Of a DNA stretch of 49,212 bases, positions 1 through 49,212 are shown one piece after another. The notes under the pieces are model-generated. The model did not search any database. It was not told where the DNA came from and saw nothing but the letters and a program-made list of their open reading frames with translations. Origin of the DNA: Alphaproteobacteria bacterium. GTDB taxonomy: Bacteria > Pseudomonadota > Alphaproteobacteria > UBA9219 > RFNS01. The position numbers were made by a program, and so were the translations under genes. The stretch lies in assembly GCA_009927055.1 (NCBI GenBank), contig RFNS01000157.1, positions 1 to 49,212 on the forward strand, written 5' to 3'. Positions within the stretch are counted from its first letter, which is position 1. Every line of letters begins with the position of its first letter.

Positions 1-1
1 A

Positions 2-94
2 AAGCTGGCGGGCCAGCGCCCCGCCCATGTTCACTTTGTGCCTTATCTTGTCGGAGGCCTTCCGCTGGCCATGTTTCTTCAGTTGTCTTTTTGA
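2..94 (+). CDS. C-terminal fragment of an unidentified protein, cut by the window edge
   Basis: An open plus-strand frame enters from the left edge and ends at a TGA at 92-94. It encodes about 30 residues ending in a hydrophobic stretch (HFVPYLVGGLPLAMFLQ) that looks like a last membrane helix. It would converge on secF with a 16-base overlap, like several other convergent pairs in this window. The fragment is too short to assign; a membrane protein C-terminus is an inference, and chance openness is possible. Confidence 0.35.
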   Translation, partial: KLAGQRPAHVHFVPYLVGGLPLAMFLQLSF

Positions 95-1032
95 ATATCC
101 TCGCCCGCTACGCGACGCAAAGGTGGCATGTAAAGCAGCAGCGAGGCCGCAACGTATATCGATGAATAGGTGCCAATTAAAATGCCCCAGATAATAGCCA
201 CGCTGAAATTCAGCAATGTATCGCCGCCAAAAATGGCCAGTGGGATCATCACAATCAAAGTGGTGCCGCTGGTCATCAGTGTGCGTGATAACGTTTGGTT
301 GACCGTCAGGTTAATCAGCGTGGGCAGATGCGGTTGTTTGGTCTTTCTTAAATTCTCGCGCAAGCGGTCAAACACCACCACCGTATCGTTAATCGAATAT
401 CCAGCCAGCGTCAGCACGGCGGCTACGGCGGTTAAATTAAAATCAAGCTGAAGGACAGAGAAAAGCCCCACGGTTACCAGCACATCGTGCAGGGTTGCAA
501 GCAGCGCAGCCACGCCAAATTGCCATTCAAACCGTACCGCCACATAGGCGGCAATGCCCAGCAAAGCCAACACCGTTGCCGTTATGCCGGCCATAAACAA
601 TTCACGCCCCACGGTTGGCCCCACCACTTCGGTTCGCCGCCACTCGATCAATGATTGATCGGCCAGCGCGGCACGAACTTTTTCAACCGCCTGCATTTGG
701 GTGGCATCATCGCCTTCTTGGCGTTGAATGCGAAGGCTGATATCGCTGGCCTGATCAGACATATCGCCAAATTCCTGCAGCTGAATTTCACCCAGGCCCA
801 GGCCGCCCAGTTTCTCCCGCCATGCTGAGATATCAACGGTCGAAGGGCTTCGCACCTCCAGTAATATTCCGCCCTTAAAATCGATTCCCAGATTAAGCCC
901 CTGCACGGCAACCGAAGCCATAGAGGCGATAAGCAAAAGCGCCGTGATCACAAAGGCCCAATAACGCTGCTTCACAAAATCGATGTTGGGAACGCCTGAT
1001 GACGTGGATACAGAGGGTTGTGTTTGTGTCAT
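79..1032 (-). CDS. secF: Protein-export membrane protein SecF
   Basis: SecF partners SecD in the inner membrane and uses the proton gradient to help the SecYEG translocon release exported proteins. The 317-aa product has one N-terminal membrane segment, the family signature GLNLGIDFKGG just after it, a periplasmic domain of about 100 residues, then a five-helix block containing the conserved GYSINDTVVVFDRLREN stretch. The start is uncertain. ATG at 1032 has only a weak upstream purine run; an in-frame TTG at 1068 follows an AAGGAAG at very short spacing and would add 12 residues. secD is not adjacent in this window. The gene stands divergent from the deaminase gene and converges on an unidentified reading frame at the edge. 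Confidence 0.95.
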   Translation of the reverse strand: MTQTQPSVSTSSGVPNIDFVKQRYWAFVITALLLIASMASVAVQGLNLGIDFKGGILLEVRSPSTVDISAWREKLGGLGLGEIQLQEFGDMSDQASDISLRIQRQEGDDATQMQAVEKVRAALADQSLIEWRRTEVVGPTVGRELFMAGITATVLALLGIAAYVAVRFEWQFGVAALLATLHDVLVTVGLFSVLQLDFNLTAVAAVLTLAGYSINDTVVVFDRLRENLRKTKQPHLPTLINLTVNQTLSRTLMTSGTTLIVMIPLAIFGGDTLLNFSVAIIWGILIGTYSSIYVAASLLLYMPPLRRVAGEDIQKDN

Positions 1033-1097
1033 GCCTAACCCACTAAGCCTATTTGCTTTTTTGTGCAAATCTTCCTTAAACTTTTCACAAGGCTTTT

Positions 1098-1622
1098 ATG
1101 AAAAGATGGGCAGTCCAGAAGGTCATGGACACACCTAGCCCCCTCAGCAACAAATCTCCGCCGTGCGTGCACGCCCAGTGGTTTGATGAAGCGTTTCGCG
1201 CCGCCGCGCACAGTCCGCACCCCCATGTGAAGGTAGGTGCGCTGATTATCAACGACGCCGAGGGTAAAAAAACGCTGCTTGCCTCGGCCTGTAACGATTT
1301 TGCCGAAGGCGTGCTACAACGTCCTGAACGGCTGAATAGTGGCGAAAAAAGCTTCTGGCTGATGTGCGCCGAAAAACGGGCCATTCATGCCGCGCGAACC
1401 ATCATGCCCGCCTCTCTGCACCCTTGCGCGCTCTATGCCACGCTCGACCCGTGTCACACATGCGCCGATGATATTATTGGCGCAGGTATTAAAACGGTTT
1501 ATGTGCCGCTGCGGGCCAGCAACCATTACCCCGAATTAAAAGAAAAATGGCAAAAAAGCATGACCATCGGGGCCATTAAGATGCACGAATCGGGCGTGCG
1601 TGTTGTTTATGTGCGCCTATAG
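1098..1622 (+). CDS. Zinc-dependent cytidine/deoxycytidylate deaminase family protein
   Basis: The 174-aa protein carries the deaminase signature: CAEKRAI (Cys90, catalytic Glu92) and LDPCHTC (Cys119, Cys122). The zinc would therefore be held by three cysteines, as in cytidine deaminases, rather than the HAE form of most dCMP deaminases. The surrounding text (VKVGALIIND, a PERL element, and AGIKTVYV after the PCxxC) is closer to dCMP deaminases. Substrate is therefore open: dCMP, cytidine or another amino-nucleobase. An AAGG lies six bases before ATG 1098, which favours it over ATG 1125. It stands divergent from secF with a 29 to 65 base gap and is followed by mltG after 51 bases. Confidence 0.75.
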   Translation: MKRWAVQKVMDTPSPLSNKSPPCVHAQWFDEAFRAAAHSPHPHVKVGALIINDAEGKKTLLASACNDFAEGVLQRPERLNSGEKSFWLMCAEKRAIHAARTIMPASLHPCALYATLDPCHTCADDIIGAGIKTVYVPLRASNHYPELKEKWQKSMTIGAIKMHESGVRVVYVRL

Positions 1623-1673
1623 TTTGCCCAGTAACTTGACGAAACATCTGTAACGTTTTCCCATCTGGCCAGC

Positions 1674-2648
1674 ATGAAAACATTTCCGCTGATGAGTCTG
1701 GGGGCCATGGCTTTCAGTCATGCCTGTGTGGCGCTGGTTGTGTGCCTTGCCCTTTTTCTGGCGCCCAATGCGCTGATGGCGCCCGCGACCCTCTTGGTGG
1801 AACCTGGCCTGGGCACACGGCAAATCATCCAAAAAATGCGTGAATCTGGCCAGCTGCGCGAGCCGTTTGGCATGATCATCCTCAGCCATCTTTTGAATGC
1901 CCCCCTCCAGGCGGGGGAATATCAGGTGCGCCCCAAACAATCATCGGCCAGCATTTTTGGCATGTTGTGGCGCGGCGAGGGTGTTTTGCGGCAACTGACC
2001 ATCCCCGAAGGCCTGACAAGTTATCAGATTGTGCACATCATTAACACAGCCCCCGCCATGGTTGGGCAGATCACCACCCTTCCGCCCGAAGGCAGCCTGC
2101 TGCCCGAAACCTATCGCTACAGCTATGGCACATCGCGGTACGATATGATGCAGACCATGCAACAGCACATGCAAAAAACAATCGCCCATTTGTGGGAAAA
2201 GCGGCCCAGCAACTACCCCCTTCAAACCATGCAGCATTTTGTCACGCTGGCCTCGATTGTTGAAAAGGAAACCGGCGTGGCGGCCGAGCGCGCCCGCGTA
2301 GCAGGAGTGTTTATCAACCGCCTGCGCATGGGGATGAAATTACAATCAGACCCCACGGTGATTTATGGCCTGTCAGAAGGAAAAGGCTTTTTAGACAGGC
2401 CGCTTCTGCGCAAAGACTGGCTGCATCAGCACCCCATTAACACCTATGTCATCGATGGCCTGCCCCCTCAGCCCATTGCCAACCCCGGCCTTGCGGCGCT
2501 GCAGGCCACATTATCGCCCGAAACCCACGACCTGATTTATTTTGTGGCCGATGGCACAGGCGGGCATGTTTTTGCCAGCAATCTGAAAGATCACAACACC
2601 AATGTGGCCGCATGGCAAAAAATAAATGCCAAAAAAAACAGTCCCTAA
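1674..2648 (+). CDS. mltG: Endolytic murein transglycosylase MltG (YceG family)
   Basis: MltG cleaves nascent glycan strands at the inner membrane and helps set peptidoglycan strand length. The 324-aa protein has one N-terminal membrane segment (about residues 14-33), a LysM-like region, and the catalytic-domain signature ASIVEKETG containing the catalytic glutamate. The conserved GLPPQPIANPG loop and the C-terminal DGTGGHVFA followed by HNTNV are also present. Length is normal for the family. In many bacteria mltG follows the fatty acid gene fabF or precedes tmk; here it lies alone between a deaminase and pal. About 138 bases separate it from pal, with no clear terminator. Confidence 0.95.
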   Translation: MKTFPLMSLGAMAFSHACVALVVCLALFLAPNALMAPATLLVEPGLGTRQIIQKMRESGQLREPFGMIILSHLLNAPLQAGEYQVRPKQSSASIFGMLWRGEGVLRQLTIPEGLTSYQIVHIINTAPAMVGQITTLPPEGSLLPETYRYSYGTSRYDMMQTMQQHMQKTIAHLWEKRPSNYPLQTMQHFVTLASIVEKETGVAAERARVAGVFINRLRMGMKLQSDPTVIYGLSEGKGFLDRPLLRKDWLHQHPINTYVIDGLPPQPIANPGLAALQATLSPETHDLIYFVADGTGGHVFASNLKDHNTNVAAWQKINAKKNSP

Positions 2649-2786
2649 GTATCCCAAAAAGCACATAAAATTTCACAGTTTGGGCAGGGCGTGTCTAGAC
2701 TTCGCCACAATCTGCCATTATGTTCTCGTCATTATCCGATTGATTCTGCCCGCGTCGGGTGGAAGTCGCTAAGCAAGGAGCAACCC

Positions 2787-3278
2787 ATGTTCAAAAAGTT
2801 TCTGGCCCTCTCGGCCGTTGTCTTACTCGTCGCCGCGTGCGAAACGGGCCCCAATGATGGTAGCAGCGCCGGTGGCGCTGGCGGCATGGGTGGTGGCACG
2901 GGCAGTGGTTATGCCGCCCCTGGCACACAGGAAGATTTGGTGGTGAACGTTGGCGATCGCGTTTTCTTCGCCCTCGACCGCTCTGACCTGACCAGCGAAG
3001 GTCGCGCCACGCTTGATCGCCAGGCCCAGTGGCTGAAACGCTATCCCAACATGAGCGTGACCGTGGAAGGCCATTGCGATGAACGGGGCACCCGCGAATA
3101 CAACCTCGCTTTGGGTGAACGCCGCGCGCTGACCGTGAAAAATTATCTGATCGCTGCGGGTGTCGACTCCGGCCGCGTTCAAACCATCTCTTACGGCAAA
3201 GAGCGTCCGGCTGTTCTGGGTGGTGATGAAAGCGCCTGGTCACAGAACCGTCGTGGTGTCACTGTCGTGAACCCATAA
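2787..3278 (+). CDS. pal: Peptidoglycan-associated lipoprotein Pal
   Basis: Pal anchors the outer membrane to peptidoglycan and works with the Tol proteins in envelope constriction at division. ATG 2787 is chosen because AAGGAG (2775-2780) lies six bases upstream and because it starts a lipoprotein signal peptide ending in VAAC, with Cys18 as the lipidated residue. A Gly/Ser-rich linker follows, then an OmpA-type domain with the peptidoglycan-binding elements VEGHCDERGTREYN and ALGERRA. The product is 163 aa, normal for the family. tolQRAB are not immediately upstream; mltG is. A strong terminator follows the gene, so cpoB probably has its own promoter or relies on read-through. Confidence 0.97.
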   Translation: MFKKFLALSAVVLLVAACETGPNDGSSAGGAGGMGGGTGSGYAAPGTQEDLVVNVGDRVFFALDRSDLTSEGRATLDRQAQWLKRYPNMSVTVEGHCDERGTREYNLALGERRALTVKNYLIAAGVDSGRVQTISYGKERPAVLGGDESAWSQNRRGVTVVNP

Positions 3279-3295
3279 GGCTTGCTTGAGCACAG

Positions 3296-3321
3296 AAAAG
3301 GCCGCGAAAGCGGCCTTTTTT
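3296..3321 (+). terminator. Rho-independent terminator after pal
   Basis: A 10-bp stem (AAAAGGCCGC at 3296-3305 pairing with GCGGCCTTTT at 3310-3319) closes a GAAA tetraloop and runs into a T tract to 3321. It lies 18 bases after the pal stop codon, on the pal strand, and is the clearest intrinsic terminator in the window. Confidence 0.9.
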
Positions 3322-3418
3322 GTTGGCTGAGGCTGCTGTTTTGTTACGCTGACGCAGCACAGTGCTGTTGCCCTAAATGTGCCGTTGGTTCATTCTACCT
3401 TCCATGATGGAGGCTGTT

Positions 3419-4486
3419 ATGAGATTCCTTATCGCCATTCCCGTGTTGATGGTTTTGTTGGCGCCGCCAGCCATGGCGCAGACCGATTTTCAGGCCCGCA
3501 ACCGCCTTCAGGCGCTGGAACAAGAAGTGCGCGACCTGCGAAGCCAGCTGGCCAGCGGTTCTGCGGCCAGCGCATCATCGGGGGGAAGCGCCACAGGGGT
3601 TGAGCTACGCCTTTCTGATATGCAGCAGCAGCTGCGCGAACTGAATGGCCGGCTAGAGACATCAGAATTTCAAAACCGCCAGCTTCAATCGCAGCTGACC
3701 AAAATGTCTGACGATTATGAATCGCGCCTGCAAAAGCTTGAACTCAGCGGCCCATCCATGCGTCCTTCGGCGGCCATCAACACCCCTGAGGAAGATCCCA
3801 TCAGCGCGGCCACCGCCGCCCTGCCGCCCACACCACAAACAACGCCCCCCGCCAGCGATGTGAACCTGCGCACCAATGTTGCCAGCGAAGGCTCGGCCAT
3901 TAAGGGTGATTTGGGCAACATCGCCTTGCGCGATGGCACGGTGGTGGATGCCAAGGTTGAACCCAAACAGCCCGCCCTGCCCGATAAGCCGGCTGATTAT
4001 GGCCTGACCGCCTCGGAACACTATGATTATGCCTTTGGCCTGCTGCGCGAAGCAGAGTATGACAAAGCTCAGACCGCGTTTGAAAGTTTTTTGACCAAAT
4101 ATCCCAAAGACAGGCTGACCCCCAATGCCAAATACTGGCTGGGCGAAACGCTGTACGTGCGCGAAAATTATGACCAGGCGGCCGTGGTGTTTGCCGAAAG
4201 TTTCGAAGTAGCCCCCAAAGGCAGCAAGGCGCCCGACAGCCTGCTGAAATTGGCCATGTCGCTGGCCAAGCTTGAAAGAAAGGCCGATGCCTGCGCGACA
4301 CTCAAGGCGCTTTCGGGGCAATTTCCCAATGCATCGCCCGCCATTCGGGCCAATGCCGAGCAAACAGGGAAGGAGCTGAAATGCGCCCCCGCCCCCACGC
4401 CCAAAAAGGCCGTGAAAAAACCCGCACCACTCGCCAAAAAACCAGCCGAGGAACCCAAGACAGAGAAACCTGAGGGTGAGGAATAA
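3419..4486 (+). CDS. cpoB: Cell division coordinator CpoB / YbgF (TolA-binding TPR protein)
   Basis: CpoB is a periplasmic protein that links peptidoglycan synthesis to Tol-Pal during constriction. ATG 3419 is preferred: GGAGG lies five bases upstream, and it opens directly into a signal peptide (MRFLIAIPVLMVLLAPPAMA). The mature 355-aa precursor continues with a Gln/Leu-rich coiled coil (about residues 25-115), a Pro/Ala-rich linker, and TPR-like repeats (about 190-320) including YDYAFGLLREAEYDKA and YWLGETLYVRENYDQA. The tail is Lys/Pro-rich. It follows pal and precedes tilS, the usual alphaproteobacterial order, but is separated from pal by a terminator. Confidence 0.93.
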   Translation: MRFLIAIPVLMVLLAPPAMAQTDFQARNRLQALEQEVRDLRSQLASGSAASASSGGSATGVELRLSDMQQQLRELNGRLETSEFQNRQLQSQLTKMSDDYESRLQKLELSGPSMRPSAAINTPEEDPISAATAALPPTPQTTPPASDVNLRTNVASEGSAIKGDLGNIALRDGTVVDAKVEPKQPALPDKPADYGLTASEHYDYAFGLLREAEYDKAQTAFESFLTKYPKDRLTPNAKYWLGETLYVRENYDQAAVVFAESFEVAPKGSKAPDSLLKLAMSLAKLERKADACATLKALSGQFPNASPAIRANAEQTGKELKCAPAPTPKKAVKKPAPLAKKPAEEPKTEKPEGEE

Positions 4487-4510
4487 CGCGCGGCCTGTTC
4501 AGTTGATCTC

Positions 4511-5476
4511 ATGGTTGAACTTCTTACCCGAAGCCCCTTTAACACCACAGATAATATTTATGCCGTCGCCGTCTCTGGCGGGCCAGACAGCATGGCGCTG
4601 GCGCATCATCTGGCGCAGTGGGCTGTGCTTGAGAAGAAAAAATTGCTTGCGCTGGTGGTCAATCATGCTCTGCGCCCCGAAAGCGGGGACGAGGCAAAAC
4701 AAACCGCCCTTTGGCTTAAAAAAATGGGCATCGCCGCCAAAATTCTGGTGTGGACGCATGGCCGGCTAACAACGCGCCTTCAGGCCAGCGCGCGCGCGGC
4801 GCGGTATAAGCTGATGCAGGATGCCTGCAAAAAACACGGCATCCGCCAGCTTTTTTTGGCTCATCATGCCGATGATCAGATGGAAACAGTGCTGATGCGC
4901 ATGCTGAAGGGCAGCGGGCCCGATGGTTTGCAAGGCATGGGCGAGGCCAGCACACAAGGCACCCTTACGCTTCGCCGCCCCTTGCTGGATCTGAGGAAAA
5001 AACACCTTTTAGCCTACTGCAAAAAAAATAACATTCCCTTCCACAACGACCCCAGCAACGCCAACCCCCAATTTGGGCGCACCGCTATGCGCGACATGCT
5101 GGGGGCATGGGATAAGCTGGGCTGGCAGCCGCATGACCTGGCCTACTTCATTCGGCGGCAAAAAATGGCGGCCGAAGCGCTTGAATTCTCGGCCCACCAT
5201 TTTTCAGAAAAACTGATGCGGCAGGATAGAAAAAAAATCAGCCTGCATGCCGCCGGCTGGGCCAGCCTGCCAGATGATTTGAAAGTGCGCTTGCTGGAAA
5301 GCATCATCGATCGTTTGCAACCAAGAACTTACGCCCCGAAGTTGATGCAGGTCATGGGCCTGTGCACGGCCATGACAGAGGCCCTGGCCCACCAAAAAAA
5401 CTGCACAAAAACACTTGGAAAATGTCTTTTTACCCTTAAAAAAGGCATGATTGTTGTGGAGACTGAAAAAACCTAG
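4511..5476 (+). CDS. tilS: tRNA(Ile)-lysidine synthase TilS
   Basis: TilS attaches lysine to the wobble cytidine of tRNA-Ile(CAU), changing both its charging and its codon reading from AUG to AUA. The 321-aa protein has the PP-loop SGGPDS at residues 22-27, the [10 protein letters not shown] element, [10 protein letters not shown] and the GPDGLQGM motif of the N-terminal domain. The C-terminal region is short compared with the two-domain E. coli enzyme. No clear ribosome binding site precedes ATG 4511; translation may be coupled to cpoB, which ends 24 bases earlier. ftsH follows after about 75 bases. Confidence 0.95.
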
Positions 5477-5550
5477 CCCATTGCAGAACGTCTTATTTGC
5501 ACTATCTTAACTGTCAGCGCTCAAACTGCCCTTTTGCCCAAGAGGAAAAC

Positions 5551-7509
5551 GTGACCACCCCCAACAAAAACAACAACAATCAAGATAATGGCATGCTGCG
5601 ACAATTCGCCGTGTGGCTGATCATTGGCATGCTGGTTTTTGCCTTGTTCGATGTTTTTCAGGGCCAGAATACCAAGCAAATGGGGGCCACTGTCCCCTTC
5701 TCTGATTTTATTGCCAAGGTGGAAGCCGGCGAGGTGACCGAAGCCACGCTGCGCGATCAGCAGGTTATTTTTACAACCCGCAACAGCGCGGTGCCCAACA
5801 ACAGCATTTTACCCTTTAACAATGATGTGAGCGAGCGGCTGATTAACAAAGGCGTGCGCGTGGTGGTCGAGCCGCCGGCGCAGGGCCCCTCGCTCTTCAG
5901 CATTTTCCTTTCGTGGCTGCCGTGGATTTTGATCATGGGTGTGTGGATTTATTTTATGCGCCAGATGCAGGGTGGCGGCGGACGTCTGATGGGTTTTGGA
6001 CGCAGCCGCGCCAAACTGCTGACCGAAAAACATGGCAAAGTCACCTTCGATGATGTGGCCGGCATTGATGAAGCGAAGCAGGAACTTCAAGAAGTGGTTG
6101 AGTTTTTGAAAGACCCGCAAAAATTTCAAAAACTGGGTGGAAAAATTCCCAAAGGTGTGCTGTTGGTTGGCCCCCCCGGCACCGGTAAAACACTGACCGC
6201 CCGCGCCGTGGCGGGTGAGGCGAATGTGCCTTTTTTCACCATCTCAGGCTCTGATTTTGTGGAAATGTTTGTGGGCGTGGGCGCCAGCCGCGTGCGCGAT
6301 ATGTTTGCCGAAGCAAAAAAACACGCGCCGTGCATCATCTTCATCGATGAAATTGATGCGGTGGGTCGTCACCGCGGCGCAGGACTTGGCGGCGGGAATG
6401 ATGAGCGCGAGCAAACCCTGAACCAGCTTCTGGTTGAAATGGATGGGTTTGAGGCGAACGAAGGAATTATTCTGATCGCCGCCACCAACAGGCCCGATGT
6501 GCTGGACCCCGCGCTGCTGCGTCCTGGCCGCTTCGACAGGCAGGTGGTGGTGCCGAACCCCGACGTGGGCGGGCGTGAGAAAATTTTGCGTGTTCATTTG
6601 CGAAAAATCCCTCTCTCGGCCGATGTGAACCCCAAGGTGATTGCGCGTGGCACGCCAGGTTTTTCGGGGGCTGATTTGCAAAATCTTGTGAACGAAGCCG
6701 CGTTGCTGGCCGCACGTCTGAATAAAAGTCAGGTTGGCATGGCCGAGCTGGAATCGGCCAAAGACAAGGTGATGATGGGCACCGAGCGTCGCAGCATGGT
6801 GATGACCGAAAAAGAAAAAGAACTGACGGCCTATCATGAAGCCGGCCACGCCATTGTATCGTTGCACGTGCCCTATGACCCGCTGCACAAAGTCACCATC
6901 ATTCCGCGCGGTCGCGCCCTGGGGGTGACCATGAATTTGCCCGAGCGTGATAAATTTTCGATGAGCAAACAAGAGTTGGAAGCGCGGCTGGCCGTGCTTT
7001 TTGGCGGCCGCATTGCCGAAGATATCATTTTTGGCGCCGAAAATGTGACCACAGGCGCCGGAAACGATATTCAGCAAGCCACCGCCCTGGCCCGCCGCAT
7101 GGTGATGGAATTTGGCATGTCTGAAAAATTGGGGCGCGTGCGCTATCAATCGAACGAGCAGGAAGTTTTTTTGGGGCACAGTGTGGCGCAGCAGCAAAAT
7201 ATTTCTGAAGACACCGCCAGAATTATTGATACAGAAATCCGCCGCTTGATTGAGGAAGGCGAAGTGAAAGCGCGTGAAATTCTCACACAGCGTTTTGATG
7301 ACCTGCACAAACTGGCCAAAGCCTTGCTGGAATATGAAACGCTTTCAGGCGACGAGGTGAACGATTTGCTGGCCGGCAAACCCATCAAGCGCGATGATGG
7401 CAACACACCGCCGCCCATGAAAACGCTTGCGCAGCACGATGCCCACAAAAAATCATCGGTGCCCAGCGCGTCGGGTGATTTTTCGGGCACCGCCCCGCAA
7501 GGCGCCTAA
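5551..7509 (+). CDS. ftsH: ATP-dependent zinc metalloprotease FtsH
   Basis: FtsH is a hexameric inner-membrane protease that degrades misfolded membrane proteins and some regulators. GTG 5551 is chosen as start because AGAGG lies just upstream; a TTG at 5497 would add residues unlike the family. The 652-aa protein has two membrane segments (about 15-38 and 112-135) around a periplasmic loop, the Walker A GPPGTGKT at 207-214, Walker [10 protein letters not shown] near 264, the second region of homology [20 protein letters not shown], and the zinc motif HEAGH at 429-433. The N-terminus is Asn-rich. The tilS-ftsH order is typical; the usual glmM neighbour is here separated by one membrane protein. 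Confidence 0.98.
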
Positions 7510-7547
7510 GCATTTCCATGCGCCGGCCGCTCTGCTAAGGCTTGTGT

Positions 7548-9458
7548 GTGAATCTGCCCCTGCCACGCCATGATGTCACCGAACGTGCCCTGTGGGCCGC
7601 TATTGTGGTTGTCTTATATATTGCGCTCAGTTTTGTTTTCAATCCGCAAAGCGCGTTTCTCAACGCACGGTTTGATGACCCCGATGATTATATGCGCATG
7701 GTGCAGGTGCACGATTTTGTGAATGGACAAAACTGGTACGATCGCACTATCAAAGACCTCGATCCCGATCACGCCTTCACGCAAGATTGGTCACGCCTGC
7801 CCGATGTGCCGCTGGCCGCGCTTATTCACGCCGCGCGCTTCATTGGGTTTGATCTTTACTCGGCCAGCTATATGGCCGCCTATTTATGGCCGCTGGCCTT
7901 GCTTGCGGCGCTGCTGTGGCTGTATTGGCGCGGACAAAAATTGTTTCTGCCGGCCGATGCGTTCTGGCTTACGCTTGTTCTTTTTGTCTGCAATTATTTT
8001 GCCACGCGCGATTTTTCACCCATGCGGATCGATCATCACGCCTATCAGCAACTGTGCGGCCTTGCCTCCTTTTTTCTTCTTATCGCGGCACTGAGATGTT
8101 CCCAAAACGACAAAGCCATGCTTGCCGGCATCGTCAGCAGTGTGGCCTGGGCCATGGGGGGTGAGGCGTGGATGCCCATTCTTCTTTTCCTGCTTGGGTT
8201 GTCGTTTCTTGCTGTGGGAAATTTCCCCGCTGCGATGGTGGCCGGAAAAAAATATGCCTTCGGCTTAATGATGGGCAGCATTGTTCTTCTTCCCGCCATC
8301 AGGCCTGTGCATGAATGGCTGACCTTCTCATTTGCCTTGCCCAGCCTGCACAATATTCTGCTGGCCAGCCTTGCCTGCTCTGTTTTCTCCATCGCGCTGA
8401 TGGCGGGGCAGAAGCACACCAAAATATTTTTTATATCATCAGGGGTTTTTGCCCTGTGGCTCATCACACTTCTTTCGCCAGAAGCCTTTAACGGAATTTA
8501 TGGCAGCCTCAGCCCCGCCAATACGCGCCTCATCATCGATCAGGTGACTGAAGCCAAGCCGCTTTACGCCTTTGTGCAAGATTATCGCCCCAACCTGTGG
8601 CAAACTATTCTGGCCGCAGCCAAGCTTGGTTACAGCATCGCTATGCCGCTTGTTGCTTGCCTGTTTGCGTTTTATATGGCCGAGAAAAAAAAGAAAGCTT
8701 ATTGGTGGTTTGCGGCTTTGGTGCTTCTGGTTCTTCTGCTTCTGGGTTGCTTCTGGCAAATACGCGCCCTCACTCATGCCAATGTTTATGCGCTGCCGCT
8801 GGTTGCAGCTTTTATCTGGCACCTGTGGAGGCGCAAAAAAAAATCGCCCCTTACGCGAAAACAGTTTGGTTATGAGGTGATGATGGTGTTGGCGCTCGGA
8901 CCGCTCATCAACCCGCTTCTTCCCGGTTTGGTGAGGGGAGAGCCCATTATTCCCCACATGCTGTTTCATGTCTCGAATAAAAAATTGACCGACTGCACGC
9001 TGAACAGCGTATCTGATTTTCTGAATAATGATCCTGATTTTTCATCGACCCCGCGGCGCATTCTGTCGCCCCTTAACATGGGGCCTGAAATTTTGTTTAG
9101 GACACGCCACCAAGTTTTCAGCGCCCCTTATGATGTGACGATGGGGAATGAATTTGTATACAATCTTTTATCAAACCGTAATATGAAACATGTCAAAGAA
9201 CAATTACAACAACAACGCGTCGATGCTTTGATGCTGTGCATGAATGCGGTGCCTGCCGTTTATGCCCCGCAATCGGTGGATGATAAAAAAATACTGACCG
9301 AAGTGGCAGAATATCTGACCACGCAAAAAAATATTCCGCGCGAAGTGGTAGAGAAAATGCGCTTGATCGACCGGTTGATTATGGGGCTGCCGCCAGAATT
9401 TTTGGTGCCAGAAACCCGCACGCAAAGCCATTTTATTGGTTTATATCATGTGCGCTGA
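7548..9458 (+). CDS. Polytopic GT-C glycosyltransferase, STT3/oligosaccharyltransferase-like
   Basis: This 636-aa protein has roughly ten to twelve predicted membrane helices and a soluble C-terminal part of about 170 residues. Acidic motifs sit where GT-C enzymes place theirs: DDPDDYMRMVQV in the first extracytoplasmic loop (about 42-53) and MRIDHHAYQQ in the second. WSRLPDVPLA also matches bacterial STT3-like proteins. The likely role is transfer of a sugar or oligosaccharide from a lipid carrier on the periplasmic side; donor and acceptor cannot be read from sequence. No WWDxG motif of classical PglB/STT3 was seen, so true oligosaccharyltransferase activity is unproven. GTG 7548 is chosen because AGG lies seven bases upstream. 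It sits between ftsH and glmM on the same strand. Confidence 0.7.
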   Translation: MNLPLPRHDVTERALWAAIVVVLYIALSFVFNPQSAFLNARFDDPDDYMRMVQVHDFVNGQNWYDRTIKDLDPDHAFTQDWSRLPDVPLAALIHAARFIGFDLYSASYMAAYLWPLALLAALLWLYWRGQKLFLPADAFWLTLVLFVCNYFATRDFSPMRIDHHAYQQLCGLASFFLLIAALRCSQNDKAMLAGIVSSVAWAMGGEAWMPILLFLLGLSFLAVGNFPAAMVAGKKYAFGLMMGSIVLLPAIRPVHEWLTFSFALPSLHNILLASLACSVFSIALMAGQKHTKIFFISSGVFALWLITLLSPEAFNGIYGSLSPANTRLIIDQVTEAKPLYAFVQDYRPNLWQTILAAAKLGYSIAMPLVACLFAFYMAEKKKKAYWWFAALVLLVLLLLGCFWQIRALTHANVYALPLVAAFIWHLWRRKKKSPLTRKQFGYEVMMVLALGPLINPLLPGLVRGEPIIPHMLFHVSNKKLTDCTLNSVSDFLNNDPDFSSTPRRILSPLNMGPEILFRTRHQVFSAPYDVTMGNEFVYNLLSNRNMKHVKEQLQQQRVDALMLCMNAVPAVYAPQSVDDKKILTEVAEYLTTQKNIPREVVEKMRLIDRLIMGLPPEFLVPETRTQSHFIGLYHVR

Positions 9459-9498
9459 ATTTTTTTACACCTTCTGCAAAATAAACTAAGGTGCGGGC

Positions 9499-10842
9499 AT
9501 GACAGAAAAACTTTTTGGCACCGATGGAATCCGCGGCCAGGCCAACACCCATCCCATGACAGCCAACCAGCTGCTGACGGTGGCCCAGGCGGCGGCCACG
9601 CTTTTTTTGCGGGGTGACCATCGCCACCGTGTGGTGATTGGCAAAGACACGCGCCTGAGCGGTTATATGTTTGAGCCGGCGCTGACCGCCGGATTTATCA
9701 GCGCCGGTATGGATGTGGTGTTGACAGGCCCCCTGCCCACCCCTGCCATTGCCATGCTGACAAAAAGTTTGCGGGCTGATTTGGGCGTGATGATTTCGGC
9801 CAGCCACAACCCTTATGAAGATAATGGGGTAAAATTTTTTGGCCCCGATGGTTATAAACTGACGGATGAACAGGAAAATTTTATATCATCGCTTGTGGCC
9901 AATCCTTCGCAAATTAAATTGGCCGATACTTCTCATCTGGGGCGCGCCACGCGCATGGCCGATGCTGAAGGCCGTTACATTGAGTGGATGAAGGCAACTT
10001 TTCCAGATGATTTGCGGCTGGACGGCGTTAAAATCGTTCTCGATTGCGCGAATGGCGCCGCCTACAAAGTTGCGCCCGCCGTGCTGTGGGAATTGGGTGC
10101 CGAGGTGATTACGCTGGCCAATTCTCCTAACGGAAAAAACATCAACGCGCTGTGCGGCGCCACGCATCCGCAACTGATGCAAGAAGCCGTTATCATGCAT
10201 CAGGCCGATATTGGTTTGGCGCTTGATGGCGATGCCGATCGCTTAATTGTGGCCGATGAAAAAGGCCGCGTGGTTGATGGTGACCAGCTGCTGGCGACCA
10301 TTGCGCTGGCCTATGCCAAGGCGGGCCGACTGAAAGGCGGCGGCATTGCGGCCACTGTAATGTCGAACATGGGGCTTGAAAAAACAATTGCGGCAAAAGG
10401 GCTCACGCTTCATCGCACCGCGGTGGGCGATCGTTATGTGATGGAAAAAATGCGCGAGCTTCAGTTGAATGTCGGTGGCGAACAATCGGGGCATATTATT
10501 CTGGCCGATGATGTGACGACAGGCGATGCGCTGATTGCGGCCCTGCAGGTTCTGGCGGCCTTGTGCCGCAGCCGAACCAGCGCAAGCAGCGTGCTGCATC
10601 AGTTTGATCCGTTCCCGCAGGTTTTGGTCAACGTTCGGGTTTCCAATGCCGCGCAGGCCCTGCAGGCCGAACATTTTCAAACCATGTGCCAGAAAGCCGA
10701 GAAAGATTTGGGCCCGCGCGGGCGGTTGGTGATCCGCAAATCGGGCACCGAACCCGTGGTGCGCATTATGGTCGAGGCTGATGATATGAGCCTGACACAA
10801 AAGTGGGCCGATGAATTGAAAAACGCCATCAATCGTTCTTAG
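9499..10842 (+). CDS. glmM: Phosphoglucosamine mutase GlmM
   Basis: GlmM converts glucosamine-6-phosphate to glucosamine-1-phosphate, feeding UDP-GlcNAc for peptidoglycan and lipopolysaccharide. The 447-aa protein begins with LFGTDGIRG. It has the phosphorylated serine in [12 protein letters not shown] (Ser102), the magnesium loop DGDADR at 243-248, a sugar-binding GGEQSGH and the phosphate-binding [12 protein letters not shown] near the C-terminus. Length and spacing match the family. AAGGTG precedes the ATG. The gene converges on the penicillin-acylase-family gene with a 14-base overlap, so no terminator fits between them. Confidence 0.98.
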
Positions 10843-13510
10843 GCGCAAACACAAGCGCGTGGTTTGTTCGTTTCTTCAACTCATCCATCGTGCCGCTTAG
10901 CGTGATCGATTGTCCATTTTTCCAATCGTCCAGCATATCGGCATAGTGCGGCGAGAGTGGGTGGGCCGATTGTCCGCCCGCGATGATAAAGCGGCTGAGG
11001 TTGAGATTGCTGAGATCATAAATGCCCCTGAACCCGCCGCCCGTGGTGCGCGCAAATGGCTCTTGCTTATCAGGTTGACCACTGCCACCGCGGTTGAGCG
11101 TGTAAGTATCGCCATCGCTTTCAAAACTTTTATCCCACATCTTGCCGATCCACGGCACTTCAGCCAGCACCCGATTTTTCATGGGCGCCACATGCGCGGC
11201 ACCCCAATTCCACACCGAAAATTCGGTGCCGTATTGAGCCGAAAGTTTATCGATGGCTTCATAAAAAGCATCTGTCACGGCCTTGCGGCAATCGCCCCCT
11301 GTGTTTTTGTCGCAAAGGGGCGGGCGCGGCGTTTGAAGAATTTTTAGCACCGCCATGGCGCTGTGCGGGCCCAGTTCATCCATCACAGTGTCTAGGCGAC
11401 CTTGGAACAATTTCTGTGAAAGAATTCTAAGCCACCAGCTGAAAATCAGCGGCTCAGGCGCGCTGGCAATCATCTCGCCGTTCCAGGCGCGCATAAAATC
11501 GAGAATGCGTTGATCGCGTGCATCACGCGCGCGCACCTGCACAAGATAAGGCGTGAGATCGCGCGCCGCCAGCGACAGTGTATCCATCTGCATGGCCGAA
11601 AAATCATCGGCCGAAAATTCTTCCTTGCTACCCAACAGTTGCTGCAAGCGTCTGGCTCTCACATTCTCGGCCCAATCCCACCCCAGCGTGCGATGATAGG
11701 CAACATCGACCAGCCTGTTGTTGGCATTAAAAATAATGCCTCCTTCTGGGTTCACGGCACGGGGCATATATTTATCGGGGATAAATCCCCGCCATCCACG
11801 CTCGCCCGCCATGGCACTGGAAGGATAACGCCCGTTGCCAAAAACGCGCACAGGCACCTTGCCAATCAGGCGATAAGCAATGTTGCCATCAACATCAGCC
11901 ACCAGAAGGTTTTGCGAGGGGGTTAGATAATCTTTCATCGTCTCATCAACCGAGGGCCAGTCGCGCGCATAGGCCAAATTATATAACGCGCTGGCCGAAG
12001 GATCGGCCGCGGCAAGGCCCACAAACGAAAGGCTGACAATATGTTCCTGATCCAGCACCTTGCCCACATAACTGGGATATTGTTCGCTGACCACCGGGCC
12101 AAAATCAGTTTCCTGAACATCAAACACAAAATCATCGCTGCCTTTAATTTTTATCTGTTCGCTTCTTGTTTTCAGAAGCTTGCAATGATCATGCGCCTGA
12201 AACTCTGCCGAATTGATAGAAGAAACTTTTTGCACAAACAAATCTTGTGTATCGACATAACTGGTGGTCAGCCCCCAGGCCACGCGGCCGTTATGCCCCA
12301 ACAAAACCAGCGGAACGCCAGGAATGGTGCCGCCAGCCAGCGTATAGTGCGGCGTGACGATGCGCGCCAAAAACCACTGCGCGGGCAACGAAAGGCCCAG
12401 GTGCGGATCATTCGCCAAAAGGGGTTTGCCGGTGGCCGTGCGCGTGCCATCAACCACCCAGTGGTTCGAGGCGCCCTTGGGCTGTGCCCAGGTGGGTTTC
12501 AAATTCTGCTGCACCTGCGCGAGCAAAGCCTGCCACTTACTTGTGCGTTCGGTGGTGGGCGATGGGGGAAGTGTTTTTTTGTGATCCTGCTCAAAATCTT
12601 TCAGGATATTATCCATATCGTCATGATTTGTGGGCGTCTCTGCCTCGTCGCTGTGTGTGGGCGCATCAAGAATAATGGGGGCCTGAATTTCATCGGCATC
12701 GTCATCTTGTTTATTGTTAGGTGGAGGGGCCGGAATCTCTCTCACCCTTTTCTTGAAAGCGGGCTGCGTCGTGATGGGGTCATCATCGGCCAGTTGCATA
12801 AAATATTTTTCAACGTCCACTTCCTCCATCTCGGCTCGCAGCTGACCGCGCAAAGCCTCTAACGCCGCATTGCCCGAAAGCTGCCACGCCATCAATTTCC
12901 CCCACACCAGGCTATCGGCCGGTTGCCACGCTTCGGGCGCATAATTCAGCAGCTGAAATTCATAGGGCAGTTTATCGCCTTGATGATCATCAATCCACGC
13001 ATTCACCCCGTCGGCATAAGCCTGTAAAACTTTTTGATACTCGGCTGTCTGATAAGAAAACCCCTGCTTCGCCAACGCATAAAAATTGAGCGTGCGATTG
13101 AGTCGATCATAATCCAGCGTTATTTTGCCCAAAATTTCAGATAGCCGACCCTGCCCCGCACGACGTTGCATATCCATTTGAAACATGCGCTCGCTGGCAT
13201 GAAGATAACCCAAAACACGCCATGCATCCTCCACCGTGTCGGCAAAAATGTGGGGCACGCCGTGTTCATCGCGCACAGTGGTGGTGTGTTGGCTTAACCC
13301 TGGCAATGTTATCTCACCCTGCAAGGCGGGCAGGCTTTTTTGCCAAAGCATCAGGCCATAGCCCGCCCCCACCGCGCCCGCCACAAGCATCAGCACAAGC
13401 GCGCCCGCCACTGTCAGAATCAGCCAGTGGGGCAGAAGGCGTTGGGTGTGCGAATCTTTGGCTGCCGGCATGTTCAGGTTGTTTTGAAGGCTATAGGTGC
13501 CTACAATCAT
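10829..13510 (-). CDS. Penicillin acylase family N-terminal-nucleophile hydrolase
   Basis: Members hydrolyse amide bonds of acylated compounds, including penicillins and acyl-homoserine lactones, usually in the periplasm after self-cleavage. The protein (893 aa from ATG 13510) has an N-terminal membrane segment (about 28-55) and the alpha-subunit motifs [11 protein letters not shown] and [18 protein letters not shown]. The predicted catalytic serine is Ser348 in [10 protein letters not shown], the new N-terminus of the beta subunit. Just before it lies an unusually long Asp/Pro/Gln-rich stretch (about 255-320). The start is uncertain: ATG 13510 leaves eight bases to the divergent hydrolase gene, whereas ATG 13471 would leave 47 and drop 13 residues. 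Substrate unknown. Confidence 0.9.
13479..13507 (+). promoter_or_regulatory. Possible promoter of the alpha/beta hydrolase gene
   Basis: TTGTTT (13479-13484) and TACAAT (13502-13507) are spaced by 17 bases and point at ATG 13519. A transcript starting about seven bases after the -10 would have almost no leader. The site overlaps the start region of the divergent acylase gene. This is pattern matching only. Confidence 0.3.
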
Positions 13511-13518
13511 TTTCAACC

Positions 13519-14361
13519 ATGGCCGAACGAAAAACCCTGCAAGGATTAAGCCCCTGTGGCTTTCATGCCCTTTCCTACCTTGAATGGGGGCATGCTGATT
13601 CTGCGCGAACCATCGTGTGCATTCACGGCCTTACCCGCAACGCCCACGATTTTGACACGCTGGCCCAAAAACTCTCGACCAAGGCGCGGGTCATTGCACT
13701 CGACCTGGTGGGCCGCGGACAAAGCGATTGGCTGCGCGACCCCAGCCATTATCATCAGGCCCAGTATCTGGCCGATATCAACGCGCTGCTGGCCCGCCTG
13801 AATGTGCGCCAGGTTGATTGGATTGGCACCAGCCTTGGCGGGCTTTTGGGCATTGTGCTGGCCGCGCAACCCAACACCCCCATCAGACGACTGGTGCTGA
13901 ACGATGCCGGCCCGTTTGTGCCCCTCGCCTCGCTTCAACGGATTGCCATGTATGTGGGCATCGACCCCATTTTTGCCAGCCAAACGCAGGTGGAGGCGTG
14001 GTACAGACAGGTTTACAGCCTTTCGGGCCCCTTTTCTGATGATGATTATATCCACCTCGCGCGGCATGGCAGTCGCCAAAGGCCCAACGGCACTTTTGGC
14101 CTGGGGTATGACCCATCTATTTCCTTAAATTTCAATGCGTTGGCTACCGATATTAATCTGTGGCCGCTTTATCAGATGATCACCTGCCCCACTATGGTGA
14201 TCCGCGGCGAGATCAGCGATGTGTTGCCAGAACCCGTGGCCAAGCTGATGACCGAATCAGGCCCGCGGGCGGTGTTGCATACCATCCCCCACATTGGGCA
14301 CGTGCCCGGCCTGTGCGATGCGCACCAAATAAGCCTGATTGAGCAGTTTTTGGGGCTTTAG
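13519..14361 (+). CDS. Alpha/beta hydrolase fold protein
   Basis: The 280-aa protein has the full alpha/beta hydrolase set: oxyanion-hole region VCIHGLTRNAHDF, a DLVGRGQSDW element, nucleophile elbow GTSLGG, an acidic residue in RGEISDVL and a C-terminal histidine in HIGHVPGL. An esterase, lipase or related hydrolase is likely; the substrate cannot be told. ATG 13519 is chosen over the much longer upstream frame, which would run through the acylase gene. No clear Shine-Dalgarno is seen, in keeping with a short or absent leader. Divergent pairing with a penicillin-acylase-family gene suggests, but does not show, a shared role in hydrolysing acylated compounds. Confidence 0.88.
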   Translation: MAERKTLQGLSPCGFHALSYLEWGHADSARTIVCIHGLTRNAHDFDTLAQKLSTKARVIALDLVGRGQSDWLRDPSHYHQAQYLADINALLARLNVRQVDWIGTSLGGLLGIVLAAQPNTPIRRLVLNDAGPFVPLASLQRIAMYVGIDPIFASQTQVEAWYRQVYSLSGPFSDDDYIHLARHGSRQRPNGTFGLGYDPSISLNFNALATDINLWPLYQMITCPTMVIRGEISDVLPEPVAKLMTESGPRAVLHTIPHIGHVPGLCDAHQISLIEQFLGL

Positions 14362-14391
14362 GGTAACAACTAAGCCGCGTCAGAAAAAAAA

Positions 14392-14480
14392 GCGTCATCC
14401 CCGCGAAGGCGGGGATCCATTCATCAACCCGCACTGTTTGCGACGACATAGATTGATTCCGATCATTCGCGGGAATGACG
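14392..14480. repeat. Palindromic intergenic repeat with imperfect terminal inverted ends
   Basis: The element starts GCGTCATCCCCGCGAA (14392-14407) and ends TTCGCGGGAATGACG (14466-14480), which are imperfect inverted copies. The left end also holds its own hairpin, CCCCGCGAAGGCGGGG (14400-14415). Similar REP-like units built on this CCCGCGAAnGCGGG core are scattered in many proteobacterial genomes. It lies between the 3' ends of the convergent hydrolase and trxA genes, the usual place for such repeats, and could serve both as a bidirectional terminator. Only one copy is seen in the window. Confidence 0.75.
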
Positions 14481-14529
14481 ACAGATCAAACAATTCTAGC
14501 CCTGATGAAACTGGGCCCTAAAACAACCT

Positions 14530-14856
14530 CTAAGCCGCCTCGGTCAGCCATTGATGCAACTGGGCCTTGGGCACCGCGCCAACTTTGCTGGCCACCTGCT
14601 GGCCGCCCTTGAACAGAATCATGGTGGGGATGCTGCGAATGCCAAACTGGCTGGGCGTGTGGGGGTTATCATCCACGTTCATTTTAACAATTTTCACCTT
14701 GCCGGCCAGCTCGCCCGCCAACTCATCCAGCACGGGGCCAAGTTGACGGCACGGCCCGCACCATTCGGCCCAAAAATCGACCAGAACGGGGGTTGGCGAT
14801 TGTAAAACTTCGGCCTGAAATTCGGCATCGGTCACGCTTTGTGTGTTTTGTCCCAT
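14530..14856 (-). CDS. trxA: Thioredoxin
   Basis: Thioredoxin is a small cytoplasmic disulfide reductase serving ribonucleotide reductase, methionine sulfoxide reductases and others. The 108-aa protein has the active site WAEWCGPC followed by the conserved cis-proline region [13 protein letters not shown], and matches the canonical size. AAGGAG lies six bases before the ATG. It is the last gene of the minus-strand block, 11 bases after addA, and addB-addA-trxA is a common alphaproteobacterial order. Confidence 0.97.
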
Positions 14857-14867
14857 GGTGTGCTCCT

Positions 14868-17800
14868 TCAGCCTATATTGGCCCGATCGATGCGGAAATC
14901 AAGCCCCTGCCCGTTCACTTCCAGCAGCGTGGCATTGGCGGTATAGAGCAAAAACTGCCTGATGGGTTGCTGCGGAAAAACCTGCTGCAGCAGCGTGGCG
15001 TATCTGTGCAGCTGCAGGCGATATTTTTCTGGCGCATCGCTGCCAAAGCGCGGCACGGCGCGATCGGTTTTATAGTCAATCATCCACAGCGTATCTTCAA
15101 CACACACCAGGCGATCGATCTTGCCTATCCACGCGATACCCTCCGCGTCGCCTATAATCTCGCGCTCGACCAGCGCAGGTACATCGAATATCGGGCGCAG
15201 ATGCGGGCTTTTTATCACCGCCGCGGCTTCCTCCAAACAATCGCGCACCAGGCTGCTGTGGGCCACCCCTTCGCCCACAATTTTTAATACCCACTCTGGC
15301 CATTCGCTTTCGGGCCGTTCGGGCAGCACCTGCAGCAGGGCATGGATGATGTTACCCCTCTCAAGGGCGTGGGCCCGCGCCGCGCCCGCCACCCCGCTAT
15401 CATACGGGTCAGGTGGCGAGACATTCTCGCTTTCCGTCACTCGTTTTTTTTGTGTTTGCGCACTCTCCGCCTGCAAAGAAGATAATGGCGCGGCAAAATC
15501 ATGCGCAATTATTTTTTCCTCTTTCACACTCTCAGACACACCCACATGCTTGGCGGGTTCATGCAAAATAATTTTCTCATCATCCGCGGGTGCCAGATCA
15601 TTTTTCATATCACGCCACGCGGCATAACACACATTGTGCCAGCAATCATCCTCTGGCTTTGATCCGCTCCACGACGCAACAATAAGCTGCTCTTCCGCTC
15701 TGGTCAGGGCCACATATAACAACCTGTAATATTCTTCATCCGTCTCTTGCTGTAAATTTTTTTTAATCGCCTGCCACCGAGGATCGGGCGATGCGTGCCC
15801 CGGCGCGACAAGATAAAAACCATCTCTGTCAAAACCATATTGCAGCGTGTTTTTAAGTCTGGGCGTGGTGGCCTTATCAAGCAAAAAAACAATGGGCGCC
15901 TGCAGGCCTTTGCTGGCGTGCACAGTGAGCAGGCGAACATCGCCTTTTTTTTCTGCTAAATCTCGTTTTACATCGTACGTGGCTTTCATAAACTGATGAA
16001 CAAACGTCTCCAGCCCCGTATCGCTTTTTGAAAATTCACGCCCCAGCACATTCAAAAACTCTGCCATCACATCATCAACATCATAACCTGCCCATTGCCT
16101 AAGCGCCGCAAGGCCACTCTCTGCCGCAGGACATGGTTGATATAGAAGGTGATAAAAAAATTCATCGGGCCGTTTGCAGCACGCTGCATTTCTCACATCA
16201 TTCAACCATGCCAGAATATTTTGCGGCGTTTTTTCACACACCATCGGCCACAGGTTGCCTTCACGCCCATAGCAGCACACAAACAAATCATCCTCTGAAA
16301 AATTGATAAAGGCCGATTTTAATAGACACGCCAAATTATAATCATCAAGCGGATTGAGAGCGAAGGTGGCAGCAAAAATCAAATCCAGCACAGCCTGGTT
16401 TTTCTGCAATTCAATTCTATCGCATCCATTCACCGGAATATGCCGCCGTTTTAATTCTTTGGCCAGTAATGGCATCAAAGGGTCTCGCGTGCGAAGTAGA
16501 ATAAGAATATCATCAGGCCTGACCGGCCTTGCGGTATTGATCAGCGGCACCTCTGCAGAAAGCATGTGGGCAATTTTATCGGCCACCTGTTCAGCCAAAA
16601 TTTGCGCGGCATAGGCTTCATCAACCTCCATACCCGGCAGTGTCCATTCTTCTCGTTTGGGTTTCTTATCAAAAACAATGGGCCATAACTCTATTTTTGC
16701 GCCATCATTTTTCTTGACAGGAAAATGTTGCACTTCCCCTGCCTCTTTGCCTAAATAATTTTTTTTATGCTCAAACACTTTATCGACAGCACGTAAAATA
16801 AGCGGTGATGACCGAAAATTATTTTCTAATTTATGCTCATACCAACCCAGCTGATGTTCTCGCCACAACTGCCGCAACTCTGATTGATGGTGACGAAATA
16901 ATTTTGGCCGCGCCCCTTGGAAACTATAAATCGATTGTTTCGCATCGCCCACCACCATCAACGATCGCTGATACGTCGCATTAATCACAAAATCATCGGC
17001 CATAGCGCGCACAATACGCCACTGCGCGTCTGATGTATCTTGCGCCTCATCTAGCAAAATGTGGTGAATATCTTTGTCCATATCATAGCGCACCGATTCT
17101 GAACGGTTGCCGCCACACAGCATGGCTTTGGCCATCGCGATAAGATCATCATAATCGCGCACATTCATATCTTTTTTAAGTTTCTGATATTCATGTCGCC
17201 AATGCGCATAAATCACGCCTGCTGCGCGTGTCACTGCTGCGTTGATGAAAAGATTTCGCTTGATCAACAAATCTCGATAATGTTCGGCCGCCTCTATAAA
17301 AAAATCATTTTTGGTATAGGTTTCTTTCACTCTTATATCATCCTCAGCATTCAAAAATAGCTTCGATAGCTTTCGCCAATACACAGATGGATTATTTCTA
17401 AAACTGGCAATATCTTCAAGATTTTTTTTCATCTCTTGAAACATATCCAAGCTTAAACGCAACGACTCCAAGCTGGCGAAACGCCGCACCTCATTTTCCC
17501 AATCAATAGGGCGATTGTGCCGTGATGACTCCATGGGTTGATCTGCTGTGTAAGTGAATAAAAATTTATTTAGCCATCCTAACGAAAAATACCTTGAAAT
17601 CAGTGCGACAGATTCACTCAACTCGGCCTCAGTGCCCGATGAAGCGGCAGTAATTATTTTTTTATAGGCTTTTTCCTTAAGGTCGATCACCTGACCATCC
17701 AACGCCAGCGTGGCAAAGGCATTCGTGCCCATATCATCCACATATTTATCCAACAGTTTTTGTGATAACGAATGAATGGTGTGCACGGCAACCGCTTGAT

Positions 17801-18119
17801 TACTCTCCATCATCAACCAATATAAATTTTTTGCGCGCGCCAGCATTTTTTGATCAGTGGCGAGACCAAGACGTGCAAGTTCAACGGTCACATCCGCATC
17901 AGCAAGAGTAGAAAATTCAGAAATTTTGCTCATCACTCTCTGCTCAATCTCGCCCGCGGCCGCCCGCGTAAACGTGATGCAAAGAATTTTGCTGGCCTCA
18001 ACACCACTCAGCAAAAGGGCAAGAAGCCGCGACACAAGAAAAAATGTCTTACCACTGCCGGCTGACGCTTCAACCCACACCGAATTTTCTGGTCGGAAAA
18101 TTTCAAAATTCTTTGTCAT
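14868..18119 (-). CDS. addA: Double-strand break repair helicase/nuclease AddA
   Basis: AddA is the UvrD-like 3'-5' helicase and nuclease subunit of AddAB, which processes double-strand breaks for recombination. The 1083-aa protein has Walker A ASAGSGKT (18-25), [11 protein letters not shown] (Ia), [13 protein letters not shown] (II), [13 protein letters not shown] (III), LLTVHASKG (V), [13 protein letters not shown] (VI) and a C-terminal nuclease domain with GKIDRL and [11 protein letters not shown] 18119 is chosen because it starts directly before the helicase domain and overlaps the addB stop by 17 bases; the longer upstream extension is unlike the family. trxA follows after 11 bases. Confidence 0.96.
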
Positions 18120-20715
18120 CACTATCCCATAAATATCGTCTTGAAAGCAGCACATCATCATAAAAACTGGCGCCATTTCTGCGTGTCACTGCAGCATAAG
18201 CCGATGAAGCATCTACATAATGCATAAGAATTTTTTTCAAATTTGCATCGACATCATCAACCACCTCATCAGCGTTTTTGATTTCAACATTTCTTTTCGC
18301 ATCGTTTTCTTTAACACCCAAACTCCAAAAACAGATGGCAGGTTTTATGCTTGTGTTCATATAATATAAATAATCCAGCAGCAGAAGTTGCGGCTTAAAC
18401 CCTTTTAACACATCAGTCGCAGCCGGAGGATCGCCAGATTTATAATCAATCACATGCACGCGTCCCTCGGCAGATGATGCAATCATATCGGCGCGCCCCA
18501 TTAGAGTTATTTTTTTATCAGCGATGTTGAGGGTGTGGCGCAAAGTCATTTCTGCTTTTGGATTGCTTAAAAAAAAATGTTGCCACATGCGTACAAAATG
18601 TTCGGCAACAACTTGAAGGCGCGGCACCCACACGGCGAACTGAACAGCGCCAGAACCTTTGGGCAAATATTTAACTCCAAGCGCCGTGATATCCTCTGCC
18701 GACAACATTGCGCCGCTGGCTGTCTGCTCGGCCCAGTGCCTTAAAACATCATGCAGCCATGTGCCGTAATCAGCCTGATCAAAATCTTCATCGTGGTCGA
18801 TATCTTCTTTCAAACGTAAAATTTTCTTGACGTAATGGGTATATGGATCACTCATCAACTGTGCAATATCGCTGACAGTATAATCAAGTGGCCTTGCCGC
18901 AACAGGTGGCGCGGCGAATGGAGGATGATACAGCACTGGTGCATGATTTTTTTTGACAACATTTTTAACACGTATGTGATGGGCGAGATGAGGAAACAAT
19001 TCATACAAAACGGGGGCAAATGTTTTGTGGCTGTGCGTTTGTGTTGCCGAACACGTGCAGACAATTTCCTCCGCCGCCGATGCCAATGCCCACACATCAA
19101 ACAATTTCTGCTCATAATCGTACTGAGTGGGATGCAGGCCAAGTTTCTTTGCCACAAATTGCAGACAACCGTTTCGATCACTTGTAGTTGCCCAATTTTT
19201 ATCAAGCCCCGGCAATATCAGCACATCATGCGGCAGCAATCGCGCATCGAGATAGCCCATCACGTTAATGAGTTCTGATGAATAATTGTGTGATTTATCT
19301 TGGTGTTTTTTCCACGCCTGCCACAAGGGGATATAATCAAAATCATCATCCTGGTGGCTGAAGGCGAGTGCCTGATAAAACGTTTGCGTGCCGCCATCTG
19401 CCCATTCAGTTGGACATGATATGATATGGCAAGCGGCGGCCTTGTGCTGCTGAAAAATATTGCTTAACCCCGGCGCACGCTGCAAAAGAATTTTGCGCAA
19501 TGGCCACAAAGCTTCAAGAATTTTCTCAACTATTATCTTCCTCTGATCTTCGATAAGATGCACATTGTCTCGCAACCATTCTAATGTATCAACATGCGGG
19601 TTGAGAGAAAAAAATGTCTTCAATTCCATTTTAAGATGCGCCATATCTTCAGCCTGATGTGAATAAAAAATTTTACTGTTCATCAACTCAAACACATCCA
19701 TCAACGAACAATCTTGCCGCGCTGCATAAAGCACTGCCGATAAATAACACATAATATCGTGCTGATTTGTCGTATTCAGATCTGTGTTTGCACAATCAAT
19801 TTCGGCGGTTTTTAGCAGTGTTGATATTCTTTTAGCATAGGTTGGATGAGATGTGACAATGCTCACCCTCCTCCCATTTTTGCTCATGCTCATGGCCAAA
19901 TCGGCGATATATTTTATTTCCTCATGCGGCGCGTTGAAACACAAAGGAGTTATGCTGGGCTTTGGTTTGTCCACCCCCAAAAACTCAACATGGGCACTTT
20001 CTTTTTGAAGGGCCGGCACATGGTGAAACAAAGGTGCATATATTTTTTCAGAAATCTTCAAGCTGCTGTCATCATCCCTCACACAAGCGGGCAGAACAAT
20101 ATGGCATCCATCAGCCAGTGCGTTGCGAAAAACATTTTGCATCAGGCCCGTGCTGCCTGTGCTGCCTGCAAACCACGTGAGTGCTGGCAATGTGCTGGCA
20201 TGTTGCGCGGCTTTTAGTGGAGCGTGTTCAGGCATGACGGCGGCTGACATCAGTTGCGGCCAAACGCTATAAATCTCGCACACTTCATGCAGCAGCGTTG
20301 ATTGCGCCCTACCTTGCTGATCAGTCAGCACCGCACGCACGGTGCCAGGAGGCACGTTATGCAACAGCAAAAGACCAATGGCGTTGGCAATGCTGGCGGC
20401 CCTTTCTATGACATGAGTCAAAGGACTTTGGCGATGCCGATTTTTTATAGCTTTAAGAATAATAAAAATTTTTTCCCACTCGCTAATTTCGCTGCCGTCA
20501 GAAAGGCTCGACATCGGTATAAGTTGCGGCAGCAATGCTGCTTGCGTTTTCAATTTCTGGATATAAATTTTTCTAAACTCCCGAATTGATCGGGCCGTTG
20601 GCAAATAAACAGTGCACGCGGCCATTGGCCATGCCTGGCCGCCATTTTTTTCAAAAAAAAGATCAATGAATGATGGCAAAAATTTTTCATGCGGCGAGAA
20701 AGTATAAACAGGCAT
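18103..20715 (-). CDS. addB: Double-strand break repair protein AddB
   Basis: AddB is the second subunit of AddAB, with a helicase-like scaffold lacking ATPase motifs and a C-terminal RecB-type nuclease domain. The 870-aa protein matches the alphaproteobacterial form. Its C-terminal half holds VIDYKSGDPP, the nuclease DxK core, preceded by LMGRADMIA. The N-terminal region lacks a canonical Walker A, as expected for this form. ATG 20715 is one base after the amgK stop, which supports it over an upstream start inside amgK. The 3' end overlaps addA by 17 bases, implying coupled translation. Confidence 0.92.
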   Translation of the reverse strand: MPVYTFSPHEKFLPSFIDLFFEKNGGQAWPMAACTVYLPTARSIREFRKIYIQKLKTQAALLPQLIPMSSLSDGSEISEWEKIFIILKAIKNRHRQSPLTHVIERAASIANAIGLLLLHNVPPGTVRAVLTDQQGRAQSTLLHEVCEIYSVWPQLMSAAVMPEHAPLKAAQHASTLPALTWFAGSTGSTGLMQNVFRNALADGCHIVLPACVRDDDSSLKISEKIYAPLFHHVPALQKESAHVEFLGVDKPKPSITPLCFNAPHEEIKYIADLAMSMSKNGRRVSIVTSHPTYAKRISTLLKTAEIDCANTDLNTTNQHDIMCYLSAVLYAARQDCSLMDVFELMNSKIFYSHQAEDMAHLKMELKTFFSLNPHVDTLEWLRDNVHLIEDQRKIIVEKILEALWPLRKILLQRAPGLSNIFQQHKAAACHIISCPTEWADGGTQTFYQALAFSHQDDDFDYIPLWQAWKKHQDKSHNYSSELINVMGYLDARLLPHDVLILPGLDKNWATTSDRNGCLQFVAKKLGLHPTQYDYEQKLFDVWALASAAEEIVCTCSATQTHSHKTFAPVLYELFPHLAHHIRVKNVVKKNHAPVLYHPPFAAPPVAARPLDYTVSDIAQLMSDPYTHYVKKILRLKEDIDHDEDFDQADYGTWLHDVLRHWAEQTASGAMLSAEDITALGVKYLPKGSGAVQFAVWVPRLQVVAEHFVRMWQHFFLSNPKAEMTLRHTLNIADKKITLMGRADMIASSAEGRVHVIDYKSGDPPAATDVLKGFKPQLLLLDYLYYMNTSIKPAICFWSLGVKENDAKRNVEIKNADEVVDDVDANLKKILMHYVDASSAYAAVTRRNGASFYDDVLLSRRYLWDSDDKEF

Positions 20716-20716
20716 G

Positions 20717-21679
20717 CTATTTTTCTGCCCAATGTGGAAAAGATGTTTTGAAAAAATTTCTAAGCGGCGCACATTCTTCTGCCAATAAAATTTTTCTTAC
20801 ATGCGTTTCGATGCGGCCCATGCTGGCGGCTTTGGCGGCATAAAGGGGGTTGGATGAAAGCCTGGCCAGCACACCCAGCACACGCAAATGACGTTGCAAC
20901 GATAAAACAGAAAAACACGACGGCAAGGCAACAGCGTTATAAAATTTTTCTTTTGCTTTTTTGATCAGCGTATCCGGATAATTTCTTCTACTCACCTCAA
21001 GAAGCGAGACGAGATCATATTCAGCCACTGAAACACCCGCCAACTCAAAATCAAGAATGCCGAGATGAAACGCTGCGGGCCTATCATCCAGCCACATCAG
21101 ATTGTCCAGCATAAAATCTCTTAACATTAATGTTTTTGGCTGCTGCAAAAGTGACGATAGCAATGCGCGCATCATTGTTAAAAAATCATTCTTTTCGCCT
21201 TGATCCCATTCTTTTCCTGTTGCGTGCGGCACATAATGTTTGCCAAATTCTTGCAGCTGTTCCACAAAATAATCTACCCCATACTCCGGATAATCAACCA
21301 ACGATGATGCGCAAACATTTTGGTTGATGTGGATCAACACATCGATGGCATGTTCAAGGAATTTTTCGGCGTTCTGCCCTTCATTCACCATGCGGCCGCA
21401 ATTATTTTCTCCATAATCTTCCAGCAGCATATAACCATCATTATCGCTCGCCGCATAAATATCGGGCGCTTTCAACCCGCATGCCTGCAGCACTTTGGCA
21501 GTGCGCTGAAAGTGCACAAACTCACGCCCTGGCGGCATCAACATTAAAATGCATGTGCTGCCTGATTTTTTTTCAAGCCTTGCGTAAGACCGCATCGACC
21601 AATCGGCAGGGAAACTGCGCGTGACCGCTTCATCCCATCTATGGGCGCGTAGAAATGCTTGCAAACTTTCCTGCATCAT
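20717..21679 (-). CDS. amgK: Aminoglycoside-phosphotransferase-fold sugar kinase, probable AmgK
   Basis: AmgK phosphorylates the anomeric position of MurNAc and GlcNAc in the cell-wall recycling route that bypasses de novo UDP-MurNAc synthesis. The 320-aa protein shows the APH-fold loop LRDFMLDNLMW, where the catalytic Asp follows Arg rather than the usual His-x-Asp spacing, and the metal motif ILDFELAG. The family is assigned from fold and neighbours (tsaE upstream, addB downstream). The MurU uridylyltransferase gene, its usual next partner, is absent: addB follows one base after the stop. ATG 21679 is chosen because it overlaps the tsaE stop as ATGATG. A different phosphotransferase substrate is possible. 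Confidence 0.75.
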   Translation of the reverse strand: MMQESLQAFLRAHRWDEAVTRSFPADWSMRSYARLEKKSGSTCILMLMPPGREFVHFQRTAKVLQACGLKAPDIYAASDNDGYMLLEDYGENNCGRMVNEGQNAEKFLEHAIDVLIHINQNVCASSLVDYPEYGVDYFVEQLQEFGKHYVPHATGKEWDQGEKNDFLTMMRALLSSLLQQPKTLMLRDFMLDNLMWLDDRPAAFHLGILDFELAGVSVAEYDLVSLLEVSRRNYPDTLIKKAKEKFYNAVALPSCFSVLSLQRHLRVLGVLARLSSNPLYAAKAASMGRIETHVRKILLAEECAPLRNFFKTSFPHWAEK

Positions 21680-22122
21680 ACTGCGGCAAACGATTTGATA
21701 CGACTTTGCCACGCGCCATAGGGCGAGATCATCACAAAACGCTCGCCGTTTTGGTCGAGAACAAACGTAAAGTGCAGCCTGTTTTTGGGCAACAGTCCGC
21801 CCGCTTTTTCCGGCCATTCAATCAACGCGATATGATCGGCCATCTCTTCCCATGCCAATTCGGCCAACTCGGTCTCGCTGTTCAGGCGATATAAATCATA
21901 GTGCCACACCTGCCCCTGCGATGTTTCATAAATCTGCATCAGCGCATAGGTGGGGCTTGGCACATCTTTTAATTCTGGCGCCATGATTGCCAAAATTTGC
22001 CGTGCAAAGGTTGTTTTGCCCGCGCCCACATCACCCGAAAGAGTGAGACAATCGCCCACGCGCAGCATCGGCACAATTGAGGCGGCAAGTTTTTGTGTGG
22101 CCGCTAAATTAGAAAGTTTCAT
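21676..22122 (-). CDS. tsaE: tRNA threonylcarbamoyladenosine ATPase TsaE
   Basis: TsaE is the small ATPase of the TsaBDE complex that makes the t6A37 modification of ANN-decoding tRNAs. The protein (148 aa from ATG 22122) has Walker A GDVGAGKTTF, the conserved SPTYALMQIY and HYDLYRL elements, and IEWPEKAG. ATG 22122 has a TAGG four bases upstream; ATG 22140 would add six residues and cannot be excluded. It follows the kinase gene by 26 to 44 bases, and its stop overlaps the amgK start by four bases. Confidence 0.94.
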   Translation of the reverse strand: MKLSNLAATQKLAASIVPMLRVGDCLTLSGDVGAGKTTFARQILAIMAPELKDVPSPTYALMQIYETSQGQVWHYDLYRLNSETELAELAWEEMADHIALIEWPEKAGGLLPKNRLHFTFVLDQNGERFVMISPYGAWQSRIKSFAAV

Positions 22123-22166
22123 GCGCCTATCATAGCGCATTGGCCACCGCTGAAAAGGCCCACCAC

Positions 22167-24590
22167 TTAAACAGGAATATGACAGGTCACCGTTGTACCC
22201 TGATGCACGGCGCTTTGCAGATGGATCGTGCCGCCATGCAACTCGATAAAGGCGCGCACCAGCGCCAGCCCAAGACCCACGCCGTTTTGCTGTATCTGCG
22301 GGTTCGCGCGCTCAAACTTGCCCCACACCCGTGCCTGATCGGCCGGCGGAATGCCCACGCCCGTATCGGACACAGTGATGACAATCTGCTGATTGTTTCT
22401 GGTTGCATGCAGAGAGACAATGCCGCCCGGCGGGGTATATTGAATGGCATTAGACAGCAGATTGAAAATGGCCTGCTTGATCCGCTTTTCATCGACATGA
22501 AACTGACCAAGATGGCTGGATAAATCAACCTTCAGCTGAAGCCCTTGCTGGCGAATGCGTTCTGACAACATTTGCACCACCGACTGAACAAGCCCCGACA
22601 CCGAAACCTGTTTTTTATCCAACGTCATGCGTCCGGCTTCAATCATCGCCACATCCAGCACGTCATCAATCAGCGTTTTTAGTTTTTTACTGCTTTCAAG
22701 AAGCGTGCGGGCGTAATCGAGCTGACGTTCGTTCAAGGTGCCAAAATACTGGTTCGCCAATATCTCGGCAAAACCCATAATGGTGTTCAGTGGCGTGCGC
22801 AGTTGATAAGAAACATTCGCCACAAATTCTGATTTTAATCTGTCGGCTGCCGCCAATGCGGCGTTGCTGGCGCGCAGGGCTTGCTCAACCTTAATGCTGT
22901 CGCTGACATCTAAAAAGCAATTCAGCACCGCGCCATCGGGCAGTGGTACGGTGCTGAGGTTGATAATGCCCTGATCCGCCCTGCGGATCATCGCTTTACG
23001 CGAATTGCGATCGAGCACCTGACCAATCAATTCACTTTTATATTGTGTCCAGTTTTCAAATTGCAGCATGGGGCGCATCAGTTCCAGCAGTTCGCTGATG
23101 TGCGGCTCTGATGATAAATCTTGTTCGTTCAAATTCCATGCCGCCACAAACGATGGATTATAAAGTTTTAGCCGCCCATCTGACCCCAGCACCGCAACAC
23201 CTTCTGATAAATGATCCAGCGTCTCGCGCTGCACGGCCAGCACGGTGTTATAACTGGCTTCCAGCGCCAGGCGGTCTGTTACATCTTCGTGTACAAACAT
23301 CACGCCGCCAAACGGGTGTGGAATAGCCATAATGCGCAATGTTGTGCCATCGGGCAGATGCATCATGTCTTCACGCGGCTCGATCAGACTGGTAAAAAGC
23401 GCCAAACGTTCGCGCTTATAACGTTGAAAATCGGCCTGCTCTGGCGCGCGGCGGCGTGCGCGAAGATTTTCAATAATCTCACTAAAACTGGGCCCTGTCG
23501 ATAAAAACGCTTCATCAAAATCCCACAGTTGCACATAGGCGCGGTTATAAAAAATCATGCGCTGATCGGGGCCATAAATGGCAATGGGGGCCGCCAGATT
23601 TTCCAGCACTTCATTATGCGCATCGACATGGCGTTTCACTTCTTCCCGATGCCGCTCAACCTCGCTGATATCTTGCGCAAAACACAGCATGCTTTTTTTG
23701 CTGCCGTCATCTCCTGCATAAGCGGCTACCACCACATCAAACTGTTTTCTTTTCCCATCGACAATCGCGTAAAATTTTTCTGTCTGCGCGCGTTCGGCCA
23801 GCAGGGCTTTTCCTAAAAGATTGCGCATCGCCCCTTTGGATGTGACGGGGAAAAGATCGGTCTGATTTTTCATCACCGTTTCTCGCGCCTGACCCACAGC
23901 CTGTGCATAAGCACTGTTGCACCATTGAATCGATAAATCATCCCCCACAATCCATAGGGGGCAGGGAAGAATATCCATCAACCCAAAAGCCTGCTGCGCC
24001 TGCTGCTCGGCCAGATTGATTTTAGATTCATACTCATCCATTTCGTTTTGAATTTGTGTGTTATCGCGTATCCACAGCACGTCGAATGAATCCTGTGTTG
24101 TGGGGCCCACGTGCCTCTGCCCGCGAATGGCAATCAGCCGACGATCGACAAGCGCGTACGTTCTTATCACAAAGCCCTGCCCTGTCTGCTTCATGCGCTT
24201 ATAGGCTGTCATCAGTTCGGCGCCATCATCAATCGCGTTCACCAAATTATCGATGTGCAAAAATTTCCCCGGCCCCAGAATGGATGGCACGTCGCGCGTT
24301 TCCAAAACCTGCCCCTGAAAATCCATCACCAGCGTGGCACGATTTTGCGTGGCGATCAGCGCCTCAAGCCGCTTGAGTTGCGTTTGCGTCTGCTCTAATT
24401 TTTCTGAATCTTGTTTTTTGTTTTCGTGGGCGGCGAACATCACCATCAACGCAAGCCCAAGCAAAAGCAAAACACCGGTATAAGCCACCCACAGCGGCCA
24501 CGCGCCTCCGCCTGCCCCCAGACTGAGCAAACAGGCAAGCGTCGCCGCCATCAGGCTGATTCGGCCGAGGTTTTTTTGAAAAAAGCCCAT
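22167..24590 (-). CDS. divL: DivL-like PAS sensor kinase with Tyr in place of the phospho-accepting His
   Basis: The 807-aa protein has two N-terminal membrane segments (about 10-50), a coiled coil, about four PAS-like regions between 75 and 570, a dimerisation domain (about 585-650) and a complete-looking ATPase domain (N box FNLLSNAIQYT, G1 DTGVGIP, G2 GVGLGLAL). The H-box reads FVANVSYQLRTPLN: Tyr595 occupies the histidine position. This is the hallmark of DivL, the Caulobacter pseudo-kinase (769 aa) that controls CckA and hence CtrA. A DivL-type role in the cell-cycle phosphorelay is inferred from the Tyr, the PAS array and the length. The symbol is tentative, since other Tyr-box kinases exist in the class. 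AGGG lies five bases before the ATG. Confidence 0.75.
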   Translation of the reverse strand: MGFFQKNLGRISLMAATLACLLSLGAGGGAWPLWVAYTGVLLLLGLALMVMFAAHENKKQDSEKLEQTQTQLKRLEALIATQNRATLVMDFQGQVLETRDVPSILGPGKFLHIDNLVNAIDDGAELMTAYKRMKQTGQGFVIRTYALVDRRLIAIRGQRHVGPTTQDSFDVLWIRDNTQIQNEMDEYESKINLAEQQAQQAFGLMDILPCPLWIVGDDLSIQWCNSAYAQAVGQARETVMKNQTDLFPVTSKGAMRNLLGKALLAERAQTEKFYAIVDGKRKQFDVVVAAYAGDDGSKKSMLCFAQDISEVERHREEVKRHVDAHNEVLENLAAPIAIYGPDQRMIFYNRAYVQLWDFDEAFLSTGPSFSEIIENLRARRRAPEQADFQRYKRERLALFTSLIEPREDMMHLPDGTTLRIMAIPHPFGGVMFVHEDVTDRLALEASYNTVLAVQRETLDHLSEGVAVLGSDGRLKLYNPSFVAAWNLNEQDLSSEPHISELLELMRPMLQFENWTQYKSELIGQVLDRNSRKAMIRRADQGIINLSTVPLPDGAVLNCFLDVSDSIKVEQALRASNAALAAADRLKSEFVANVSYQLRTPLNTIMGFAEILANQYFGTLNERQLDYARTLLESSKKLKTLIDDVLDVAMIEAGRMTLDKKQVSVSGLVQSVVQMLSERIRQQGLQLKVDLSSHLGQFHVDEKRIKQAIFNLLSNAIQYTPPGGIVSLHATRNNQQIVITVSDTGVGIPPADQARVWGKFERANPQIQQNGVGLGLALVRAFIELHGGTIHLQSAVHQGTTVTCHIPV

Positions 24591-24678
24591 ACGATCCCTA
24601 ACCGCACACCTATAGCACAGCTGGGTTAAGGGATATTTTTCTTAACTAAAACATAAAATTACGGTTAATTTTTTATGC

Positions 24679-25992
24679 TCAATAGCGATACATCTCTGGC
24701 TTATAGGGCCCTTCTGAGGCGACACCCAGATAATCGGCCTGCGCGGCCGTTAACGTGGTCAGCCTGGCGCCCAGTTTATCAAGATGCAGGCGCGCCACCA
24801 TTTCATCTAACTTTTTGGGCAGCACATAAACTTGGTTCTGATATTTTCCGTGGTTCTGCCACAGCTCGATTTGCGCCAGCACCTGATTGCTGAAGCTGGC
24901 ACTCATCACAAAACTGGGGTGGCCCGTGGCGCAGCCCAAATTCACCAGTCGGCCCTTGGCCAAAACAATCAGCCGCTTGCCATCGGGGAAAATGACTTCA
25001 TCCACCTGCGGTTTCACTTCCTCCCATTTCAGATTTTGCAGCGCCTCGATCTGAATTTCATTATCAAAGTGGCCGATGTTGCACACAATGGCGCGGTTTT
25101 TCATGGCGCGCATGTGATCGAGTGTAATAACATCACGATTGCCGGTGGCGGTGACAAAAATATCGGCCACGCCCACCACATCGTCCACTGTTGCAACCTG
25201 AAAACCTTCCATCGTCGCCTGCAGCGCGTTGATGGGATCAATTTCTGTCACAACCACGCGGGCGCCTGCCGCCTTCAAACTGGCGGCCGAGCCTTTGCCC
25301 ACATCGCCATAACCGCACACCACAGCCACTTTACCCGCCAGCATCACATCGGTCGCGCGGCGAATACCATCAACCAAACTTTCACGGCAGCCATAAAGAT
25401 TATCAAATTTCGATTTTGTGACGCTGTCATTCACGTTAAAGGCGGGGATTTTCAGCTGACCTTTTTGTTCCATCTGCCGCAGACGATGCACGCCCGTGGT
25501 TGTTTCCTCTGAAACGCCGCACACATCCTTCAGCAATTCAGGATATTTTTCGTGCATCATGCGCGTCAGATCGCCGCCATCATCCAGCAGCATGTTGGGG
25601 CGCCAGCCATGGGGCCCTTCCAGCGTTTGCTCAATACAGCGCCAATATTCTTCTTCGCTCATGTTCTTCCAGGCAAAAACAGGAATACCTTCATCGGCAA
25701 TCGCGGCCGCCGCATGATCTTGCGTTGAAAAAATATTGCACGATGACCAGCGCACCGACGCCCCCAGCTTTTTCAAGGTGCGTATCAGCACCGCGGTTTG
25801 AATGGTCATGTGCAGGCAGCCTGTAATGCGCGCACCCTTTAACGGTTGCTGTGGCCCATATTTTTCACAAATCGCCATCAGCCCCGGCATTTCTGTTTCG
25901 GCCAGCGAGATTTCTCTGCGCCCCCATTCGGCCAGCGTAATATCTTTCACGTCATAATCGTGCGCGACGGATTTGATAGCAGGTTGTGACAT
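24679..25992 (-). CDS. ahcY: Adenosylhomocysteinase
   Basis: AhcY hydrolyses S-adenosylhomocysteine to adenosine and homocysteine, relieving product inhibition of methyltransferases. The 437-aa protein has the N-terminal [14 protein letters not shown] segment, the [10 protein letters not shown] region, the NAD-binding GYGDVGKG loop and the C-terminal YKPEMYRY ending typical of the family. GGAG precedes ATG 25992. It lies 14 bases after the EI gene, so it is probably transcribed with the PTS block. An 88-base AT-rich gap follows before the DivL-like kinase gene and could hold that gene's promoter, though I could not pick one with confidence. Confidence 0.98.
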
Positions 25993-26006
25993 GTTTTCTC
26001 CGGTTG

Positions 26007-27788
26007 TTAGGTGTGAGGGTGCTTTTTCTGACTTCCGACAAAGAAAGTTTGCTGCTCGATCAGCGATTTGATTTCACTCTCATCGTTCTTGGTCATCAGA
26101 AGTTCGGCAAAGCCACTGGCGGCGGCGGCGTGCATATCGCGGATGGTGCGTTTCACCTCGGGCAAGCGGGCGGGCGACATTGAAAGTTCGCGCAGGCCAA
26201 GGCCGATAAGGAGCGGCGCAAAATCAGGATCGCCCGCCATTTCGCCGCACAGGCTGACAGGAATACGGGCGCGCAGCGCTGCCGCCACTGTAAACTGAAT
26301 CAGGCGCAACACAGCCGGATGAATGGGATTATAAAGGCTGGCCACCTGATCATCGCCACGATCAATCGCCAGCGTATATTGGGTCAAATCATTGCTGCCA
26401 ATGGCAAAATAATCGCACACATGGGCCAAGGCATCGGCCGCCAAGGCGGCGGCGGGAATTTCAATCATGGCGCCCAGCGGCGGCAAATCGCGCGATGTTT
26501 TGATGCCGCGACGTGACAGGCGCTTGGCCACCACCACCATATGCTCGCGCACATCCAGCATCTGTCGCACCGACGACACCATGGGAATAAGAATGCGCAC
26601 CGGCCCCAAAGCCGACGCGCGAAGGCATGCCGCCAGCTGTGTTTCCAAAATCTCTGGGTGCTGCAAACAATAACGAATGGCGCGCAAACCCAGCGCAGGG
26701 TTGGGCCCTGCATGCGTCTTTTGTTGCAAACTTGTGGCCAGCTTTTCACCCCCCACATCAAGCGTGCGGATGGTCAGCGGTTTGCCATCCAGTGTCTTGA
26801 CCATTTTGGCCAGTATGGCGGTTTGCTCATCCTCATCAGGCAAATCGGGCCTGTTCATGAACATAAATTCTGTCCGCAGCAGGCCAATGCCAGCAGCGCC
26901 CGATTGCATGGCCGCGGTCATATCGCGCGGAAGCTCAATATTCGCCTGAAGGTTGATGGTCACGCCATCTTGCGTTTCGGCGGGCAGTTTGCGCAAACCC
27001 TTCAGCTTCTCAACATCGGCCTGGCGCTTGGCCATGTGCGACCGCGCCTGTTTCAGGGTGCTGGCCTGCGGGCACACAATCACTTCGCCGGCAAAACCAT
27101 CCACAATCACTTCATCGCCCGTATTGACATGCTGCAGCAACGCGCCAATGCCCATGACAGCCGGAATGCCCAATGATCGGGCCATAATGGCCGCATGACC
27201 TTCGGCGCCGCCCAAAGTGGCTGCGAAGCCAGAGACCAATTCGGGGTTCATCTGCGCCGTGTCGGCGGGCGAAATTTCTTCGGCGAACACAATGCTGCCC
27301 GGCGCAAGCAAAGCGAAAGGATTAAATTTTTGATGCAGCAGCTGGCGAATAACGCGGTGCCCCACATCTTGCAAATCGGCCGCGCGGGCCGATAAATAGG
27401 CATCCTCCATCGCGGCGAAACCCGTCATCAGCCCTTGCAGCGACTGTTGAACGGCGGCCGCGGCGTTCAACTTTTCTTTTTTAATCAAATCCTCGGACCC
27501 GCGCACAAGGCGCGACCCAGAAAGCATGGCCATATGCGCATCAAGGATAATGGATAAATCTTCCGACGCGGCGGCAGGCAACTGACTGGCCTTGCCTTTC
27601 AGCTGCATCAGTTGTCGGCGCGCTTTATCAATCGCGGTGTGCAGGCGGGCCAGTTCATCGTCAACATCGCCGGCGGCCACCGTTGTGTCGGGCACATGAA
27701 TGACGCCGCTTTCAATGACAAACGCGTGCCCAATGGCAATGCCGGGGCTGACGCCGTGTCCGATCAGGCGTGTTTCGTCACTCCTCAT
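26007..27788 (-). CDS. ptsI: PTS phosphoenolpyruvate-protein phosphotransferase (Enzyme I)
   Basis: Enzyme I takes phosphate from phosphoenolpyruvate and passes it to HPr. The 593-aa protein has the phosphorylated His198 in [16 protein letters not shown], the PEP-domain [11 protein letters not shown], and the C-terminal [11 protein letters not shown] and CGEMAGDP segments. No N-terminal GAF domain is present, so it is the EI type rather than PtsP. ATG 27788 overlaps the HPr gene by 11 bases and has an AGAGAAAA upstream; a longer start would lie inside HPr. With EIIA-Man, HPr and HprK upstream it forms the regulatory PTS typical of alphaproteobacteria; no EIIB or EIIC is present here. Confidence 0.96.
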
Positions 27789-28071
27789 CGAATTTTCTCT
27801 GCACAAGTTCTGAAAGCGCCATGATGGCCGCTGGCGCATCGGGCCCGCTGGCACAGATTTTTAGCCGCGTCCCGCGTGAGGCGGCCAGCATCATCAACCC
27901 CATAATCGAATGGCCTGAAACAATGGTTTCTTCCTTTTGCACCTGCACATCGACCTGATATTGCATCACAACCTGCACAAATTTAGAGGCGGCGCGCGCG
28001 TGCAAGCCGCGCTGGTTCATCAGCGTCACCAGTTCGCACAATTCGCCGCCGATGATGATATCATCCTGCAT
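27778..28071 (-). CDS. ptsH: PTS phosphocarrier protein HPr
   Basis: HPr relays phosphate from Enzyme I to EIIA and can be phosphorylated on serine by HprK. The 97-aa protein has the active His24 in NQRGLHARAASKF and the regulatory serine (Ser55) in VSGHSIMGLMMLAA. It is slightly longer than the standard 85-90 residues. Its start shares one base with the EIIA stop (TGATG) and its end overlaps EI by 11 bases, so all three are translationally coupled. Confidence 0.97.
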   Translation of the reverse strand: MQDDIIIGGELCELVTLMNQRGLHARAASKFVQVVMQYQVDVQVQKEETIVSGHSIMGLMMLAASRGTRLKICASGPDAPAAIMALSELVQRKFDEE

Positions 28072-28481
28072 CAGGCCACTTCACCTTTCAGCAGGGCCGA
28101 GGCCACGCTGATATATTTTTTGCCAGATTCTTGCGCATCGTGCACCGATTCAGTGAGTGTTTTTTGGGCGCGAACACCCGCCAGTTTTACCAACATGGGC
28201 AAATTGACGCCCGCAATGACTTCAAGATTATTTTTTTCACCCAGCAGCGAAATGGCCAGATTGCTGGGCGTGCCGCCAAACATATCGGTGCACACCACAA
28301 CGCCCTTGCCGCGATCGACCGCACTGACCGCCGCGCGCAAATCTTCACGGCATTTTTCCACATCATCGTGAGGGCCAATGGCCAGCGCCATGGCCTGCTG
28401 CTGCGGGCCCACCACATGCTCCAGCGCCAGCAACAGCTCAATCCCAACTTTGCCGTGCGTAATTAAAACGATGCCAATCAT
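28071..28481 (-). CDS. PTS EIIA component, mannose family
   Basis: This 136-aa protein is a stand-alone EIIA of the mannose/fructose superfamily. The phosphorylated His9 lies in LITHGKVG, and DMFGGTPSNLA is the family signature. No EIIB, EIIC or EIID genes accompany it, so it probably signals rather than transports. ATG 28481 is preferred over an upstream frame because GAGAGG lies four bases before it and it starts exactly at the EIIA domain. It follows rapZ by ten bases and shares a base with the HPr start. Confidence 0.94.
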   Translation of the reverse strand: MIGIVLITHGKVGIELLLALEHVVGPQQQAMALAIGPHDDVEKCREDLRAAVSAVDRGKGVVVCTDMFGGTPSNLAISLLGEKNNLEVIAGVNLPMLVKLAGVRAQKTLTESVHDAQESGKKYISVASALLKGEVA

Positions 28482-28491
28482 GCTGCCTCTC

Positions 28492-29367
28492 TCATTCCAA
28501 ATCTCTGTGGCCAATACCCACGATATATCCATGCGCGGCGATCGTGCTGCCCAGCTGCTCGGACACCAGAACCGATCTGTGCCGACCGCCTGTGCACCCT
28601 ACCGCGATGGTCAGATAACTTTTGCCCTCTTGCACATAACGTGGCAACAAGGGCACCAGCCAGGCGGCAAGGCCTTGCATAAACGGCTCATAGCTGATGT
28701 CTTGCTGAACAAAAGTGGCCACCTGCGGATCGTGCCCTGTCAGCGCGCGCAATTCACTCTGCCAGTGTGGATTTTGCAAAAAGCGCACATCAAACACCAT
28801 ATCGGCTTCGCGCGGAATGCCATTCTTGAACCCAAACGACATGATGTAAAGATTCAACCCCGAATCCTGATCCATTCTAAAGTGACCTGTCACCAGCCGC
28901 CGCAGATCATGAATGGTGAGCAACGATGTATCGATCACCAAATCGGCCACCTCGCGCACCTGATCCATCATGGTGCGTTCTTCCCGAATGGCCTCAAGCA
29001 CCGAACCATCGGCCGCCAGTGGGTGACGGCGGCGCGTTTCTGAAAAACGCTGCTGCAGCGCGTCGTCGGCACATTCCAGAAACACCAGTTTTACGGCCAG
29101 ATTGATGTTGGACGTGAGTTTGCGATAATTCAAAATTAAATTATCGGCCGAAAAATCGGCATTGCGGGTATCCACCCCAATGGCAATCGGCCGCTTTTCG
29201 GCATGGCTTTGCTGCACCAACTCGGCAATCAAACTCAGGCGCAAGTTATCAACCGCCTCATATCCTAAATCTTCCAGCGCCTTCAGGGCCGTCGAAAGCC
29301 CAGCCCCCGACATGCCTGTCAGAAGCACAACCGGCTGCTGCTCGGCGGGTTTGTCCTTACGTTTCAT
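28492..29367 (-). CDS. rapZ: RNase adapter/nucleotide-binding protein RapZ (YvcJ family)
   Basis: RapZ binds nucleotides and, in E. coli, controls GlmS by delivering the small RNA GlmZ to RNase E; in other bacteria the role is less clear. The 291-aa protein has the family elements GVDTRNADF, FLECADDALQQRF, SFGFKNGIPREADMVFDVRFL and the C-terminal CTGGRHRSV. The P-loop reads GMSGAGLST (residues 18-26): the usual Lys is Leu24, so nucleotide binding may be altered. It overlaps the preceding unknown gene by 11 bases and lies ten bases before EIIA, the standard alphaproteobacterial PTS context. Confidence 0.95.
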   Translation of the reverse strand: MKRKDKPAEQQPVVLLTGMSGAGLSTALKALEDLGYEAVDNLRLSLIAELVQQSHAEKRPIAIGVDTRNADFSADNLILNYRKLTSNINLAVKLVFLECADDALQQRFSETRRRHPLAADGSVLEAIREERTMMDQVREVADLVIDTSLLTIHDLRRLVTGHFRMDQDSGLNLYIMSFGFKNGIPREADMVFDVRFLQNPHWQSELRALTGHDPQVATFVQQDISYEPFMQGLAAWLVPLLPRYVQEGKSYLTIAVGCTGGRHRSVLVSEQLGSTIAAHGYIVGIGHRDLE

Positions 29368-30127
29368 GTGTTGTCATGCGTTGATCGTGAATCATGCCCA
29401 AAACTTGGTGCCATCGTGTGTCATCATAAGGTTTCAGGGCGTCTTGCCAAATGGGCCCCGCCTTTGATGGCCACAAGGCCCCCATGCCCGATGACGTGCG
29501 GCGTAACAGTTTGTGCTCAAACCCATATCTGTGGGCGATTTGGGCCAGCGTGCCAGCCGCATGATTGCGAATGGCGGCCCGCACCAGCATTAAACCAGTT
29601 TCTGAAATATGTTTGCTAACAGCTTCAATCGTCTGATCAAAATTTTTGCCCAGCACATCGGCCGCCAGCCAGACGATGTCATAGTGTTCTGTCAGCCCAT
29701 CCATCAGCTGGATCGTCAGGCCATATTTTTCGGCCAAACCTTTGGTCATGTCGTTGCTTAACTCTGCCGCCGCCCCTCTCAGGCAGGGCAGCACGTGCAC
29801 AGTGGCTTGCGGAAAGGCCAGGGCAAAAGCAATGGCCGTCAGGCCAAACACATTGCCAGACACCAAAATTTTTGGGGCCGCGCCATCAGCATGATGCGCC
29901 AGCGATTCAATCAGCATGATTTCGGCAGGCGCCGCTTCGGCCAGGGGTGAGACCAGGTGATCATCGGCGAACAAAAAACTATCGGCCGCGCGATCAAACC
30001 CCGTCAATCCCGCATCCATGCCCGTTTGCAGGCTTACGCCCGCCACACCATCGTACACGCGCACCACGCGCGCAAACAGGGGGCCATCGCCTTTTTGTTG
30101 TGCCTTTTGCCCCTCTGCATCTGCCAT
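29357..30127 (-). CDS. Unrecognised protein between hprK and rapZ, Rossmann-like
   Basis: I do not recognise this 256-aa protein. The middle part contains KILVSGNVFGLTAIAFALAF, which has the shape of a Rossmann first strand and glycine loop followed by a helix, then TVHVLPCL. That resembles a degenerate class I methyltransferase core, without clear catalytic residues. No signal peptide or membrane helix is evident. It lies 34 bases after hprK and overlaps rapZ by 11 bases, so it is co-expressed with the regulatory PTS. It might act in PTS signalling or be a passenger; neither is shown. Confidence 0.6.
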   Translation of the reverse strand: MADAEGQKAQQKGDGPLFARVVRVYDGVAGVSLQTGMDAGLTGFDRAADSFLFADDHLVSPLAEAAPAEIMLIESLAHHADGAAPKILVSGNVFGLTAIAFALAFPQATVHVLPCLRGAAAELSNDMTKGLAEKYGLTIQLMDGLTEHYDIVWLAADVLGKNFDQTIEAVSKHISETGLMLVRAAIRNHAAGTLAQIAHRYGFEHKLLRRTSSGMGALWPSKAGPIWQDALKPYDDTRWHQVLGMIHDQRMTTHET

Positions 30128-30161
30128 ACTCTTCCCTAGACCACCGTTTACTTAGGAGTGG

Positions 30162-30608
30162 TTAAGCCCCGCCATCGTCAACAATCTTGGCGCCCACAAT
30201 CGCCAGCACTTTTGCGGCGGCCGAAACATGCAACCCATCGATGGTGCACAGGGGAAGTTTGATGCCTTCCACCTCATGCCACTCAGGATCAGGCATGCGG
30301 GGGGGGATAAAATCACGCCTCAACGCAAAAGCATGGGTCAGAGGCGTTTTGGGCACCCACTTTTCAGCAGGCAGATGTATCAGCCCATGCCCCCACACTT
30401 CGATCATGCCCTGGGTGGTCAGGGGGCATTCGGCCCACAATTGCCCCCCTTGGGCATGCAGATGCACATAATCATCGGCCACCAGCCTGGCCCCCAGCGC
30501 CAGCAGCTGAAGCGCAAGGGTCGATTTTCCGCTACCCGACGCCCCCATCAACAAGAATCCCTGACCCTCAAGGGTTAAGGCCGTGGCGTGGAGGGGTTGG
30601 TTGCTCAT
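30162..30608 (-). CDS. hprK: HPr kinase/phosphorylase, short alphaproteobacterial form
   Basis: HprK phosphorylates HPr on serine and reverses the reaction. The 148-aa protein contains only the catalytic domain, as in other alphaproteobacteria: Walker A GASGSGKST (22-30), LVADDYVHL and a IEVWGHGLIHLP segment matching the family signature with Trp at the usual Arg position. It opens the PTS block and is divergent from accD across 48 bases. The upstream ChvG/ChvI-type two-component genes that often accompany it are absent here. Confidence 0.93.
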   Translation of the reverse strand: MSNQPLHATALTLEGQGFLLMGASGSGKSTLALQLLALGARLVADDYVHLHAQGGQLWAECPLTTQGMIEVWGHGLIHLPAEKWVPKTPLTHAFALRRDFIPPRMPDPEWHEVEGIKLPLCTIDGLHVSAAAKVLAIVGAKIVDDGGA

Positions 30609-30624
30609 GGAGTGGTACTATTGC
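30597..30624 (+). promoter_or_regulatory. Possible accD promoter
   Basis: TTGGTT (30597-30602) and TATTGC (30619-30624) are spaced by 16 bases, overlap the hprK start and point at accD ATG 30657. This is weak pattern evidence only, offered because the two divergent genes need promoters within about 50 bases. Confidence 0.25.
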
Positions 30625-30656
30625 CAAAAAACAACTTTCGGGCAAAGCTGCGCGGC

Positions 30657-31568
30657 ATGAACTGGCTTACCAACATCGTGCGGCCCAAAATCCGCGCCCT
30701 CGTCTCCAGCAAAAAGGATGTGCCCGACAATCTGTGGGATAAATGCCCCAGCTGCGCGGCCATGCTGTTCCGCAAGGAGCTGGAAGATAATTTAATGGTC
30801 TGCCGGCACTGCAACCATCATCTTAAAATCTCGGTGACCCAGCGGCTAAGGCTGTTGTTTGATGACGGGCGGTATCGCGAAACGCCCCTGCCCAAGGTTT
30901 TACAAGACCCCCTTAAATTTCGTGACAGCAAGCGTTACAGCGACAGGCTGCGCGAGGCCCAGCACAAATCGGGCCGCAGCGATGCGCTGGTCATCGCCGA
31001 GGGAAGCATTGGCGGCTATAAAGCCGTGGTGGCCGCGTTCGATTTTGCCTTTATGGGCGGCAGCATGGGCCTGGCCGTGGGCGAAGGCATGGTCACCGCC
31101 GCCAAGCGCGCGGTAAGCACACAATCGGCTTTTATCGCCATTCCGGCCTCAGGCGGGGCGCGCATGCAAGAAGGCGCCCTCTCTCTTATGCAGTTGCCGC
31201 GCACGGTCATTGCTGTTGAGCAGGTCAAGCGCGCCAACCTGCCCTATCTTGTGCTACTCACCGACCCCACCACCGGCGGCGTGAGTGCAAGTTTTGCCAT
31301 GCTGGGCGATGTACATATTTCTGAGCCAGGCGCGCTGATTGGTTTTGCCGGCGCCCGCGTGATTGAGAACACCATTCGTGAAAAGCTGCCCGAAGGGTTT
31401 CAGCGCGCCGAATATCTGCGCGATCACGGCATGGTCGATATGGTGGTGCCGCGCAAGGATGTGAAGAACACCATCGCCACGCTTTTATCTTTGCTGATGC
31501 CGCAGGGCCAGGCCATGACACCACTGCCCAAACCCCACACATCGCGGCAGGATAAAAAAAGGGCGTGA
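30657..31568 (+). CDS. accD: Acetyl-CoA carboxylase carboxyltransferase subunit beta
   Basis: AccD with AccA transfers the carboxyl group from biotin to acetyl-CoA, the first step of fatty acid synthesis. The 303-aa protein begins MNWLTNIVRPKI and has a four-cysteine zinc finger (CPSC, then CRHC about 17 residues later). The crotonase-fold core contains AIPASGGARMQEG and LTDPTTGGVSASFA. ATG 30657 matches the family N-terminus; an upstream extension overlapping hprK does not. No strong ribosome binding site is seen. Its stop overlaps the folC start by four bases. Confidence 0.97.
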   Translation: MNWLTNIVRPKIRALVSSKKDVPDNLWDKCPSCAAMLFRKELEDNLMVCRHCNHHLKISVTQRLRLLFDDGRYRETPLPKVLQDPLKFRDSKRYSDRLREAQHKSGRSDALVIAEGSIGGYKAVVAAFDFAFMGGSMGLAVGEGMVTAAKRAVSTQSAFIAIPASGGARMQEGALSLMQLPRTVIAVEQVKRANLPYLVLLTDPTTGGVSASFAMLGDVHISEPGALIGFAGARVIENTIREKLPEGFQRAEYLRDHGMVDMVVPRKDVKNTIATLLSLLMPQGQAMTPLPKPHTSRQDKKRA

Positions 31569-32875
31569 CCACCCCCCGTTCGTCTCATTTACTGGCGAAA
31601 ATTCAGGCCAGCCATGCCACGCCGATTGATTTGACCTTGCGGCCAGAATATGTGGCCCTGCTTCAAAAACTTGGCGATCCGCACCGGCATCTGCCGCCCG
31701 TTTTTCATGTGGCGGGCACCAATGGCAAAGGCAGCACCTGCGCGTTTTTACGCGCGTTTTTAGAGAGCGGCGGAAAAAAAGTGCACATGTACACCTCGCC
31801 GCATCTCATCCACTTCCATGAGCGTATTTATCTGGCGGGCCAACATATTTCTGAAGCAATATTGTGCGCCTATCTTGAAAAAGTCATGGCGTGCAGCACA
31901 GAGGGCATCAGTTTTTTTGAGGCCACCACCGCCGCTGCCTTTTGCGCCATGGCCGAGATTCCGGCAGATGTCGCCATCATTGAAGTGGGGCTGGGCGGCC
32001 GGCTGGATGCCACAAATGTCATCGCCCCTCCTCTTGCGTCGCTCATCACCCGCATCTCGTTCGATCATCGCGAATATCTTGGCGATACGTTAGAAAAAAT
32101 CGCGCGCGAGAAAGCGGGCATCATCAAACAAAACATTCCCTGCTATGTGCAGTGGCAACCCGCCCCCGATGTTCATACCGTGTTTAAGCGCACATGCGCG
32201 CACCATCACAGCGCCTTTTTTTATGAAAGCGAGGATTGGCAGGCGCGTACAGACAACAATCAAGTTATCTGGTCGGGGTTTGGCCAGCACTATGCGCTCC
32301 CCCTCCCTTCTCTCGCCGGTGAACACCAGGTGCGCAACGCCGCGCTGGCCATGGCGGCACTTCAAAACTCGCCCCTCGCGGTCAGCCCCCAAGAACTTGC
32401 CCGCGGCATGGCCGCCACCCGCTGGCCTGCGCGCTTGCAAAAACTTGATGCGCGCGCATTACTTCACAACTCCCACATTGGTGCCGAGATCTGGCTGGAT
32501 GGCGCACACAACGACAGCGGCGCCGAGGCTCTGGCCTGCGTCATGCGTGAATGGAAAAGTGAATCTGATCAGCCCATCATCATGTTGTGCGGCATGCTTC
32601 GCAGCAAAAATCCGGCCGAGTTTTTGGCGCCTTTTGCAGGCATTGTTGATCACATCATGTGTTTTCCGTTCGAGGCCGAATATCCCACCTGGTCGGGCGA
32701 TGAACTGGCCACCGCCGCCAATCATTGCGGCCTTCATGCTGTCTCTGCCCCCACCCTGCAAGATGGGCTGCACGCCATCAGCCGCCTTAAAAACCCTCAA
32801 AAAGTCATCATCACCGGCTCGCTTTACCTGGCCGGGCATGTTTTGCAAATTTGCCACAATTCTGTTGTAACGTAA
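31565..32875 (+). CDS. folC: Bifunctional folylpolyglutamate synthase/dihydrofolate synthase
   Basis: FolC joins glutamate to dihydropteroate and extends folate polyglutamate tails. The 436-aa protein has the ATP-binding HVAGTNGKGST, the SPHLIHFHERI element, EVGLGGRLDATN and WLDGAHN in the C-terminal domain. GTG 31565 overlaps the accD TGA by four bases (GTGA), so the two are coupled. accD-folC is a frequent alphaproteobacterial pair. Confidence 0.96.
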   Translation: MTTPRSSHLLAKIQASHATPIDLTLRPEYVALLQKLGDPHRHLPPVFHVAGTNGKGSTCAFLRAFLESGGKKVHMYTSPHLIHFHERIYLAGQHISEAILCAYLEKVMACSTEGISFFEATTAAAFCAMAEIPADVAIIEVGLGGRLDATNVIAPPLASLITRISFDHREYLGDTLEKIAREKAGIIKQNIPCYVQWQPAPDVHTVFKRTCAHHHSAFFYESEDWQARTDNNQVIWSGFGQHYALPLPSLAGEHQVRNAALAMAALQNSPLAVSPQELARGMAATRWPARLQKLDARALLHNSHIGAEIWLDGAHNDSGAEALACVMREWKSESDQPIIMLCGMLRSKNPAEFLAPFAGIVDHIMCFPFEAEYPTWSGDELATAANHCGLHAVSAPTLQDGLHAISRLKNPQKVIITGSLYLAGHVLQICHNSVVT

Positions 32876-32898
32876 GCATCAACCCTAAGGATTCGACC

Positions 32899-33552
32899 AT
32901 GAAAAAACTCGTTCTTCTTCTTGCACTTTTTGCCTTGCCCGCTGTGGCCGAAGAAACCATCGGCGCCGAACCTGCCAGCCTTGTCAGCGCAGGGGCCGAG
33001 GCGAGCCAGGCCGCCAAGGTTCAAAGCTTTATTCAAAAGCTGGGTGATCAGGTTGTGGCCATTTTAGGGGATAAAAGCCTAGATGAGGCCGGACGCAACG
33101 AAAAACTTCGCCGCGTGATGCGTGACACGTTCGATCTTCCCACCATTGGTAAGTTTGTGCTGGGCCGCAGCTGGCAAACCGCCACCCCTGACCAGCAAAA
33201 AGAATATATGCGCTTGTTCGATAAACTGGTCATCAGCATTTATTCTGAGCGTTTTGCCCTCTATTCAGGCGAGAAAATGACAGCAAAAACATCAACACCC
33301 CAGGGCAAGCGCGACTTTCTGGTGATCAGCGAAATCGCCAACCCCAAAAACCCCAACAAACCCGTGAAGGTTGATTGGCGCGTGCGCGATTTTGGAAGTC
33401 GTCTGGGCGTGATTGATGTGGTGGTGGAAGGCGTGAGCATGAGCGTGACCCAGCGCCAAGAATATCAAAGCGTTATCCAGCGCAACGCCGGGGCCATTCA
33501 ACCCCTGCTCGATTTGATGAAAAACCGCTTGGAAGGCAAGGCTACTGACTAG
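32899..33552 (+). CDS. MlaC/Ttg2D-type periplasmic phospholipid-binding protein
   Basis: MlaC-family proteins carry phospholipids between the outer membrane and the MlaFEDB complex of the inner membrane. The 217-aa precursor begins with a signal peptide (MKKLVLLLALFALPAVAEE, cleaved near AVA). It has the family pattern of an N-terminal helical part with RRVMRDTFDLPTIGKFVLG, then VDWRVRDFGSRLGVIDVVVEGVSM. ATG 32899 is chosen because TAAGG lies eight bases upstream and the signal peptide follows at once; the longer frame overlaps folC. No mla transporter genes are adjacent. It converges on an orphan gene with an 11-base overlap. Confidence 0.92.
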   Translation: MKKLVLLLALFALPAVAEETIGAEPASLVSAGAEASQAAKVQSFIQKLGDQVVAILGDKSLDEAGRNEKLRRVMRDTFDLPTIGKFVLGRSWQTATPDQQKEYMRLFDKLVISIYSERFALYSGEKMTAKTSTPQGKRDFLVISEIANPKNPNKPVKVDWRVRDFGSRLGVIDVVVEGVSMSVTQRQEYQSVIQRNAGAIQPLLDLMKNRLEGKATD

Positions 33553-34117
33553 GCGAGATAATTGGCATGCCTGGCTGATATCCCCATATCATCTGGGCGC
33601 GCCAGCGGGCTGTGGGGTCTTGAAACAGTTCGGCTGCCCGTTCGGGGTTATCCCTCAACTCTCTTTCAAGTTTTTCGGGCAGTGTTTCGTCGTCGTCTCG
33701 GCGGCACAGACTGCACGCCACAGTGCCAAAGCCCGATGATCCACCACCCGACGCATGCATGCACATCGCCATCAGCTGCTTTTGATAAGCCACATCGTTT
33801 TCCTTGCCCACAGCGGCCCCCAGAATCTTGACTGTCTCCAACGCATAAGCCTGCTTCAAAACTCCTTGAACCTCCCCACCCTTCTGATACGCCTGCAAAA
33901 CCCCCGCCACACAAAGGGTGAGGGAGAGGGCAATGATTTTCAACGTCCCTTCGGTGGATGATCCATTTCTGAAAAGAAAAAAATTGCCAAGAATACTGAT
34001 AAATTCGCCAACAGTTTCTTTCTCGCGCTGAAAATCGCAGCGCAATCTGTATCTGATTGATCGTCGATACCTGAGAAGATGAGCAATCGGTTTTTGTTGG
34101 GCGGGCGCTGGCATCAT
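33542..34117 (-). CDS. Unrecognised small membrane protein, third gene of the orphan operon
   Basis: I do not recognise this protein (191 aa from ATG 34117). A basic N-terminal third (RYRRSIRYRLRC) precedes one hydrophobic segment (about 58-76). The part beyond it contains three cysteines (119, 135, 138), the last two in a CSLC pair, and an acidic C-terminal section. The start is not certain: the longer frame would overlap the preceding gene by 41 bases, whereas ATG 34117 leaves a ten-base gap. No Shine-Dalgarno is visible for either, so translation may be coupled. It is the last of three genes on this strand. Confidence 0.55.
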   Translation of the reverse strand: MMPAPAQQKPIAHLLRYRRSIRYRLRCDFQREKETVGEFISILGNFFLFRNGSSTEGTLKIIALSLTLCVAGVLQAYQKGGEVQGVLKQAYALETVKILGAAVGKENDVAYQKQLMAMCMHASGGGSSGFGTVACSLCRRDDDETLPEKLERELRDNPERAAELFQDPTARWRAQMIWGYQPGMPIISPSQ

Positions 34118-34127
34118 GCAGGGAGGT

Positions 34128-34847
34128 CTAAGTTTGGTTACACCCTCCAAAAGCGTGTTGACGCGCATGTTCTAGCCACTCAGCAGCATTGGGCCCACTG
34201 CTCGGATGCGTTGGAATGGGCTTTATTTCAAAAACTGATACTGAGGGTGCGACACTCCCAAACGAGGCAATGTTCCCCTCAGCATCTTGGACACGCATGA
34301 GATATTGAATACCTCCACGTGCATCTTTTTTTGCCACAAAAATCTGTGCTGTGCCGGCCATGTAAATGTCAATAACACCATCGGAACGCAAGCCCATCTG
34401 GACAAGACAGCACGGCGCTGCAGTTAATGCTGACTGAAAAACGGTCATTTTGCTTCTTGCAACACCCGGTGCGGTATGAGCTTCATCATAACCAAATTGA
34501 CCGACTGGCCACATCCAACGATGCAGAAGTTTTCTACTCATTGCATGAAATGTTTCTAAGGTCGGGTTATTGTCAAACTCGGCAAGAGCATCCAAGGTCA
34601 TTTGATATTCTGCCTCTAAATCAACAATCCCTTTCTCGGCGAGCTTGTTTGTAAAGTCTGTATGATCTTCAACAGACATAAGATTCAAAGCATCTGCAAA
34701 GTTTGAAATGATGATTGGATAAAAAGGCATGAAATCCAACATCCTAATTTCTTGGTGAAGATTGTGCATGCTAACCTGGGCATTAGCCCCTGCTGACTGT
34801 CCGCCAGAGCCAGAAAAATCTTTGATAGAGTTATATACGTTCACCAT
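34128..34847 (-). CDS. Unrecognised protein, second gene of the orphan operon
   Basis: I do not recognise this 239-aa protein. It has no clear signal peptide or membrane segment. It starts with a Gly/Ser/Ala-rich stretch, is aromatic- and methionine-rich in the middle (LLHRWMWPVGQFGYDEAH), and contains a CC pair (APCCLVQMG). The strand-like second half (VIDIYMAGTAQIFVAKKD) suggests a compact beta-rich domain. GGGGAG lies about seven bases before the ATG, a strong translation signal. It follows the 735-aa gene by 26 bases. Confidence 0.65.
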   Translation of the reverse strand: MVNVYNSIKDFSGSGGQSAGANAQVSMHNLHQEIRMLDFMPFYPIIISNFADALNLMSVEDHTDFTNKLAEKGIVDLEAEYQMTLDALAEFDNNPTLETFHAMSRKLLHRWMWPVGQFGYDEAHTAPGVARSKMTVFQSALTAAPCCLVQMGLRSDGVIDIYMAGTAQIFVAKKDARGGIQYLMRVQDAEGNIASFGSVAPSVSVFEIKPIPTHPSSGPNAAEWLEHARQHAFGGCNQT

Positions 34848-34873
34848 AATACTTCTCCCCTGAAGTTAGATAT

Positions 34874-37081
34874 TCAACCTTTTTGAAGCCCCGCCTGTTT
34901 TTGTCGTGCGGCCGCACGCATTGCCGCAAAACTGCCCTGTGCTTTAACTTCTGCACTGGCGGCGGATTTAATGTCAACCCCACATAGGCAAGGACCTGTA
35001 CCACAGCGACGGCATGTAGGGCCAACTTCTTGTTTCCAAAGTTTTTGGATGGTTGATTGAATGTGAGTGCGCACACTTTGACCAAATTGCTGAAACCTCG
35101 AACCTTCATCAGTCTTAAAAAGCTCAAGAACTGTCTTGGCCTGCTTAAAGGCGGCACAGCAGCCTTTGGTGCCGTCACACCCCTTGCACGGGTCAAAAAC
35201 TTCCTTAATCGCTTTTGAAAACTCCTGTATTTTCTCACGCCCCGCATCCATAGCCTGGCTGACTTTTGTTCCCGCCATTTGATACAGCTGGACATAGCCG
35301 TTGTGGACATTCTCGGCCACGGCATGAAGTCCGTGGTGGGCGGCCTGTGTAAGATTCACTGTGTGTTGCACAACTCCCTGTGCGGCCCCTTGCGCTGCCT
35401 GTTGAACAGTGGTGGCAACTTGCGCGACAGTGACCGAAACATGCTGCACGGCCGACGATGCTTGGGCGGCAACGAATGACGTCACACCCCCTGCAGCCAC
35501 AGGAGATGCCACAGCCGCCGTGGCACTCTGCCCCACAGTGGTGGATGCCGGAGACACAACAGAAAAAGAAGCGGCCGATGGTTGTGCGGGCGCCGCCGCC
35601 GCAACAGAAGCCACCACCCGTGCGGTTGCAGCGGCCCCGCCTGGGCCAGCCGATGCGCTGATGCTTGCCGCAGGAGATATGGCCACAGCCGCCGCAGGAG
35701 CAGCAACCCCCGAAACACCCCATGATAATGATACCGCCACAGCCGCCGCAACCCTGGTGACTGTGGAAGTTGATGCAGCCCCCCCTGTGGCTGACAGCGA
35801 AACTATTCTTGGTGACATTGAGCCACTTTGGGCACTCAGGGTGGCTGACACCACAGGCGCGCCCGCTCGGCCCGCCAGCGAGACAACATTACCCGTCACA
35901 ACACTTGTGCCGACAGGCTGGCGTGCCGCGCTAAGGGAAAGAACAACCGGCGCACGCCCCAAACCTTGGGGTGTCGCGGCTGACGCGGCCACAGCCTTGG
36001 TCTGTAAAGGCAAAGCCGATTTCATGCCCAGCGGTGTTACTCTAAGGCCTTCGACCCGCACAGGAATTGACGGCCCTGTTTTGAGTGATTGAGACGCCAC
36101 AAGGCGCAACGATGCCCCAACCTTGATCACATGTGTGGCCGATGCTGTTGATACAGGCGCCTTTGCCACCACCGCCCCGTTCACGCCGGCCAGTTTGCCC
36201 AGTTGCTGTGTGGGTTCGCGCAGGGTGGCGCTGATTTTGATCAGCTGCGCGGCAACGGCAGGAGATCTCGACGCCATGTTGGCGGCCATGCGCCCCAATT
36301 CGGCACTGCCCTGAGCAACCGCTTGGCCAAGAGACGCGGCATGGGCACGAACAGCCCCCCCCGCCACCGTTCCGGAAGCATGGGCCGATTCCAGCGAGGC
36401 GACATCAGTTTTTTTTGCATCGGCTTTTTGTTGGCGCAACGCCTCCAGCGCGGCCAGAAGCTGCCCCAGCGGCTGTTGGATTGATTTAAGAATTTGTATC
36501 AGCGCGGTTCCGGCTTCCATGCTTTGGTTGGCCGCCAGCTGCGCCTGCGCCACGGCCGAATGAATTTGCTGCGCCATTTTTTGGATTTCTGTGATGCGAT
36601 TATGTGTCAGCGGCGCGTCATCATCATCAAGGTGTTGATAAACTTCTTGCAGCGCTTCGTGCAAAATAATCAACACCGCCCGCGGGCCAGCGTGGTGCTG
36701 CAAATAATCTTGAATTTGCTGGGCGGTGCCCGACACGCGCACCTGCTTAGCTTCATCAATAATCGCCACTTCGTTATGCTGGCCCACGGCCACGTCGCCA
36801 TCACTCACCACATGGCACATCACATCATCATCGGCCGCGTGGGGCACCCGTTGCGCCAAATCGGCGGCAATGGTGGCGGCCTGCAGGCTCAACTCCTCCA
36901 GCGGCAGATGCGGCGCAAGCACCTGAAAAGTTTTGAGCAACTCTGCCTCAACCGCCGATGGCCGCGTTTGAATGTGGCAGTTAATGCCCTGATTATGAAC
37001 CGCATGCACCCACATCTGCACCGGCAAGGAGTGGGGCAAAGCCGTGGTGTTTGGCCCTTCGGCCAGCGCGGGAAAAGCCAT
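34874..37081 (-). CDS. Unrecognised Ala/Val/Ser-rich protein with two C-terminal cysteine clusters
   Basis: I do not recognise this 735-aa protein. Residues 1-130 look globular with acidic stretches. About 130-230 is Gln/Ala-rich and probably helical coiled coil. About 250-600 is dominated by Ala, Val, Ser, Thr and Gly, with loosely repeated VSLS-type strands at intervals of roughly 12-23 residues. The C-terminal part has two cysteine clusters: CKGCDGTKGCC (632-642) and CRRCGTGPCLC (690-700), the kind of pattern that can bind a metal. No signal peptide is evident. GAGG lies four bases before the ATG. A promoter overlapped by a Fur-type box precedes the gene, so iron-controlled expression is likely. 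Function is unknown. Confidence 0.75.
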   Translation of the reverse strand: MAFPALAEGPNTTALPHSLPVQMWVHAVHNQGINCHIQTRPSAVEAELLKTFQVLAPHLPLEELSLQAATIAADLAQRVPHAADDDVMCHVVSDGDVAVGQHNEVAIIDEAKQVRVSGTAQQIQDYLQHHAGPRAVLIILHEALQEVYQHLDDDDAPLTHNRITEIQKMAQQIHSAVAQAQLAANQSMEAGTALIQILKSIQQPLGQLLAALEALRQQKADAKKTDVASLESAHASGTVAGGAVRAHAASLGQAVAQGSAELGRMAANMASRSPAVAAQLIKISATLREPTQQLGKLAGVNGAVVAKAPVSTASATHVIKVGASLRLVASQSLKTGPSIPVRVEGLRVTPLGMKSALPLQTKAVAASAATPQGLGRAPVVLSLSAARQPVGTSVVTGNVVSLAGRAGAPVVSATLSAQSGSMSPRIVSLSATGGAASTSTVTRVAAAVAVSLSWGVSGVAAPAAAVAISPAASISASAGPGGAAATARVVASVAAAAPAQPSAASFSVVSPASTTVGQSATAAVASPVAAGGVTSFVAAQASSAVQHVSVTVAQVATTVQQAAQGAAQGVVQHTVNLTQAAHHGLHAVAENVHNGYVQLYQMAGTKVSQAMDAGREKIQEFSKAIKEVFDPCKGCDGTKGCCAAFKQAKTVLELFKTDEGSRFQQFGQSVRTHIQSTIQKLWKQEVGPTCRRCGTGPCLCGVDIKSAASAEVKAQGSFAAMRAAARQKQAGLQKG

Positions 37082-37120
37082 AAAACCTCAATAGCAGGGG
37101 AGAAACAGAATGCGGTGCCT

Positions 37121-37148
37121 GTGATAGCATATTGAGAATGATTGTCAA
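37121..37148 (-). promoter_or_regulatory. Promoter of the orphan operon
   Basis: On the minus strand TTGACA (37148-37143) and TATCAC (37126-37121) are spaced by 16 bases. Transcription would start near 37114, giving a leader of about 33 bases before ATG 37081. The Fur-type palindrome covers the -35 element and most of the spacer, the classic position for a repressor. Confidence 0.6.
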
Positions 37149-37151
37149 TAT
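37129..37151. promoter_or_regulatory. Fur-type operator
   Basis: A 23-base palindrome centred on 37140 has arms ATATTGA and TCAATAT with AAT-G-ATT at its centre. Its core TGAGAATGATTGTCA differs from the 7-1-7 Fur consensus TGATAATNATTATCA at two positions only. It overlaps the orphan-operon promoter and lies about 75 bases upstream of msrA on the other strand, so it may control both. Fur, Mur or Irr could be the binder; this is inferred from the motif. Confidence 0.65.
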
Positions 37152-37173
37152 CGATCTTCGGCCGCCAAAAAAA

Positions 37174-37187
37174 TATGTTATAACATA
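37174..37187. promoter_or_regulatory. Perfect 14-base palindrome upstream of msrA
   Basis: TATGTTATAACATA is a perfect inverted repeat about 40 bases before ATG 37227. It contains TATAAC, a possible -10 box for msrA. It may be a second operator or only an AT-rich promoter core. Confidence 0.4.
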
Positions 37188-37226
37188 ACAGAATGTCAAG
37201 CGCTCCTTTTTGTGTTAATAACGGGT

Positions 37227-37823
37227 ATGAGATGGCTTCCGATTCTTCTGACCCTGGTGGTGATAATCATGCCCACATCGCACGCCCACGCCGCAACCGA
37301 AAAAGCCATTTTTGCGGGCGGGTGCTTCTGGTGCATTGAGGCTGAGCTGGAAAAATTGCCGGGTGTTCTGGGCGTTGTCAGCGGCTATACGGGCGGGCGG
37401 GAAGAAAACCCCACCTATGACCAAGTATCATCTAAAAAAACATCGCATATTGAGGCGGTGGAAGTGACCTTTGACCCCGCGCAGATCCCCTATGCGCGGC
37501 TGCTGGAGGCGTTTTGGGATAACATCGACCCCACCGATGACGGCGGACAGTTTTATGATCGCGGCCAGCAATATACCACCGCCATTTTTTATATGAACGA
37601 GGCGCAGAAAAATCTGGCCGAAAATTCAAAAGCCGCTAAGGAAGAAAAAATTTTCAGGTTATGGGGCAAAAAAATTGCCACCGCCATTCGGCCCGCCACA
37701 ACATTTTATGCGGCCGAGGATTATCATCAGAATTATTATCAAACCAACCCCACCCACTATAACGCCTATAAAACCGGCAGTGGCCGCGAAGAAAAATTGA
37801 AAAAAATTTGGGGAAGTGACTAA
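37227..37823 (+). CDS. msrA: Peptide-methionine (S)-S-oxide reductase MsrA, secreted
   Basis: MsrA reduces methionine-S-sulfoxide in oxidised proteins. The 198-aa precursor starts with a signal peptide (about residues 1-22, ending HAHA), so this copy acts in the periplasm. The catalytic motif GGCFWC gives Cys33 as nucleophile, followed by VSGYTGG and the C-terminal DYHQNYY. No cysteine remains in the C-terminal tail, so the usual resolving cysteine there is absent; Cys36 might serve. ATG 37227 starts the signal peptide; GTG 37212 would add five residues. No good ribosome binding site is seen. It is divergent from the Fur-controlled operon and converges with a ten-base gap on the next gene. 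Confidence 0.93.
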   Translation: MRWLPILLTLVVIIMPTSHAHAATEKAIFAGGCFWCIEAELEKLPGVLGVVSGYTGGREENPTYDQVSSKKTSHIEAVEVTFDPAQIPYARLLEAFWDNIDPTDDGGQFYDRGQQYTTAIFYMNEAQKNLAENSKAAKEEKIFRLWGKKIATAIRPATTFYAAEDYHQNYYQTNPTHYNAYKTGSGREEKLKKIWGSD

Positions 37824-37832
37824 CCCGCGTGA

Positions 37833-38492
37833 TTAACCCGCAACCCGCTGGTATTGACGCCAAAACCAGCTGGGGGGGTATTGCGGTGGTGTTGTGTCTG
37901 GAACATCCCTGCAGATTTGAAGAATTTTTGCCGGAATGCCAGGAATGGCTGGCCCGCAAACTTTAACCTGCTTGGCAGGATTATGCGCCTCGCTGGCTTT
38001 GCAAAAAGACGCGCCCATCTCTCCACCTAAAAAATCGCACGCCCGACTATTGACAGGCTGCCACAATCTCTCATCCCACCATTTTGTGCTCTCTGCGGCT
38101 TTTTGACTTGCCGCCAGTTTATCTCTCGCCTCTTGTGCTTTTAATTTTGCTTTTTCTCTCTCTGTCATGCAGCGCAGACGCTCTGCCCCTGTCGCGTTTG
38201 CAAGCTCACAATACCTTTTGCCCGTCCATTCAGACATATCGTTATAAGCTTTTTGAGTGCTTTTCCAGGCCGCGATGGTTCCATCAATGCTTCTGGAGAT
38301 AACATCACGCCGGTCCTGTAAATATTGCTGGCTGGCGTGCAGCGTATAGACCGTAGCCAGCCAAATGCCCGTGCAGGCCAGCGCAGATAGGGCCAAGCTT
38401 GTGGCCACCTTATGCCTGCGCAGAATTCTTTTTGCTTCTCCAAATGTCGTGCTTCTACTGGGCGTGGGCCCATCAGGAACATTTTGATCCAT
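37833..38492 (-). CDS. Unrecognised single-TM protein with six extracytoplasmic cysteines
   Basis: I do not recognise this 219-aa protein. A basic cytoplasmic N-terminus (AKRILRRHK) precedes one membrane segment (about 28-51). The rest should face the periplasm: a helical, Lys/Ala/Glu-rich coiled-coil part (about 55-135), then a section ending in Pro-rich PPQYPPSWFW. Six cysteines follow the membrane segment, an even number that fits disulfide bonding. No good ribosome binding site precedes ATG 38492. It lies convergent with msrA, ten bases apart. Confidence 0.6.
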   Translation of the reverse strand: MDQNVPDGPTPSRSTTFGEAKRILRRHKVATSLALSALACTGIWLATVYTLHASQQYLQDRRDVISRSIDGTIAAWKSTQKAYNDMSEWTGKRYCELANATGAERLRCMTEREKAKLKAQEARDKLAASQKAAESTKWWDERLWQPVNSRACDFLGGEMGASFCKASEAHNPAKQVKVCGPAIPGIPAKILQICRDVPDTTPPQYPPSWFWRQYQRVAG

Positions 38493-38560
38493 GCAAAGAG
38501 GCTATCAGAAATCTTCCATCATGTAAATATTGTGGTAAAGTTGTTGTCTAATTTTAATAC

Positions 38561-39196
38561 CTAAAAAATCCCCCTTAATTTTCGCAGCGCCGCAGAGAAA
38601 TTCATACCCATGTTAACAGCCTCCACAACCGTGGCTGGCCTGCTCAGTATCAGCCGAACAACATCACGTAATGATGGCTGGCCATTGTCGTTCAACGGCA
38701 GCTGCGCGATGGCGGGCAGTGGATCATGCGCCACATCGCACACCGCGCGCATGGCAAAAAAGGGAATGTGCGCCGCACTGGCGGCTTCGGCCACAATGTG
38801 GCTTTCCATATCAACCGCGGCGCACCCTGTGGCTGTCAAAAGTTTTTTCTTTTCTTCCACACTTGTCACCATTTTATCGCTGCCATAAATGGGTTCGTGG
38901 GTCGCGCACGCCGGTATTGTGAAAAGTTTTGCCGCGCAATCCATATCGCAGCGCCACTCGCCATGCGCGGCTTTGATGGTGTGCGGCCACAACAGCTGGC
39001 CTGTTTTCAGCGTTGGATGAAGCCCCCCTGCGATTCCAAAACTGATCAACACCTCAGCCCCGTGGGCCAAGGCGGCCTGAACAATTTGTCGTGTTACAAA
39101 GGGGCGCGAGGACGAGATATAAATTTCTGGCCGCAAGGGTGATCGCTTCCAGCAGTCGGCTTCGGCCTTCAAGCCACAGATGACGGCAACTTTCAA
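38561..39196 (-). CDS. hpnG: Hopanoid-associated phosphorylase HpnG
   Basis: HpnG removes adenine from adenosylhopane to give ribosylhopane in bacteriohopanepolyol synthesis. The 211-aa protein belongs to the nucleoside phosphorylase fold: SFGIAGGLHPTLKTGQLL, then AAVDMESHIVAEAA and the acidic MRAVCDVAHDP. TTG 39196 is chosen because it starts the conserved VAVICGLKAEA strand two bases after the shc stop; a longer frame would lie inside shc. The tight junction with shc supports the hopanoid assignment over a general nucleosidase. hpnH is not adjacent. Confidence 0.88.
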   Translation of the reverse strand: MKVAVICGLKAEADCWKRSPLRPEIYISSSRPFVTRQIVQAALAHGAEVLISFGIAGGLHPTLKTGQLLWPHTIKAAHGEWRCDMDCAAKLFTIPACATHEPIYGSDKMVTSVEEKKKLLTATGCAAVDMESHIVAEAASAAHIPFFAMRAVCDVAHDPLPAIAQLPLNDNGQPSLRDVVRLILSRPATVVEAVNMGMNFSAALRKLRGIF

Positions 39197-39198
39197 CG

Positions 39199-41166
39199 CT
39201 ACATCCCAAACGGATATTGTTCTTCGTTCGCCTTGAACTGGTTGCGATAACGCGCCAGCGCCCAAAGCGGGAAAAAAGCCTTGTACCCATGATATCGCAA
39301 ATAAAACACGCGCGGAAAACCAACCGCAGTATAATATTCTTCATCCCACAACCCTACCTCGTTTTGCGTGGTGATCAGATAATCAATCCCGCGCGCCACG
39401 GCGGGGTGCCTGTGCTCGCCCGCCGCCATCAGGCCCAGCAACGCCCAGGCTGTCTGCGCGGGGGTTGAGGCCTTCCCCTCGCCTTTGGGCTTGCCTGTCC
39501 AATAACTTTCGCCATCCTCGCCCCAGCCGCCATCAATGCGCTGTTTAGATGCAAGCCACGCAACGGCCCTGCGGATCATGGGGTCGTTCTTATCCAGCTT
39601 CAGCATGTTCAGGGCACACAACACCGACCATGTGCCATAAATATAATTGGTGCCCCAGCGACCAAACCAGCAGCCTTCTTTTTCCTGCTCGCGGCGCAAG
39701 TAGGCGATCGCCTTTTCCATTTGCGGATGATTGGCCGGATACCCGATTTGCGAAAGAAACGAGACACAACGCGCCGTCACATCGGCCGAGGGTGGATCAA
39801 GCAGCGCGCCATGATCGGCAAACGGAATATGGTTGAGGTAATCATAAGTATTATCAGAATCAAAGGCGCCCCAGCCGCCATTCTTGCATTGCATGCCCAA
39901 AATCCATTCCTCGGCCTTTGCAATCGCCTCGCGATACTGCTGATGATCAAACCGATCCATCGCCATGCCCACCACGGCTGTGTCATCCAGATCGGGGTAA
40001 TGATCATTGCGATATTGAAACGCCCAGCCACCCGGCGTTGCCTTGGGACGCCAATCAGCCCAATCGCCCTTCAATTCTGTTATCTGCAGGGGCTTCAACC
40101 ACTCTAAGGCACTTTCGGCGGCTTCGCGTGTTTCGCCGCCCACTTCCATCATCGCGTGCGCGGCCAGCGCCGTATCCCACACGGGTGATAAGCACGGCTG
40201 GCAATAGGCTTCGTGCGCGCGCTCGACCATCAGTTTCTGAACAGCCGACCACGCAGTCATCGCATCGGGGTGATCATCATGATACCCCAGCGCGCGATAC
40301 ATCATCACGGCATTGGCCATGGCCGGATAAATGGCGCCCAGGCCATCATCGCCATTCAAACGCTCTTTCACCCACCTCACAGCCTTCTGAATGGCGGCCT
40401 GACGCACAAATGAGGGGATCACATTCTCAGCCACGCGCAGCACGCCATCAATCGCCTTGAACACGGGCACAAACACCGAGGGATTGTTGTTAGTGTGCCA
40501 GTCTTTTACTTTATGTGGCGGTGTCACAAACAATTCAGATATTTTTGTTTTGGTGGGGTTTTCGGCCTGAGGTTTCAGCGCCATCAGCACCAGCAGCGGC
40601 ACAATCACCGTCCGCGACCAATAAGCCACTTTTGACAGGTGAAATGGAAACCACTGGGGCAAATGCATCATCTCAACCGGCATCACGGGCACAGCCTTCC
40701 ACGGCACAGCCCCAAACAGCGCCAGCTGAATGCGCGTGAACACGTTGCTTTTTTCAGCGCCGCCGAATGTCAAAATCGCTTCGCGCGCGCGGCGCATCAC
40801 CGGACTATCGACAGGCTCACCCGCACACTTCAGCGCAAAATAAGCCTTGACGCTGGCGCTGATATTAAAATCTCCCCCATGAAAAAGCGGCCAGCCACCG
40901 TGACTGCCCTGAATTCTTTTGAGATAGGCCACCATTTTGGCCTGACGCGGCGCATGAACACGCCCCAAAAAATGCTCCAGCAAAATATATTCGGCCGGAA
41001 TGGTGGCATCGGCCTCCAGCTCAAACACAAAGTGACCATCGGCCTTTTGCAAAGCCAGCAAGCCATTGGTGCCGGCGGCAATGGCATCATCAAGCTCGTT
41101 CGTGGCCCCCACGGCAAAGGGCGCGCGCGCGGCTGTGCTGGGGTGCATATAGGCAGAAGTTCTCAT
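39199..41166 (-). CDS. shc: Squalene-hopene cyclase
   Basis: Shc cyclises squalene to hopene, the first committed step to hopanoids that order the membrane. The 655-aa protein has the catalytic DXDD motif at 392-395 (DLDDTAVV), with Asp394 the likely proton donor, and many QW-type repeats such as QKADGHFVFELEAD, KNGGWGAFDSDN and KQRIDGGWGEDGESY. The C-terminal YLRYHGYKAFFPLWALARY is typical. Length is normal. hpnG follows after two bases. The upstream squalene-forming genes hpnCDE are not in the window. Confidence 0.98.
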   Translation of the reverse strand: MRTSAYMHPSTAARAPFAVGATNELDDAIAAGTNGLLALQKADGHFVFELEADATIPAEYILLEHFLGRVHAPRQAKMVAYLKRIQGSHGGWPLFHGGDFNISASVKAYFALKCAGEPVDSPVMRRAREAILTFGGAEKSNVFTRIQLALFGAVPWKAVPVMPVEMMHLPQWFPFHLSKVAYWSRTVIVPLLVLMALKPQAENPTKTKISELFVTPPHKVKDWHTNNNPSVFVPVFKAIDGVLRVAENVIPSFVRQAAIQKAVRWVKERLNGDDGLGAIYPAMANAVMMYRALGYHDDHPDAMTAWSAVQKLMVERAHEAYCQPCLSPVWDTALAAHAMMEVGGETREAAESALEWLKPLQITELKGDWADWRPKATPGGWAFQYRNDHYPDLDDTAVVGMAMDRFDHQQYREAIAKAEEWILGMQCKNGGWGAFDSDNTYDYLNHIPFADHGALLDPPSADVTARCVSFLSQIGYPANHPQMEKAIAYLRREQEKEGCWFGRWGTNYIYGTWSVLCALNMLKLDKNDPMIRRAVAWLASKQRIDGGWGEDGESYWTGKPKGEGKASTPAQTAWALLGLMAAGEHRHPAVARGIDYLITTQNEVGLWDEEYYTAVGFPRVFYLRYHGYKAFFPLWALARYRNQFKANEEQYPFGM

Positions 41167-41238
41167 GCCGCTCTTTTACCCGATTTTGCCCCAAGACCCC
41201 AAGAAAAATTTACACTTGCGGGGTTTTTGGGTTAAACA

Positions 41239-41886
41239 ATGCCCATGGAACGTATGATATTGCCCATTCCCACTGGCGTTAACCGCGTTTTGCTGCACAG
41301 CTGCTGCGCCCCCTGCAGCGGCGAGGTGATGGAGGCCATGCAGGCCAGCGGCCTGAACATCACCATTTATTTTTACAATCCCAACATCCACCCGCGGCAA
41401 GAATATGACATTCGGAAGGATGAAAATATCCGCTTTGCCGAAAAAATGGGCATTCCCTTTATCGATGCCGATTATGATAGCGACAACTGGTTTGCGCGCG
41501 TGAAGGGCCTGGAGTGGGAGCCCGAGCGCGGCAAACGCTGCACCGAGTGTTTTGATATGCGGTTCGAGCGCACCGCGCTTTACGCGCATGAACACGGTTT
41601 TAACCTGTTCACCAGCTGCCTTGGCATCTCGCGCTGGAAAAATATGGAACAGATCAATGGCTGCGGACACCGCGCCGCCGCCCGCTATGATGGTTTATCG
41701 TACTGGGATTATAACTGGCGCAAAGGCGGCGGCAGCGCACGCATGATAGAAATTTCGAAGCGTGAGGAATTTTATCAGCAAGAATATTGCGGCTGCATCT
41801 ACAGCCTGCGCGATACCAACCTCCACCGCCGCCAATCCGGCCGCGACAACATCCGGATTGGGGAGAAGTTTTACCACCATAGTTAA
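41239..41886 (+). CDS. queH: Epoxyqueuosine reductase QueH
   Basis: QueH (formerly DUF208) performs the last step of queuosine synthesis, reducing epoxyqueuosine in tRNA, and replaces QueG. The 215-aa protein has the cysteine set of the family: [11 protein letters not shown] (Cys22, 23, 26), [15 protein letters not shown], and YCGCIYS near the C-terminus, plus FYNPNIHP. These support an iron-sulfur and metal site. ATG 41239 is taken; ATG 41245 is an equally possible start. It stands divergent from shc, 72 bases apart. Confidence 0.94.
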
Positions 41887-41962
41887 TAGTCATTTTTGGT
41901 TATTTACTTTCATATTTTTCTTGTAGGGTGCTCTAGACGACCGTTTCCAATGGAGAAAAATT

Positions 41963-44674
41963 GTGCTTGAGACCATTAAACAGACCATTAAAACTTTGAT
42001 TAATTTTAGAACTGCCGCTTTGCTCACAGTCACATCGATACCAGCTGTGACTATTGCGGCGGCTAGAGGAAATAGATATGCGCTGGAAGCCATCAGCTAC
42101 ATTCCAGGTGGGCCTCAGGCATTAAAATTTATCATCAACAACAAAATTTTAGAAGGACTCGCCGCCGTAGCTTCTGTCGCGACGGCCAGCCTTGGCTACT
42201 ACGCCTTTAAGCAATATCTCGATGCAAGAAGCTATATCAGACGCTATAAGAATGGTGAAATAAAAGGTCCGAGCTTGATTTCTGATGCTGCTCGCAGCCC
42301 TGTCGCTGCCCTTCATACGCATGTCGATCGAATACACAAAAGTCTTGGCGACACAGTGACTTTTTTCACTGATCGCGACCGTACACTCGATGTTGTATCG
42401 CTGGGGCAGTTTGGTCATTTGGTCAAAACAACAGTCGCCAATGATCCAATGCAAATTGTGTTACTGCATGCTGAGGATGCTGACACATTAGCTAGAGCGT
42501 TTGGTTTTCCTCACGATTCTTCCAGAGCGGGTGGCCGAGTTGAAATTATTCCTTTCAACATCAGCGATGTCAACGATCCTGATCGCGCGTTGGAAGATGT
42601 TTTGGCTGGTTTTAGACGCTTACGATTTGAGCCAAAACTTGATAATAATGCAAAAGTTGAAGTGATTGATGGCGTCAAATATATTCGCAATCAATATTTC
42701 TGCGCTGTCATTGAAAAAACAGGGATAAATGATGGCGAAAAATCGGAAGATGGCTATAGCGTCAAAATTTATGTCAAGAATCCTCCAGGAAAAAATTTAA
42801 TGGCCATTCCAGAAACGGGAGAAACACAAGGACTTGTGGAGGAAGTTGTCCTTAAAAAATCATTGGGATTATTAGATACTCCCGATGACACCATTCCAGT
42901 CAACTTTGTAAGAGGGTGGCTGGCAGATTACACCCAGTTGCAGCGTGAAATTGCATCGGGACTTTCGAAAGAAAGTGCACTAGCAAGAGTGACAAGCTTG
43001 GCACAAGCTGTGGGAAAAGATGCGTTGCATTCCGTCAAAGATACTGCCGATGACATGACTCGCGCGTCAGCCTTGGTTGACCTTGCATTCAAACTGGCCA
43101 CAGGCAATCTGCCCGATTTTGCTGGCAAGGCCGCCAGAGGGTTTATTGGCCGCATCATCAAACGCTATGTTGACAGCAATACCGGAGCGGTCAGAGCAGA
43201 CGAATTCACCCTGAAAGCAGGCACTGTTATAAGCAGAATCGCCAAACCTTTTGCGGGGCCCACAGGCCTAACTCTTGAGGCACATCCTAGTGAACTGCAG
43301 AAAGCCATTGAAGATAGAACATTAGTCGTGTCAAGCATGGCAACCCTTGTGCCTGCCGCAAAAAGGGTGGCCGGACATACTGATTTTACCTCGCATATAA
43401 ACAACGGTTCCATCCCGATACTTGTTGATCGGAGAGTGATTGACTACATCAGAAATGGTGTGGGCACTCCCACAGCCGGCACAGTTTCTATCACTGGAAG
43501 CACAGGTAATACTGTTGCGCATACAACGCGCACTGGTGGATACACTCAAGCAACATTTAGACTCCAAGATGGGAGAGATGTTTCTGTCATGGTTAATCCA
43601 TTGGGCAGCAATGCTTTTCATTGGATGCCCGATGAACAAGATTCTGAGCGCCGCGCAAAAAGAAGCGCTGCTGCCGGTAGAGAGAGTCCTGAGTTTATGG
43701 AACAACTCTACAATTGTGTACTGAAGCTCCAAGGAGCAAATGCAGTACAACAGGGGTGGTTAGATTCTTTCACCACTGAAATGCAGGAACAAAGCAAGCC
43801 CGTTGAAAGAAAAATATCACTCTCTCCCGCACTTAAACAAGTGAACAGAAATGATAAGAAATACGTTGTGCCGGCTCCAACAGGTATCAGGTTGTTTTTT
43901 GCAACAATCACTGGAAGTAGAACAGGAGAAGGTTTGAATGAGGCTCTCTTTAAGAGAGATGTTGCGCAAGCAAGAGAGAAATACCAAAAAGCGTTAAACC
44001 GCTATAACGACACATTCAAAGCAGCCGATGACGCATGGATCAAAAAAGTGTTGGCTGACCCACAGCACCCTTACCGTTCTGCTGTTAGCCAGAATAGTGA
44101 TGGGACTTACTCGGTTGACGTGGCGAAGTTTACAAACAGTGATGACTTACCGCCAAGCCGTCATGCTGCGAATGTTGAAACATTCAATGCAATTCTCAAG
44201 GCACTTATTGAAAACCCTGCGTGCAGCATTCAAAACATCGAGAAAAGAATGCATGGCACTTATATCGGCCTTGCTTCTGCTACCGGCAGTGATGGCTCTG
44301 CTAACTTTGAAAGCGCAGAAAACAGAGCAAAACGCAGTGGCATTTTCTCTGCCGCTTTAGATTCTATTAACAACAAAGAAAATAAGCTTGTGACCGTCAT
44401 GATTGGTGACACTGTTTATGTGTGCAAAGGAACTGATAAAATTACGTTGTCGAATGGCCAAACCATCAGCCTTTATGATTTTGCCACGAACAAAACCAGC
44501 GGTGGCACAATGGCTGTGCCTGACAGTGACTTTGAATCAGTCATCAAACAAAAGGCGGTTGCAGTTATTGTTGAAACAGAGGCGGATAGAATAAAACTTC
44601 TTAATCCCACACCCGCTGCTCCAACGGCAGGTGCTGGTGCCGCTATTGCTTCCCCTGCGCCACGAGCTGCTTAA
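41963..44674 (+). CDS. Unrecognised 903-aa protein with two N-terminal membrane segments
   Basis: I do not recognise this protein. Two hydrophobic segments (about 17-34 and 62-81) are followed by a long, mostly polar body of about 800 residues without obvious repeats or catalytic motifs. Mixed alpha/beta text ([18 protein letters not shown]), a lysine-rich helical part ([17 protein letters not shown]) and a Pro/Ala-rich tail (final 20 residues) can be seen. The frame starts at GTG 41963 with GGAG seven bases upstream. The DNA looks more AT-rich and uses AAA, GAA and TCT-type codons more than flanking genes, suggesting separate ancestry. It converges on nrdR with a four-base overlap. A large envelope or secreted effector-type protein is possible but unproven. 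Confidence 0.75.
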
Positions 44675-45135
44675 CCCTGCTCACCCTGCCGCTTTAACAT
44701 CTCCACAAATTCGTTAAAGTCGGTGGGGGAGCGGAAATCGCGGTAGACGCTGGCATAGCGCACATAGGCCACGTGATCGAGGGCCAGCAGCGCCTCCATC
44801 ACCAGCTCGCCCACGCGTTTGGTGGGTATTTCGGCCTCGCCCAGCGCCTCCAGTTGGCGAGTGATGCTGTTCACCACTTTTTCGATACGGTCATCGGCAA
44901 TGGGACGCTTGCGCAGCGCAATGTGCATGCTGCGCACCAGTTTTTCGCGGTCAAATGTTTCTTTATCGCCATTGGTTTTTACCACCATCAATTCACGCAG
45001 CTGTACGCGTTCAAACGTGGTAAATCGTGCCCCGCATGCGCCGCACACGCGCCGTCTGCGTATCACCGTGCTGTCATCCGATGGCCGGCTATCCTTCACC
45101 TGCGTATCTTCAGTGCTGCAAAAGGGGCAACGCAT
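44671..45135 (-). CDS. nrdR: Transcriptional regulator NrdR
   Basis: NrdR represses ribonucleotide reductase genes when its ATP-cone senses high (d)ATP. The protein (154 aa from ATG 45135) has a zinc ribbon (CPFC, then CGACG) and the [17 protein letters not shown] junction. The ATP-cone follows, including [18 protein letters not shown] and [17 protein letters not shown]. It follows rpiB by two bases. A TTG six bases upstream is an alternative start. Confidence 0.97.
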
Positions 45136-45137
45136 GG

Positions 45138-45569
45138 TCAACTCATTTTCACAAGGCGCGCGGCATGCCGTCCGCCTTCAAATGCGGTGGATAAAAAAGT
45201 GGTGACAATTTCAACAGCCAATGTTGGCCCAACCAAACGTCCGCCCAAACACAGCACATTCGCATCATTATGCTGGCGCGAAAGTTTGGCCGATGTCACA
45301 TCATGGCACAGCGCGGCCCGGATATGCGCAAAACGATTGGCGGCCATGCTGATGCCAATGCCTGATCCGCATAATAAAATGCCTTTGGCGTCCGCATCAT
45401 CCTGCATGATGCGCGCCAGTTTTTGGGCATAGTCTGGATAATCGACCGATGTATCGCTATCGGTGCCCAAATCGATGCAGGTGAAACCTTGTTTGGTCAG
45501 GTGGGCCAGCAGGTGCGCCTTTAACTGAAAGCCGCCGTGATCGGATGCCAGAAGAATTTTTTCAGCCAT
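45138..45569 (-). CDS. rpiB: Ribose-5-phosphate isomerase B
   Basis: RpiB interconverts ribose-5-phosphate and ribulose-5-phosphate. The 143-aa protein has [10 protein letters not shown] at the N-terminus, [14 protein letters not shown], the catalytic cysteine in [14 protein letters not shown], and [13 protein letters not shown]-like text ([15 protein letters not shown]). ATG 45569 starts exactly at the family N-terminus; the longer frame runs into the glyA leader on the other strand. It is cotranscribed with nrdR and divergent from glyA. Confidence 0.96.
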
Positions 45570-45612
45570 AAAAATGGCATAGCCCAAACGGCACGCTTTG
45601 TCACCGTGGCTG

Positions 45613-45641
45613 TTGACGCAAGTATTGTTGTGACTGATAAT
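45613..45641 (+). promoter_or_regulatory. glyA promoter
   Basis: TTGACG (45613-45618) and GATAAT (45636-45641) are spaced by exactly 17 bases. Initiation near 45648 would put the riboswitch at the very 5' end of the transcript and leave a leader of about 95 bases before ATG 45744. Confidence 0.7.
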
Positions 45642-45644
45642 GTC

Positions 45645-45717
45645 ATCGATGCTGACTGGCGCAACGGGGAACAACCCCAGGGAAAGCATCGCTTGCAAGG
45701 GTCGCGCGCCTGGGCCA
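45645..45717 (+). ncRNA. Candidate ZTP (pfl motif) riboswitch in the glyA leader
   Basis: The leader holds both hallmarks of the pfl/ZTP aptamer in the right order. GACTGGCG lies at 45654-45661, followed by a GGGG-AACAA-CCCC hairpin (45666-45678) and a GGGA, and CGCGCCTGGGC lies at 45705-45714. In known ZTP riboswitches the GGCG and CGCC parts come together around the ligand ZMP/ZTP, which signals folate one-carbon shortage; glyA, purH and folD are typical targets. Binding should raise glyA expression. The ribosome binding site GGAG (45731-45734) lies just downstream, so control could be translational. I identified it by eye; a covariance-model search was not possible. Confidence 0.75.
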
Positions 45718-45743
45718 AACTCACACGTACGGAGCGCTGACCC

Positions 45744-47060
45744 ATGACCAATTTCACCTACTCCCCCGAAGCCTTAAACCGCCTGCAAGCCAGCGATGCT
45801 GATGTCTTTGGCGCTCTGATGGCCGAAGAAACCCGCCAAAGCGATGGCATTGAGTTGATCCCGTCTGAAAATTATTGCTTCCCCGAAGTTTATGCCCTGC
45901 TGGGCAGTGTGTTTAATAATAAATATTCAGAAGGGTACCCTGGCCGTCGCTATTATGGCGGGCAAGAGAACACCGATAAAATTGAAAATCTGGCCCGCGA
46001 TCGCGCCAAGGCCGTTTTCAGGGCCGACCACGCCAATGTGCAACCGCTGTCGGGCTGCGCGATGAACGAAGCGGTGTACTTTGCGCTGCTCCAGGCCGGC
46101 GATACAGTTTTGGGCATGGATTTGTCGCATGGCGGGCACCTGAGCCATGGCCACCCCGTCACCAATCTGGTGCGCCACAAAATTTTTAATTTTGTTCGTT
46201 ATAAATCTGAAATTCCTTCGGGGCGGATTGATTTAGACCACGTGCGCGCCATGGCGAAAGAGCACAAACCGAAGCTGATTATTTGCGGCCACTCCTCTTA
46301 TCCGCGTGAGTATGATTACGCCGGCTTCAAAAAAATTGCCGATGAGGTGGGCGCGCTCACCTTAGCTGATGTCAGCCATCTGGGCGGGTTGATTGCGGGT
46401 GGCGCCCTGAAAAACCCTATGGATTTTGGGTTCGATGTGATGACAACCACCACCCACAAATCATTGCGCGGCCCCCGCGGCGGCATGATTTTGTGCAAAC
46501 AACAACACGCCAGCGCGATTGATAAATCGGTGTTCCCCGGCATGCAGGGCGGCCCTCACATGCATCAGGTGGCCGCCATTGCCACAACGCTGAAACTGGC
46601 CGCCACGCCCGATTTTAAGGCCTATGCCCAGCAGGTGCTGGATAACGCCAAGGCGCTGGCCGAAGCCTTGATGGCGGGCGGCGCTCAACTGGTGACAGGC
46701 GGCACCGAAAATCATCTGATCGTCATCAACACCGCAACGGCCTTTGGCATTACGGGCGATGTGGCCGAACATGCGTTGGATGAAGCGGGCATTACACTCA
46801 ATAAAAACGTCATCCCCGATGATCCGAACCCGCCCATGAAGCCCAGCGGCATTCGTTTTGGCACACCGGCCCCCACATCGCGCGGCATGAAGCAGCCCGA
46901 AATGAAGCAGCTGGCCGCCATCATGCTTCAGGTTCTGCGCAACCCGGCAGATAAACCTCTGCTGGCCAAACTGCGCGCCGAAACAAAAGCGCTTTGCGCG
47001 CGCTTCCCTGTGCCTGGCGTCACGCCCAATGTTGCGGAAGGTGCCCACAAAGCGGCCTGA
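45744..47060 (+). CDS. glyA: Serine hydroxymethyltransferase
   Basis: GlyA interconverts serine and glycine while charging tetrahydrofolate with a one-carbon unit used for purines, thymidylate and methionine. The 438-aa protein has the N-terminal IELIPSENYCFPEV, YPGRRYYGG, and the PLP lysine Lys239 in TTTTHKSLRGPRGG. IRFGTPAPTSRG lies near the C-terminus. GGAG is nine bases before the ATG. The gene is divergent from rpiB-nrdR, whereas in many relatives all three lie on one strand. The leader carries a probable ZTP riboswitch, which fits its role in one-carbon supply. Confidence 0.98.
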   Translation: MTNFTYSPEALNRLQASDADVFGALMAEETRQSDGIELIPSENYCFPEVYALLGSVFNNKYSEGYPGRRYYGGQENTDKIENLARDRAKAVFRADHANVQPLSGCAMNEAVYFALLQAGDTVLGMDLSHGGHLSHGHPVTNLVRHKIFNFVRYKSEIPSGRIDLDHVRAMAKEHKPKLIICGHSSYPREYDYAGFKKIADEVGALTLADVSHLGGLIAGGALKNPMDFGFDVMTTTTHKSLRGPRGGMILCKQQHASAIDKSVFPGMQGGPHMHQVAAIATTLKLAATPDFKAYAQQVLDNAKALAEALMAGGAQLVTGGTENHLIVINTATAFGITGDVAEHALDEAGITLNKNVIPDDPNPPMKPSGIRFGTPAPTSRGMKQPEMKQLAAIMLQVLRNPADKPLLAKLRAETKALCARFPVPGVTPNVAEGAHKAA

Positions 47061-47068
47061 TTGTTTGC

Positions 47069-47779
47069 ATGAACGTGATCTGGCACCCATCACCCAATGT
47101 GGATGACAGGCATGAAGGGCAGCTCATCACATCGGTTGTTCTTCATTACACAGGCATGCGCACCGGTGAAGAAGCCTTGGCGCGCCTGCGCTCTGCTGCG
47201 GCCAAGGTTTCGGCCCACTATCTAATCGACGAGGATGGAAAAATTTATCAGCTTGTGCGTGATGAACAGCGCGCATGGCATGCGGGTACAAGTTTTTGGC
47301 GCGGCGAAACAAGCCTGAACAACTCATCCATCGGCATTGAGCTGGTCAACCCAGGGCATGAGTTTGGATATCGCCCCTTCCCTTCTGCGCAAATCGCGCG
47401 GCTGGAACAATTGCTGGATCATGTGTGGAAACAATATCACCTGAAACGCGATGCGTTGCTGGCGCACAGCGATATTGCCCCCTCACGCAAGCAAGACCCA
47501 GGCGAACTTTTTCCATGGCACGATTTTGCACAAAAAGGCTTTGGCCTGTGGCCCAAGTTTGTGGAATCTGCCGCCGCGCCCGATCTTTATCAAGCCACGC
47601 GCATGCTGGCCGATATTGGCTATGATTGCGGTGCTGAGTATGATCAGCGCCTGCGTTTTGCGTTGCTGGCATTTCAGCGCCGATATCAGCCGCGCTCCAT
47701 CTCTGGCAACCCCGAACCCACTACCCTTGCATTGGTGAAGGGGCTTTGGTTGGCGTGGCAGGAATATCATCGGGCTTAA
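47069..47779 (+). CDS. N-acetylmuramoyl-L-alanine amidase, AmiD/AmpD type
   Basis: The 236-aa protein belongs to the Amidase_2 family, which cuts the bond between MurNAc and L-alanine in peptidoglycan fragments. Zinc-binding and catalytic elements are visible: VVLHYTG, VSAHYLIDEDGKIYQLV, GIELVNPG and LAHSDIAPSRKQDPG. The last 70 residues look like a peptidoglycan-binding domain (FALLAFQRRYQPRS). No signal peptide was seen, so a cytoplasmic recycling role like AmpD is possible. ATG 47069 lies eight bases after the glyA stop; no clear ribosome binding site is seen. The 3' end converges on rppH with a 59-base overlap. Confidence 0.9.
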   Translation: MNVIWHPSPNVDDRHEGQLITSVVLHYTGMRTGEEALARLRSAAAKVSAHYLIDEDGKIYQLVRDEQRAWHAGTSFWRGETSLNNSSIGIELVNPGHEFGYRPFPSAQIARLEQLLDHVWKQYHLKRDALLAHSDIAPSRKQDPGELFPWHDFAQKGFGLWPKFVESAAAPDLYQATRMLADIGYDCGAEYDQRLRFALLAFQRRYQPRSISGNPEPTTLALVKGLWLAWQEYHRA

Positions 47780-48326
47780 AGGCGCCAGATGCAATTTTGC
47801 CCACCCACGGCGCAAAATAATGCGCCACCTGAGTATAAACTTCTTTCTTAAAATCAACAACCAATGCCACAGCTTCCTCCAACGTGGCCCAGCGCCACTG
47901 GCTAAACTCGGCATGCTCATCGTTGTATTCATTCTCAAGCCGAATATCAGCATCATCACCGTAAAAATAGGCGGCCAGCCACCACTGCTGCTGACCGCAA
48001 TATTTATTGTTAAAAACCTGGTCTGACGACATGAGATAATCAGGAAACAGATAGGCAAGCTGGTACGGAATTTTATCGATGATCACCAACTTGTCTGTCC
48101 CAATCTCCTCCAAGGCCTCGCGCATCGCCGCCTGCTCTGGCGACTCGCTGCCATCTTTTTTCATGCCGCCCTGCGGAAATTGCCACGCACCCCGTTTATC
48201 GGGCCTGTCGCCCAGCGATGCCTTATCGCTTCGCGCAGCAATCAGCACCTTGCCGTCGCTGTTAAAAATCACGAGGCCCACACCCTGACGAAAGGGACGC
48301 GCGGGCGATGGGGCGCCATCGGTCAT
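47721..48326 (-). CDS. rppH: RNA pyrophosphohydrolase RppH (Nudix)
   Basis: RppH removes pyrophosphate from 5' ends of mRNAs, starting their decay. The 201-aa protein starts its Nudix domain at FRQGVGLVIFN and has WQFPQGG before the Nudix box, whose core REALEEIG is intact. The first part of the box (GGMKKDGSES) is about two residues longer than usual. The WWLAAYFYGDDADIRL segment and FSQWRWATLEEA match RppH rather than other Nudix enzymes. The start overlaps the upstream gene stop by four bases (ATGA). The C-terminal tail of about 30 residues extends beyond the usual domain and overlaps the convergent amidase gene. Confidence 0.9.
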   Translation of the reverse strand: MTDGAPSPARPFRQGVGLVIFNSDGKVLIAARSDKASLGDRPDKRGAWQFPQGGMKKDGSESPEQAAMREALEEIGTDKLVIIDKIPYQLAYLFPDYLMSSDQVFNNKYCGQQQWWLAAYFYGDDADIRLENEYNDEHAEFSQWRWATLEEAVALVVDFKKEVYTQVAHYFAPWVGKIASGAFKPDDIPATPTKAPSPMQG

Positions 48327-49212
48327 TCACCCTCCGGCGCATTTTTAACCATCGGTACAAGGGCCGAAACGGGCACAAGCATGCCGCGCTTGTCGGCCAA
48401 GGTTTGTAAAAAAAGGTTGAGTTGTTCAATGGTCATTTTATTGGCCGCCACCACGCCCAAGGCATAGCCATTCTGCTGCGCTTCAAGCAACACTTCGTCC
48501 AGCGTTTGGACCACCGTTTCGGGCAACATGTCTGCCTGCACGCGCTTTGATTCGGGCACCGCAGGCAGCCTGATGGCCGATGCCGCCATCATCCCCGCCG
48601 TTCTTTTGGCAATGTTCTGATCAACCCACAGTAATCCGCGCACATTCACTTCGGCCAGCATGGGGCGCACTTTATCCAGATCAGACATAAACTGCACGCC
48701 AGAGCTGGTGGTCAGCCCCACATATCCGGTGCCTTTTTTAAGGTGTTCCTGCAGGCGTTTCACGTTTTCGGCGGCGCTGATGCTTGTTAAAAGACTGCCA
48801 GGGCCGGCATCATTGCGCGGAAAATCCAGCGGTTCTGCGGGTATATCCAGCAATGTTTCGTGCCCCAGCTGCCGTGCGCGATAAAGCCAGCTGCCCAAAA
48901 CGGGGCTTTGCACATCAAAGGCCAGCGTCACATCGGGCGGCAGACTATCAATGGCTGTTGAGGTAATTTGCCTATCAAACCCCAACCCCACCAGCATAAT
49001 GGCTATTTTGGGGGCCGCGCCTTCGGGGGCGGGTCTGGCATAAACCTGCCATGGCTTTCGGCCATCTTTGCTGATGACGGGCAAAGGCCCATTCTCGGTT
49101 TCCATGACCAGTTCCGGCTCAGGCGCTGGCGAGAGTTTTATTTTTATGCGCGCATCATCAAACGGCGTGATCAACCCATCAAGGCGGGCCGGCAGGCCGC
49201 GTTGCACAGGGG
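48323..49212 (-). CDS. Divergent polysaccharide deacetylase (DUF610/YibQ family), 5' end cut off
   Basis: At least 296 residues are visible and the frame stays open to the window edge, so the N-terminus is missing. The domain shows APKIAIMLVGLGFDR, LPPDVTLAFD and GHETLLDIPAEPLDFPRNDAGPGSLLT, the pattern of the YibQ-type divergent polysaccharide deacetylases. These are periplasmic proteins with a deacetylase-like barrel; for several the activity is unproven. In alphaproteobacteria the family often follows the carboxy-terminal protease ctpA and precedes rppH, as it does here. Its stop overlaps the rppH start by four bases. Confidence 0.88.
   Translation of the reverse strand, partial: PVQRGLPARLDGLITPFDDARIKIKLSPAPEPELVMETENGPLPVISKDGRKPWQVYARPAPEGAAPKIAIMLVGLGFDRQITSTAIDSLPPDVTLAFDVQSPVLGSWLYRARQLGHETLLDIPAEPLDFPRNDAGPGSLLTSISAAENVKRLQEHLKKGTGYVGLTTSSGVQFMSDLDKVRPMLAEVNVRGLLWVDQNIAKRTAGMMAASAIRLPAVPESKRVQADMLPETVVQTLDEVLLEAQQNGYALGVVAANKMTIEQLNLFLQTLADKRGMLVPVSALVPMVKNAPEGE

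What the first reader, a model, noticed from the sequence alone, without database searches (positions are those of the whole stretch)
22781..22840. Sensor kinase with Tyr595 in place of the H-box histidine
VSYQLRTPL replaces the usual SHELRTPL, while the ATP-binding N, G1 and G2 motifs remain. This is the DivL signature, so the gene may encode the cell-cycle pseudo-kinase rather than a classical histidine kinase. Its place between ahcY and tsaE could serve as an anchor for finding divL in distant lineages.
Basis: partly seen in the sequence, partly recalled or inferred. Interest (0 to 1): 0.65.

Follow-up and report, generated by a model that had tools for sequence, protein, structure and literature searches.

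The report
DivL cell-cycle pseudokinase, ordinary ortholog
The gene encodes the alphaproteobacterial cell-cycle regulator DivL, a histidine-kinase look-alike with a tyrosine where the phosphate-accepting histidine should be; it is a normal member of a known family in an uncultured lineage, though relatives show that this tyrosine has been swapped for histidine and other residues several times.

Summary
The minus-strand ORF 22167-24590 (807 aa) reads VSYQLRTPL with Tyr595 (TAT, 22806-22808), and the N, G1 and G2 ATP motifs are intact. The protein is DivL. Its best solved relative is Caulobacter DivL (165.7 bits; next 119.6). In a kinase-core tree all 50 DivL rows, window and Caulobacter included, fall on one side of a branch (SH-aLRT 97), away from PleC/DivJ-like paralogs and CckA. 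It lies in the ptsM-HPr-ptsI-ahcY-divL-tsaE-amgK-addB-addA block, much as in the Brucella bvrRS operon. The genome holds CckA (cut by a contig end), ChpT, CtrA and GcrA. DivK was not found, but its whole neighbourhood is missing, so an assembly gap is as likely as a loss. The ahcY/tsaE anchor works often, not always: either neighbour in 39 of 48 testable named loci. Beyond the finding: the tyrosine is not universal. Among 110 DivL rows it is Y 93, H 10, A 4, C 2, T 1, and H needs six changes on a supported tree, against the published statement of one exception. New member of a known kind.

The parts
22167..24590 (-). divL, 807 aa pseudo-histidine kinase
22806..22808 (-). Tyr595 codon TAT in place of the H-box histidine (H-box 22788-22811)
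22449..22463 (-). N box NLLSN (residues 710-714)
22353..22367 (-). G1 box DTGVG (residues 742-746)
22266..22283 (-). G2 box GVGLGL (residues 770-775)
24426..24497 (-). hydrophobic segment, residues 32-55, probable membrane helix
   Evidence: hydropathy scan; helix in model
24063..24341 (-). PAS-like domain 1 (residues 84-176), not seen by Pfam
   Evidence: secondary structure of AlphaFold2 model, (inference from element order)
23670..23957 (-). PAS domain 2 (residues 212-307)
   Evidence: Pfam PAS_4 208-313
23283..23585 (-). PAS domain 3 (residues 336-436)
   Evidence: Pfam PAS_7 329-442
22908..23201 (-). PAS domain 4 (residues 464-561)
   Evidence: second PAS_7 stretch counted
22638..22904 (-). 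DHp helices (residues 563-651)
   Evidence: HisKA 586-653
22173..22613 (-). CA (ATP-binding) domain (residues 660-806)
   Evidence: HATPase_c 700-806
21676..22140 (-). tsaE
   Evidence: TIGR00150 93.4 bits over cut-off 60.1
24679..25992 (-). ahcY
   Evidence: TIGR00936 644 bits over cut-off 497.6
20717..21817 (-). amgK-like phosphotransferase
   Evidence: Pfam APH; NCBIfam AmgK 104.2 bits, below its cut-off of 500
18103..20772 (-). addB-like nuclease subunit
   Evidence: PDDEXK_1; named by position as in Brucella table
14868..18176 (-). addA-like helicase-nuclease
   Evidence: UvrD-helicase and PDDEXK_1
26007..27854 (-). PTS enzyme I (ptsI)
27778..28071 (-). HPr
   Evidence: PTS-HPr
28071..28532 (-). 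EIIA-man (ptsM)
28492..29367 (-). rapZ
30162..30608 (-). HPr kinase (hprK)
   Evidence: Hpr_kinase_C

Best explanation
The gene is the divL ortholog of an uncultured alphaproteobacterial order. The protein is a dimeric membrane-anchored chain of four PAS domains followed by a DHp-CA histidine-kinase core. Tyr595 replaces the phosphoacceptor histidine (shown), so the core cannot be histidine-phosphorylated at that site (follows from the sequence). As in Caulobacter, the core most likely serves as a docking sensor for phosphorylated DivK or another receiver, and the PAS part acts allosterically on the hybrid kinase CckA, which feeds ChpT and CtrA (inferred from the family; CckA, ChpT and CtrA are shown to be encoded). 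The step through DivK is inferred from relatives only, because DivK is not in this assembly. Dimerisation and membrane anchoring are inferred too.
For: Tyr595 with intact ATP motifs. Best PDB match Caulobacter DivL 4q20, 165.7 bits against 119.6 for the next. Core tree: 50 DivL rows on one side of a branch, SH-aLRT 97 starred. Hydrophobic N-terminus, PAS and DHp-CA architecture. Conserved block with ahcY, tsaE, amgK, addBA as in the Brucella operon table. CtrA over its curated cut-off, 421.8 against 350; ChpT; CckA 62% identical to that of G001 with GGIAHDFNNLLTAMIGF, cut by a contig end; GcrA; a PleC/DivJ-like kinase at C102 grouped with those of relatives. R553 and A601 of Caulobacter DivL map to R598 and A648.
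Against: DivK not found in this assembly (best 34% identity, receiver of a hybrid kinase). T557 of Caulobacter DivL is Asn602 here; T557N lowers DivK~P binding in Caulobacter (PMC4211667), although 73 of 110 DivL rows have N. Tyr562 is Phe607 here and His579 aligns with Tyr626. No interaction or activity was measured. The Caulobacter row is a long branch (1.7) in a quick tree.
Confidence: 0.95

Rival explanations
1. A canonical sensor kinase of the PleC/DivJ/PdhS group whose histidine was lost recently by mutation or misread by sequencing.
For: Domain composition and ATP motifs are those of a HisKA kinase; Tyr and His codons differ by one base.
Against: Tyr is in 34 of 37 loci of the window and its relatives; the row groups with DivL, and the PleC/DivJ-like paralogs, including one of its own genome, form a separate group with SHELRTPLNAI.
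Confidence: 0.01
2. A DivL that works without DivK, with DivK and PleD really lost in this lineage; the core senses another receiver or only supports CckA.
For: No DivK in G000 at 97.28% completeness; none in G003. G009 (99% complete) keeps pleD with no divK beside it. Hyphomonas neptunium can lose DivK while DivL stays essential (PMC7200025, passages).
Against: What is missing in G000 (eipB, divK, prfC, and no pleD seen) is contiguous in G001 and G004, the pattern expected of one missing contig. In G003 the contig ends at the gene that lies between prfC and pleD in G001. A PleC/DivJ-like kinase remains in G000. DivL keeps a full DHp-CA core, which in the literature goes with DivK (PMC2877005).
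Confidence: 0.3
3. Tyr595 is itself phosphorylated (a tyrosine kinase activity).
For: ATP motifs are intact in 88 of 91 scorable Tyr rows, so ATP binding may be selected.
Against: Ala, Cys, Thr and His occur at the same position in orthologs; Caulobacter DivL shows no autophosphorylation in vitro and Y550F still binds DivK~P selectively (PMC4211667, passages). Position +1 here is Gln596, not the acidic residue usual in HisKA kinases (recalled).
Confidence: 0.03

Closest known systems
Caulobacter DivL (PDB 4q20; Tyr550)
   Same: Tyr at the acceptor, intact ATP motifs, PAS domains before a DHp-CA core, CckA/ChpT/CtrA in the genome
   Different: Gln at +1 instead of Glu; Asn602 for Thr557; Phe607 for Tyr562; four PAS-like folds in the model against three in the Caulobacter construct described in the passages read; DivK not found in the assembly
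Brucella abortus divL in the 16-gene bvrR/bvrS operon (PMC9491525, Table 1 read)
   Same: same run hprK, ptsM, HPr, ahcY, divL, tsaE, addB, addA
   Different: here rapZ and ptsI are in the run and an amgK-like gene stands between tsaE and addB; the ChvI/ChvG-like pair lies on another contig (C102)
PleC/DivJ/PdhS-like kinases
   Same: DHp-CA fold, about 40% identity in the core
   Different: SHELRTPLNAI with histidine; separate group in the tree
Short DivL of Rhodobacterales
   Same: PAS part shared
   Different: no kinase core there (PMC9430884, passages); the window has the whole core. A short DivL, 560 aa with PAS only, occurs in relative G038

Membership tests
DivL | Grouping with Caulobacter DivL apart from PleC/DivJ-like kinases and CckA | tested here: met
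   SH-aLRT 97 starred; quick tree, Caulobacter row long.
DivL | Tyr (or another non-His residue) at the phosphoacceptor site | tested here: met
   not universal in the family
DivL | Intact N, G1 and G2 motifs | tested here: met
DivL | Membrane anchor and several PAS domains before DHp-CA | tested here: met
   (anchor by hydropathy only)
DivL | ahcY-divL-tsaE neighbourhood (positional support, not a strict requirement) | tested here: met
DivL | Coexistence with CckA, ChpT and CtrA | tested here: met
   (CckA incomplete at a contig end)
DivL | Coexistence with DivK | tested here: inconclusive
   none in G000; flanking genes absent too
DivL | No kinase activity; binds DivK~P; activates CckA | not testable with these tools
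   needs biochemistry
PleC/DivJ histidine kinase | Phosphoacceptor histidine in the H box | tested here: not met

The most novel reading that the evidence does not exclude
The pseudokinase state of DivL is evolutionarily reversible. The acceptor site changes between tyrosine and histidine on six branches. In the Sneathiella group, L134 and L181 the H box (HE) and the ATP motifs are those of a working kinase, so these DivLs may phosphorylate themselves and act as true kinases or phosphatases in the CckA circuit. In Azospirillum and L132 the histidine comes with a broken ATP site, so inactivity is kept by another lesion. The window protein, with Tyr595 and Gln596, would be the doubly disabled form.
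Probability: 0.35. Interest if true: 0.6.

Novelty: new member of a known kind. Interest (0 to 1): 0.3.

Why it matters
It extends a full-length DivL, with CckA, ChpT and CtrA, to an uncultured alphaproteobacterial order, and gives a measured hit rate for finding divL by its neighbours. The wider survey shows natural DivLs with His, Ala, Cys or Thr at the signature site. That gives ready-made natural variants for testing what the tyrosine is for, a question addressed in the passages read here by point mutants in Caulobacter (PMC4211667).

Tried and rejected
Considered and rejected: recent loss of the histidine in a PleC/DivJ-type kinase; DivL of the short kinase-less type.

Led nowhere or was inconclusive: looking for DivK through its flanks showed that eipB, divK and prfC are missing together in G000 but not why. 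A link between His at the acceptor and a broken ATP site looked strong by Fisher's test (88 of 91 Tyr rows intact against 6 of 10 His rows, p 0.0015) but is carried by 2 of 6 independent pairs at most and is not significant on the tree. The core tree places two Sneathiella rows at the base of DivL while the full-length tree nests them, so for Sneathiella the direction of change (His kept or regained) is open. A scan of viral contigs for ahcY found no relative. A first synteny count measured flanks wrongly where a locus held a second kinase match and was redone. In one search a script failed because a gapped copy of the window protein was read; it was rerun. One search read the same gapped copy, which the aligner realigned; the check line showed the right columns.

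Rows dropped before counts: the aligned DivL set has 118 rows (window, 36 other order/class loci, L207 and 80 named loci). Eight were left out: L078, L207, L075, L033, L107, L104, L103 and L106 (partial, or the same record as a G locus), leaving 110; for the ATP motifs two cut-off Tyr rows (L035, L038) were also left out. The careful tree holds 58 of these 110, chosen to keep all non-Tyr rows and a spread of Tyr rows. The core tree holds 48 chosen DivL rows besides the window and Caulobacter.

Full report
What is there. The minus-strand ORF at 22167-24590 encodes 807 aa. Its H box reads FVANVSYQLRTPLNTIMGF; the acceptor residue is Tyr595, codon TAT at 22806-22808. The N box NLLSN, G1 DTGVG and G2 GVGLGL are intact. 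Pfam finds PAS_4 (208-313), PAS_7 (best stretch 329-442, two stretches), HisKA (586-653) and HATPase_c (700-806). One hydrophobic segment covers residues 32-55. An AlphaFold2 model (mean pLDDT 80.3, pTM 0.37, so the domains are fair and their arrangement is not) shows two N-terminal helices, then four runs of PAS-like elements (84-176, 212-307, 336-436, 464-561), the two DHp helices and a CA domain. The first PAS-like domain is my reading of the element order; Pfam does not see it. No structural search was run on the model.

Identity. By sequence the best solved relative is Caulobacter DivL, 4q20, at 165.7 bits for the whole protein, the next 119.6; with the core alone 168.1 against 123.1. NCBIfam shows no DivL model among the 25 hits listed of 84, and no hit listed passes its cut-off. 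I built a kinase-core tree of 82 rows: the window, 48 chosen DivL candidates from the order/class loci and the 80 named loci, Caulobacter 4q20, 18 SHELRTPLNA-type paralogs of relatives, eight kinases of the window's genome, 4jas and five CckA. All 50 DivL rows fall on one side of a branch with SH-aLRT 97 (starred); CckA is separate (99); 17 of the 18 paralogs, plus the C102 kinase of the window's genome, form another group (96). Limits: a quick tree; the Caulobacter row has a long branch; the paralogs are called PleC/DivJ-like from NCBIfam best hits below cut-off on six of them and the C102 kinase together, not from named references.

Surroundings. On the same strand lie hprK 30162-30608, a 256-aa ORF without a Pfam family (29357-30127), rapZ, ptsM (EIIA-man), HPr, ptsI, ahcY, divL, tsaE, an amgK-like gene, addB-like and addA-like. 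The Brucella abortus bvrR/bvrS operon runs bvrR, bvrS, hprK, an unknown, ptsM, ptsO, a pseudogene, ahcY, an unknown, divL, tsaE, a guanylyltransferase, addB, addA, an unknown, trx-1 (PMC9491525, Table 1 and passages read), and its authors call the operon ancestral to Alphaproteobacteria members. I measured how far it reaches. Among 80 named genome loci found with the DivL profile (the best 80 of 570 kept by the tool, so biased to close relatives), ahcY lies upstream on the same strand within 4 kb in 40 of 58 loci with enough flank, tsaE downstream within 3 kb in 44 of 63, both in 25 of 48, either in 39 of 48, and amgK in 38 of 59. In 30 loci of the window's own order, with short flanks, tsaE is next to divL in 24 of 26 and ahcY in 14 of 24. 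Presence was scored with the window's own proteins at E 1e-5, so divergent tsaE copies can be missed and the rates are lower bounds.

The pathway. In the window's genome (G000, 97.28% complete, 315 contigs) I found CtrA (C95:5872-6621, NF045991 at 421.8 bits against a cut-off of 350), ChpT (C86:14746-15093, over the Pfam cut-off; 133.5 and 119.8 bits for the two NCBIfam ChpT models, below their cut-offs of 240 and 225), GcrA and CckA (C175, 62% identical to G001's CckA over residues 22-547 and then cut by the contig end). ChpT stands next to a CheA with CheW domains and a CheB. In the 39 genomes searched, CckA at E 1e-60 or better is in 36 and ChpT in 36. In G001 and G004 the order is aspS, a GGDEF gene, eipB, divK, pleD, (one more gene in G001) prfC. 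G000 lacks eipB, divK and prfC in direct searches, while its aspS and rnd lie inside a 49-kb contig with other neighbours downstream. No pleD was recognised among its receiver-domain hits that I classified (10 of 21 places), but pleD was not searched for by itself. A single missing contig explains this at least as well as a deletion. G009 (99% complete) has pleD without divK beside it and eipB elsewhere, so DivK may really be lost there while DivL keeps its core and its Tyr.

How it works. Published work on Caulobacter (PMC4211667, passages read) says that DivL lacks kinase and phosphatase activity, binds DivK~P through the DHp docking surface, needs PAS domains for phospho-specific binding, and passes the signal to CckA. 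Y550H keeps DivK~P binding, is stimulated to autophosphorylate by DivK~P, and harms growth and morphology. The same scheme is the most likely here: shown are the gene, the Tyr, the ATP motifs, the domain order and the presence of CckA, ChpT and CtrA; inferred are the membrane anchor, receiver binding and control of CckA. Docking positions map as R553 to R598, A601 to A648, T557 to N602, Y562 to F607 and H579 to Y626. Asn at the T557 position is the residue of Caulobacter DivJ, and T557N weakened DivK~P binding there, but 73 of 110 DivL rows carry Asn, so it is not a special mark of this protein. Gln596 stands where HisKA kinases usually have an acidic residue (recalled); 39 of 93 Tyr rows share Gln, 53 have Glu and one His.

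The tyrosine is not universal. Childers and colleagues state that Tyr is conserved throughout DivL homologs except for Ala in Magnetospirillum magneticum (PMC4211667, passage). In the 80 named loci here the residue is Y in 65, H in 9, A in 4, C in 1 and T in 1; in the 110 less redundant rows Y 93, H 10, A 4, C 2, T 1. Several non-Tyr genes sit in the divL place: three Sneathiella-group loci between ahcY and tsaE, L132 and L126 before tsaE, L124 and L128 after ahcY, and L137 between both; L111, L116, L134, L140 and L029 have neither neighbour within the flank held, and L131, L168 and L181 showed neither with too little flank on one or both sides (L076 was not scored). On a careful 58-row tree His needs six changes, forced by starred branches and the same in the bootstrap range 6-6, and one His clade is rejected (p-AU 2.1e-6; the group was named after a first tree had been seen). 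Nested cases such as L029 (G011, inside a Tyr genus; CAT against TAT and TAC in two genus mates) and L132 read most simply as Tyr to His. For Sneathiella the direction is open, since the two trees differ. The His forms fall into two sorts: His-Glu with all six ATP-site residues intact (L134, L145, L149, L151, L181), and His with a broken ATP site (Azospirillum L111, L116, L126 with His-His; L132 with His-Glu); L029 is His-Gln with an intact site. The link between His and a broken site is not significant once the tree is allowed for. G011, with the His form, has both DivK (65%) and CckA (63%). I found no report of His-bearing DivL in the search listings or in the passages I read; most papers were seen only as listings, and subscription journals are not held.

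Verdict. A correct reading of an ordinary DivL ortholog in an uncultured lineage, with a known gene neighbourhood. The only part that goes past what I saw in print is the recurrent replacement of the signature tyrosine in relatives.

Noticed in passing
L029 (G011), L111, L116, L126, L132, L134, L145, L149, L151, L181: DivL orthologs with histidine at the pseudokinase tyrosine site, six changes on the tree; some with intact and some with broken ATP sites.
   Followed up: yes
L124, L128, L137, L140 (Ala), L076 and L131 (Cys), L168 (Thr): DivL orthologs with other residues at the acceptor site, the Ala and Cys rows forming one supported group.
   Followed up: partly
L234 (G009:C33): pleD without divK beside it in a 99% complete genome that keeps full-length DivL with Tyr; a possible real loss of DivK with the DivL core retained.
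   Followed up: partly
L205 (G038:C124), 4796-6475: A 560-aa DivL relative with PAS domains only and no kinase core, in a genome with no DivK hit.
   Followed up: partly
L061 (G000:C86:8000-16500): chpT stands in a chemotaxis cluster next to CheA with CheW and receiver domains, a CheY-like receiver and CheB.
   Followed up: no
L202 (G002): divK-pleD-prfC lies directly upstream of divL-tsaE-amgK, so DivK and DivL are genetically linked in this relative.
   Followed up: no
window 34874-37081 (-), 41963-44674 (+), 7542-9458 (+): Three long ORFs (735, 903 and 638 aa) without any Pfam family at E 0.001.
   Followed up: no
window 39199-41166 (-): Squalene-hopene cyclase, which suggests hopanoid synthesis.
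   Followed up: no

Follow-up and report, generated by a model that had tools for sequence, protein, structure and literature searches.

Between an HpnM/MlaC-type gene and msrA, an alphaproteobacterial draft genome carries three consecutive minus-strand genes for which a first-pass annotation could name no known family. They raise the question of whether they are expressed together and what their products might do. The window analyzed here is the whole 49,212-nucleotide stretch that contains them (contig RFNS01000157.1). The conserved flanks were as the annotation had described them, and the family databases likewise bore it out: none of the three products gave a meaningful match in Pfam, NCBIfam, PHROGs, or PADLOC. 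Ordinary searches with the three products against 58 related genomes (three from the same family) found no match, nor did searches with genes 1 and 2 against GTDB r220, viral contigs, and the PDB, or with gene 2 against plasmids and phages. A match of gene 1 to an apolipoprotein family (Pfam, E = 0.0015) lay far under the cutoff and was rejected as an effect of composition or chance; weak Pfam matches of genes 2 and 3 were put down to the same causes, and a gene 2 match in G009 was discarded as weak (E = 0.08). AlphaFold models built from the single sequences of genes 1 and 2 were of low confidence (mean pLDDT, 46 and 40) and uninformative. No PADLOC model pointed to phage defense, and the only trace of a phage origin in the PHROG scan was one subthreshold match, of gene 3 (E = 0.096).

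Gene structure of the locus

Genes 1 and 2 each have a positive coding signal in their own frame (0.23 and 0.09 bits/codon, respectively) and negative values in the other five frames; they are separated by 26 nucleotides. The N-terminal part of the gene 1 product appears to be mixed α/β-like, with long predicted helices, and its middle part is of low complexity and rich in Ala, Val, and Ser, as judged from composition and the low-confidence model. Both Cys clusters of this protein are C-terminal. The feature coordinates are collected in Table 1.

Table 1. Genes, product motifs, and promoter elements of the locus (window positions)
Feature	Position	Strand	Description
Gene 1	34874..37081	-	735 aa; ORF and coding signal
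Gene 1 Cys cluster 1	35156..35188	-	Residues 632-642, CKGCDGTKGCC
Gene 1 Cys cluster 2	34982..35014	-	Residues 690-700, CRRCGTGPCLC
Gene 2	34128..34847	-	239-aa compact protein; ORF and coding signal
Gene 2 Shine-Dalgarno	34855..34860	-	GGGGAG, 7 nt before ATG, read from sequence
Gene 2 C-terminal motif	34140..34169	-	Residues 227-236, HARQHAFGGC; contains H[A/S]xxH
Gene 3, redrawn	33542..33943	-	Inferred TTG start; 133 aa, signal-peptide-like N terminus, CSLC
-35 hexamer, gene 1 promoter	37194..37199	-	TTGACA; promoter scan
Candidate -10 hexamer, gene 1 promoter	37172..37177	-	CATATT; promoter scan
Zur box	37176..37190	-	TGTTATGTTATAACA; spacer between -35 and -10, gene 1 promoter
Fur-like box	37133..37147	.	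TGAGAATGATTGTCA; palindrome just downstream of promoter

The first-pass annotation had joined all three genes in one operon, with gaps of 26 and 10 nucleotides. The first gap stands. The second requires gene 3 to begin at the ATG at 34117, where the coding signal is almost nil: in the original ORF (34168-33542, minus strand, 208 aa) the first ∼75 codons carry little coding signal, and the segment from this ATG to ∼33944 scores -0.005 bits/codon and lacks the codon-position GC pattern that the downstream part has. Gene 3 likely starts instead at the TTG at 33943, which would widen the gap to gene 2 to about 184 nucleotides. So redrawn, it probably encodes a separate small exported protein, and no counterpart of it was found in the two related operons described below (G001 and G006). 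Joint expression as originally proposed is therefore kept for genes 1 and 2, with gene 3 a doubtful member. We regard genes 1 and 2 as a probable operon because of the 26-nucleotide gap, the strong ribosome binding site on gene 2 that had already been noted, one shared promoter with metal-regulator boxes, and the recurrence of a large and a compact protein behind a Zur box in two relatives.

Two further genes in the window were noted in passing. At 37833-38492 (minus strand), flanked by msrA and a gene resembling hopanoid phosphorylase (HpnG, below cutoff), is the gene for a 219-aa protein that matches no family and has a predicted membrane segment; the gene at 41963-44674 (plus strand) encodes a protein of 903 aa, lacks a Pfam or NCBIfam match above cutoff, and has a codon bias that is weak for the window. 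Elsewhere in the draft genome, L006, L018, L019, and L023 (G000 contigs C14, C16, and C301) encode phage-structural-like proteins with a differing codon style; these contigs may be phage or foreign DNA that was binned into it.

Candidate Zur and Fur sites upstream of gene 1

The space between gene 1 and the divergent msrA is 145 bp long. The single upstream promoter named in the first-pass annotation was recovered on the gene 1 strand as a sigma-70-like promoter (TTGACA, 16 to 18 nucleotides, CATATT or TATTTT; 10/12 match); the hexamers alone are weak evidence, since the scan finds three sites versus 2.0 in shuffled sequence. The annotation had not mentioned the regulatory sites, and most of the clues to function lie there. 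The sequence TGTTATGTTATAACA is the second best Zur-box match in the genome, and TGAGAATGATTGTCA is the genome's best match to TGAGAATNATTCTCA, with one mismatch. When the 145 bp were shuffled by composition, a Fur box with at most one mismatch appeared with P = 1e-4 and the exact Zur core in 0 of 20,000 shuffles; the motifs had been chosen after the sequence was seen, and these controls were run after they had been noticed.

Is TGTTATGTTATAACA the Zur box of this order? Its exact core, TGTTATNNNATAACA, occurs at two sites in this genome (reversed control, 0) and at 17 sites across the 33 genomes of the order (reversed control, 6). Genes beside the core sites, named by reading their sequences, include znuA (L083, L085, L087, L093, L094, and L095), znuC (L088 and L091), and TonB-type receptors (L089, L090, and L092), and several zur-like genes adjoin core sites in relatives. 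Because it precedes znuA, znuC, and TonB-receptor genes, we take the motif to be the order's Zur box. Published Zur boxes include GATATGTTATAACATATC of the Rhodobacter group (PMC2706843), and in the Vibrio cholerae verA promoter, whose response to Zur and zinc has been demonstrated, this very 15-mer is the predicted Zur site (PMC8248653). The layout of the promoter recurs as well: TTGAC followed after 2 to 8 nucleotides by the box on the coding strand is found at five of six znuA promoters (the exception, L094, has a gap of 19 nucleotides), at the gene 1 promoter, and at L015, L096, and L097, with a chance expectation of 0.8% for this spacing of TTGAC; the layout is missing from the TonB and znuC sites. 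In this genome itself, no Zur box with at most one mismatch turned up at a znuA gene, which confines the validation of the motif to relatives. Zur-box sites in G032 (contig C147) and G005 (contig C36) were judged likely to be chance. Taken from these comparisons, Zur control of genes 1 and 2 is very probable.

The genome encodes two proteins of the FUR family, one Fur-like (L013) and one Zur-like (L014); the best NCBIfam match of the latter is Zur, with an E value of 1.8e-22 and a score below the model's cutoff (79.8 of 167 bits). A Fur-like protein and a box with one mismatch are thus both present, as expected for a Fur regulon, and the Fur-like box suggests a second, iron-responsive input. 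Upstream of the G001 and G006 operons the best Fur-box match has five mismatches in both, so that the iron input, if real, would be specific to this genome.

Two other sites in the genome deserve mention in their own right. Its sole perfect Zur box, at L015:1501-1515 (G000:C169:1785-1799), lies upstream of a gene (L015:1529-1924) for a 131-aa Cys-rich membrane protein beside an lpxC-like gene; the best family match of this protein is TM_HPP (E = 0.043, below cutoff), and a new metal membrane protein under Zur control is one possible reading. At L010:1501-1515 (G000:C140:2902-2916), a response-regulator gene is preceded by TGATAATCATTATCA, a palindrome of the classical Fur type.

Two alternatives concern the boxes themselves. 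At 39% GC, the intergenic stretch is AT-rich and might produce both boxes by chance, and a consensus match alone is not function; the shuffle values given above and a -35 spacing like that at znuA make this scarcely credible. The boxes might also control msrA, with the operon an unrelated orphan set, since the 145-bp region is common to msrA and gene 1 and Fur-family regulators are known to act on oxidative-stress genes. The arrangement of the -35 hexamer and Zur box faces gene 1, however, and points away from msrA. Zur boxes stand at two other operons of the same build with no msrA nearby, and at 17 other msrA loci of relatives, the 300 bp lying upstream of the match contained no Zur or Fur match better than four mismatches. 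From these msrA upstream regions and the direction of the promoter we assign the Zur box to the operon, to which both boxes probably belong; we consider control of msrA very improbable.

Related operons in two relatives

Could the pair have gone unseen in relatives by divergence? Gene order offered no help: accD-folC-mlaC is conserved in several relatives, and the genes after mlaC vary among them, so no orthologue can be named by position. The first-pass annotation had proposed co-occurrence of the three families in relatives as a check; ordinary searching finds none of them there, and with the Zur box plus tail motifs as a guide, diverged partners come to light for genes 1 and 2 but not for gene 3. 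In G001, a member of the same family (L097), two Zur boxes are followed by genes A (194 aa), B (639 aa), and C (222 aa). G001_B is Ala-rich, with a C-terminal CGGCGRADCPYCG; A and C are paralogous (BLASTP, E = 2e-7), and C is Cys-free. The gene order here is compact-large-compact with two boxes, versus large-compact at the present locus. In G006, from another family (L096), two Zur boxes precede genes for a 680-aa protein and then a 219-aa protein that ends near CRKCG. The 680-aa protein (L096:4261-6303, minus strand) carries HG(A/P)GCTCPICMPR twice, at a distance of 74 residues, and this repeated motif may bind metal. The boxes of G001 and G006 are not independent support, since both operons were found through the Zur box.

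The predicted products of the three operons have a common build: a large protein of low complexity whose C-terminal part carries a Cys cluster, accompanied by a compact one with H[A/S]xxH at its end. The likeness is confined to the tails: the large proteins show no similarity in their N-terminal parts, and no whole-length similarity was significant. The last 60 residues were compared by local alignment against shuffles, with P values uncorrected for the number of pairs. The gene 1 tail (Cys cluster 2 region) matched that of G001_B with P = 0.0005, and gene 2 matched the G006 219-aa protein with P = 0.001, G001_C with P = 0.008, and G001_A with P = 0.05; gene 1 and the G006 680-aa protein gave P = 0.10. 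G001_B against the G006 680-aa protein, the G006 219-aa protein against G001_C, and the other pairs showed no excess over shuffles. Each of the four compact proteins has H[A/S]xxH within its final 32 residues (probability in shuffles, ∼0.006 each); among 34 other genes of the window, none has it at its end. A profile of the four compact proteins, run against 59 genomes, matched in three, all its own members, so G012, of the same genus as G006, has no detectable compact protein; the G001 and G006 compact proteins had no match among plasmids. From these features, we infer a common ancestry of the three operons.

A candidate zinc-scarcity operon

The reading we prefer, with moderate confidence, is that genes 1 and 2 form a Zur-repressed zinc-starvation operon for two fast-evolving zinc-binding proteins. 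On the evidence of the box, its position, and the comparative context, Zn-loaded Zur would occupy TGTTATGTTATAACA, between -35 and -10, and block transcription when zinc is plentiful; when zinc is short, the block would be lifted and both proteins made, which look unrelated to each other, a large one with Cys clusters and a compact one ending in H[A/S]xxH(..C). The protein bodies would evolve very fast while the tails keep their Cys/His motifs, and these tails would bind zinc, such that the proteins capture, hold, or hand over the scarce metal. The tails of genes 1 and 2 do contain Cys/His clusters of a kind suited to a zinc site, which is suggestive, and we put metal binding by the tails at a little better than even. 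Zinc capture or delivery as their task is a tentative proposal. Doubtful as a whole, yet worth stating, is the fullest version: a hitherto undescribed zinc-scarcity system of two proteins in this order, Zur-induced, in which hypervariable bodies and conserved metal-binding tails would make a joint protein-based zinc scavenger or reservoir, invisible to homology and with relatives revealed only by the regulatory site.

Fast-evolving bodies, conserved C termini, long low-complexity linkers, and a patchy occurrence would also fit a Zur-controlled exported effector, toxin, or surface-protein system for metal scarcity, with the conserved tails as sorting signals, and Zur-controlled genes beyond zinc transport exist (PMC8248653). 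The tails, however, are Cys/His-rich and unlike a known sorting signal, genes 1 and 2 have no evident signal peptide, and secretion-system genes are absent beside all three operons in the DNA read; we think export unlikely. Quite improbable, too, is the view that genes 1 and 2 are orphans of unrelated functions whose likeness to the G001 and G006 genes is a coincidence among Ala-rich, Cys-containing proteins. It draws on the lack of significant whole-length similarity and on the fact that only some tail pairs exceed shuffles, but it would leave to chance the same Zur box, promoter layout, and large-plus-compact make-up, a motif common to four of four compact proteins, and tail P values of 0.0005 to 0.008.

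How would a Zur-repressed operon of this kind compare with known systems? The Zur regulon, for example, that of Caulobacter crescentus, comprises znuABC and TonB-type zinc receptors (PMC4176598). The present operon shares with it the form of the Zur box and its place within the promoter, and in this order the same box precedes znuA, znuC, and TonB-receptor genes, whereas genes 1 and 2 encode neither transporters nor receptors, and their products fall into no Pfam or NCBIfam family. ZepA of Anabaena is a Zur-controlled zinc exoprotein with His-based zinc binding, so that a protein, and not a small molecule, captures the zinc; its mature form is ∼27 kDa, it carries both a signal peptide and PEP-CTERM, and its conservation spans phyla (PMC10957091). 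The likeness lies in Zur control, predicted here, of proteins of the cell's own genome. The products of genes 1 and 2, by contrast, are hypervariable, and when their sequences were read against the published description (PMC10957091), none of the ZepA traits (signal peptide, PEP-CTERM, or H-X2-9-H-F/Y-H) was found in either. In the V. cholerae verA operon of VSP-II, the identical 15-mer stands ahead of lineage-specific genes, but the products are an activator and chemotaxis proteins (PMC8248653), and we claim no similarity of products.

If the proposal is correct, a regulatory site would group genes that are orphans by homology and give them a testable function, and their products would be a new, fast-evolving class of proteins with which bacteria, besides transporters and receptors, meet a shortage of zinc.
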